From the NCBI GenBank assembly GCA_016744655.1, contig JADGDY010000023.1:1-40305 (forward strand): a stretch of 40,305 bases of DNA, written 5' to 3'. Positions 1-40,305 of this stretch are shown one piece after another (the first letter of the stretch is position 1; every line of letters starts with the position of its first letter). The notes under the pieces are model-generated. The model was not told where the DNA came from, did not search any database, and saw only the letters and a list, made by a program, of their open reading frames with translations. This DNA is from Bacteroidales bacterium. GTDB lineage: Bacteria > Bacteroidota > Bacteroidia > Bacteroidales > UBA12170. Made by a program: the position numbers and the translations under genes.

Positions 1-1
1 A

Positions 2-103
2 AAAAACTGGCTGCATAAATTTATCATTGATAAAATTAATCCTAAAATTGTAAAATCAATTACTCATAATGTCAATATTTGCAAACCTTTTAACGCTCAT
101 TAA
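2..103 (+). CDS. possible 3' end of a gene entering from the left edge
   Basis: One forward frame is open from the first bases of the window to a TAA at 101-103, giving 33 residues with mixed, fairly ordinary composition (contains NWLHKF and ICKPFNAH). It would converge on the large minus-strand gene at 220-5400, and the hairpin at 166-199 between them could end both transcripts. The fragment is too short to recognise, and in AT-rich DNA a 33-codon open frame can arise by chance, so this is a weak call. Confidence 0.25.
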   Translation, partial: KNWLHKFIIDKINPKIVKSITHNVNICKPFNAH

Positions 104-165
104 TTATTCTAATTGGTATAAATTATTCTTTTTCCTTCATTAGTATTAAGAGGATGATCAAAAGC

Positions 166-199
166 AAAAAAGTCCATACAAAACTGTATAGACTTTTTT
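166..199. terminator. bidirectional hairpin terminator
   Basis: Stem AAAAAAGTC (166-174) pairs with GACTTTTTT (191-199), followed inward by one mismatch, then ATACA/TGTAT and a 4-nt loop. The A/T ends give a U-run on either strand. It lies 20 bp beyond the stop of the 220-5400 gene and would also serve a gene arriving from the left. Confidence 0.7.
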
Positions 200-219
200 A
201 TATTTGATATTAGTTCGAT

Positions 220-3200
220 CTATTTCTTAACCACTTTAACAACAATTTGTTCTTCGTTTTCAGTGGTAATAATAAGATTATAAACTCCTAAAGCATAATC
301 TTCAATATTGATTTTAATTTTCTTATTGCTTTTGGTTTCAACAGTTTTTAATGTTTTACCTTCTAGGCTAACCAATTGTAAAGTTACATTTTCAACAGGT
401 AGAATAACATTCAGAACTGACTCAGCAGGATTAGGGAATACTTTAATGCTTTCTTTTCCAAATGAAGCAATATCCACAGAAGTTACAATTACTGTTTGTT
501 CTTCAGTTTCGTTTCCACAATCATTACCTGCACTTAGAACCACAGTATAGGTCCCATTATTTAAATACTCATGAGAGGCATTTGTTGAGGTTTCTTCGGG
601 AGAGCCATCCCCAAAGTTCCATGTATAGTTATCAGCATCAGTAGAGGTGTTTGTGAAATCAATTACTGGCATTCCTGAGGCGTCAATTGAGAAACCTGCA
701 GTAGGTAATGGAGTCTCTGTAATATTCACTGTGGCTGTTGCATCTTCAGTACATGGGGCAATAGCTGTTACAGTGTAGGTATAAATAAATCCAGAATTGG
801 TCCATGTTCCACCAACATCTGGAGAACCACCTAGTTGTGCAAATAATTCTTCATTTGTAGGTGAAGTTCCTTCACACAGAGTAAGTGTACCATCGCTTCC
901 AGCATCAGGAGCAGTTTGTTCAGAAACGGTAATTGTTGCTGTGGCATCCTCAGTACAAGGATTTACAGCTCCAACAGTGTAAGTATAGATTAATCCAGAA
1001 TTTGTCCATGTTCCACCTGCATCTGGAGAACCACCCAACTGGGCAAATAACTCATCATTGCTTGGAGCCATCCCTTCGCAAATGCTAAGAGTTCCATCCG
1101 TTCCAGCATTAGGAGCAGCTTGTTCAGAAACGGTAACTGTTGCTGTGGCATCCTCAGTACAAGGGTTTACAGCTCCAACAGTGTAAGTATAGATTAATCC
1201 AGAATTTGTCCATGTTCCACCTGCTTCAGGAGAACCACCGAGCTGAGCAAATAATTCTTCATTGCTAGGTGTTGTTCCTTCGCAAATATTTAGGGTACCA
1301 TTGCTTCCTGCATTAGGAGCAGCTTGTTCTGTAATGGTAACAGTAGCTGTTGCATCAGCACACGGTGCAATTGCTGTAACTGTGTAAGTATAGATTAATC
1401 CCGAATTCGTCCATGTTCCACCAGCATCTGGAGAACCACCTAGTTGTGCAAATAACTCATCATTGCTAGGTGTTGTTCCTTCGCAAATACTGAGGTTACC
1501 ATTGCTTCCAGCATCAGGAGCAGCTTGTTCAGAAACGGTAACTGTTGCTGTGGCATCCTCAGTACAAGGATTTACAGCTCCAACAGTGTAAGTATAGATT
1601 AATCCAGAATTTGTCCATGTTCCACCTGAATCTGGAGAACCTCCCAACTGAGCAAATAATTCTTCATTGCTAGGTGTTGTTCCTTCACAAATATTAAGGT
1701 TACCATTGCTTCCTGCATTAGGAGCAGCTTGTTCTGTTACGGTAACAGTAGCTGTAGCATCAACACATGGTGAAATGGCTGTTACAGTGTAAGTATAAAT
1801 TAATCCAGAACTAGTCCATGTTCCACCAGTATCTGGAGAACCGCCTAGTTGCGCAAATAATTCTTCATTGCTTGGCGTCATTCCTTCACAAATACTAAGA
1901 GCCCCATTTGTTCCAGCATTAGGAGCAGCTTGTTCAGAAACGGTAACTGTTGCTGTAGCATCCTCAGTACAAGGGCTTATGGCAGTAATAGTGTAAGTGT
2001 AAATTAATCCTGAGTTTGTCCATGTTCCACCAGTATCAGGAGAACCTCCCAACTGAGCAAATAATTCTTCATTTGTTGGTACAGTTCCCTCACAAACTGT
2101 GAGAGTCCCATTGGAACCTGCATTCGATTCCGTTTGTTCTGTAATAGTAACTGTTGCTGTAGCATCATCACATGGGGCAATAGCTGTTATCGTGTAAGTA
2201 TAAACTAACCCTGAGTTTGTCCAAGTTCCACCTGTATCAGGAGAGCCTCCCAACTGAGCAAATAATTCTTCATTTGTTGGTGTAGTTCCTTCACAGATGC
2301 TAAGACTACCATTTGTTCCTGCATTAGGGGAAGTTTGTTCTGTAATTGTCACTGTTGCTGTTGCGTCCTCAGTACAAGGACTTACAGCTGTGACAGTGTA
2401 AGTATAAATTAATCCTGAGTTTGTCCATGTTCCACCAGCATCAGGTGAGCCTCCTAATTGAGCATTTAATTCATTGTTTGTAGGTGTAGTGCCCTCACAA
2501 ATGCTGAGGGTGCCATTGGTTCCAGCATTAGGAGCCTCTTGCTCAGAAACAGTTACTGTTGCAGTAGCATCAGCACAAGGAGGAACAGCATTTACTGTGT
2601 AAGTATAAACTAATCCTGAATTTGACCATGTTCCACCGGTGTCAGGAGAGCCATCTAATTGAGCAAATAGTTGTGCTTCAGTTGGAATTGTTCCTTCGCA
2701 GACTGTGAGAGTTCCATTAGTTCCTGCATTGGCTTGGGAAGCTACTGTAATATAATTCGATTTAGTTTCAATATCTTGTCCAAATGAGTTTCCTGCTGTT
2801 AAAATAACAGTATATGTGCCAGGATTGGTGTAGGTATGAGAAGGGTTTTGCGTAGTAACTGCTGTTGTTCCGTCTCCAAAGTTCCAAGACCAAAATGTAG
2901 GTGTGTTAGTTGACACATCTGTGAAGTTTATATTTGATCCTTCACATATATTAGTTGTATTAGCGGAGAAATTGGCTACAGGAGCAGTGCCTCCAACACT
3001 AGTTCCGTCAATGTTTATATCATCAACATACCAATCATCCCCATTGTCATTCGTCATCACAAAGGCAATGTATATTGTTTGTCCTACATAATCGATTAAA
3101 TCAATCGTTCTTTGAGTATAGTTTTGGTCAAAATCAGATTCGCCATAGGTGAGGATGTCGGTAAAGGAAGCAATATTTGTTTGACTAGTAGTTGATATCT

Positions 3201-5400
3201 TTATTGTATATTCCGAATCATAGTCATTGTCAAATTGTTGTCTTTCATAATAGCTTATACTAGCTGTAGTTGTTGGTAATACCAGAGCTGGACTAACAAG
3301 CCAATCTTCAGCATTGCCACCAGCTACATTTTCGTATTTCACATAAGCAGCCTTTGTACCATTGTGTGATGTTGTACTTGTTTTCCAATCTTGGTTGGTT
3401 CCTATGCCATTGGTTCCTATAAAGGAAGTCCAGCAGTTTGGAGGAAAGGTTTCCCCTTCAAATCCTTCAACAAAAGGAAAAACAGTTATTTCACCACATG
3501 AAGTAGAAAATGGTTTGTCAATTCCATAGCTAGTTCCATTTGCATTTGTAGCATAAGCTCTCACATGGTAAGTAGTTGCTGCTGATAAGCCTGTTATATT
3601 TGATGTAAAACTACCTAGTCCCGTTCCTGCATCAGTTATCACATTATCAGACAAAGTTGGATTTGCATTAAGGCCCCAAACTATTCCACGCTCTGTTACA
3701 GAAGCTCCACCATTATGAGTAACATCTCCTCCAGAAACAGCAGAGGTTTGTGTGATGGCACTAATGTTGGTTGTTGAAATAGTAGGGAAATTATTGGGGA
3801 CAAATTTATAAGAATAAATTCTTGTTCTTGGGCTTCCACCAGATGCCAAATACTCTCCTGTATGCCAGAAAGTTTCACCATCTGGATCTAAACATGTTTG
3901 AGAATAATCACCAACACGATTCATAGAGGTTTGAGAACCAGTACCATTCATAACTATTACCTCAGACATAGGCATTGTTCCTAGTGGATCGGTAACATAT
4001 CTTCCAGTGTAGGCAAGAGTCATATAGGTATTGGGACTTGCTTTTGCGTAGGAGAGTCCAATGTCACCATTATCGTTCATGGCGATACTACCAAGCCAAT
4101 AGGAATCTGTTCCAGGAGCATACACACCTTGTTGGTAGATTGACCAAACATCTGTAGACTGGTTTTGCCTTAATTCAACCCAATAGATCCCCCTTTGTGA
4201 AGAGGTAATTTGCACTCCCCAGTTTAGTACTACAGTATTATAACCAGACCAAGTTTTCCATTGGGCCCTAAATAGCATAGCTCCACCAATACCATCTAAT
4301 TTTTGAGAAGTACCAGGTTGAGAAATATCATCCCAGTTGCTATCATAAGATGCATCGAAAGCATTCGTAGGGATAACGCCACCAGAACTCACTGTCATTA
4401 TTTGTGTATTCCAATTTACGCTTGCATTAAAAATATTTACTGCATCAATATTTCCACCACCCCAGGCATTGTCAGAATATGAAAAAATAGGACAAGGAGT
4501 TCCGTTTCCAGGCAATACTCCATCTGATGCGTCAGCAGGAAGAGGCACAAAAAAACCACCACCTTGAGGAGGTGAGAATGATTGGTAGACTGCTTCTGCT
4601 GAAGGGTCTCCTGCCAATATTTTATCTCTGTTAAATGCAAAAATCTTTTGACTATAATTGGCAGTCATATAGTAACCATCTTGCCATGCTGAGAATTTTA
4701 GATAATCAGGAAAATCAGGAGATAAAAATTCATAGGTATTCCATGTCCCTAATGGGTCAGAAGTGGAAGATACAGCAATATAAATACCATTATCACCACT
4801 ACCCCCAAATTGACTCATAAACCAACGATCGGCGGCTTTGTCATACAATACAATGGGGTCACCATCACCTTTACCTGATGGCCATAAAGCACTTATGGTA
4901 GCAGCTCCTAGAGATGTTCCGTTTTTATTCCAGATTTCATATGTATCTCCATTAATCATTTGAATATAATGATCAGGACCTGCAGCTCCAGTCGGGTCAA
5001 AAGGTCTAAAACTTACAGAAGGTGATTGACCAGCCCAATTTTGCTCAGTAGATTTGTTTTTGGCATGTCCTATTTCAGTACCAAACTTCGACTGTATCAT
5101 TGATGGAGTATTTCCATAAGCATCGCCATCCTCTTGTGCATTATATAGGAATGTTTGAACTGGCATATCTCGCTTATCAGGAGCCGACTTGTTTTTTTTC
5201 TCTTTTCTTTTTAAAGTTGAACTTTCTTGTAATAAGTCTCTTACAGGAGGGGATACTGCGAAATTTGAACAAATGACAACGTGTGATTCTGTACCCCACT
5301 TTAAATCTTGCATGTTTTTACTAACGGATTTCTCGTTAGATGTTTGTCCAAAGATGAACATAGGTAATGCAAATAAAATACCTAGGAATAATTTTTTCAT
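220..5400 (-). CDS. giant T9SS-exported surface protein with ten tandem 67/68-residue repeats
   Basis: 1726 residues from the ATG at 5400, which begins a clear signal peptide (MKKLFLGILFALPMFIFG). The frame runs further up to a TTG at 5472, but that would bury the signal peptide. Order by rough residue: N-terminal propeller-like region to about 530 with many Trp/Gly turns; fibronectin-III-like domain about 533-633; choice-of-anchor-J/MAM-like jelly roll about 637-797 (WLVSPALVLP, DDWYVDDINID); PKD domain about 803-885 (WSWNFGDG); ten tandem repeats about 888-1566 (CEGTTP, LFAQLGGSPD, GGTWTNSGL, ATATVT); second PKD about 1568-1643 (YTWNFGDGSPEE); type A T9SS sorting domain about 1648-1726 (VFPNPAE to the final VKVVKK). 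Known for the family: the C-terminal domain directs export and surface attachment. Adhesion or cell-surface binding is inferred; no catalytic motif was seen. Confidence 0.93.
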   Translation of the reverse strand: MKKLFLGILFALPMFIFGQTSNEKSVSKNMQDLKWGTESHVVICSNFAVSPPVRDLLQESSTLKRKEKKNKSAPDKRDMPVQTFLYNAQEDGDAYGNTPSMIQSKFGTEIGHAKNKSTEQNWAGQSPSVSFRPFDPTGAAGPDHYIQMINGDTYEIWNKNGTSLGAATISALWPSGKGDGDPIVLYDKAADRWFMSQFGGSGDNGIYIAVSSTSDPLGTWNTYEFLSPDFPDYLKFSAWQDGYYMTANYSQKIFAFNRDKILAGDPSAEAVYQSFSPPQGGGFFVPLPADASDGVLPGNGTPCPIFSYSDNAWGGGNIDAVNIFNASVNWNTQIMTVSSGGVIPTNAFDASYDSNWDDISQPGTSQKLDGIGGAMLFRAQWKTWSGYNTVVLNWGVQITSSQRGIYWVELRQNQSTDVWSIYQQGVYAPGTDSYWLGSIAMNDNGDIGLSYAKASPNTYMTLAYTGRYVTDPLGTMPMSEVIVMNGTGSQTSMNRVGDYSQTCLDPDGETFWHTGEYLASGGSPRTRIYSYKFVPNNFPTISTTNISAITQTSAVSGGDVTHNGGASVTERGIVWGLNANPTLSDNVITDAGTGLGSFTSNITGLSAATTYHVRAYATNANGTSYGIDKPFSTSCGEITVFPFVEGFEGETFPPNCWTSFIGTNGIGTNQDWKTSTTSHNGTKAAYVKYENVAGGNAEDWLVSPALVLPTTTASISYYERQQFDNDYDSEYTIKISTTSQTNIASFTDILTYGESDFDQNYTQRTIDLIDYVGQTIYIAFVMTNDNGDDWYVDDINIDGTSVGGTAPVANFSANTTNICEGSNINFTDVSTNTPTFWSWNFGDGTTAVTTQNPSHTYTNPGTYTVILTAGNSFGQDIETKSNYITVASQANAGTNGTLTVCEGTIPTEAQLFAQLDGSPDTGGTWSNSGLVYTYTVNAVPPCADATATVTVSEQEAPNAGTNGTLSICEGTTPTNNELNAQLGGSPDAGGTWTNSGLIYTYTVTAVSPCTEDATATVTITEQTSPNAGTNGSLSICEGTTPTNEELFAQLGGSPDTGGTWTNSGLVYTYTITAIAPCDDATATVTITEQTESNAGSNGTLTVCEGTVPTNEELFAQLGGSPDTGGTWTNSGLIYTYTITAISPCTEDATATVTVSEQAAPNAGTNGALSICEGMTPSNEELFAQLGGSPDTGGTWTSSGLIYTYTVTAISPCVDATATVTVTEQAAPNAGSNGNLNICEGTTPSNEELFAQLGGSPDSGGTWTNSGLIYTYTVGAVNPCTEDATATVTVSEQAAPDAGSNGNLSICEGTTPSNDELFAQLGGSPDAGGTWTNSGLIYTYTVTAIAPCADATATVTITEQAAPNAGSNGTLNICEGTTPSNEELFAQLGGSPEAGGTWTNSGLIYTYTVGAVNPCTEDATATVTVSEQAAPNAGTDGTLSICEGMAPSNDELFAQLGGSPDAGGTWTNSGLIYTYTVGAVNPCTEDATATITVSEQTAPDAGSDGTLTLCEGTSPTNEELFAQLGGSPDVGGTWTNSGFIYTYTVTAIAPCTEDATATVNITETPLPTAGFSIDASGMPVIDFTNTSTDADNYTWNFGDGSPEETSTNASHEYLNNGTYTVVLSAGNDCGNETEEQTVIVTSVDIASFGKESIKVFPNPAESVLNVILPVENVTLQLVSLEGKTLKTVETKSNKKIKINIEDYALGVYNLIITTENEEQIVVKVVKK
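703..2735 (-). repeat. ten tandem ~201/204-bp coding repeats
   Basis: Ten consecutive copies of a 67- or 68-residue unit, each starting (N/D)AG(T/S)(N/D)G and holding CEG, QL(G/D)GSP, GGTW and ATATV. Units end in either CxDATAT (67 aa) or CTEDATAT (68 aa). DNA identity is high, notably among units 5-9, where the VTAI and VGAVNPCTED types alternate, suggesting recent pairwise duplication or gene conversion. Each unit has two Cys (CEG and PC), which might form a disulfide. Confidence 0.93.
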
Positions 5401-5701
5401 AATGATTTGTAGTTTAAATGAAACGATGGTAAAATTACATCTATTATGAATATGATGATTGGTTTTTCCCAAAAAAAAATATATGTGTAAAACAAAGGTA
5501 GTTCCAGAGATTTATTTTTGAATGTTATAGAATTATGACCAATACTTAATCTTACTTTTTTGAAAACATAGATTTTGAAATATGATTATTGAATTTTTGC
5601 TCCCTTTCATTGAGAACAGCTTTTATATATGTCTTATATAAGCAGAAAAACATTGGCAATTCTAATAAATCCCTTACATTTGAGAACAAAAATAGAACAC
5701 A
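5401..5701. other. divergent intergenic region
   Basis: About 300 bp between the minus-strand surface protein and the plus-strand phosphorylase. The only clear signal is the plus-strand promoter at 5653-5682. A looser TAATTTTA on the minus strand (5437-5430) could serve the surface protein but lacks the final G and a -33 element. Confidence 0.5.
5653..5682 (+). promoter_or_regulatory. Bacteroidota-type promoter of the phosphorylase gene
   Basis: TTGG at 5653-5656, an 18-nt spacer, then TACATTTG at 5675-5682, an exact TAnnTTTG -7 element. Transcription would start near 5689, leaving a leader of roughly a dozen bases before the ATG at 5702. Confidence 0.65.
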
Positions 5702-6451
5702 ATGAAATTGAATAAAATAGCCATAATAGGAGGTTCCGGATTAGAAAAACTTGATCTTTTCGATCATTCAGAAATGTTGAATCCTAAAACTCCTTATGGA
5801 GAATGCAGTTCCCCAGTTATACATGGGCAAATGGGAGAAAAAGAGGTGTTTATCTTTTCTCGCCATGGTTTTAAGCATGATGTAACTCCAACTCATGTGA
5901 ACAATAGAGCTCATATAAAAGCCATAAAAGATTATGGTTGTGAAGCTATAATTGCGGCGACAGCTTGCGGTAGTTTAAGACAAGAAATTGAACCAGGTGA
6001 TTTGGTATTTCCAAATCAAGTTATCGATTTCACACGTTTTCGAGCCAATACTTTCTTCGATGATTTTAGTGATGGTGGATTTCATCATACACCATTTGCA
6101 GATCCCTTTAATGGGGAATTAAACCAACAATTGGCCAAATTAGCTGAGGCTGCAGAATTAAAATATCACTTAGATAAAACGATTATCACCATTGAAGGAC
6201 CACGGTTTTCGAGTCGTGCGGAAAGTCATATGTTTAGAGCTTGGGGAGCAGATTTAATCAATATGAGTACTGCACCCGAAGTGATTTTGGCCAACGAGTT
6301 AAAAATCCCATATGCAGCCATTGCCATGAGTACTGATTATGATTGCTGGAGAAATGATGAAGCTCCTGTGGATGGCCAATCTGTACTTGATGTTTTCCAT
6401 AAGAATGCCCATAATGTAACTGGTTTGTTGAAAGCATTTTTATTGCAGTAA
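5702..6451 (+). CDS. MTAP/PNP-family purine nucleoside phosphorylase
   Basis: 249 residues, typical of the methylthioadenosine phosphorylase branch of the PNP/UDP superfamily, which splits purine nucleosides (MTA, MTI or inosine) with phosphate into base and sugar-1-phosphate. Visible marks are the N-terminal IIGGSGL phosphate loop (8-14), SRHG (53-56), HVNNRAHI, GPRFSSRAES in the middle, INMSTAPE near 190 and STDYDCW near 215. The last two are the family's substrate-binding segments. Asp in TDYDCW suits a 6-amino purine; whether MTA, MTI or another nucleoside is preferred cannot be read here. It has its own promoter. It could release free purine bases, but the purine catabolic island lies 6 kb away and no operon link is visible. 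Confidence 0.9.
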   Translation: MKLNKIAIIGGSGLEKLDLFDHSEMLNPKTPYGECSSPVIHGQMGEKEVFIFSRHGFKHDVTPTHVNNRAHIKAIKDYGCEAIIAATACGSLRQEIEPGDLVFPNQVIDFTRFRANTFFDDFSDGGFHHTPFADPFNGELNQQLAKLAEAAELKYHLDKTIITIEGPRFSSRAESHMFRAWGADLINMSTAPEVILANELKIPYAAIAMSTDYDCWRNDEAPVDGQSVLDVFHKNAHNVTGLLKAFLLQ

Positions 6452-6472
6452 TTCAAATACTATTTAACTTTG

Positions 6473-6802
6473 ATGGATAAAAAAGAAGAGCTTAAACAGC
6501 TTATTAGTGAGAATGATAAGAGTTGGTTAGTTTTCGGGTTTAAATACGAAAAGCAATACGCGTTAATGTCATTAATTATCATACCAATACTTCTAGTTAC
6601 AATTGTTACAGATTATTTTTTTCCTTTTATTGATTATTCAAATAGTGAACTAGAACCCGAATTAATGAATCTTATTGCTCTTTTTGCCCTAAGTGTAATT
6701 TTCATTATCAATTTGTATCAATATAAAACCAAAGGTAAAGCTGACAAAGAGCGAAAACTAAGAATTGATAAACTTATAGATGAGATTAGTAATAATAAAT
6801 AG
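6473..6802 (+). CDS. small two-helix membrane protein, unknown function
   Basis: 109 residues from the ATG at 6473; a TTG just before it at 6470 is less likely. A charged N-terminus leads to two hydrophobic stretches, about 31-49 (MSLIIIPILLVTIVTDYFF) and 64-82 (LMNLIALFALSVIFIINLY), joined by an acidic loop, then a Lys/Glu-rich cytoplasmic-looking tail. It follows the phosphorylase stop by about 20 bp and may share its transcript. I do not recognise a family; the shape resembles the small 2TM proteins common in Bacteroidota. Confidence 0.7.
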   Translation: MDKKEELKQLISENDKSWLVFGFKYEKQYALMSLIIIPILLVTIVTDYFFPFIDYSNSELEPELMNLIALFALSVIFIINLYQYKTKGKADKERKLRIDKLIDEISNNK

Positions 6803-6895
6803 ATTACAGATATCTGATAATAGAATTAGGTTCCTGGGTTGCAAATCTGTAAGACATGATGATCATATCCACATTCAAATAAAATAATTTTTCCT

Positions 6896-7819
6896 ATGAA
6901 ATCTCAAGATGAATTTAAAGCCTTTTATCGAACAGAATTGAATAAAGCAGCATCTTTTCTAGAGGATTATAGATTACAAGGAAGAAGATCGATGAGAATA
7001 ATGTTAATGATTTCTCTTGCGTTAACCCTCTTGATTATATGGTCATTATCCACTAATCATGGCGTAATCATATTTTTTGCTGCTTTGCCAAGCCTTTCAC
7101 TTTTAAGTTCGGTATATAGAAAGTATGTAAATATGAATAAGTATTTGAAATATCGATACAAAAAACATGTCCTACAAAGAGCAATAGGATTTTATTTCGA
7201 TGATTTTGAATATATTTCAAGACAGAAGATTGCCAAAGTAATTCTCATTGAAAGTAAATTGTTCCACAAAAATGTAGATAGAATTTATGGTGAAGATTTT
7301 ATGCGATTTACCATTGGTAAAGTGAAAATGATGTTTTGCGAGACTCAAGTTTATAGAAATCAAGACTTACATATTTTTGATGGGATATTTATTACCTCAT
7401 CATTTAATAAATATTTTAAATCTGAAACCTTTGTTATCGCTAGGAAGTCTTCTACTATTCTAAAGAGAGTTAAAAAGTTAATGCTTAATGATATACACGA
7501 AGTGAATTTGGAGAATCCAAAATTTGAGGAAAAATTCCAAACCTTAGCTAACAATCAAACTGAAGCACGGTATATACTCACGCCTATTATGATGGAACGG
7601 ATGCTAGAATATGGTAACAAAATAGGTAAGGATATGTCCATCTCTTTTGTGAAAAACAGAATGTATTGTAGCATTCCATATATCAAAGATTTGTTTGAAC
7701 CATCCATTTCAAAACCTATTGATTTTGCTTATGTGGAAAAATCAATAGAACCAGTATTGCTTTTTACAGATATTGTTGAGGACTTGGTTTTAAATCTTAG
7801 AATCTGGTCGAAAAAATAA
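6896..7819 (+). CDS. DUF3137-family membrane protein
   Basis: 307 residues. Two hydrophobic stretches near 34-50 and 56-72 form a membrane hairpin, followed by a mainly soluble domain. The pattern FDGIFITSSFNKYF then NPKFEEKFQTLANNQTEARYILTP and MMERMLE matches DUF3137 proteins (often near LemA-type genes elsewhere). The biochemical role of the family is not known. No LemA gene is seen next to it here. The start ATG at 6896 is the natural one, about 90 bp after the preceding gene. Confidence 0.8.
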   Translation: MKSQDEFKAFYRTELNKAASFLEDYRLQGRRSMRIMLMISLALTLLIIWSLSTNHGVIIFFAALPSLSLLSSVYRKYVNMNKYLKYRYKKHVLQRAIGFYFDDFEYISRQKIAKVILIESKLFHKNVDRIYGEDFMRFTIGKVKMMFCETQVYRNQDLHIFDGIFITSSFNKYFKSETFVIARKSSTILKRVKKLMLNDIHEVNLENPKFEEKFQTLANNQTEARYILTPIMMERMLEYGNKIGKDMSISFVKNRMYCSIPYIKDLFEPSISKPIDFAYVEKSIEPVLLFTDIVEDLVLNLRIWSKK

Positions 7820-7868
7820 ACACTAGATTTGTACTTATTAAAGAAGTAATATTTATAGAATCAGAATA

Positions 7869-9086
7869 ATGAAAGTAGCCATTATAGGAGGAGGAGCAGC
7901 AGGAATGTTTTCTGCAATACAAGCCAAAGAAAATCATCCAAAAGCTGAAGTTATAGTTTTTGAGAAATCACAAAAGGTTTTATCTAAATTAAAGATTTCA
8001 GGAGGAGGTAGATGTAATGTCACCAATGGTGTTGATTCCATTGCTGAGCTAGTGAAAGCTTATCCCAGAGGAGGGAAAAAGCTAAAGAAACTCTTCCCAA
8101 TATTTAATAATAAAACCATGCAAAAATGGTTGTTAGACAGGGGAGTAGAAACGCTTATTCAAGAAGACAGATGTGTTTTCCCTGTGGCACAAGATTCTCA
8201 AGTCATCATCGATTGTTTCCTCAACGAAGTTAAAAGATTAGGAGTGACCATTAAGTTTGGTGCAGCTGTTGAGTCCATTAAGCAAGTTGAGGAGATAATA
8301 AAAATCAATTTTTCTGATGATAGACAAGATTCACAAGTTTTTGATAAAGTAATTGCGACTACTGGTGGTTCACCCCAACGTAAAGGATTAGATTGGCTTG
8401 CCAGTTTAGGGCATAAAATAGAAAGCCCTATTCCTTCATTGTTTACTTTTAATATGCCCAAAGAATCCATTACTAAGTTGATGGGAATTGTGGTGGAAAA
8501 TGCCATGACTAATATTCAAGGAACCAAGATGAAAGCCGAAGGACCATTACTTATCACACATTGGGGAATGAGTGGGCCAGCTATATTGGTACTTTCATCT
8601 TTTGGTGCTCGATATTTAAGTGAGCAAGATTATGATTTCAAAGTTCAGGTTAATTGGGTCCATGAAATTAATAATGAAAATGTAAAACAAGAACTCGATA
8701 AAATCCTAGAGGAGCATCCTAAGAAGATTTTGGCCAATTACCGTCCTTATCTCTTGCCAGAAAGATTGTGGTTGTATTTGGTAGAAAAATGCGAGTTAGA
8801 CGAGAAGAAAAAGTGGGGAGACCTTTCCAGGAAAGGCATCAATAAATTGGTGACCATCCTCACCAACGATATTTATTCGGTAAAAGGAAAGACTACCTTC
8901 CGCGATGAGTTCGTTACCTGTGGAGGTGTGAGTTTAGAAGACATAGATTTCAAAACCATGCAAAGTAAAGTAGTTAAAAACTTATATTTCGCTGGTGAAG
9001 TCTTAGATATAGATGCCATCACTGGAGGCTATAATTTCCAAGGTGCATGGACTACTGGTTTTATTGCTGGGAGGCTCGGGGAATGA
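7869..9086 (+). CDS. YhiN/HI0933-family FAD-dependent oxidoreductase
   Basis: 405 residues, the usual length. The N-terminus holds the dinucleotide-binding motif IIGGGAAGMFSAIQAKE (5-21), then the family signature KLKISGGGRCNVTN (about 43-56). An ATTGGSPQRKG segment lies mid-protein and the C-terminus carries the second FAD motif with NLYFAGEVLDIDAITGGYN. Members are flavoproteins also annotated as aminoacetone-oxidase-like or BaiN-like; the physiological substrate is usually unknown. Its stop TGA overlaps the ATG of the next gene (ATGA at 9083-9086), so the two are translationally coupled. Confidence 0.9.
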   Translation: MKVAIIGGGAAGMFSAIQAKENHPKAEVIVFEKSQKVLSKLKISGGGRCNVTNGVDSIAELVKAYPRGGKKLKKLFPIFNNKTMQKWLLDRGVETLIQEDRCVFPVAQDSQVIIDCFLNEVKRLGVTIKFGAAVESIKQVEEIIKINFSDDRQDSQVFDKVIATTGGSPQRKGLDWLASLGHKIESPIPSLFTFNMPKESITKLMGIVVENAMTNIQGTKMKAEGPLLITHWGMSGPAILVLSSFGARYLSEQDYDFKVQVNWVHEINNENVKQELDKILEEHPKKILANYRPYLLPERLWLYLVEKCELDEKKKWGDLSRKGINKLVTILTNDIYSVKGKTTFRDEFVTCGGVSLEDIDFKTMQSKVVKNLYFAGEVLDIDAITGGYNFQGAWTTGFIAGRLGE

Positions 9087-9727
9087 TTAAGATAAAAATC
9101 TTTTTATTAAGCCTAATGTTTTTGGTTTCTTGTTGCACATTTGCACAGGAACAGCAAATTGAAAGAACTGTTCCAGATTTAGATTTGGTGAAAATTACGA
9201 ACTCATCTTGGTTTGAATTCTATTCTGATATTATCCCGACTTTATCTATAAAGGGTTTTGCTTTAGATGAATGCAAGACTTATAAATTCATCAAAGGAAA
9301 TATCTTTGGTGATTTTGATTCGAATTTTAATAAAAATAATTCCTCTTATCTAATTAACTCAGAAGATTCAATATGGTATATTGATTTAGATTCCTACAAG
9401 TATGATTTGAGAAAGTCAAAGGATGGTGTATTGTATTCTTATGGTGGAAGTATTGACCAAGAAGTAAATCTGGTTAATAGAGAAACGAAAGATGTATCTA
9501 GAGTTCTATTCCATGGGTTCCCTTCTCAAATAGAGGATGCTGAGTGGTTAAGTCCTTCAGAAGTAGTTTTGTATGGAAGATTTGATGATAGTTTGTATTT
9601 AATATATTTGAATATTGAAGATAATGTCAAATGCTATTATTATTTTGATATCGATATGTCAAGAATTAAAAGCTATTCCTTGAATGTTAGATTAAAAGAG
9701 GTAGATTTTAATGTAGGGCTGGAGTAA
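9083..9727 (+). CDS. small exported protein of unknown function
   Basis: 214 residues from the ATG at 9083; the frame extends upstream to 9047 but would then overlap the flavoprotein gene without need. A signal sequence (MIKIKIFLLSLMFLVSCCTFAQ) is obvious. LVSC fits a lipobox, so it may be a lipoprotein, although cleavage after TFAQ by signal peptidase I is also possible. The rest is beta-rich with many Asp, Ser and Tyr and no motif I know. It is coupled to the YhiN-like gene by a 4-bp overlap. Confidence 0.75.
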   Translation: MIKIKIFLLSLMFLVSCCTFAQEQQIERTVPDLDLVKITNSSWFEFYSDIIPTLSIKGFALDECKTYKFIKGNIFGDFDSNFNKNNSSYLINSEDSIWYIDLDSYKYDLRKSKDGVLYSYGGSIDQEVNLVNRETKDVSRVLFHGFPSQIEDAEWLSPSEVVLYGRFDDSLYLIYLNIEDNVKCYYYFDIDMSRIKSYSLNVRLKEVDFNVGLE

Positions 9728-9987
9728 AACTTTTTTATTTGTAATTGCGGAATATAATTAGTGAATGGCATCAACAACATTAAATATTCTTTGCGTGGAA
9801 TTTTAAATAGGTGTCAATTAGTCCAATTCTATAAGGTTTGGTTTTCTTTAAATCCTTGTTTTATAAGTGGTAAGCCGTTTTGCTGCCCACTGTGATTCTT
9901 AGATTATTTTTTTTTCTTAGCGGACTTTGCATGGAAATAAAAAATCCATGGAAATTAGCCAAATTAGCGAGAATTAGTGGAGCCTAA
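9728..9987. other. convergent intergenic region with a hairpin
   Basis: 260 bp between two converging genes. It contains a T-rich run and a stem CATGGA (9930-9935)/TCCATG (9945-9950) that may help end transcription. Short degenerate phrases such as AATTAGCGAGAATTAG resemble decayed intergenic repeats. No gene was seen. Confidence 0.45.
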
Positions 9988-10854
9988 TTAAACAAGAAGA
10001 GTCAAAATAGCAACAGAAACTAAAGCCAACACTACTCCAATAATATTCACACGACTCAGCTTTTCTTTAAAGAACATTATAGCAATGGCAATTGAAGCCA
10101 TAATGATACCCATATTATTAAGCCCATAAACAATAGAACTATCAAAACCACTATGATTCAACGAAAGTATCAAGAAATACATACTTCCAAAATTGGCTAA
10201 GCCAATTAAAACTCCAAAAACCCATACCAATGGATTTCCAAAACTCTTCCACTCTTTATTATTTATAGTCAAAATAATCACTCCAATAATTCCAGCCAAA
10301 CCAAAACTAAATGAAGTAAAAAGACTCACATCTTCATCACTCACATAGCTGTGTTGTGCTAATTTTACTGCAGAATCTATCACCCCAATCACCAAAAACA
10401 TTAATAAGGGGAGAAGAGAAAACTTCTTTTGCTCATCCGACTTGTTCTTCTTTAAAACAGCCAGGACCACGGAGACTACAGCCAAAACAATTCCAACAGT
10501 TTTTAAAATACTGGTCTCCTCTGCAAAGTATAAAATGGAAAATAGAATAGGAATAATCACCGACATTTTATTGGCTATGGTAGCAATGGCAATTCCCGCT
10601 TTTTGAGTGGTATATCCAATGAGGTAAAAGCCAATAATCAATAAACTACCTATTACAAAGGAGATGTAAATCCAAGGACTATTTAAAATATAGGATAAGC
10701 TCAGTTCTCCTTTGAAAAGTAATAAACCAGCAGTAAGTGCCGAAAAATAATTCAATACAATAACCGGTAATAAAGACACATTTTTATTGTCCATTAGTTT
10801 GAAAATAACGGCAATTGTAGTAGAAGATAGGATACTGAGCAATAGATATATCAT
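9988..10854 (-). CDS. EamA/DMT-superfamily membrane transporter
   Basis: 288 residues from the ATG at 10854. About ten hydrophobic helices occur in two homologous halves, as in EamA (drug/metabolite transporter) permeases; segments include IYLLLSILSSTTIAVIFKLM at the start and VNIIGVVLALVSVAILTLLV at the end. The frame continues up to a TTG at 10896, adding a Lys-rich stretch, but an exact TACATTTG promoter element sits inside that extension (10867-10860), so the ATG start is preferred. The substrate is unknown. It is divergent from the small gene at 10906. Confidence 0.85.
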   Translation of the reverse strand: MIYLLLSILSSTTIAVIFKLMDNKNVSLLPVIVLNYFSALTAGLLLFKGELSLSYILNSPWIYISFVIGSLLIIGFYLIGYTTQKAGIAIATIANKMSVIIPILFSILYFAEETSILKTVGIVLAVVSVVLAVLKKNKSDEQKKFSLLPLLMFLVIGVIDSAVKLAQHSYVSDEDVSLFTSFSFGLAGIIGVIILTINNKEWKSFGNPLVWVFGVLIGLANFGSMYFLILSLNHSGFDSSIVYGLNNMGIIMASIAIAIMFFKEKLSRVNIIGVVLALVSVAILTLLV

Positions 10855-10859
10855 GAGCG

Positions 10860-10888
10860 CAAATGTATGTTTTTTATCCTTAATTTTG
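10860..10888. promoter_or_regulatory. back-to-back -7 elements of a divergent gene pair
   Basis: The minus strand reads TACATTTG at 10867-10860 toward the EamA gene. The plus strand reads TAATTTTG at 10881-10888 toward the gene at 10906. Both match TAnnTTTG exactly and are 13 bp apart. No convincing -33 element was found for either. Confidence 0.45.
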
Positions 10889-10905
10889 CGTTTCAATAAT
10901 TCCCC

Positions 10906-11268
10906 ATGAAAACTAAAATTACAAATAAGCTCAAAGGCATAGTCCTCACAAAAGAATTTGAACTAGAGCTCAACAAAAATCTTTTTATTCCATTAATCCA
11001 AAAGCTTGAACTCGAAGTCAAAACCTTCAAAATTCTTAGTGCAGGAGTGAAAATCTCAGAGGACTTAGGATTGTATGAAGAGTATCTAGAAGTTCAAATC
11101 AATGAAGTCGATTTATCCCTCAATAATTATGTGGAGGAATCCGCCGCCTATTCCTGTTTCTGTAATACAGACACCCGAGAACAACAATACCCCAAAGTGA
11201 TGAAAGAAATGATTTTAGAATTGCTAAAGCTAAACCAATCTTTGATTTTGGATTATATGGATGAGTAG
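10906..11268 (+). CDS. small soluble protein of unknown function
   Basis: 120 residues, rich in Leu, Glu and Lys, mostly helical by eye, with no signal peptide or membrane segment. A central CFCNTDTREQQYPKV segment has two nearby Cys. I do not recognise the family. A TAATTTTG element 18-25 bp upstream supports expression from this start. The next gene, mocA-like, converges on it. Confidence 0.65.
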   Translation: MKTKITNKLKGIVLTKEFELELNKNLFIPLIQKLELEVKTFKILSAGVKISEDLGLYEEYLEVQINEVDLSLNNYVEESAAYSCFCNTDTREQQYPKVMKEMILELLKLNQSLILDYMDE

Positions 11269-11337
11269 ATTAATTTTTTGATATTCAGTATTAATCAGTG
11301 CGAATTCGCTAAATCCGCATCATCCGTTTTCCTCTTT

Positions 11338-11937
11338 TCAACTAGAATTTCTCTCAATAAACCTCATATACTCTTCCCAAGTATTAATATTATCAAGAAC
11401 ACCAGCATCATCAACCTCAACCGAGAAACTAGAGTAAGCTTTAAGAAACTCATTCAACTTCCATTGCTCACTTTTCTCCTTTACTATTTTGTCAATAAGC
11501 AGAGGAGACAATAAAATAGGATGCCCTCCATTATTCTGAAAAACAGGTTTTACAAAATTAGCCTCCTCCTTATTTTTATAAATCATCTCCAAGGTTTCTG
11601 GTTTTACTACTGGTAAATCCGTTGGGTGAATAAAAGCATACGAAGTTTTCTTAATAGCTGATAGGCCTAGTTTTATGGAATGAAATCGTTCAAGTTCAGG
11701 ATGCTTGTTGATAATGAATTGTATTGGTTCTGAAATCTTTAGAGGATGTCGCTCCAGATACTTTTCCCCTTCGGAATTGATTACTATAATAATATTCTGA
11801 GTCCCTATTTTGAAATACTGCTGTATGATGTTTTCGAGAAAGTTGGTTTGTGAGTCGAGACTCAGCGCAAACTTAGGAGAACCCATCCTTGATGAATAGC
11901 CTGCCGCTAAAATAATTACCGAACCTTGTTTTTGCAT
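11338..11937 (-). CDS. mocA: MocA-like molybdenum cofactor nucleotidyltransferase
   Basis: 199 residues of the MobA-like NTP transferase fold. The N-terminus has the nucleotide-binding signature LAAGYSSRMGSPKF (10-23), with Lys22 expected to contact the nucleotide phosphates. A second family segment is HPTDLPVVKPET (metal-binding Asp), followed by NNGGHPILLS. MocA (YgfJ in E. coli) transfers CMP to molybdopterin to form the MCD cofactor used by xanthine-dehydrogenase-type hydroxylases. It is divergent from ygfK and near xdh, which fits that job. Other MobA-like transferases look similar, so the exact nucleotide is inferred from context. Confidence 0.82.
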   Translation of the reverse strand: MQKQGSVIILAAGYSSRMGSPKFALSLDSQTNFLENIIQQYFKIGTQNIIIVINSEGEKYLERHPLKISEPIQFIINKHPELERFHSIKLGLSAIKKTSYAFIHPTDLPVVKPETLEMIYKNKEEANFVKPVFQNNGGHPILLSPLLIDKIVKEKSEQWKLNEFLKAYSSFSVEVDDAGVLDNINTWEEYMRFIERNSS

Positions 11938-12233
11938 TAGAATTAAATTATAAAATATTAACTAACGATTCTTTTTTGTTTGCCCCAACCCTAAAGGGAG
12001 CAAAAAAGCCAATTTTCATCATTCACCCTTTACCGGAACGATGCTGTAAGGAAGCGTCAGCTGAAGGGTAAAAAATGTTGAAAATTGTTGCTGACATAAT
12101 TTTGCCAAATTAATGGAATGGAAAAACCAAATGTTATTCTTTCTAGACATAATCTAAATAAGATTTCAAAAATAGTGTAAATAAAGGATATCCAAGACTT
12201 TTTATTAAATTTACGGGTCAATATTTATAGCAT
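11938..12233. other. divergent mocA/ygfK intergenic region with repeat
   Basis: 296 bp. It holds a repeat around 11973-12000 (TTTGCCCCAACCCTAAAGGG core followed by AGCAAAAAA) whose inverted, shorter copy lies at 33222-33256, and a long imperfect inverted pair CACCCTTTACC...GAAGGGTAAA. A TAAATTTA at 12206-12213, one base off TAnnTTTG, may be the ygfK -7 element 20 bp before its ATG. Confidence 0.5.
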
Positions 12234-15200
12234 ATGACAGATTATTTTTCCAGCATTCCATTAGCTTCGCTTTTAGAAATCATTTTGAAGCAATATAATG
12301 ACACAAAATCTATTTTCGGAATTCATGAGGAACAATTTTATAAGCCTCTAGAAAATGAAGAAATTCACACTACAAGATTCGATGAATTATTGGAAACTCC
12401 AATAGGGGTGGCTGCAGGTCCACATTCCCAAATGGCACAGAATATTATTGCTGCTTGGTTGACTGGCGCTCGTTTTATTGAGTTAAAAACCATTCAAACA
12501 CTTGATGAGCTAGAGGTTTCAAAGCCTTGTATCGATATGCAAGACGAAGGTTATAATTGTGAATGGTCACAAGAGTTAAAAATCCATCAATCCTTTGAGC
12601 AATATCTAAATGCTTGGATTATCATTCATATTCTAAGAGATAAGTTCGGATGGATGGATTCCATAGAGCCCGGAGTAATTTTCAATATGAGTGTGGGGTA
12701 TAATTACGAAGGCATCCTCAAAGATAATGTGCAGTGGTTTTTTGACAAGATGGATGATGCCTCCGAGGAATTATTCGAGAAAATAGAAAACATCAAACAC
12801 ATTTATCCTAATGTGGTGAATCTGTCTATCAATCCTCAGCTTTCTAATAATATTACACTATCAACCATGCACGGTTGTCCATCCGATGAAATTGAAAAAA
12901 TTGGAGAATACCTCATCACCGAAAAGAAAATTCATACTGCCATCAAGCTAAATCCTACACTATTAGGAAAAGAAAAGCTACATGAAATAATGGATGCTTC
13001 TGGATTTGAAACTCAAGTACCAGACATTGCTTTTGAGCACGATTTAAAATATGAAGATGCGCTTGGAATCATCAATAATTTGAAGGCAAAAGCCAAGAAG
13101 GAAAATGTTTATTTTAGCCTAAAGCTCACCAATACCTTAGAGAGTGTTAACCATAAAGAAGTATTTCCATCGAATGAGGAGATGATGTATATGAGCGGCA
13201 AATCCTTGCATCAAATCTCTATGAATGTGGCTTATAAGCTACAAAAGGAATTCAATAATGAATTGGATATTTCATTTTCTGGTGGTGCCGATGCTTTTAA
13301 TATAGCCGATGTTCTCAATTGTGGATTATCTCCAGTTACCGTATGTAGTGACTTGCTAAAACCTGGTGGATATTCCAGATTGCAACAATATGTTCAAAAC
13401 ATTTCAAAGCTTGAAAAAGCAGACTCCTCATTTAAATTCTTGGAGAATTATATTGAGGAATTGAAAACAAATTCTGCCTATAAGAAAAAGGGATTTCACG
13501 ACCCCAGTATAAAAACCAAAAGGAGTTTAAACTATTTCGACTGTGCCCACGCACCATGCGTAGATACTTGTCCGACCAATCAAGGGATTCCAGATTATAT
13601 GTACCATACAGCAAATGAGGATTTTACTAAAGCTGCAGAAATTATAAAAGCTACAAATCCATTTCCATTGACAACAGGTATGGTTTGCGACCATTTATGT
13701 CAAACCAAATGTACACGAATCAATTATGATAGTCCTCTTCTCATTCGCGAAATAAAAAGATTTATCGCAGAAGATTCCAAGAAAAACGGAGGAGGTCTTC
13801 AAGAAAATATATCCATTAATAATAAAAAAGCAGCCATTATTGGAGCAGGTCCAGCAGGATTGTCTTGTGCTTATTATTTGGCCATTGCTGGAGTGGAAGT
13901 CAATATTTACGAGTCTAAAGAGCAGGGTGGAGGAATGGCTTCCGGTGCAATTCCATCATTCCGTCTTACTGATGAAGCCATCGGTTTCGATATGCAAAGG
14001 ATTATTGATGTTGGAGTGAAAGTTCATTATAATCACAGCATTAAAAAACAAGAGTTTAATCAATTACAAAAAGATAATGATGCCATATTTATAGGAGCTG
14101 GAGCGCAAGTCTCAAAAGCATTAAATATTGATGGAATTGATGTCGATGGTGTTTTAGACCCTTTGGATTTTCTCTTCAAAGTAAAAGAAAATAAGCCCAG
14201 TGGTTTAGGCAAAAATGTAGTCATTATTGGAGGTGGAAATACCGCAATGGATGCTGCTAGAACAGCTTATAGAATGGTAGGCAAAAACGGAAAAGTAACC
14301 ATAGCCTATCGTAGAACCATTAAGCAAATGCCTGCCGATTTAGGCGAGATAAAAGCCGTTTTAGAGGAGGGCGTTGAAATTGTTCAACTGGCTGCACCTA
14401 TTAAAATCATTGCTGGAAATGGAAAAGTTAAGTCTTTACAATGCCGTAAAATGGAATTGGGGAAGAAAGACGAGTCGGGGAGAGCTTCTATAAGTGAAAT
14501 AGCAAACTCCGATTATGAAATTCCAGCAGATACTATCATTCCGGCTATTGGTCAGGATTTAGATATAGATTTTGCAACATCTGATGAATTAAGAATTAAA
14601 CAAGGATATTATCAAACTCACCTTTCTCAAGTTTATATTGGTGGAGATGCATTAAGGGGAGCTTCAACAGCCATTAATGCCATTGGCGATGGAAGAAAAG
14701 CTGCCAAAGAAATACTTGAGAATCTAGGTTTGGAGTATGTGTCTACTCATCAAGAAGAGAGAAAGCAGAAGCCTGTTAAAGATTTAATGCTTAAGAAATC
14801 TCAAAGGATGGCAGCTCAAATTCCTATAGAAACTGAACTTGACGACCGTAAAAACTTTAAACTTGTCTCTACTACTCTGACTAAAGAGCAAGCCATGGAA
14901 GAAGCTGCTCGTTGTCTCCTTTGCGATGAGGTATGTAATATTTGTACAACCGTTTGTCCAAATTTAGCTTTTCATGCCTATGCAGTGACTCCTCAGAATC
15001 ATCAGCTTCGAAATATAAAGGTGGTGAATGGAATAGCCCAGAAAGAAGAAGCTTATTCTTTCCAAATCAATCAAAAACAACAAATTCTTCATATTGCCGA
15101 ATGGTGTAATCAATGTGGGAATTGTAATACATTCTGCCCTTCATCGGGAGCACCATATCAAGAAAAACCTCACTTATATTTATCATTAGAGGAATTTGAG

Positions 15201-15461
15201 AAAGAAAAAGATGGTTGCTATCTAAGCATCAACCAGAGTTCCACAGAACTATTGTTCTATAAAGAAAAAACAAAGTACAGCTTATCATATAAGCAGGAAT
15301 CCTTGCAATTTGAAACACAAAAATATCGTTTAACATTAGATAAAAACTTTCAGCCTATTGAAATTGAACTAAAAGAGAAATCAAACTTTGGCATCGACTT
15401 GTCTATTGCAGCTCAAATGAGTCTATTGATGCAAGGAGCCAGAGAATTTTTAAGAAAATAA
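12234..15461 (+). CDS. ygfK: YgfK, iron-sulfur flavoprotein reductase of anaerobic purine catabolism
   Basis: 1075 residues, close to the E. coli YgfK length. Residues 1 to about 400 form a dihydroorotate-dehydrogenase-like TIM barrel (TPIGVAAGPHSQM, FSGGADAFNIADV). Next comes an Fe-S linker (CAHAPCVDTCPTNQGIPDYM near 436 and CDHLCQTKC near 485). A glutamate-synthase small-subunit-like NAD(P)H module follows, with IIGAGPAGLSCAYYL near 536 and IIGGGNTAMDAARTAYR near 662. The C-terminus has further Fe-S cysteines (CLLCDEVCNICTTVCP near 893; CNQCGNCNTFCP near 957). Members are often labelled selenate reductase subunit, but the gene is required for anaerobic urate use in E. coli, so reduction of the purine ring is the likely role. 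It is the first gene of the plus-strand island. Confidence 0.95.
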   Translation: MTDYFSSIPLASLLEIILKQYNDTKSIFGIHEEQFYKPLENEEIHTTRFDELLETPIGVAAGPHSQMAQNIIAAWLTGARFIELKTIQTLDELEVSKPCIDMQDEGYNCEWSQELKIHQSFEQYLNAWIIIHILRDKFGWMDSIEPGVIFNMSVGYNYEGILKDNVQWFFDKMDDASEELFEKIENIKHIYPNVVNLSINPQLSNNITLSTMHGCPSDEIEKIGEYLITEKKIHTAIKLNPTLLGKEKLHEIMDASGFETQVPDIAFEHDLKYEDALGIINNLKAKAKKENVYFSLKLTNTLESVNHKEVFPSNEEMMYMSGKSLHQISMNVAYKLQKEFNNELDISFSGGADAFNIADVLNCGLSPVTVCSDLLKPGGYSRLQQYVQNISKLEKADSSFKFLENYIEELKTNSAYKKKGFHDPSIKTKRSLNYFDCAHAPCVDTCPTNQGIPDYMYHTANEDFTKAAEIIKATNPFPLTTGMVCDHLCQTKCTRINYDSPLLIREIKRFIAEDSKKNGGGLQENISINNKKAAIIGAGPAGLSCAYYLAIAGVEVNIYESKEQGGGMASGAIPSFRLTDEAIGFDMQRIIDVGVKVHYNHSIKKQEFNQLQKDNDAIFIGAGAQVSKALNIDGIDVDGVLDPLDFLFKVKENKPSGLGKNVVIIGGGNTAMDAARTAYRMVGKNGKVTIAYRRTIKQMPADLGEIKAVLEEGVEIVQLAAPIKIIAGNGKVKSLQCRKMELGKKDESGRASISEIANSDYEIPADTIIPAIGQDLDIDFATSDELRIKQGYYQTHLSQVYIGGDALRGASTAINAIGDGRKAAKEILENLGLEYVSTHQEERKQKPVKDLMLKKSQRMAAQIPIETELDDRKNFKLVSTTLTKEQAMEEAARCLLCDEVCNICTTVCPNLAFHAYAVTPQNHQLRNIKVVNGIAQKEEAYSFQINQKQQILHIAEWCNQCGNCNTFCPSSGAPYQEKPHLYLSLEEFEKEKDGCYLSINQSSTELLFYKEKTKYSLSYKQESLQFETQKYRLTLDKNFQPIEIELKEKSNFGIDLSIAAQMSLLMQGAREFLRK

Positions 15462-15472
15462 AAATGTAACAT

Positions 15473-15613
15473 GAGTCGAGTATAAAATTTAGATTTTCGC
15501 TCAAATCGAGACGGAGGTAATTTTTAGAGCTGTTTTAACTGTTGTTAATGAGGGTTTTAAAAATTTCTGACAACGTAGGCTTGAGTGATAAAGATACTTT
15601 TTAGAGCGTACTC
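15473..15613. repeat. long imperfect palindrome between ygfK and the PLP gene
   Basis: Two arms of about 60 bases (15473-15535 and about 15550-15613) align as inverted copies. The outer ends read GAGTCGAGTATAAA and TTTTTAGAGCGTACTC, and inner blocks such as CTCAA/TTGAG and ATTTTTA/TTAAAAAT also pair. The transcript could fold into one long hairpin. It may be a repeat-family member, an attenuating structure, or both. Confidence 0.6.
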
Positions 15614-15630
15614 AAAAAAAATACGAAATT

Positions 15631-17100
15631 ATGAGCACAAACGAATCTGTATTAAAAAACACTATTCAGAGATGTCGCGAAAGGCATATCATCTTACCTA
15701 CTTATAAACAAATGCGCAATCCAGACCTGATTCCAGAAAAAATCAAGGACAAGCTGAAAAATATAGGATTGTGGGATTTAAACTCATTAAACTTATTTCG
15801 TATCAACTGGAAAAATGAGCCTGTGAAGACTGGTGGAGGATTCGGAGATGTGAATTTCTTGGAATTACCATCAGAGCTCACCGGAACAAAGGCAAGAGTG
15901 ATTCTTTTAATAGGGAAATATTTCCCTACTGGAGCACATAAAGTAGGTGCTACTTTCGGACCTTTGGTAGAAAAACTAATCGATGGTCGCTTCGACCCAA
16001 CTCGACAAAAAGCACTCTGGCCATCCACCGGAAATTACTGTAGAGGTGGAGCTTATGATTCTTATCTTTTGGGCTGTGAATCTATTGCTGTTTTGCCAGA
16101 AGGCATGTCGAAAGAGCGTTTCGATTGGTTGCATAAAGTAGGTGCTGAGGTTTTTGCAACTCCAGGAACTGAGAGTAATGTAAAAGAGATTTATGACAAG
16201 GTAAAAGAGTTGCAAGCCGAAAGAGGAGATAGTATCGTTAACCTCAATCAATTTGAAGAAATAGGAAACCCATTATGGCATTATGCGGTAACAGGCCACG
16301 CTATGGAGGAGGTTTTTAATCAAGTGAAAAATGAGGGAGACCGTTTTGCGGGGATGTTCTTAACTCAAGGTTCTGCTGGTACTTTAGGTAGTGCCGATTA
16401 TCTAAGAGAATTATATCCAAATCTAAAGGTTTGTGCTGGAGAAGCGCTACAATGCCCAACATTACTTGAGAATGGATACGGAGAACACCGCATCGAGGGT
16501 ATTGGTGATAAACATGTCCCATGGATTCATAATATCAGAAATATGGATATGGTAGCCGGAATCGATGATAATCCTAACATCAGACTCATGCGTTTATTCA
16601 ACGAAGAAGCAGGACAGGACTATTTAAAAAGTGAATTGAAAATTGACCCAAATGTGGTTGACCATCTACATCATCTCGGAATTTCATCTATTGCCAACCT
16701 GATGGGTTCTATTAAGCTGGCGAAGTATTACGAGATGACAGAGAATGATGTGGTATTTTCAGTGGCCACAGATTCCATGGAAATGTACCAATCGCGTCTA
16801 GCTGAAGAAAGAGAACTTAAGGGAGAATTCACCAATAGAGATGCAGCAATTAGTTTTGAAGCAGATATGCTAGGCCTTAATATCGACCATATGATAGAAA
16901 TGAATTATTACGAGAAAAAGCGCATGCATAATCTCAAATATTTCACATGGATAGAGCAGCAAGGAAAAACAGTAGAGGAGCTGAATGCCCAATGGTACGA
17001 TGAGAATTACTGGAAATCTCGTTATGCTAAAGTAGATGAATGGGACCAGAAGATTGAAGAGTTTAATGAAAGGACTGGAGTAGCTAAGGAATACAAATAA
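15631..17100 (+). CDS. fold-type II PLP-dependent lyase-like enzyme, purine-island member
   Basis: 489 residues. The tryptophan-synthase-beta/cysteine-synthase superfamily is suggested by PTGAHKVGATFG, where Lys104 is the likely PLP-binding lysine, by ALWPSTGNYCRGGAYDSYLLG, the usual Asn/Gly-rich cofactor loop, and by FLTQGSAGTLGSADYLRE as a phosphate-binding segment. The N-terminal 75 residues and a Tyr/Trp-rich C-terminal tail are extra to small members such as CysK (about 310 aa). It lacks the YgeX-type FGLNAFK lysine motif. Placed between ygfK and xdh, it probably acts on an amino-acid intermediate of purine breakdown, for instance by eliminating ammonia or a ureido group. That substrate is inference. 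Confidence 0.8.
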   Translation: MSTNESVLKNTIQRCRERHIILPTYKQMRNPDLIPEKIKDKLKNIGLWDLNSLNLFRINWKNEPVKTGGGFGDVNFLELPSELTGTKARVILLIGKYFPTGAHKVGATFGPLVEKLIDGRFDPTRQKALWPSTGNYCRGGAYDSYLLGCESIAVLPEGMSKERFDWLHKVGAEVFATPGTESNVKEIYDKVKELQAERGDSIVNLNQFEEIGNPLWHYAVTGHAMEEVFNQVKNEGDRFAGMFLTQGSAGTLGSADYLRELYPNLKVCAGEALQCPTLLENGYGEHRIEGIGDKHVPWIHNIRNMDMVAGIDDNPNIRLMRLFNEEAGQDYLKSELKIDPNVVDHLHHLGISSIANLMGSIKLAKYYEMTENDVVFSVATDSMEMYQSRLAEERELKGEFTNRDAAISFEADMLGLNIDHMIEMNYYEKKRMHNLKYFTWIEQQGKTVEELNAQWYDENYWKSRYAKVDEWDQKIEEFNERTGVAKEYK

Positions 17101-17115
17101 AGTTAGACTGCTTAT

Positions 17116-17165
17116 TCGGATTTGTAATCCGATGGCTTCTATAAAGCGGATTGCAAATCCGCTTT
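17116..17165. terminator. double hairpin terminator/repeat after the PLP gene
   Basis: Two hairpins sit in tandem beyond the stop at 17100. TCGGATT-TGT-AATCCGA (17116-17132) has a 7-bp stem; AAAGCGGATT-GCA-AATCCGCTTT (17143-17165) has a 10-bp perfect stem ending in T. The shared GGATT/AATCC cores suggest they belong to one repeat family. Confidence 0.65.
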
Positions 17166-17215
17166 AGCAGGGTACTAGTAGTTAGTTTTGAATTGATAAA
17201 ATACATCTCAATAAA

Positions 17216-17602
17216 TTGAAAATAATAATAGGTATAATACTAATCCTGGTTGGGTTGAATGGAGTCAGTCAAGACGGTAATTTAAAATTGACAGGGACTT
17301 TTCACAAAAAATATGTTGGTACATATACAAAAGTGATTTTTAAATCAGATTCCACATTTGATTTTTATAAATCATGGGATATAATGAGTTATCAACTTCA
17401 TGGGAAATATCTAATTAATAAAGATACCATAGTACTGAATTCTGAAAATGATATTAATATGTCTGACAATGAGCGTTTTTTTCTAAAAAATGAAAAATGG
17501 ATTATTATTAATGAGAATAAAATTTATACCGGAGCAGACTTTAATCCGAATATTGTATATGTTGGTGGGTTCTTAGAAAGAATAAATGATGAGAAGTATT
17601 AA
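17216..17602 (+). CDS. small exported beta-rich protein of unknown function
   Basis: 128 residues from a TTG at 17216. The hydrophobic start (KIIIGIILILVGLNGVSQ) is a credible signal peptide, and no in-frame ATG precedes the mature part. The rest alternates short strands and turns (TGTFHKKYVGTYTKVIFKSD, YQLHGKYLINKDTIVL), as in small lipocalin-like lipid or stress proteins of Bacteroidota, but no firm family can be named. It interrupts the purine island between the two PLP genes and has hairpins on both sides, so it may be an unrelated passenger. Confidence 0.6.
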   Translation: MKIIIGIILILVGLNGVSQDGNLKLTGTFHKKYVGTYTKVIFKSDSTFDFYKSWDIMSYQLHGKYLINKDTIVLNSENDINMSDNERFFLKNEKWIIINENKIYTGADFNPNIVYVGGFLERINDEKY

Positions 17603-17714
17603 AATAAAGCCGAATTTTACAGGTTTGCTTTCGGATGTTTTGCGGTTGTTAATGAACTACATATCCTTTAAAGCTATTGTTTAGAATTTAATACTGTAAG
17701 TAAAAAGATACAAA

Positions 17715-17768
17715 GCTCCAGAGGAGCGTAATATTTATAGCCCAGCACAAAGTGCTGGGTTATAAATA
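17715..17768. repeat. double-hairpin intergenic repeat, copy 1
   Basis: GCTCCAGAGGAGC (17715-17727), then a perfect stem CCCAGCAC-AAA-GTGCTGGG (17741-17759) framed by TATTTAT and ATAAATA, which extend the stem. Copies 2 and 3 are at 23282-23335 and 23494-23547. Confidence 0.8.
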
Positions 17769-17901
17769 GGAGTTTTATTTAGAGCAGTTCCTCGTAGTTT
17801 GAAAAAGAAATAGAAGTCAGCCTGCGATTATAAGCCATTAGGAATATGGTTGAAGGCTTAATTTAAAAACAAAATAAGCTATGTCAAAATCATTACACAA
17901 A

Positions 17902-17976
17902 TCTCTTTGCGCCTCTGCGTCTTAGCGTGAGATTGATTTCTGTAAATTACTCTTTATGTCTTAGTGCCTTTGCATA
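17902..17976. repeat. CTCTGCG-type degenerate repeat
   Basis: Phrases CTTTGCGCCTCTGCGTC and TTAGCGTGAG (17905-17932) followed by CTTTATGTCTTAGTGCC (17952-17968) match the repeat class flanking the GxxExxY gene at 25.0 and 25.5 kb, in a more decayed form. Confidence 0.55.
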
Positions 17977-18030
17977 ATAATAAACGATTAGGAATAAGCA
18001 TAAATGTTCAACTAATAAAATCAATACCAA

Positions 18031-19269
18031 ATGAACAAAAATAAGTTCCACTACCAATGCACCGACTGCGGAAAAACCTATAAGGAATCCGAAACAAAAT
18101 ACCTTTGCCCAATGTGTAGTAAAGATGCCCCTTCAGACCAACCACCCCAAGGAGTTTTAAAGGCCATCTACAACTACATTGAAATGAAAGGAAATGGAAT
18201 AAGTTTTGAGGATTTAAAACAAAATCAATTCCTAGATTTATTGCCTATTAAAAGCTTGAAAAATTTACCAAATCTAAGAGTAGGGCAAACTCCATTTTAT
18301 AAGATTGAAAATTTAGGCAATGAAAAACTTGGTTTTCAATTATACTTAAAAGATGATTCCCAAAACCCAACATATTCTTTTAAAGATAGGGCTTCTGCCA
18401 TTGTTTCTGCTTATGCAAAAGAGCAAGGCTACGAAACCATTGTAGCTGCATCTACAGGAAATGCAGGTTCTTCTTTGGCTGGAATCTGTGCTGCACAAAA
18501 TCAAAAAGCTATAATTATGGTTCCGGAGTCGGCGCCGATAGCTAAGCTCAGTCAGATTTTAATGTACGGTGCGCAAATAGTCCCGGTAAAAGGAACTTAC
18601 GACGATGCCTTCGATTTCAGCATGAAAGCAACGGAGGAATTTGGATGGTATAATCGCAATACTGCTTTTAATCCGCTAACTACCGAAGGAAAGAAAACGG
18701 TATCCTATGAGTTATTTGAACAAATGGAAAATGAGATTCCAAACTTTATCTTTGTTCCGGTAGGCGATGGTGTGATTATCAGTGGTGTTTATAAAGGATT
18801 TGAGGATTTGTTGAAACTAGGAATCATCAAGAAAATGCCAATAATTATTGCTGTCCAAGCTGAAAATAGTGATAACCTAGTGAGGAATATTGGTTGTAAA
18901 ACATTCCATGTTGAGGAAAGTAATACGGTAGCTGATTCTATTTCCGTTGACATTCCACGTAATTTCAATATGACTCAACAATTTATTCAAAACTATAATG
19001 GGAAATGGCTTACAGTAAGTGATGATGAAATTCTAAAAGCCTCCTTCAACTTATCTAAAGAAACAGGATTATTTGCTGAACCTGCGGCTTCTGCTGCTTT
19101 TGCAGGGTTCGAAAAATGGCAATCCCAAAGTTTAATTCCTAAGGATTCCTCTGTTATAGTCTTGTTGACCGGAAGTGGACTAAAGGATTTAAAAGCCATC
19201 AGCCAAATCATCGATATGCCCAAATCGATTCATCCATCAATAGAAGAACTTAAAAAATTAATGTCATGA
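18031..19269 (+). CDS. zinc-ribbon threonine-synthase-like PLP enzyme
   Basis: 412 residues. An N-terminal zinc ribbon has Cys10, Cys13, Cys26 and Cys29 (CTDC...CPMC). The rest is a fold-type II PLP domain with NPTYSFKDRAS (Lys118 expected to bind PLP), ASTGNAGSSLAG (cofactor loop) and LLTGSGLKDLKAI near the end. This matches threonine synthase (ThrC, class with zinc ribbon) and related diaminopropionate/threonine lyases. True biosynthetic threonine synthase is possible, but its stop overlaps the xdh start (ATGA at 19266-19269). That coupling, and its place inside the purine island, favour a catabolic role such as replacing YgeX. The substrate is inferred from context only. Confidence 0.82.
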   Translation: MNKNKFHYQCTDCGKTYKESETKYLCPMCSKDAPSDQPPQGVLKAIYNYIEMKGNGISFEDLKQNQFLDLLPIKSLKNLPNLRVGQTPFYKIENLGNEKLGFQLYLKDDSQNPTYSFKDRASAIVSAYAKEQGYETIVAASTGNAGSSLAGICAAQNQKAIIMVPESAPIAKLSQILMYGAQIVPVKGTYDDAFDFSMKATEEFGWYNRNTAFNPLTTEGKKTVSYELFEQMENEIPNFIFVPVGDGVIISGVYKGFEDLLKLGIIKKMPIIIAVQAENSDNLVRNIGCKTFHVEESNTVADSISVDIPRNFNMTQQFIQNYNGKWLTVSDDEILKASFNLSKETGLFAEPAASAAFAGFEKWQSQSLIPKDSSVIVLLTGSGLKDLKAISQIIDMPKSIHPSIEELKKLMS

Positions 19270-21812
19270 TTATATTCACATTAAATGGCGAAAAGCATCA
19301 ATATAAAGGTGATGTAAATGAATCTTTATTATCCTATTTGCGATTAGACCAGCATCTAACCGCTGCTAAAGATGGATGTTCTGGGCAGGCCGCCTGTGGT
19401 GCATGTACTGTAGAACTTAATGGAAAAGCCGTTTTGTCCTGTGTCACAAAAATGCAAAGGTTGGAAGGTGCAGAAGTATTCACTCCAGAAGGATTTCCTG
19501 AATATGTAAAAGATACCATAGCAAAAGCCTTCGTAAATAAGGGTGCTGTGCAATGCGGATTTTGCTCTCCTGGTTTTATTGCTCGTACAAAAGTGTTATT
19601 GCAAAACAATCCCAATCCCAGTATAGAAGAAATTCAAAAAGCAATCAAGCCCCATCTTTGCCGATGTACTGGATATAAAAAAATAGAGGAGGCCATTCAG
19701 CATGCAGGGGAGCATATTTGTGAGAATAAGTCTTTGGAAATAAATCACACCTCAGGAAAAATTGGTGAAGCAGAACCCAAATATGAAGCCTACGAGACTG
19801 CTATTGGTGAACGAGATTTTGTAGATGATATTTTCTTTGATGATATGCTTCTTGCAGCATTAAAATTCTCTGACCATCCTAAAGCAAAGGTTTTAAAGAT
19901 TGATATTTCAGAAGCACAAAAATATCCCGGAGTACATCGCGTTGTTTTAGCAAAAGATATTCCAGGTGAGAAAATTGTCGGCTTAATTATTCAGGATTGG
20001 TCAGTGATGATTGAGGAAGGCAAAACAACTCATTTTATTGGCGATGTCATAGCGGGAGTAATTGCAGATTCTGATAAAATTGCAAGAGAAGCAGTGGCTT
20101 TAATAAAAGTAGATTATGAAGTTCTGGAGCCAGTTACAGATGTTTTTAAAGCCATCAACGGTGATGCCGTTCATCAAGAGCGACCCAATCATTTTGATAC
20201 TTGCCAATTTGCCATAGGTGAGGCAGATAAAGCCATTGAGGAGTCTGATTTTGTAAGTTCTGGGCATTATGAAACTCAAAGAATTGAGCATGCATTTTTA
20301 GAAAAAGAAGCTGCGGTAGCAAGGCCCGATGGTAAAGGTGGAATAGAGTTGTTTAGCCAAAGCCAAGGAGTTTACGAAGACCGCAGACAAGTGGCCATGA
20401 TTCTCGGATTACAAGAAGAACAAGTAAGAGTAGTTCTAGTTCCCAACGGAGGAGGTTTTGGAGGCAAAGAAGACTTGAGTATTCAAGGTCATACCGCTTT
20501 GTTTTCTTTCCTCATGAATTGCCCTGTAAAAATAACCCTCCGAAGAGAAGAATCTATTAGATTACATCCAAAGCGCCATCCTGTTTTTATGGATATTTCT
20601 GTAGCAGCAGATAAAAATGGAAAACTAACTGCCCTGAAGCTAAAGGCTGTTGGCGATACTGGTGCTTATGCTTCAGTTGGTATGAAAGTGATGGAAAGAG
20701 TGGCAGGTCATGCTTCGGGAGGATATTTTATTCCTCAAATAGACATCGAAGCCAAGACCGTCTATACCAACAATATGCCTTGTGGCGCCATGCGTGGATT
20801 TGGTGCCAATCAAGTGGCTTTTGCGCTAGAGAGTTGTATTGATGATATCTGTGAGCAAGGGAATTTCGACAGATGGAAATTCCGCTATGATAATGCATTG
20901 GTGGATGGATTAACGACTTCTACCGGACAGCAATTGCAAGGTGTTGGAATTCGACAATGTTTAGAAGCATTAAAAGATGATTTTTATCAGAATAAGCATG
21001 TGGGTTTAGCATGTGCCATTAAAAACTCAGGAGTGGGTAATGGAATGCAAGATGAATCTAAGGTGATTATCGAAATTATTTCTGAAGATAAAATATTACT
21101 GCAGCATGGCTGGACAGAGATGGGTCAAGGAGTTCATAATATGGCGCTCCAAACTTTATGTGAGGAAACTGGAATTTCTCCTTCAAAAATAGAAGTAAAA
21201 GTTGATACCGAAGCTCAGATAAAAACGGGTATGACTACCTCTTCTCGTGCCACTGCTTTGGTGGGATTGGCAGTAATAAACGCGGCTCAAAATTTTAAGA
21301 AGGATTTAAATACAAACACCCTCCTCCAATTGGTGGGAAAAACCTATCGCGGAGCTTTTGTTTGCGATTGGACCAGCAAACCTGGAGCAGAGGTTGAAAA
21401 CCCAATTATTCATTATTCTTATGGATATGCTGCCCAATTATGTGTATTAAATGAGGAGGGTAAAATTGATAAAATTGTCGCGGCCCATGATGCGGGTAAA
21501 ATTATGAATCCGATGTTGTTTGAAGGACAAATAGAAGGTGGAGTCCACATGGGTTTAGGTTATGCCTTAACGGAAGATTTGCCCATGAAAGATGGATTTC
21601 TCGTTTCAGACAAAATGAGACAATTAGGAGTTTTGCGAGCCCACGAAACCCCAGAAATCATAGTGAAAGGAGTGGAAGTAAAAGACCCGGTTGGACCCTA
21701 TGGCGCTAAAGGAATAGGCGAAATTGGACTGGTTCCAACCGCCGCCGCAGTGGCCAATGCTTTTTATAGCTTCGATGGAGTTCGTAGGTATAGACTACCG
21801 TTGAATAAGTAA
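19266..21812 (+). CDS. xdhD: xanthine dehydrogenase, Fe-S plus molybdopterin single chain
   Basis: 848 residues. Residues 1-75 form a plant-ferredoxin-type 2Fe-2S domain (Cys38, Cys44, Cys47, Cys59; GCSGQAACGACTV). Residues 80-150 are the second 2Fe-2S domain (QCGFCSPGF and HLCRCTGYKKIEEA). From about 175 on is the molybdopterin domain: GGGFGGKEDLS, CGAMRGFGANQ, EMGQGVHNMALQ and GPYGAKGIGEIGLVP, with the last Glu the expected active-site base. Architecture and length match the so-called selenium-dependent xanthine dehydrogenases and E. coli XdhD. There is no FAD domain and no separate FAD subunit nearby, so electrons must go to another partner. Expected reaction: hydroxylation of purines, or the reverse. 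MocA at 11.3 kb could supply its cofactor. Confidence 0.93.
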   Translation: MIIFTLNGEKHQYKGDVNESLLSYLRLDQHLTAAKDGCSGQAACGACTVELNGKAVLSCVTKMQRLEGAEVFTPEGFPEYVKDTIAKAFVNKGAVQCGFCSPGFIARTKVLLQNNPNPSIEEIQKAIKPHLCRCTGYKKIEEAIQHAGEHICENKSLEINHTSGKIGEAEPKYEAYETAIGERDFVDDIFFDDMLLAALKFSDHPKAKVLKIDISEAQKYPGVHRVVLAKDIPGEKIVGLIIQDWSVMIEEGKTTHFIGDVIAGVIADSDKIAREAVALIKVDYEVLEPVTDVFKAINGDAVHQERPNHFDTCQFAIGEADKAIEESDFVSSGHYETQRIEHAFLEKEAAVARPDGKGGIELFSQSQGVYEDRRQVAMILGLQEEQVRVVLVPNGGGFGGKEDLSIQGHTALFSFLMNCPVKITLRREESIRLHPKRHPVFMDISVAADKNGKLTALKLKAVGDTGAYASVGMKVMERVAGHASGGYFIPQIDIEAKTVYTNNMPCGAMRGFGANQVAFALESCIDDICEQGNFDRWKFRYDNALVDGLTTSTGQQLQGVGIRQCLEALKDDFYQNKHVGLACAIKNSGVGNGMQDESKVIIEIISEDKILLQHGWTEMGQGVHNMALQTLCEETGISPSKIEVKVDTEAQIKTGMTTSSRATALVGLAVINAAQNFKKDLNTNTLLQLVGKTYRGAFVCDWTSKPGAEVENPIIHYSYGYAAQLCVLNEEGKIDKIVAAHDAGKIMNPMLFEGQIEGGVHMGLGYALTEDLPMKDGFLVSDKMRQLGVLRAHETPEIIVKGVEVKDPVGPYGAKGIGEIGLVPTAAAVANAFYSFDGVRRYRLPLNK

Positions 21813-21824
21813 TGATAAGTAATA

Positions 21825-21851
21825 GCGGTCACTGAGCTTGTCGAAGTGGCT
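21825..21851. repeat. short intergenic repeat, GGTCACTGAGCTTGTCGAAG type
   Basis: The phrase at 21827-21849 is one I know as a recurrent intergenic element in Bacteroidota and other genomes. Only one copy was seen in this window. Right after it, ACCAC (21879) and GTGGT (21966) border an imperfect inverted region preceding ssnA. Confidence 0.45.
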
Positions 21852-21980
21852 GTATCAGAATTGAAAGATTAAAACATAACCACAAAGGTAAAGTAAGGAC
21901 AACTCAAAGGAAACAAAGCTTAAAAAACATTGTGCCCTTAGTGTTGCACTTCGAGTACTTCGTGGTAAAAAAACATAAAT

Positions 21981-23252
21981 ATGCCAATAATCCTAAAAAA
22001 CACAAAATACATCAACTGGGAAACACTAGAATTCTCAGAGACCCATATAAAAGTAAATCAAGGAATAAATGAAAGCATTGAATTCTATTGTGATTTTGAT
22101 AAGATTACTATTTCTGAAGATGACCAAATTATCGATTGCAAAGGGAAGTACGTCACTAAATCTTTTGCCGTAGGGCATCATCATGCTTACTCAGCCTTAT
22201 CGAGAGGAATGCCAGCTCCCAAACAATCCCCCAATAATTTCTTGGAAATTCTAAAATATATCTGGTGGAATTTAGATAAATCTCTCGATAAAGATATGAT
22301 TGAAGCCAGTGCCTTAGCCACAGCAATAGCTTGTGCAAAAGCCGGTTCAACTTTTGTAATTGACCATCATGCTTCTCCAAATCATATAAAAGGCTCAATG
22401 GAATTGATGGCAAAAGCATTCGAGAAAGTGGGTGTGGACCATTTGCTTTGTTATGAGATATCGGATAGGGACGGAATTAAAATAGCAGAGGAGGGTATTG
22501 AAGAAACAGAGGACTACCTTAATCAACATCAGGCTTTGGTGGGATTGCATGCTTCATTCACAGTAGGTGATGAAACCATGAAACGAGCTGCCGATTCAAT
22601 GAGGAAGAAAGACTCAGGAATCCATATCCATACTGCCGAAGATTATTACGACCAAGAGCAGTGTTTGCAAAAACATGGTAAACGCGTGGTTGAAAGGTTG
22701 AACGAGTTTGGTGTATTAGAATCCTCAAAATCTATCCTAGGACATTGTTTGCACATTGATGAGAAAGAACGAGAACTCATAAAAAAGGGAAAAGCATTCG
22801 TAGTTCAAAACATGGAAAGCAATTTGAATAATAATGTGGGGCTTTTCAATGGCGAGAACTTAGGAGATAGAATCATGTTAGGAACAGATGGAATGCACAG
22901 TGAAATGATTCGTTCGGCGCAAGCAGCATTCTTTTCTGGTCAAGCAAAAGACAATATCGATTTTGTTTCAGCCTATGAGCGATTTAGAAAAGTTCATGAA
23001 TACCTAAAGATAAATAATTTCAAAGGAGATGGAGAGAATAACTTAGTCATTCTGGATTATCCAACACCAACAGAATTCAATCAGGATAATTTTTTTGGCC
23101 ATTTTCTCTTTGGCTGGTCATCAAACATGATTACTGATGTAATCTCAAATGGAAAACTAATAATAAAAGATAGAATCCTCCAAACCATTAATGAAGAAGA
23201 AGTTTGGAAATTCACAAAAGAACAAGCCAACAGACTCTGGAAAATATTATAG
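21981..23252 (+). CDS. ssnA: SsnA, putative purine-pathway aminohydrolase
   Basis: 423 residues of the amidohydrolase superfamily. Metal ligands visible are the HxH pair His66/His68 in GHHHAYSALSRGM, then HHAS near 130, HIHTAED (His), GHCLHID (His) and LGTDGMHSE (Asp). The SNLNNNVG segment matches the SNMNNHVG of E. coli SsnA and separates it from guanine deaminase GuaD. SsnA belongs to the anaerobic urate gene set; a hydrolytic deamination or ring-opening step on a purine-derived intermediate is the expected role. It follows xdh by about 170 bp that carry repeats, so it may be transcribed from its own promoter. Confidence 0.88.
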   Translation: MPIILKNTKYINWETLEFSETHIKVNQGINESIEFYCDFDKITISEDDQIIDCKGKYVTKSFAVGHHHAYSALSRGMPAPKQSPNNFLEILKYIWWNLDKSLDKDMIEASALATAIACAKAGSTFVIDHHASPNHIKGSMELMAKAFEKVGVDHLLCYEISDRDGIKIAEEGIEETEDYLNQHQALVGLHASFTVGDETMKRAADSMRKKDSGIHIHTAEDYYDQEQCLQKHGKRVVERLNEFGVLESSKSILGHCLHIDEKERELIKKGKAFVVQNMESNLNNNVGLFNGENLGDRIMLGTDGMHSEMIRSAQAAFFSGQAKDNIDFVSAYERFRKVHEYLKINNFKGDGENNLVILDYPTPTEFNQDNFFGHFLFGWSSNMITDVISNGKLIIKDRILQTINEEEVWKFTKEQANRLWKIL

Positions 23253-23281
23253 CATAGAAATGATAATTCGGTTTTTTATAA

Positions 23282-23335
23282 GCTGCAGAGCAGCACGATA
23301 TTTATAGCCCAGCGCGAAGTGCTTGGTGATAAATA
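23282..23335. repeat. double-hairpin intergenic repeat, copy 2 (degenerate)
   Basis: GCTGCAGAGCAGC (23282-23294) then TATTTAT, a stem CCCAGCGC-GAA-GTGCTTGG with mismatches, and ATAAATA. It is less perfect than copies 1 and 3. Confidence 0.75.
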
Positions 23336-23493
23336 AACGATTGTTTGTAAGGTAGTTTAAAGTAATCAAAAAAAAGTGGTTAGAACGTCTAGCTTGATTC
23401 AATTTAGATTTTGTGAAACAGAATATTTATCTTTTTTAATAATGACATATTTGTAGATTATGAAGGAGCCTCTTTTAAATGGATTAATAAAAA

Positions 23494-23547
23494 GCTGCAG
23501 AGCAGCGAAATATTTATAGCCCAGCACAAAGTGCTGGGTGATAAATA
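23494..23547. repeat. double-hairpin intergenic repeat, copy 3
   Basis: GCTGCAGAGCAGC (23494-23506), then TATTTAT, a perfect 8-bp stem CCCAGCAC-AAA-GTGCTGGG (23520-23538) and ATAAATA (23541-23547). Confidence 0.8.
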
Positions 23548-23666
23548 ATCCAAGCTTTTTCCAAGCAGTCTAAAGTAATCAGGAAAGAGTCATTAGTTCA
23601 TCTGCGCAGAGTGAAATTGAAAAAATGAATTACCCCAAATAGGGTTTGTCAAATTATAATCAAATA

Positions 23667-25016
23667 ATGGAAATACTAATAAAAAACGCAAATATCATAA
23701 ACGCAGGTTTCACAAAATCCGCCGACATCCTCTGCAAAAACGGAAAAATTTTAGAAATCGGAAAAGACCTAATCCCCCAATCTGAAAACGCTAAAATCAT
23801 ATACGCAGAAGGAAACTATGTATTTCCAGGAGGAATAGACCCTCATGTGCACATGCACTTACCAACACCAGCCGGATATTCCGCCGACGACTTTGAATCA
23901 GGAAGCAAAGCAGCATTAAGAGGAGGAACAACCACCATCATAGATTTTGTCACCCCCAAAAAAGGACAAATACTTCAAGACGCAATAAAAGAACGCAAAG
24001 AGGAAGCAAAAAACAGAGTAATAGATTGCTATTTCCATGTAAGCCCAATAGAATGGCGAGATACCATGGAGCAAGAAATAGCACAATGTATCAAAGATGG
24101 ATACAAAAGTTTTAAAGTTTATATGGCCTATAAAGAAAGTATTGGCTTAAACGACGATGTGCTTTTGAAGGTGATGAAAGCAGTAGCTAAATATGGCGGA
24201 ATGGTGACACTGCATTGTGAAATGGGAGATAAAATAGAGGAGGCTAGAAATCAACTTTATGCTGAAAATAAAAGAAGTCCCAAGTACCATTCTTTATCTC
24301 GTCCAGCAAAATGGGAAGCACAAGCAGTAAAACGAGCCATAGAATTAGCCGAACAAGCCCATTGCCCTATCTATATTGTTCACGTCTCTGCCAAGGAATC
24401 TCTGTATCATATTGAAGAGGCACAGAAGAAAGGGCAGAAAGTGATAGCGGAAACTTGTCCACAATATTTACTCCTCGACGATTCTATTTATGAAGAGGAT
24501 TTTGAAACAGCAGCAAATTATGTAATGAGCCCTCCTCTAAGAAAAAAAGAAGACCAAGAAGCCTTATGGTCAGCAATTAAGTCCGGAGTGGTAACTACAA
24601 TTGGAACCGACCATTGTCCATTTACTAAAGAACAAAAAGCATTGGGAAAAGATGATTTTAGAAAAATCCCTAATGGCACAGGAGGAGTGGAGCAAAGGTT
24701 AAACCTTATCTATAAACATGGAGTCTTAGAAAATAGAATCACACTACAAGAATACGTAGCCATCACTTCAACCAATGCAGCCAAAACCTTTGGCCTCTTT
24801 CCTCAAAAAGGCCAAATAGCTGTAGGTTCAGAAGCCGACTTAATCATATGGAATCCCGGTTCTGAGGAGACCATCTCTAGTAAAACCCATCATATGAATT
24901 GTAATCTGAATATCAATGAAGGCTTCACCAGAAAGGACTCAGCTGAATTAGTGATGTTAGCTGGACGAGTTGTTTTGGAAAACGGGAAACTAACCGCTGA
25001 GACGCTAAGGCGCTAA
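23667..25016 (+). CDS. hyuA: HyuA/dihydropyrimidinase-type cyclic amide hydrolase
   Basis: 449 residues from the ATG at 23667; an upstream in-frame TTG at 23646 would add seven residues and is less likely. D-hydantoinase/dihydropyrimidinase marks: PGGIDPHVHMHLP (His60, His62), carbamylated-lysine site SFKVYMAY (Lys150), TLHCEMGD, IYIVHVSAKES, ETCPQYLLLD and GTDHCPF (Asp315). The enzyme opens hydantoin- or dihydropyrimidine-like rings. In the E. coli urate gene set HyuA fills this place, so a ring derived from reduced purine is the probable substrate. The last seven residues (TAETLRR) and the stop are encoded by a palindromic intergenic repeat (24992-25054), so the C-terminus appears to have been reset by a repeat insertion. 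Confidence 0.92.
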   Translation: MEILIKNANIINAGFTKSADILCKNGKILEIGKDLIPQSENAKIIYAEGNYVFPGGIDPHVHMHLPTPAGYSADDFESGSKAALRGGTTTIIDFVTPKKGQILQDAIKERKEEAKNRVIDCYFHVSPIEWRDTMEQEIAQCIKDGYKSFKVYMAYKESIGLNDDVLLKVMKAVAKYGGMVTLHCEMGDKIEEARNQLYAENKRSPKYHSLSRPAKWEAQAVKRAIELAEQAHCPIYIVHVSAKESLYHIEEAQKKGQKVIAETCPQYLLLDDSIYEEDFETAANYVMSPPLRKKEDQEALWSAIKSGVVTTIGTDHCPFTKEQKALGKDDFRKIPNGTGGVEQRLNLIYKHGVLENRITLQEYVAITSTNAAKTFGLFPQKGQIAVGSEADLIIWNPGSEETISSKTHHMNCNLNINEGFTRKDSAELVMLAGRVVLENGKLTAETLRR

Positions 25017-25054
25017 GATTAAAGTTCTCTGCGTCTCTACGCCTTTGCTGTTAA
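24992..25054. repeat. palindromic CTCTGCGTCTC repeat, left of GxxExxY
   Basis: The left half AACCGCTGAGACGC..AAGGCGC is an imperfect inverted copy of the right half GCGTCTCTACGCCTTTGC.GTT. Its direct copy lies at 25472-25533. It starts inside hyuA and ends next to the stop codon of the GxxExxY gene. Confidence 0.8.
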
Positions 25055-25055
25055 T

Positions 25056-25442
25056 TCAAAATCCATTCACAAACCTTTTGAATCCTTCTTTTAAAAGAGA
25101 GACATTGAAGTTGATTAGAAAACCTAGCTTTTTATCTGCAAGTTTTAGGTATGAGATTATTTGTGCATTATGAACTGCTTGTAGATATTCAACAGCTTTT
25201 ATTTCGATTATAATTTTATTTTCAACTAATATATCTAATCTGAAATCCTTGTTTAGTTCTTTCCCTTTGTATATCAATGGAAGATAAACCTGTTGTTCAC
25301 AAAATATACCTCTTGATCTTAACTCTTCCAATAGGCATTCTTCATAAACAGATTCCAACAAACCAGGTCCCATTGTTCTATGAACTTCAATTGACGAATC
25401 AAGGATCTGTTTGCTTAAATAATTGTATTGTTCTTTGTTCAT
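25056..25442 (-). CDS. GxxExxY protein, PD-(D/E)XK nuclease-like fold
   Basis: 128 residues, the usual family size. The naming motif G27-LL-E30-SV-Y33 is present (GPGLLESVYEE). The likely PD-(D/E)XK core is DFRLDILVENKIIIEIKA, with Asp in FRLD and the Glu-x-Lys pair in EIK. The biological role of the family is not established. The gene lies between hyuA and ygeW, reads with ygeW, and is enclosed by two direct copies of a palindromic repeat, 1 bp past its stop and about 30 bp before its start. That sandwich looks like an inserted unit, not a pathway gene. Confidence 0.88.
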   Translation of the reverse strand: MNKEQYNYLSKQILDSSIEVHRTMGPGLLESVYEECLLEELRSRGIFCEQQVYLPLIYKGKELNKDFRLDILVENKIIIEIKAVEYLQAVHNAQIISYLKLADKKLGFLINFNVSLLKEGFKRFVNGF

Positions 25443-25471
25443 TTTAGTGGGTTTATTTTGATGCTAAATAG

Positions 25472-25533
25472 AACCGCAGACGCTAAAACGCAAGGTGTTT
25501 TTGTTCTCTGCGTCTCTCCGCCTTTGCGGTTAA
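25472..25533. repeat. palindromic CTCTGCGTCTC repeat, right of GxxExxY
   Basis: AACCGCAGACGCTAAAACGC followed after a short spacer by TTCTCTGCGTCTCTCCGCC and TTTGCGGTTAA. It is co-linear with 24992-25054. It ends about 10 bp beyond the ygeW stop and may act as its terminator. Confidence 0.8.
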
Positions 25534-25542
25534 TAACAAATT

Positions 25543-26730
25543 CTAAAACTTCACTCGCTTTGTACCTTCCTCTAAAATACTCTGAAGTACAGCCACTGGG
25601 TTTTCAAACTTATTAGCAAACATCATAGCAGCAATAATATAAGGTTTAAAACCAGCTTCATGATAGGTTTTGATTCTATATTTCTCGAATACTTCTGCTT
25701 CTACCTCTCCTTCTTTACAAGAAATATCAGAAATATCTGCTGGAAGACAATGCATATATAAAGCATCCCCATCTTTTGTGGTTTTGCGCATTTCTTCGGT
25801 GTATTCCCAATCTTTGAACTTCGCATTATTCTCCAATGCTTTTTGCTCTAATTCTTTTAGTCCTTCAGAGTCCTTGTTTTTCAAAAGCTCGGTGCGCTCC
25901 TGCATAATATGGAAAGGTGCCCAACTCTTTGGATATACAATATCTGCATCTTTCATCGCTTCGGCCATATCATGACTTACCTTAAAAGAACCACCATTTT
26001 TCTCCGCATTTTCTTTAGCTGTATCCATAATCTCAGGAATTAAATCATAACCTTCAGGATAAGCCAATTCCACATCCATTCCATAGCGTGTCATTAAAGC
26101 AATAATTCCTTGAGGTACCGACATGGGTTTTCCGTAACTAGGGGAGTAGGCCCAACTCATCACTATTTTCTTTCCTTTTAAATTCTCTAAAGAACCAAAT
26201 TCGTTTTTAAGGTGAAGTAAATCGGCCATGGATTGGGTTGGGTGGTCCATATCACATTGGAGATTTACAATCCCAGGTCGATTTGGAAGTACTTTTTTCT
26301 CATAGCCTTCATCTAATGCTTCGGCAACCTCACGCATATATTTGTTTCCTTCACCAAGGTACATATCATCTCTAATTCCAATGGCATCCGTAAGGAAAGA
26401 AATCATATTTGCGGTTTCTCTCACTGTTTCGCCATGGGCAATTTGTGATTTGGTTTCATCCATATCTTGAACTGCCATTCCGAGAAGGTTAGCAGCAGAG
26501 GCAAAAGAAAAACGAGTTCGGGTGGAGTTGTCTCTAAATATAGAAACGGCCAATCCCGAGTCAAATACTCTTGGAGAGATATTCTCATCACGCATTTGCT
26601 TTAAGATGGCTGCAATTTCTAAAATAGCTTCTAATTCATCATCACTTTTTTCCCAGGTCAGTAAAAAATCTTTTCCAAAAAGGTCAGTATCTAATTGAGC
26701 TAGGGTTTTAATTTTGTCTTGTATGTTCAT
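25543..26730 (-). CDS. ygeW: YgeW, knotted carbamoyltransferase of anaerobic purine catabolism
   Basis: 395 residues from the ATG at 26730, equal to E. coli YgeW; the frame runs on to 26799 but the extra residues have no counterpart. Carbamoyl-phosphate motif FRDNSTRTRF (Ser69-Thr-Arg-Thr-Arg73), second-substrate motif DMDHPTQSMADL, knot-region WAYSPSYGKPMSVPQG and HCLPADIS are all present and near-identical to YgeW. YgeW is an ATCase/OTCase relative that does not use the classic substrates. In the urate pathway it probably removes a ureido group to yield carbamoyl phosphate, which can make ATP by carbamate kinase; no such kinase gene is in the window. It lies downstream of ygeY on the same strand. 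Confidence 0.96.
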   Translation of the reverse strand: MNIQDKIKTLAQLDTDLFGKDFLLTWEKSDDELEAILEIAAILKQMRDENISPRVFDSGLAVSIFRDNSTRTRFSFASAANLLGMAVQDMDETKSQIAHGETVRETANMISFLTDAIGIRDDMYLGEGNKYMREVAEALDEGYEKKVLPNRPGIVNLQCDMDHPTQSMADLLHLKNEFGSLENLKGKKIVMSWAYSPSYGKPMSVPQGIIALMTRYGMDVELAYPEGYDLIPEIMDTAKENAEKNGGSFKVSHDMAEAMKDADIVYPKSWAPFHIMQERTELLKNKDSEGLKELEQKALENNAKFKDWEYTEEMRKTTKDGDALYMHCLPADISDISCKEGEVEAEVFEKYRIKTYHEAGFKPYIIAAMMFANKFENPVAVLQSILEEGTKRVKF

Positions 26731-26846
26731 ATGTTCATATGTTTTAAGTTTAATGTTCAAAAAGGGCAAAGGGTAAAGCTGGTCTTCAATGTTCAACACT
26801 TTGATTCCGCTCCATGTAAAGATTCACTACCGATTAATCAATTTTC

Positions 26847-26890
26847 TTATGCGTTCTTTGCGATTTCTTTGCGTGAAACCTGTTTTTGTT
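26847..26890. repeat. degenerate TTTGCG repeat between ygeY and ygeW
   Basis: The phrases TATGCGTTCTTTGCGATTTC and TTTGCGTGAAACC resemble the intergenic class seen at 17.9, 25.0 and 25.5 kb. It fills the 165-bp gap between the two minus-strand genes. Confidence 0.45.
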
Positions 26891-26895
26891 AAGAA

Positions 26896-28083
26896 TTAAA
26901 GCTGATAAGCAAATGCTGCATAGAAAGCAGAGGCTATAACTAAATCATCAATAGCTACTTTTTCGTTTGGAGCGTGGGCAAGAATTTCGTTGCCTGGGCC
27001 AAAGCCTATCATAGGGATTTTGTATATGCCATTTATCACCACTCCATTGGTAGAGAAGGTCCACTTGTCTACTTTGGGTTTTGTGGCATAAAGCGCCTCG
27101 AATGCTTGTACACCCGTTTGAACCACTTGATGGTCTTCTGGGATTTTCCAAGTTGGATAGTATTTCTCCATTCCGTAGGTTAATCCTGTATAGGCCTCCT
27201 CCGAATAGTCTAATACTTCAACTTTAGCATTTAATCCTTCTAAGAGCTCCTCTATTTCTTTTACAGCAGACTCTTTGGTTTCTCCCCATGTAAGGCGGCG
27301 GTCAAGATGTAATCTGGAAAAATCAGAAACAGCACATAGTGACGGACTTTCCGAAACAAATTCAGAGATGGTCACACTGCCTTTTCCAAGGAACTCGTCA
27401 TAAGTCAATCGTTCATTAAGCTTTTCAATTTCTAGGGCTACTTTGGATGCCATATAAATGGCATTTTTGCCTCTTTCGGGAGCTGAGCCATGGGAAGAAA
27501 CTCCATAGAAACTCACATGCATTTCCATTCTTCCTCTATGTCCACGATAGATATTTAAATTAGTAGGTTCGGTGCTAATGGCGAAGTCGGGTTTTATTTT
27601 CTCTTCTTCTACCAAATATTTCCAGCATAAGCCATCACAATCCTCTTCCATTACGCTTCCTACAAAGTATATGGTCAAGTCTTTATCGAAGCCCAGTTCT
27701 TTTAAAATCCTTCCAGAAGTAACAAAGGCAGCAGGTCCACCTTCTTGGTCAACAGTTCCACGCCCATGAACAAATCCGTCTTTGATTTCTCCACCTAATG
27801 GGTCAAAATCCCAATTACTCAAATTACCATTGTCCACGGTATCCATATGCCCATCGATAGCTAGTACTTTTCTACCATTACCAATTCTACCAATCACATT
27901 GCCCAAGCCATCTATCCATACTTCATCAAATCCCGCCTCCTCCATTTGGCGTTTGAGTTCTAGCTGAACTTCTTTTTCTTGTGTACTTAAAGATTTTATT
28001 TTCACCAACTCGGAAAGGTTTTTAGCGGTATAGTCTCTGTATTTTTCCGATAAGGATTTTATTTGTTCAATGGTATTTTGCAT
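26896..28083 (-). CDS. ygeY: YgeY, M20-family hydrolase of anaerobic purine catabolism
   Basis: 395 residues, like E. coli YgeY (403). M20 metallopeptidase/deacylase marks: AIDGHMDTVDNG (His79, Asp81), GRGTVDQEGG (bridging Asp112), SVMEEDCDGLCW (catalytic Glu near 146), STEPT and the lid-domain SHGSAPERGKNAIY, then GFGPGNEILAHAPNE with the last metal His. The YgeY-specific segments RGHRGRMEMHV and WTFSTNGV are present. Although labelled selenium-metabolism linked, YgeY is one of the genes needed for anaerobic urate use and presumably hydrolyses a ureido or amide bond of an intermediate. Start at the ATG at 28083. Confidence 0.95.
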   Translation of the reverse strand: MQNTIEQIKSLSEKYRDYTAKNLSELVKIKSLSTQEKEVQLELKRQMEEAGFDEVWIDGLGNVIGRIGNGRKVLAIDGHMDTVDNGNLSNWDFDPLGGEIKDGFVHGRGTVDQEGGPAAFVTSGRILKELGFDKDLTIYFVGSVMEEDCDGLCWKYLVEEEKIKPDFAISTEPTNLNIYRGHRGRMEMHVSFYGVSSHGSAPERGKNAIYMASKVALEIEKLNERLTYDEFLGKGSVTISEFVSESPSLCAVSDFSRLHLDRRLTWGETKESAVKEIEELLEGLNAKVEVLDYSEEAYTGLTYGMEKYYPTWKIPEDHQVVQTGVQAFEALYATKPKVDKWTFSTNGVVINGIYKIPMIGFGPGNEILAHAPNEKVAIDDLVIASAFYAAFAYQL

Positions 28084-28141
28084 ATCAAAAGTGTTTAAAT
28101 TTTAAAAGTTCCCGCTACAAATTGAGGTTAAGAAATGCATG

Positions 28142-28160
28142 GATAGTATTATTTACTATC
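28142..28160. promoter_or_regulatory. candidate operator upstream of ygeY
   Basis: Perfect inverted repeat GATAGTA-TTATT-TACTATC, centred about 68 bp upstream of the ygeY start. Size and symmetry suit a dimeric regulator, but no regulator gene of the purine island is in the window, and AT-rich palindromes can be chance. Confidence 0.3.
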
Positions 28161-28713
28161 TAAATTTCATTGGTCAAAAGTCAAGCAGGATTGCTTAGAA
28201 ATTGGTATTAGATACTATCTCGTAAATCTAGTGATAAATACGATATAAAATTGGTTTGCTTATGTTGAATATAAAGGGATTGCGTAGTGTTTAGAATGGT
28301 TCTAAGAAAGAATGGGCGCTAAAATTAATCTATCTATGTTTCTTTCCTGTTTTCTGTTGATTTCTTCAATTACTAAATAGTTGGAGTAAAATGTTTTTTA
28401 AAGCGAACAGTAATCCTGTCCGTTTTTATGTCTTTTAAAAGTATAAATTCGAGCTCATATTAAAACAATTGTTTAATGAATAAGAAGAAGTATAAAGTGA
28501 GATTTTTGCTAATGGATTTTCGAAAGAATTACAATAAAGAGTCAAATAAGAAACTTTTGAAATCAGATTAATTCTAGTTAAGAGATTGTGGTTCTACTAC
28601 CATTAGTTTGTATGTATATAATTTACAGTTTTCATCAAAATTGCATAGTTTGCTTTTAAGAAAATATTGTATTTAAAATTCAGGATTAGAGGATTTTTTA
28701 TCGGTTTTTATCT

Positions 28714-28721
28714 TATATTTG
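28714..28721 (+). promoter_or_regulatory. -7 element of the ECF sigma gene
   Basis: TATATTTG matches TAnnTTTG exactly. The start site would fall near 28728, leaving about 13 bases before the TTG start at 28741, which helps to support that start. Confidence 0.5.
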
Positions 28722-28740
28722 GACAAACAATTATTAAAAT

Positions 28741-29280
28741 TTGACCTACTTATATCCAACTTTTTTAAACGGTAAAAATGAATTCTTTGATGCTTTCTAT
28801 CAAGAACATCATGCGACACTATTAATGATTGCATATAAATATATGCGTAATAAAGATGATGCCGAGGATGTAGTAGCAGATGTATATAAAAAGCTATTGT
28901 TTTTTTCTGCTGAACAGAGGAAGAAGTTGTTACCAGACTCTCACTCTGAGTTTGTTTATTACATTAGAAAAATGGTAGTGAATAAAAGTTTGGATAATTA
29001 CAAGCAAAAAGCCAACCAGAGGAGGTTATTAACAGAACATTTTTCTAGAAATGAAGAATCAGATTTTTTTGATGAGCAAGATGTTTTAGAGCCTCGATTA
29101 CAGGAGATTATACAACAGTTATTAAGCCAACGAGAAGTTGAAGTAATTGCCTTGCACGTACAAGGCTTTAAAAATGCAGAAATAGCTAAGCAATTAGACA
29201 TATCCTATTTCACAGTGCGTAATTTGATTCATGTATCTAAAAAAAAGTTAAAAAACCAGTACAAAAAGTATTTTCAGTAG
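28741..29280 (+). CDS. ECF (RpoE-type) sigma-70 family factor
   Basis: 179 residues. Region 2 is visible at about 18-52 (YQEHHATLLMIAYKYMRNKD then DAEDVVADVYKKL) and region 4 at about 127-174 (LLSQREVEVIALHVQGFKNA then EIAKQLDISYFTVRN), the helix-turn-helix that reads the -35 box. The first codon is TTG; the nearest in-frame ATG would remove part of region 2, and a -7 promoter element sits 20 bp upstream, so TTG is chosen. It is followed after 30 bp by the membrane protein at 29311, probably its anti-sigma factor. Targets are unknown. Confidence 0.9.
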   Translation: MTYLYPTFLNGKNEFFDAFYQEHHATLLMIAYKYMRNKDDAEDVVADVYKKLLFFSAEQRKKLLPDSHSEFVYYIRKMVVNKSLDNYKQKANQRRLLTEHFSRNEESDFFDEQDVLEPRLQEIIQQLLSQREVEVIALHVQGFKNAEIAKQLDISYFTVRNLIHVSKKKLKNQYKKYFQ

Positions 29281-29310
29281 TTTTATAGTTGGACCAATAT
29301 CTCAAAAGGA

Positions 29311-30018
29311 ATGGATTATTATAATATTGATAACATCGATAAGTTTCTAAAGCAACAGCTTTCTACAGAGGCGATGACATCTTTTCAAAAGGCAATGGAT
29401 AAAGATTCTCTGCTAAAAGATGCTGTGGATGGCTACCGCTTTATGAAAGAAGATGGTGTTGATTTGGATGATATGCTCCAAAACTCGAAGCGAAAAATGA
29501 AGCACAAGCCTTTGGGTAAAACACGAATGCTGCACTCTTGGAAATCAATAGCTATTGTAGCTTCTATTGTTATTTTGCTGGGAGTAGCTGGGCTTATACA
29601 ACTCACATCGGGGCCAAATATTAATGATTATGACTTTAAGGATGCTGGTTTGCCTGTTCATTTAGGTGCACTTAAAGTAGTTGATTATACGGTATTTACT
29701 AATTTTTATAAGCTTGGAGATTATAAGAATGCCCTTCAAGAAATTGATGTTTTAATTCAAAAGCAATCTAATAACGATACCCTCCTCTATTATAAAGCTT
29801 GCATTCATAAAGAACATAATAGTTACATTAAAGCAATTGAATATTTCAAAATGATAAAACCAAGTTCTGCTTATTTTGAAAAGGCAAATTATCAGGAAGC
29901 CATGTGCTATTGGTATATTGATGATAAAGAAAACTTATTAAATACTCTAAATACGATTTCCAAAAGTTCAAATCATTTATTTTATCATCAATCTCTTTTG
30001 ATTCTTAAAAAGCTATAA
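29311..30018 (+). CDS. membrane-anchored anti-sigma-like protein with TPR-like exterior
   Basis: 235 residues. Residues 1-75 are soluble and cytoplasmic, with a pattern (IDKFLKQQLSTEAMTSFQKA...DSLLKDAVDGYRFM) like the N-terminus of many Bacteroidota anti-sigma factors. One membrane helix spans about 78-97 (WKSIAIVASIVILLGVAGLI). Outside are about 130 residues of TPR-like helices (YKLGDYKNALQEIDVLIQK, YYKACIHKEHNSYIKAIEYF). Its place 30 bp after the ECF sigma gene supports the anti-sigma role, which is inferred. Its last 31 bp overlap tail-to-tail with the CHAT gene. Confidence 0.72.
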   Translation: MDYYNIDNIDKFLKQQLSTEAMTSFQKAMDKDSLLKDAVDGYRFMKEDGVDLDDMLQNSKRKMKHKPLGKTRMLHSWKSIAIVASIVILLGVAGLIQLTSGPNINDYDFKDAGLPVHLGALKVVDYTVFTNFYKLGDYKNALQEIDVLIQKQSNNDTLLYYKACIHKEHNSYIKAIEYFKMIKPSSAYFEKANYQEAMCYWYIDDKENLLNTLNTISKSSNHLFYHQSLLILKKL

Positions 30019-32678
30019 ATTATCATTCCTCCTACTAACAATACTACTAAACCAATTCCCGACTTCTTTATTTTTGATTGTTCGATTTTTGAATCTACAC
30101 CATTATAGCTTAAAGCTGCCCAATAAATAGGATTGAACAATTGAGGATCTTTTGCATTGCTTAAGAAATCCTTTTTCGCATTCCAAAGGGCTTCTGAATA
30201 GGGTTCTCCAGATTCAATTCTTTCATAAAAATCACCTAATATTTCTGCGCTACTTTGGTCATCTAATCGCCATGGAGTTGTAATGACGGCATTCGATCCT
30301 GATAAATATAAAGATCTAATCATACCAATCTTTCCATCACTGTAATCGAATAATGAGAATCCTGCTCTACAGGATGCTACCACTGATAAATCTGTATTTA
30401 GAGCTCGTTTATTAAAAAAATCTTTACTAAGCGAAGTATCATTTAAATATAGTTTATAAATACTATTCGTATTATAACTGGCTCTAAGGTATCTACTGTC
30501 AAAATCCACAATCCCATGTGCTGCTATATGTATATATTTAAAACTGGAATGAGTATTCAGTTGATTCAAATCAGCACTGTTGCTAATGAGTAAAGATTTT
30601 GACTTACTCTCCAGCTTATGCCCTAATAGATTATTGAACGGTAGTTTTTTAGCAATTATTTTGTTCTTATAATCAGGAGAAAAAATCAATGTAAAATCAC
30701 TTATTTTATGGACTCTGTTTAATAATATGTTTTCCACATAAATATTGGGTAAATAGGTGAAATTATAATCCATACCAAAATATTCAAAATCCCTGTATTG
30801 AGGGTGACTTAATGTATCTTTAATTAAGATATCAAAAGGTAAAAAATCTATTTTATAATTGGGTGCAATTTTAATTCTCTTAATGCCTTTCAAGTATTTT
30901 AATAAAGGTCTAAAATATTTTCCGGAAACATAATAAGAGACCTCCTGGAAAGTTTTTGGATCATTTATAAAGTCTTCATTTAAATAGCTTAGCATCCCTC
31001 TTTTATCGTTATCCTGACCTATTCCGATGATTTTGCAAAAATCTTTCTTAACAACAAAAACATAATTGGTATCCTTATTTAGGAACTTATGGTTAGTGTA
31101 TAAAAGGACAGCTTCGTCTTTTTCAAGCGACTCCATATAACTATCCATACTAACTAAGGGTTGATGTCCGAATAATGCCTTTATTGCTGGTGATGTGGCT
31201 TGAATAAAATCATCATATTTGTTATTGGTATTTTCTATTTCAGCTTTAATCTTGATGGTATCAAACGATAAAAGCCCCTTTCTGTGTAAATACAATTTAT
31301 CTTGCAAAATAAATATAGTAGTATTTAAACTATCTAGAGCTCGTTTTGTTTCTTTTAATTGCGTCTTTTCTGATTCAGCGATTAGTTTATAATACAAAGA
31401 TTCGTACCGAGTTTTATTGGCATAATGCCAATAGATTTCAAGATATTCTTCTTCATTCGTAGTGCTATATAATTGATTAGCGATGGTAAGAATTTGATCA
31501 TAAGGTGACTTATAATACCCAGTAGAAATATATTCCGTTTCTGGCTCTAAATAATGGATTAAAAAATGATGATATAAACGTTCTGCTTGAAAGTTTAAAT
31601 GAAGTAGGGAATCTAAATGATATTCGTCTAAATCATTTGTGCAGTTTAGGTAGGAGTTAGAATACCATTTAGTTACCATTAGTGGGGTTAATATCGATTT
31701 GAAATGATAATGACCATCAATTTGGATGGAAAAGTGTTTCAAGGCTTCGGCATAACACTTATTAGCTTTGCAGTAATCATTGTAATAGGAGTACTGCAGG
31801 CCTTTAACAGCCAACATTTGATATTGAGGCACACCCTTAGTGGGTTTAATCCCTTTTATTGCATTTATAGTCTGAGAGTATTGCTTGTGAAAGTATGTAT
31901 TTGCCGCATTATTTTGGTCGTATTTCCTTGCGGTGAGCATATTCAGGTCTTGATGTAAATTGTTTCTTACCCTATAATAGAATACCATATTATACCACTT
32001 CTCTTTTTGGTAATCCAAGGTATTTATAAGACTATCACAGATATTAATCATATTAATTTGATGCCCTCCTATAGAGTCGTATTCCGGATAAGGAAATATT
32101 GGAGATTCTCTTAATAAAAGGGTGCTATAATTTCTTGCTGTGTTTAAATAGTTAAAATAGAAATAGTTGATGTCAATATCAATGCTATTGTCCAATGTTT
32201 CTAAAATCTCTAAAGCTTCGATCATGTTATTATTAGAATGTTTGGTTTTCATCTCTAATGCATGGTATCTCGATAAATAAATTAAATACTCTACTTTAAA
32301 TTGTGGATCATAATTGCTTGCTAAGGATTTATAAAAAAACATGGAATCAGCAGTATGTTTAATATCGAGAACATAGCCAATATCGTGGTATATATGATTC
32401 AACAATTGGTAAGCTTCCCCAACGAGCATTTGAATGGAGTCATTGCTGTATTTAAAACTTCGGTGATCTAAAAAAATAAGCTCCTCTATCGCTAAAAACA
32501 AAGCATTATTTTTATAATAGAAATTGGCTTTTTCAATTTGCTCCTCAATATCTTCTATTGAAAAGGTTTCCTTATCCTTCAAGTCGTTTTCTACTATATT
32601 ATTAGCCTTTATAAATGGCGCATTTGAAAGAAATGCCATGAGCAGGAGTAACAAGAAATGCGATTTTGACCAATTCAT
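29988..32678 (-). CDS. exported TPR-CHAT caspase-like protein with C-terminal membrane anchor
   Basis: 896 residues from the ATG at 32678, which starts a signal peptide (SHFLLLLLMAFLSNAPFIKA); a TTG at 32699 is less fitting. Residues about 30-480 are helical and TPR-like (Tyr/Leu-rich, KANKCYAEALKHF). The C-terminal third is a CHAT caspase-like domain: His721 in YIHIAAHG and Cys770 in VVASCRAG form the expected His/Cys dyad, followed by SLYLSGSNAVITTPWRLDD and YWAALSYNG. A membrane helix (IGLVVLLVGGMIIYSFL) and KRD tail end the protein, so the protease domain should lie outside the inner membrane. It converges on the sigma/anti-sigma pair. Cleavage of the anti-sigma exterior by this protease is an attractive but untested idea. 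Confidence 0.85.
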   Translation of the reverse strand: MNWSKSHFLLLLLMAFLSNAPFIKANNIVENDLKDKETFSIEDIEEQIEKANFYYKNNALFLAIEELIFLDHRSFKYSNDSIQMLVGEAYQLLNHIYHDIGYVLDIKHTADSMFFYKSLASNYDPQFKVEYLIYLSRYHALEMKTKHSNNNMIEALEILETLDNSIDIDINYFYFNYLNTARNYSTLLLRESPIFPYPEYDSIGGHQINMINICDSLINTLDYQKEKWYNMVFYYRVRNNLHQDLNMLTARKYDQNNAANTYFHKQYSQTINAIKGIKPTKGVPQYQMLAVKGLQYSYYNDYCKANKCYAEALKHFSIQIDGHYHFKSILTPLMVTKWYSNSYLNCTNDLDEYHLDSLLHLNFQAERLYHHFLIHYLEPETEYISTGYYKSPYDQILTIANQLYSTTNEEEYLEIYWHYANKTRYESLYYKLIAESEKTQLKETKRALDSLNTTIFILQDKLYLHRKGLLSFDTIKIKAEIENTNNKYDDFIQATSPAIKALFGHQPLVSMDSYMESLEKDEAVLLYTNHKFLNKDTNYVFVVKKDFCKIIGIGQDNDKRGMLSYLNEDFINDPKTFQEVSYYVSGKYFRPLLKYLKGIKRIKIAPNYKIDFLPFDILIKDTLSHPQYRDFEYFGMDYNFTYLPNIYVENILLNRVHKISDFTLIFSPDYKNKIIAKKLPFNNLLGHKLESKSKSLLISNSADLNQLNTHSSFKYIHIAAHGIVDFDSRYLRASYNTNSIYKLYLNDTSLSKDFFNKRALNTDLSVVASCRAGFSLFDYSDGKIGMIRSLYLSGSNAVITTPWRLDDQSSAEILGDFYERIESGEPYSEALWNAKKDFLSNAKDPQLFNPIYWAALSYNGVDSKIEQSKIKKSGIGLVVLLVGGMIIYSFLRIKRD

Positions 32679-32902
32679 TTTAAGGGGGCTTCTATACAAT
32701 AAACGACCTGCGTTTTAAATTGTACTTTTAATTATCTAATATAGGAATGAATTTTAGTTTATACAATGTATTTTTTTAATTAGAATATGCAATGAATATT
32801 GAGGTTTTACACCAAAATATATGCACTCTGCTGTAAGCTCAAATGAAAGCCAAATAAAGACTAACATTAGTAATCATGAGGACTAATGGATTCCAGCCTT
32901 TT

Positions 32903-33169
32903 TGCTCAGGAGGAAATGTTTTCCGCCGATATTCATGTCAAGCTTCTGTTTTATATATTCTTTTGTTTGGAGATATGTCTTTAAGCCGGCAAAAGCATTA
33001 TTTTTTCAGTAAAACACTCTGGCCGGCCAAAAAAAGTTCGGGTTCATCATTACCCCAGTATTTCTTTCCTTTCAGTCTCTCATACTGGGTTAATGAAATG
33101 TCGCACCTTCAGTGCTTTGTTAAGTGTTCCAAAGCTATGAATGAATATAGGAATAGATGAGTGGTATTG
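32903..33169. repeat. 267-bp structured repeat, copy 1
   Basis: About 96% identical to copy 2, 373 bp downstream (nine substitutions and one 1-base indel by eye). Internal stems: GG(A)GGAAA/TTTCCGCC, GCCGGC and GGCCGGCC palindromes, CCCAGTAT (8 bp)/ATACTGGG, and GCTTTG/CAAAGC. Such conserved stems suggest a MITE-like element or a structured RNA. Confidence 0.9.
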
Positions 33170-33221
33170 ATAAGCTATTTTTAATCTATGATATTTAAGG
33201 TTTAGAAGATTGAATCTAGCT

Positions 33222-33256
33222 TTATGTTTTTTGCTCCCTTTAGGGCAAACAAGAAG
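33222..33256. repeat. inverted copy of the 11.97-kb repeat
   Basis: TTTTTTGCTCCCTTTAGGGC followed by AAACAAG is the reverse complement of the sequence at 11973-12000 except for a 4-base insertion (CAAC) there. It lies between the two 267-bp repeats. Confidence 0.65.
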
Positions 33257-33275
33257 ATGAATATCTAGGGTATTC

Positions 33276-33541
33276 TGCTCAGGCGGAAATGTTTTCCGCC
33301 GATATTCATGTCAAGGTTCTGTTTTATCTATTCTTTTGTATAAAGATATGTCTTTAAGCCGGCAAAAGCATTATTTTTTCAGTAAAACACTCTGGCCGGC
33401 CAAAAAAGTTCGGGTTCATCATTACCCCAGTATTTCTTTCCTTTCAGTCTCTCATACTGGCTTAATGAAATGTCACACCTTCAGTGCTTTGTTAAGTGTT
33501 CCAAAGCTATGAATGAATATAGGAATAGATGGGTGGTATTG
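33276..33541. repeat. 267-bp structured repeat, copy 2
   Basis: Same orientation as copy 1. Here the first hairpin is perfect (GGCGGAAA-TGT-TTTCCGCC), while the CCCAGTAT stem loses one pair. An A-run is 6 instead of 7 bases, which breaks the reading frame seen in copy 1. Confidence 0.9.
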
Positions 33542-33576
33542 TATGCTCCTAGAGCGTATGTTCACATCGAGTAAAA

Positions 33577-33606
33577 AAAATGGAAGGAAGGGAAGCCTTC
33601 CATTTT
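33577..33606. terminator. terminator-like hairpin
   Basis: AAAATGGAAGG pairs perfectly with CCTTCCATTTT across an 8-nt loop; an A-run precedes it. It stands 35 bp after repeat copy 2. No gene ends nearby, so it may end a transcript of the repeat region. Confidence 0.5.
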
Positions 33607-33970
33607 AGTAAAGAATGATGCGTTTTGGAGTATATAATAAGGCCCTATAATACTAATTTTCATTCACAAGGTTTAACTTATCGCGAATGCATTAAAACCA
33701 CTATATATTTAGTAAACGATTTATGAAACCAATTGTACTGTATTTCTTACTAAAATAACTGTCATTCCGCTGTGCACCGAGGAATCTTTAATCATTATTA
33801 GGGCTAAATTCTATTTTGATGAGCTAAGTTAGGTTGATTTAATTTCTAGAAGCAGAATATGTATGAAACTTTGTCTAATTATTATGTGTTGATATACAAA
33901 ATGCAGTTTATATAGTTATGAAATAGAAACCATTCAAGGATTCTGAATCAAATCCCGTAAAATTTATAAA

Positions 33971-34020
33971 GACTTCCAACGGAAGTCTAATTCCGCCTTA
34001 TCAGGAAGTCGTTAAGCGGA
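33971..34020. repeat. hairpin cluster
   Basis: GACTTCC-AAC-GGAAGTC (33971-33987) is a perfect 7-bp stem. TCCGCCTTA (33992-34000) pairs with TAAGCGGA (34013-34020) with one bulge, with a second GGAAGTC in the loop. Function unknown. Confidence 0.55.
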
Positions 34021-34441
34021 GCAAAAGGATTGAAGGAAATAAAAACAATACTGTTCGACGCTCGTTAGTGAGCATTCAAAGAATGTCACTAAAAGTAGGA
34101 GCTTATTGTTTTTCCGAAAAGCCATTTGTGGAGTAGACTTTCTGATACAGCGGTGGTTTTGCTACTTTTTTTGAAAAGTGTTAAAGAATAAATGTGGCTA
34201 ATAGGGTATCTAAACCAGAAGAAATATATCATTGTAAAAGAGTTTTAAAAATATAATTAGCTCTACTTATGCACCCTATTTTTTTAGCCTAAATCTATCA
34301 TTACAGTCTAGCATATGGAAATCGATCTATTCTGAATTTAAATACACAATGATACTAAAGCGCATCAAAATGAGAAATAGCCAATAGGTATAATGACAAG
34401 ATTTCTCCGAATTAAAATAATTTCATTTTTTCTTTCACAAT

Positions 34442-34471
34442 AAAAGTACAATATCCATTTTCAATCGTATT
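34442..34471. repeat. 30-bp exact repeat, copy 1
   Basis: AAAAGTACAATATCCATTTT followed by CAATCGTATT, identical to 38511-38540. It lies 200 bp upstream of a secreted-protein gene start. Confidence 0.85.
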
Positions 34472-34670
34472 CTTGAAAAGAATAGATGTTTTATAACCGT
34501 CAATATATGATAAATAAATCATGATTTGCTATTTTGTGTCTAAAATTGAATAATGATGAATCACGATTATTAACAAAATATTAACGATTACAAAAGGAAT
34601 AGCTACGCTAGTTTATTGCGACTAGATTTAAATAAGCAATAACAATACATTTATGTAAAACTTTAATGAT

Positions 34671-36134
34671 ATGAGAAGAAATATTTTTTTAAGCTGTTTG
34701 GCAATACTAATATCCATGTCCTTGTTTGGACAGGATATGAAACTACAGCCCAACGTTTTTATGAAGATTGAATCGGGTACTACCCTAAAAATGGGTTCTG
34801 GAGATTTAAAGATTGAATCTGATGCCACAGGCGACGCCTGCTTAATTGATTTAGGTAATATCACATATTCTAGCGGTGGGACAGCAAAAGTAGAGCGATA
34901 CTTAAGTCAAGGCAAATGGCATTTGATATCATCCTCTGTTTCCGGAGCTGTTTCTGGGATGTTTATCAACGATTATTTACAAAGTCATAGTGAGAACACC
35001 AACCTATATACAGAAATATTACCCCTCGATACTCCGCTTGAAATCATGCAGGGTTATGCTTTTTGGACTGTTGATGGAGCACCAAGCACAGAAACCTTTG
35101 AAGGTACAACAAACACAGGGAATAAGCCCTTTAGTTTCACCAAAACTGACTTTGATGATGAAGATGATGAAGGATGGAACCTTATAGGAAATCCATATCC
35201 TTCTGCTTTGGATTGGGATGCGGTGACTATTCCTGCAAATTTAGGAGCTGCCTTTTGGGTTTTCGATCCCGAATATACAGATGGAGAAGGCTCTCATTAT
35301 AGGTATTATATTAGTGGCGGTGGTGCAGCAAATACAACGAGTCAGTATATTGCCTCGGGCCAAGGTTTTTTTGTGAGAGCAACTGGATCCGGTACTTTAC
35401 AATTAACCAATGCCGCTAGAACAATCGATAGCCAGAAGTTTTATAAGGCTTCTGAAGCAGAATTAGAAGAGAACACCATGTTGGTCATTAAGGCCAACAA
35501 TGGGGGAATCACCAACCAAACTGCCATTAGGTTTAATGAAAATGCCACAGACCAAATCGACAGACTATTTGATGTTACTTGTATTACCTCCACAAGTATG
35601 AAGGTGCCGAATTTATACTCCCATTGCAATAATCAAAAAATGTCTATCAATACCTACCCTCAAATAACAGGGCATGAGGTGCATCCGTTTTTTGTTCAAA
35701 TGGGAGAAAGTAAGGAAATTAGGATTTCTGCTCATGAAATGAATACCATCCCCGAGGAATATCCTATTTATCTAGAGGATGTTGCCGCACAAACTTATCA
35801 AGACTTAAGAACAACACCAGAATATGTATTTCAATACAGTGAAAACGAGATTAAAGAATTTAAAATCCATTTTAAAGACATCACAGGCATAGAAGAAATA
35901 GATACTCAGAAGATTTTAGCCTATTTTCAGGAGGATTATCTAAATATAAACATCCTCACAGAAAATATGCAAAGCTATCATTTGTCGCTATATTCATTAT
36001 CTGGGCAATTGCTTTATTCTATGGATTCAGATCAAAAACAAATTCAGATACCTTTCTCGTCAAGCACGGGAATGTATCTATTAAAAATAGAAGATTCAAA
36101 GAACAGTTATCAGCAAAAACTTATTAAAAAATAA
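34671..36134 (+). CDS. secreted surface protein with T9SS-type C-terminus
   Basis: 487 residues. Signal peptide MRRNIFLSCLAILISMSLFG. The middle resembles Bacteroidota surface proteins with the WNLIGNPYPSALDWDA motif (about 168-183), preceded by VERYLSQGKWHLISS and followed by IASGQGFFVRAT. The C-terminal 80 residues (ILAYFQEDYLNINILTENMQ to QQKLIKK, with LYSLSGQLLYS) have the shape of a T9SS sorting domain, with the usual PNP replaced by a divergent start. A TACATTTA sits 18-25 bp upstream. It is followed after 4 bp by the small Gly-rich gene, so the two form an operon. The ligand is unknown. Confidence 0.85.
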   Translation: MRRNIFLSCLAILISMSLFGQDMKLQPNVFMKIESGTTLKMGSGDLKIESDATGDACLIDLGNITYSSGGTAKVERYLSQGKWHLISSSVSGAVSGMFINDYLQSHSENTNLYTEILPLDTPLEIMQGYAFWTVDGAPSTETFEGTTNTGNKPFSFTKTDFDDEDDEGWNLIGNPYPSALDWDAVTIPANLGAAFWVFDPEYTDGEGSHYRYYISGGGAANTTSQYIASGQGFFVRATGSGTLQLTNAARTIDSQKFYKASEAELEENTMLVIKANNGGITNQTAIRFNENATDQIDRLFDVTCITSTSMKVPNLYSHCNNQKMSINTYPQITGHEVHPFFVQMGESKEIRISAHEMNTIPEEYPIYLEDVAAQTYQDLRTTPEYVFQYSENEIKEFKIHFKDITGIEEIDTQKILAYFQEDYLNINILTENMQSYHLSLYSLSGQLLYSMDSDQKQIQIPFSSSTGMYLLKIEDSKNSYQQKLIKK

Positions 36135-36138
36135 ACAG

Positions 36139-36345
36139 ATGAAAAAAATAATTATAGCCATCATATTTAGCGTTTTTACATTTATCTCATATGCTCAAAC
36201 CCCACCACCACCTAATGGTGGAAATGATGCTGGAAATGGAAATACACCAGTAGGTGGAGGCGCTCCCATTGGAGGCGGATTAGGAATTTTAGTAAGTATG
36301 GGCTTGGCTTATGCCTACGGACAATATAATCGAGTTACAAAGTAA
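36139..36345 (+). CDS. small Pro/Gly-rich exported membrane peptide
   Basis: 68 residues: signal peptide (KKIIIAIIFSVFTFISYAQ), a TPPPPNGGNDAGNG linker, then PVGGGAPIGGGLGILVSMGL with a single hydrophobic helix and a short charged tail. This layout recurs next to T9SS cargo genes in Bacteroidota, usually unnamed. It starts 4 bp after the previous stop and ends before a strong hairpin. Confidence 0.8.
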   Translation: MKKIIIAIIFSVFTFISYAQTPPPPNGGNDAGNGNTPVGGGAPIGGGLGILVSMGLAYAYGQYNRVTK

Positions 36346-36376
36346 GAAAGTGGAAATCTGAAGTACGAAGCTCGAT

Positions 36377-36402
36377 AGTAAAAAGTAGAATTACTTTTTA
36401 CT
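36377..36402. terminator. hairpin terminator of the 34.7-36.3 kb operon
   Basis: AGTAAAAAGTA-GAAT-TACTTTTTACT is a perfect 11-bp stem with a 4-nt loop, followed by TTATAAAC. It lies 30 bp after the stop of the small peptide gene. Confidence 0.65.
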
Positions 36403-36433
36403 TTATAAACTTTGAACAAAATAAAAAAGAAAT

Positions 36434-37333
36434 ATGAAAAGCATAAAACAAATTATTATAAGCCTCCTAATCATAACAACATTAGGACTTAAGGCCCAAG
36501 TAGCCATCAACACAGATGGAAGCGATGCAAATGCCTCAGCCATTTTAGATGTAAAAAGTACCGAGAAAGGCTTTTTACCACCAAGGATGACAATAAGCCA
36601 AAGAGATGCCATTTCAAATCCTACTTCAGGCTTATTGATATACCAAACTAATGGAATAGCTGGGCTATACCAGTATGATGGTTCTGCCTGGAATTTGGTT
36701 GGTAACAATAACATACCTTCTGGTAGCCAAGCTGGTGATATGCTTTATTGGGATAATAATGAATGGGTGAATATACAAGCTGGTAGGCATGGTGCAACAT
36801 TGCAGATAAGAGGAGGAGTGCCTACTTGGGTTAGTGAACCTCTTCCTCTTCCATTTATTGAAAATTTCGATACTCAGACTCAGTTTGACAGATGGGAGTT
36901 TGTTGTTGGAGGTTCAAGTAATGATACCTGGCAAATGGTTTCAGATTATAGCGGTAACTCCCTCGATGGTACACCCTTTGCTTTTGTTAACTCTGATGAG
37001 TTAGGAGCTGGCTCAACCATGGATGAGTATTTAGTTTCGCCATTTATTGATGCTTCTGGGGTGAGCGAATTATATGTGAAGTTTGATATATTTTACAATA
37101 ACCTTTCAGATGATGAATATGCTGAAGTTAGTGTTTATAATGGAGTTTCATGGATTGCAGTATATAACTCATCAGAAGACAATGGAGGATGGCATGCCCC
37201 AGCTCATTTAACTTTTGATGTCAGTGAACATATTAATGATCATTTTAGGATTAGGTTTCATTATTATTCTCCAGGATGGAACTGGTATTGGGCAGTTGAC
37301 AATGTAAGTGTAACTGAAAATAGTGGTAAATAA
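36434..37333 (+). CDS. exported protein with choice-of-anchor-J-like jelly roll
   Basis: 299 residues. Signal peptide MKSIKQIIISLLIITTLGLKAQ. Residues 23-110 are the leader common to FISUMP and tail-fibre-like proteins of Bacteroidota (SAILDVKSTEKGFLPPRMT, GLLIYQTNG, GLYQYDGSAWNLVG). Residues 140-297 are a MAM/choice-of-anchor-J-like beta sandwich (PFIENFDTQTQFDRWEF, DEYLVSPFID, WAVDNVSV). No C-terminal sorting domain is evident. Its N-terminal module is closely related to the broken gene at 37451, so they are duplicates with swapped C-terminal domains. Role on the surface unknown. Confidence 0.82.
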   Translation: MKSIKQIIISLLIITTLGLKAQVAINTDGSDANASAILDVKSTEKGFLPPRMTISQRDAISNPTSGLLIYQTNGIAGLYQYDGSAWNLVGNNNIPSGSQAGDMLYWDNNEWVNIQAGRHGATLQIRGGVPTWVSEPLPLPFIENFDTQTQFDRWEFVVGGSSNDTWQMVSDYSGNSLDGTPFAFVNSDELGAGSTMDEYLVSPFIDASGVSELYVKFDIFYNNLSDDEYAEVSVYNGVSWIAVYNSSEDNGGWHAPAHLTFDVSEHINDHFRIRFHYYSPGWNWYWAVDNVSVTENSGK

Positions 37334-37450
37334 ACAGCAATCTAAAAACACATCAATAAATTCATGCCTCTTAAAATGTATAAATAATAGATAATCAGAC
37401 ATGTAGAAGGTTGAAAAATTTATTTTTTGTTTCAGAAAAAAAACAAATTA

Positions 37451-38314
37451 ATGAAACCAATAAAAAACATAATTATCCTATTTTCATTATTGGCAAGTTT
37501 AACAATAAGTGCACAAATAGCCATCAACATAGATGGGACGTAAGCTAATACATCAGCCATTTTGGACATAAAAAGTACCGAGAAAGGTTTTTTGCCACCC
37601 AGAATGACAGAAGTACAAATGAATGCTATTAGTAACCCTGCCGAAGGCTTAATGGTATATTGCACCAATTGTAATCCCAAAGGACCTTATTATTTTGATG
37701 GGAGTAATTGGGTGAATTTTTCTACCAACAATCCATCAGATATAAGTGAAACCGATGTTTATAACCCGTCAACCGGTAAGATATGGATGGATAGAAACCT
37801 AGGTGCATCACAAGTGGCCTCATCGAGTACTGATGAAGATGCTTTTGGGGATGTATATCAGTGGGGTAGATTAACTGATGGACATGAGAAACGTAGTTCA
37901 ACAATCACTTCTAGTCGATCTAATGGTGATGAACCTGGGCATAGTAGGTTTATATATGGTGCTGCCGACTGGCGAATTCCTGGGAATGATGATCTGTGGC
38001 AGGGTGAAAATGGGATAAATAATCCATGCCCAAGCGGCTATCGAATACCTACCGAAGCAGAGTGGAACGCTGAATATGCTAGCTGGGATTCTCAAAATTC
38101 TGCAGGGGCTTTTGCTTCTACCCTAAAATTAACGATAACAGGGGAGCGTAACTATGTAAATGGTGTCATAAATTATGTAGGCACGCGTGCTGCATACTGG
38201 GCAAGCACAACGCCTGGTGACTTTGCCGTGAGTCTACTTTTTCATAGTACTTATAGCGGTACTATTACTGTTTACCGCTCTTATGGGGCATCCGTACGTT
38301 GCATAAAAGATTAA
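37451..38314 (+). pseudogene. FISUMP-domain exported protein interrupted by an in-frame TAA
   Basis: From the ATG at 37451 the frame reads a signal peptide (MKPIKNIIILFSLLASLTIS) and AQIAINIDGT, meets TAA at 37541-37543 (codon 31), and goes on in the same frame as ANTSAILDIKSTEKGFLPPRM to a stop at 38314. The paralogue at 36434 reads through at the same place (GSDANASAILDVK), so a GAA-to-TAA change is the simple explanation. The rest is intact: a FISUMP domain with VYNPSTGKIWMDRNLGASQV, YQWGR, CPSGYRIPTEAEW, YWASTT and the final GASVRCIKD. A TTG at 37562 could restart translation but without a signal peptide. Either a recent pseudogene, read-through, or a sequencing error. Confidence 0.8.
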
Positions 38315-38734
38315 TACGGAATTATACCTATTATGATTCAAAATTCTACATTAATTTCTCTAATTCTTTCAAGGGCTTTGTTTTTGATTCAGCGTTTACA
38401 ATTGTGTTGGCAAAATGACATTAGGAGCGTTTTGGTTAACATTTGATTTCTTATAAAATAGAAACATCACAGAGAAGAGATCTGCATCTCGAATCATTTT
38501 TTTTAGCTTAAAAAGTACAATATCCATTTTCAATCGTATTATAGGAAACGATCTGTTGCTAATTGTAAAAACCAACAACTATCACTAGATATTAAGGATG
38601 ATTAACCGATTTTAAAAAAGAGGGCATATGACTAAAAAAAATAAACTAAAACCATTTACTTTTATGTTGTCTTCAATCTGTGTAACCAATTCAAAATTCG
38701 TATCTAGGGATAATAGGTGTCATATTATTACTTT
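38315..38734. other. intergenic region with second 30-bp repeat
   Basis: 420 bp without a convincing gene. It carries the 30-bp repeat copy at 38511-38540, an A-run near 38633, and no exact TAnnTTTG element. Confidence 0.5.
38511..38540. repeat. 30-bp exact repeat, copy 2
   Basis: Identical over 30 bases to 34442-34471 and in the same orientation. It lies about 225 bp before a small open frame. Confidence 0.85.
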
Positions 38735-38998
38735 ATGTATTTTTCAATAATAAATATCTTAAATAAAGATCTCTATAAATATTCTAATGTTTATATCGAG
38801 GTACAAGTTAACGGGAGAGTGGTGAGAAATTTACATTCTGGCTTCTCAAACCAATTTGGACAAGTCTTTATTAATCATGATTACTGTGGGCTTGTTGAAA
38901 TTTTGATTAATGGAATTTTTCATAAGGCAGTAGAGTTTCCAGGAATAACAACAATAATTATAACTGATAATCAAAAACTAACTTGGAACCAGATTTGA
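38735..38998 (+). CDS. small beta-rich protein, unknown
   Basis: 87 residues from the ATG at 38735 (a GTG at 38717 would add six). Strand-like segments NVYIEVQVNGRVVRNLHSGF, GQVFINHDYCGLVEILING and TTIIITDN suggest a small beta sandwich. There is no signal peptide or known motif. It is flanked by long non-coding stretches, so it may be a real small gene or a remnant. Confidence 0.4.
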   Translation: MYFSIINILNKDLYKYSNVYIEVQVNGRVVRNLHSGFSNQFGQVFINHDYCGLVEILINGIFHKAVEFPGITTIIITDNQKLTWNQI

Positions 38999-39176
38999 CT
39001 TAATAGTATTTTGAAATACCTGATATCAAAGTTATTTTATTAACATTTACTTAACAATATATCACGTTTGAAAACTCAAAGTATACACTAGCTCATTGGC
39101 ACGTTGTCATTCAAATGGAATTCGTAAATTTAGCAATTCAGTTATTGAAAAAATTCGAAATAAACTACATTTTATT

Positions 39177-40305
39177 ATGACCCTCAAACCTCAAAACCAA
39201 AAGCGCAAAGCATTACTAACCATTTCTATTTTTCTATTACTCATTTCTTTTGGACCATTAAAAGCCCAAATGATTATTTTAAACGAGGATTTTAGTTCTG
39301 CCAGCGGAAGCAACCCTCCTCTGGAATGGTCCAGTATTCTCATTCAAGGAGAATCCAGCGATATTTGGCGATTTGACAATTCAGGAAGTCAAACGATTGA
39401 ATATCCCATGAACGCTCCATTTGCCATTTTCGATGCGGGAGCTGTTTCAAACAATAGTCAAGTAGAAGAAGTAGTCTTGGAAACCCCAAGTTTCGATGCT
39501 TCCATTAGCAATTATATCATGCTATCTTTTGACCATGTTTATTTCAAAGGAACTTCTGGTAATGCACAAATACAAGCCTATAATGGTAGCAATTGGACTA
39601 CTATTGCCACCTATGATAGCAATGTTGAAGAAGAATCAAATGCTGTAGTAGATATTTCTTCAGTAGTAGGAAACATTACCAATGCCAAACTACGCTTTTT
39701 ATGGAGTGGAAATGGAGAAGGCTTTTGGGCCATAGACAATGTGAAAATATACAGTCCTCTACAAAGAGATATTGGAGTCTTTTCATTAGATAATCCTGTA
39801 ATGCCTTTTGACAATGGCAGCCATTCTGTAGAAGTTTCTTTAAAAAACTACGGATATGAAAATCTAACATCAGTAAATATCAGATGGACCGTAAATGAAG
39901 TGGAGCAAGCACCATTAAATTGGACAGGTAATATCACACATGGACATACCGAAAACAATATTGCAATAGGTAATTATGATTTCCAAGGAGTAGTAGATTT
40001 GAAAATCTGGTCAGAATCTCCAAATGGGCAAAGTGATATGAATGCCTATAATGATACTTTGGTGAAAAGAGTTTCTAGTGCTATATGCGACACCTTGACA
40101 ATAGGTGGAGATAACCCAGATTTTACAACATTCACAGAGGTCGCTGATGTCTTGAATACAGCAGGTATTAGTTGTCCCGTAGTTTTCTTGGTAAGGGATG
40201 GAGTTTATAATGAGCAAGTGGTATTAAATAATATATCAGGAGTTTCAGAAACGAATACAATTACATTTATGGGAGAGAGTGGTGATAGTAGTACAGTGAT
40301 AATAG
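39177..40305 (+). CDS. large exported surface protein, cut by the window end
   Basis: Open from the ATG at 39177 to the last base (376 full codons). Signal peptide with Lys/Arg head (KALLTISIFLLLISFGPLKAQ, ending near residue 31). Residues about 33-195 are a jelly-roll, choice-of-anchor-like domain (LNEDFSSASG, VVLETPSFDASI, GFWAIDNVKIYSP). About 198-303 look like a CARDB-type Ig domain (DIGVFSLDNPVMPFDNG, VEVSLKNYGYENLTSVNIRW). From about 305 a right-handed beta-helix/pectin-lyase-like part begins (TLTIGGDNPDFTTFTEVADV, VFLVRDGVYNEQVVLNNI). A T9SS C-terminal domain would be expected beyond the window. A TAAATTTA at 39125-39132 is a possible -7 element. Confidence 0.85.
   Translation, partial: MTLKPQNQKRKALLTISIFLLLISFGPLKAQMIILNEDFSSASGSNPPLEWSSILIQGESSDIWRFDNSGSQTIEYPMNAPFAIFDAGAVSNNSQVEEVVLETPSFDASISNYIMLSFDHVYFKGTSGNAQIQAYNGSNWTTIATYDSNVEEESNAVVDISSVVGNITNAKLRFLWSGNGEGFWAIDNVKIYSPLQRDIGVFSLDNPVMPFDNGSHSVEVSLKNYGYENLTSVNIRWTVNEVEQAPLNWTGNITHGHTENNIAIGNYDFQGVVDLKIWSESPNGQSDMNAYNDTLVKRVSSAICDTLTIGGDNPDFTTFTEVADVLNTAGISCPVVFLVRDGVYNEQVVLNNISGVSETNTITFMGESGDSSTVII

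Follow-up and report, generated by a model that had tools for sequence, protein, structure and literature searches.

The window, that is, the whole stretch of 40,305 nucleotides analyzed here, carries a three-gene set in which an ECF sigma factor gene is followed by the gene for a single-pass anti-sigma protein with a TPR domain, and this pair is faced tail-to-tail by the gene for a TPR-CHAT caspase-like protease (Table 1). On balance, we consider it probable that the trio is a transmembrane signalling switch, in which the CHAT protease cuts the linker of the anti-sigma protein to free the sigma factor. This reading is supported by the gene content, the linkage of the genes, the catalytic dyad, the predicted topology, a motif in the anti-sigma linker and, in some relatives, promoter-like motifs. 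Literature searches, with most subscription journals outside their coverage, returned no description of this Bacteroidota trio. The Arg-small motif of the linker is new here, as are the exported partner gene beside the CHAT gene and the promoter-like motif shared in some relatives.

Table 1. Features of the sigma/anti-sigma/TPR-CHAT locus (positions in the window; aa, amino acids; AF2, AlphaFold2).
Feature	Position	Strand	Details
ECF sigma factor gene	28741..29280	+	179 aa, TTG start; TIGR02937, Pfam Sigma70_r2 and r4_2
Anti-sigma gene, single-pass, outer TPR domain	29311..30018	+	235 aa; AF2 model, family alignment, homologues
Inner anti-sigma domain, predicted, four helices	29326..29502	+	Residues 6-64; AF2 helices 6-13, 19-31, 33-48, 52-64
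Membrane helix, predicted	29539..29607	+	Residues 77-99; AF2, hydropathy
Juxtamembrane linker with candidate cut site	29608..29688	+	Residues 100-126; GLPVHLGA, His117-Leu118-Gly119; Arg-small in relatives
Outer TPR domain	29689..30012	+	Residues 127-234; AF2, weak TPR Pfam matches
TPR-CHAT caspase-like protease gene	29988..32699	-	903 aa from TTG; PF12770 (1e-20); fold match
CHAT catalytic domain	30111..30914	-	Residues 596-863; Pfam PF12770
Catalytic His728 codon	30516..30518	-	His721 of the preliminary description; invariant in alignments
Catalytic Cys777 codon	30369..30371	-	Cys770 of the preliminary description; invariant in alignments
C-terminal membrane anchor, predicted, basic tail RIKRD	29994..30074	-	Residues 876-902; AF2 helix, hydropathy
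Type IX-sorted secreted protein gene, possible partner	34671..36134	+	487 aa; Por_Secre_tail, TIGR04183 above cut-off

The assignment of the first gene to the ECF sigma factors, proposed in the preliminary description of this DNA, was confirmed by the match to TIGR02937 (58.2 bits against a cut-off of 42.9; E = 7.3e-16) and by Pfam matches to both regions 2 and 4 above their cut-offs. The second protein did not reach any Pfam cut-off, but its proposed division into an anti-sigma-like inside and a TPR-like outside agrees with the AlphaFold2 model and the predicted topology, and its inner helical domain would be the part holding the sigma factor. Exactly one membrane segment was predicted by hydropathy in 81 of 84 anti-sigma proteins and a positive-inside orientation in 76 of the 84, both counts coming from loci not thinned for relatedness. 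The predicted single pass with the N-terminus inside corresponds to the RseA type of anti-sigma factor, whereas no FecR domain, as expected for the FecR/TonB type, was present among the seven Pfam matches of the protein up to an E value of 1.

The third gene, whose ORF overlaps that of the anti-sigma protein by 31 bp at the 3' ends, has an in-frame ATG at 32678 that yields an 896-aa alternative and is the end used previously. Its product had been described as an exported, membrane-anchored TPR-CHAT protein with an intact His/Cys dyad, a description which holds: the PF12770 match scores 74.8 bits (cut-off 24), a hydrophobic N-terminal segment and a C-terminal helix are predicted by hydropathy, and the dyad is invariant in alignments of 19 and 37 sequences and in 79 of 79 aligned CHAT domains. 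A C-terminal membrane helix was predicted in 106 of 120 CHAT proteins (absent in 14); among 111 other proteins with lengths of 600-1300 aa, 4 have one, the loci again being unthinned for relatedness. In a structural search, the TPR-CHAT of Craspase (E = 6.8e-12) and separase were the top matches of the window protein; the AlphaFold2 model used is weak (mean pLDDT 60.6) and was dropped as a guide to the pocket. The predicted topology places both the CHAT protein and the exterior of the anti-sigma protein in the periplasm, as expected of a protease lying outside the inner membrane. TPR domains on both partners, as well as the precedent of DdvA, an anti-sigma protein bearing a CHAT-type domain, would also suit an action by contact, in which the two TPR proteins bind in the periplasm without any cut, as may occur within the fused DdvA. 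Mere binding, however, needs no dyad, and with its invariance we regard this alternative as quite unlikely.

The trio is found in other Bacteroidota as well, in many cases with the tail-to-tail order of the window; a lack of such conservation had been named beforehand as an outcome that would refute the proposal. A CHAT partner accompanies the anti-sigma gene in 42 of 53 loci from the phylum (40 hold a CHAT ORF, and in two more it lies just outside). These loci were drawn from about 150 listed matches outside the window locus as full-length or high-scoring ones plus one lower-score family (f141), partial, TPR-only matches being omitted; 55 stretches had been fetched on the anti-sigma protein, of which two, fragments of the window's own genome, were excluded. 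Conversely, 60 of 80 CHAT loci contain the anti-sigma gene, 45 of these 60 in the tail-to-tail arrangement, the 80 being the best of 254 relatives of a query built from sigma-linked CHATs, which favours linkage. Among the 20 unlinked loci, 6 stretches end within 1.5 kb downstream of the CHAT gene. In the first 21 loci, a count biased by the choice of the 40 first-set stretches partly because both proteins matched, 14 pairs are tail-to-tail, 4 divergent and 1 on the same strand, and in 2 loci no CHAT was picked up at the sensitivity used, though L093, one of the two, was later seen to hold a CHAT ORF. Neither the 53 anti-sigma loci nor the 80 CHAT loci were thinned for relatedness. As a control, FecR_C matches were listed for 60 genomes, and no contig carrying one of them also carries a listed CHAT match. 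The MutS2 and EF-G genes found beside some CHAT genes were judged to be housekeeping neighbours and rejected as partners.

A candidate for the cut site is suggested by the sequence of the anti-sigma linker. Of 82 non-redundant anti-sigma proteins, 70 have Arg followed by a small residue (R[SGAN]) at 9-36 residues past the membrane helix (one, L162, through a membrane-adjacent RG off the motif position); in shuffled linkers the fraction is 0.32, and in other outer windows the motif occurs in 30 of 251. The window linker, GLPVHLG, lacks the Arg and is an atypical copy; the residue corresponding to the Arg is Leu118 in one alignment and residue 117 in another. The earlier reading, in which the CHAT protein cleaves the anti-sigma exterior, is partly supported: the neighbourhood is conserved, and the predicted topology, dyad and fold suit an outside-facing, caspase-like site-1 protease. 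The loss of CHAT was checked in nine genomes with an anti-sigma stretch fetched without a CHAT gene (G236, G212, G306 and the window's own genome were left out), next to a comparison group of nine genomes without the anti-sigma gene, two of which have CHAT. Two genomes (G224 and G314) have the anti-sigma gene and no CHAT match, and in each of them the aligned position is without Arg, as is the case in one of the seven tested genomes with CHAT; the sample is small. No clear covariation between CHAT residues and the class of the linker residue (Arg versus Met/Leu) was seen by eye in the 79-domain alignment. The Arg-small motif is also present in members without CHAT in the fetched stretch, such as L101, L133 and L138, as would be expected if it served to cap the TPR domain structurally or as some other signal and a different protease started the cleavage. 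We consider this very unlikely, since the part of the window model to which the motif aligns is unstructured and of low confidence (coil at residues 101-120, pLDDT <50 at 101-113 and 115-120) and, small as the sample is, both genomes without a CHAT match also lack the Arg.

In the preferred reading, the CHAT protease as cutter of the linker, the inner helices of the anti-sigma protein would hold the sigma factor, with the linker and then the TPR domain forming its outer part. The exported TPR-CHAT protein, anchored C-terminally in most members, would present its caspase-like site to this exterior and, once its TPR part is triggered, would cut the linker, in most relatives behind the conserved Arg and in the window around His117-Gly119. 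The remaining stump may then be cleared by further proteolysis, in the manner of RseA, freeing the sigma factor, which in part of the relatives would induce its own gene as well as that of the exported partner encoded beside CHAT. The best candidate for the trigger is this exported partner. The sigma binding, the cut, its trigger, the later proteolysis, the sign of the feedback and a like working of the window copy are what we infer from the computed evidence.

The partner genes differ with the type of CHAT. In relatives from the window's order, a gene for a double-glycine-leader peptide (short CHATs) or for a type IX-sorted protein (long CHATs) often lies beside the CHAT gene. Eight loci of the first set are the same DNA as loci of the 80-CHAT set; with these duplicates removed, 85 double-glycine ORFs lie near CHAT genes in 52 of 119 loci (87 ORFs in 53 of 126 loci before removal), all from the window's order or the CHAT-led search. 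In 18 of 33 loci (14 of 16 in Marinifilaceae and 4 of 17 in others), the match between the regions upstream of the sigma and peptide genes scores higher than every one of 60 shuffles, and no such match was present in the other 15; this set contains no duplicate pairs but is unthinned for relatedness. The 5.2-Mb genome of Marinifilum flexuosum contains just two exact copies of the motif, one upstream of the sigma gene and one upstream of the peptide gene. Between the sigma gene and the gene upstream of CHAT, the motif is shared in 10 of 24 loci recounted without duplicates and with new shuffles (15 of 27 before), three of the ten passing by just 1-3 points. A partner gene that sometimes shares the promoter-like motif of the sigma gene suggests a self-inducing circuit. 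It is possible, and we propose it tentatively, that in Bacteroidota the periplasmic TPR-CHAT protein is the receptor for the cell's own exported signal, the peptide with short CHATs and the type IX-sorted protein with long ones; binding of the signal would set off the cut at the Arg of the linker, freeing a sigma factor that re-induces the signal gene and itself. Our estimate for this circuit was lowered slightly by the fact that no double-glycine ORF lies beside CHAT in the phylum stretches L132-L186. Promoter sharing also fits with the neighbour of CHAT being an output only.

The CHAT protein and its exported neighbour might even both be outputs, with the sigma factor answering another signal and inducing a product that CHAT processes or defends against. 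Such an arrangement would be in line with the sigma-type motif common to the peptide or upstream genes, with matches to C39 exporters in 18 of the loci fetched, among which one locus is counted twice, and with leaders that weakly resemble those of bacteriocins or RiPPs. However, it leaves the Arg motif of the linker and the matched topology unexplained, and the CHAT gene's own upstream region seldom shares the motif of the sigma gene (in 6 of 87 comparisons, a count with duplicates). C39 exporters, moreover, normally cleave double-glycine leaders themselves, which also counts against it, and we judge it somewhat unlikely.

Whereas part of the relatives have the double-glycine peptide, no peptide gene was found by regular expression or profile near the window CHAT gene or in the window genome, which is 86.76% complete, the profile having been run without a positive control. 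The type IX-sorted gene of the window is divergent from the CHAT gene across a 2-kb gap, and its product is a possible but unproven partner. The region upstream of the window sigma gene has no similarity above shuffles to those upstream of the CHAT or type IX genes, and a common promoter for the window trio was rejected. A match between the CHAT upstream regions of the window and of its relative G116, in which the genes lie at two contig ends (score 25, shuffle maximum 24), was treated as noise.

If the cleavage reading is true, caspase-like control of sigma factors, known with CRISPR from Csx29-Csx30, would also be a widespread form of envelope signalling in a major phylum, and it would hint at a role for some of the TPR-CHAT proteins of Bacteroidota as well as for a set of short peptides with double-glycine leaders. 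The predicted cut site, promoters and exported ligands would be testable in cultured Marinifilum, Labilibaculum and Ancylomarina.

Among known systems, the Csx29-Csx30-CASP-sigma set of type III-E CRISPR likewise comprises a TPR-CHAT protease, a sigma inhibitor and an ECF-like sigma factor; Craspase is triggered by RNA, and the cut in Csx30, which falls in a loop between residues 427 and 429, is modelled to free the sigma factor (PMC10028731). The window CHAT protein has its best structural matches in Craspase TPR-CHAT chains, but in the window both partners are predicted to reside in the membrane, and the site proposed for the cut is a juxtamembrane linker. Furthermore, no CRISPR-like array was found at the locus within the 40-kb window, as noted previously: direct repeats of at least 20 nt within 120 bp of each other are absent, and the sole tandem array of the window lies inside the gene for a 1750-aa protein. 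A PADLOC scan of the trio and two relatives gave no Craspase match, the weak matches of the sigma gene being confined to its HTH segment (residues 106-172), and a CRISPR connection was rejected. In CalpL-CalpT-CalpS, a protease also cuts an anti-sigma protein to release a sigma factor, but CalpL is a cA4-activated SAVED-Lon protease of type III CRISPR, unlike the window CHAT protein (PMC11229360). HetF of Anabaena resembles the latter in combining CHAT and TPR with one membrane segment, and is a putative protease required in development; its CHAT is N-terminal (aa 1-555), and the available portion of the report does not mention pairing with sigma and anti-sigma factors (PMC8406250). SigP of Porphyromonas was rejected as a counterpart, the accessible text containing no mention of CHAT (PMC7712824). 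In DdvA-DdvS of Myxococcus xanthus (PDB 8rot and 8rw5), the transmembrane anti-sigma protein has a CHAT-type domain, and the signal inactivating DdvA is stated to be unknown (PMC4374960). DdvA matches the window protein in fold and, weakly, in profile (E = 0.013), with an alignment that covers the positions of His and Cys, but it is a single 991-residue chain, a layout read from PDB names and the structural match, whereas the window has two separate ORFs on opposite strands. In the sigma-E pathway, the first protease, DegS, is a PDZ serine protease, in place of which the window system would use a caspase-like TPR-CHAT protein. RseA-DegS-RseP otherwise has the same components, namely a single-pass anti-sigma protein, a membrane-anchored periplasmic first protease and an ECF sigma factor (also cited in PMC10028731).

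The window encodes an ECF sigma factor, a single-pass anti-sigma with an outer TPR domain and a TPR-CHAT protein, the genes for the latter two lying tail-to-tail with a 31-bp overlap of their ORFs. In the AlphaFold2 model of the anti-sigma (33 sequences, mean pLDDT 82.4), a four-helix inner domain leads into a membrane-length helix (77-99), from which a linker modelled with low confidence connects to a TPR domain (127-234). The model of CHAT is of lower quality (37 sequences, mean pLDDT 60.6), but its C-terminal helix (876-902) and parts of the CHAT core reach high confidence; its top Foldseek matches are Craspase TPR-CHAT chains (best E 6.8e-12), ahead of separases, and DdvA, a transmembrane anti-sigma, is also matched in two structures (E 3.2e-8 and 2.7e-7). 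The dyad given in the preliminary description as His721/Cys770 (His728/Cys777 when numbered from an upstream TTG) is invariant in all 79 aligned CHAT domains, 18 of them from loci without a detected sigma pair.

Features of the window
Feature	Position	Strand	Remarks
Tandem repeat	728-2669		204-bp units, within a 1750-aa type IX-sorted PKD-domain gene
Neighbouring genes	12234-28083		include amidohydrolase, carbamoyltransferase-like protein, M20 peptidase and molybdopterin dehydrogenase; a combination that hints at a cluster for purine or pyrimidine catabolism
ECF sigma gene	28741-29280	+	passes curated cut-off
Anti-sigma, single-pass protein, 235 aa	29311-30018	+	weak TPR matches only
TPR-CHAT gene, 903 aa	29988-32699	-	passes curated cut-off
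Direct repeat, ~270 bp	32880-33165, 33273-33537		two copies, 96% identical, between CHAT and type IX genes
Type IX-sorted protein gene	34671-36134	+	beyond a 2-kb gap from CHAT; nothing ties it to the trio

The neighbourhood, whose conservation across Bacteroidota the preliminary description had suggested checking, proved conserved from both ends, the partner being present in 42 of 53 anti-sigma loci and 60 of 80 CHAT loci. The former come from a profile search with the anti-sigma in 198 genomes of the phylum: 55 stretches were fetched, 2 of which are fragments of the window's own genome and were left out, and the remaining 53 were chosen from about 150 listed matches as full-length or high-scoring, plus a lower-scoring family (f141), with TPR-only partial matches left out. 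A CHAT ORF lies inside 40 of these stretches (11 tail-to-tail, 11 divergent, and on the same strand 6 downstream and 12 upstream) and just past the end in 2 more. Among the best 80 CHAT loci of 254 relatives, 60 also contain an anti-sigma within the stretch fetched (45 tail-to-tail, 14 divergent, 1 same strand), with hosts including Marinifilum, Labilibaculum, Ancylomarina and many uncultured Bacteroidales. All three proteins also occur in genome G116, the nearest relative found (identities of 71/179 aligned positions for sigma, 70/233 for anti-sigma and 34% for CHAT), split over two contigs that both end at the expected tail-to-tail junction. As a control, FecR_C anti-sigmas were searched in the first 60 genomes of the relatives used for the CHAT search, and none of the roughly 150 matches listed shares a contig with any of the CHAT matches listed. 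Anti-sigma/CHAT linkage is far above chance, subject to the selection of the loci, including a CHAT-led query that was built from sigma-linked CHATs and favours linkage.

The predicted topology agrees with the suggestion that the protease lies outside the inner membrane. Among CHATs whose 3' end is complete, 106 of 120 have a C-terminal membrane helix, followed by a net positive tail in 102 of the 106; among those whose 5' end is complete, 105 of 107 have an N-terminal hydrophobic segment. Since other proteins of 600-1300 aa score 4/111 and 66/111, respectively, the C-terminal test is strong and the N-terminal one weak. A single membrane segment is predicted in 81 of the 84 non-redundant anti-sigmas, and a positive-inside orientation in 76. 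The outer parts of both proteins are predicted to face the periplasm. Family f141 accounts for 11 of the 14 anchorless CHATs; in its loci (L173-L182, L184) the CHAT gene lies 2.6-3.9 kb from the anti-sigma.

In 70 of 82 non-redundant anti-sigmas (126/138 in all), the linker between the membrane helix and the TPR domain contains an Arg directly before Ser, Gly, Ala or Asn, at a median of 26 residues past the helix. The same pattern occurs in 30 of 251 comparable windows taken from other places in the outer part and in a fraction of 0.32 of shuffled linkers. In an alignment of the window protein with 32 anti-sigmas from CHAT-led loci, conservation reaches 90% or more in the Arg and Ser columns. 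Separases cut after Arg. Judged from sequence, the Arg-small motif is a candidate cut site for CHAT. Of the 12 failures, 3 (L089, L167, L193) keep Arg with Thr or Ile next; the others are the window (GLPVHLG), G116 (GLPVHMN), L064 (GLPVFMS), L143 (VVMSS), L160, L165 and L169 with Lys, and L149 and L171 with neither. L162 counts as positive only through an RG beside the membrane and has no Arg at its aligned position. The linker Arg is missing from G224 (L160) and G314 (L162), the two genomes found with the anti-sigma and without any CHAT match; among seven other genomes with CHAT outside the fetched stretch, six keep the linker Arg. By eye, the aligned CHAT domains showed no clear pocket change matching the linker residue. 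The window's genome has a further sigma/anti-sigma pair, whose linker is of the Arg type (FLNTRSGV), at the ends of contigs C75 (L172) and C215 (L135), neither of which carries a CHAT gene.

In Marinifilaceae, the strand opposite CHAT carries, just 5' of that gene, a 30-33-aa ORF whose product has a double-glycine leader (MKNFEVLNTEDLKNIKGG) ahead of a short core. Across 119 distinct loci having the CHAT 5' flank, the density of double-glycine ORFs in the 1.5 kb 5' of CHAT is ~28 times that elsewhere (85 ORFs in 172 kb, against 32 in 1817 kb), and 80 of the 85 are divergent from CHAT. They occur in 52 of the 119 loci, 37 of these outside Marinifilaceae, and beside 47 of 77 short (<1030 aa) versus 5 of 42 long CHATs. 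None was found beside CHAT in the phylum stretches L132-L186, and the peptide partner is therefore known only from closer relatives of the window. Tandem copies with similar acidic cores are common, matches of 17 scanned peptides to known leader families are weak, and 18 fetched loci (two being the same DNA) match a C39 exporter, the gene following the peptides in L228. A second anti-sigma-like TPR protein without an adjacent sigma match is divergent from CHAT in L205, L209, L213, L222, L235, L238, L239, L246 and L248, downstream of the peptide where one is listed. Elsewhere a similar-sized gene lies past the peptides on their strand (287 aa in L217, L219, L224, L225, L226 and L229; 275 aa in L231, L250, L255, L258 and L260); those of L219 and L231 were scanned, and both are histidine kinases with no membrane segment predicted.

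In part of the loci, sigma and peptide genes also share promoter-like upstream sequences. In Marinifilaceae, GGGTTAC(C or T)TTTT-N10-GGAATAAAGGG precedes both. The 5.2-Mb genome of Marinifilum flexuosum has two copies of the CC form, at the sigma and peptide sites, Labilibaculum manganireducens has 4 and Marinifilum sp. D714 has 3 (2 of each at these sites), and the three other genomes given have none; the backward-pattern control gave 0 in all six. In 18 of 33 loci (Marinifilaceae 14/16, others 4/17), the similarity of the two upstream regions exceeds that of every one of 60 shuffles, and L074 is an independent case with an unrelated common motif. Long CHATs often have a type IX-sorted protein upstream (Por_Secre_tail in 17 of 22 same-strand upstream neighbours scanned). 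For the sigma and the gene preceding CHAT, upstream similarity exceeds that of all 40 shuffles in 10 of 24 distinct loci (by just 1-3 points in three of them), and the sigma matches CHAT's own upstream region in 6 of 87 comparisons, duplicates included.

A regular expression found no double-glycine ORF near the window CHAT, its genome gave no peptide match, and the sigma showed no promoter sharing above shuffles. Given these absences and a linker without Arg, the window copy is a divergent member, for which the mechanism is argued by analogy. The ~270-bp repeat holds no convincing gene, and the rest of the genome contains two partial matches to it that are weaker.

The likeliest interpretation of the trio is a site-1-protease switch, in which TPR-CHAT would cut the anti-sigma linker and so release the sigma. 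For part of the relatives, the likely trigger is an exported product, peptide or protein, whose gene the same sigma would control. Such a self-inducing receptor-protease circuit, of which we found no published description in the literature searched, would be new. The logic of the switch is already known from DegS-RseA, CalpL-CalpT and Csx29-Csx30, in which Csx29 is reported to cleave Csx30 between residues 427 and 429 (PMC10028731). In DdvA a single protein combines anti-sigma and CHAT, whereas the window has separate proteins, and the trio is therefore a variant of this known logic.
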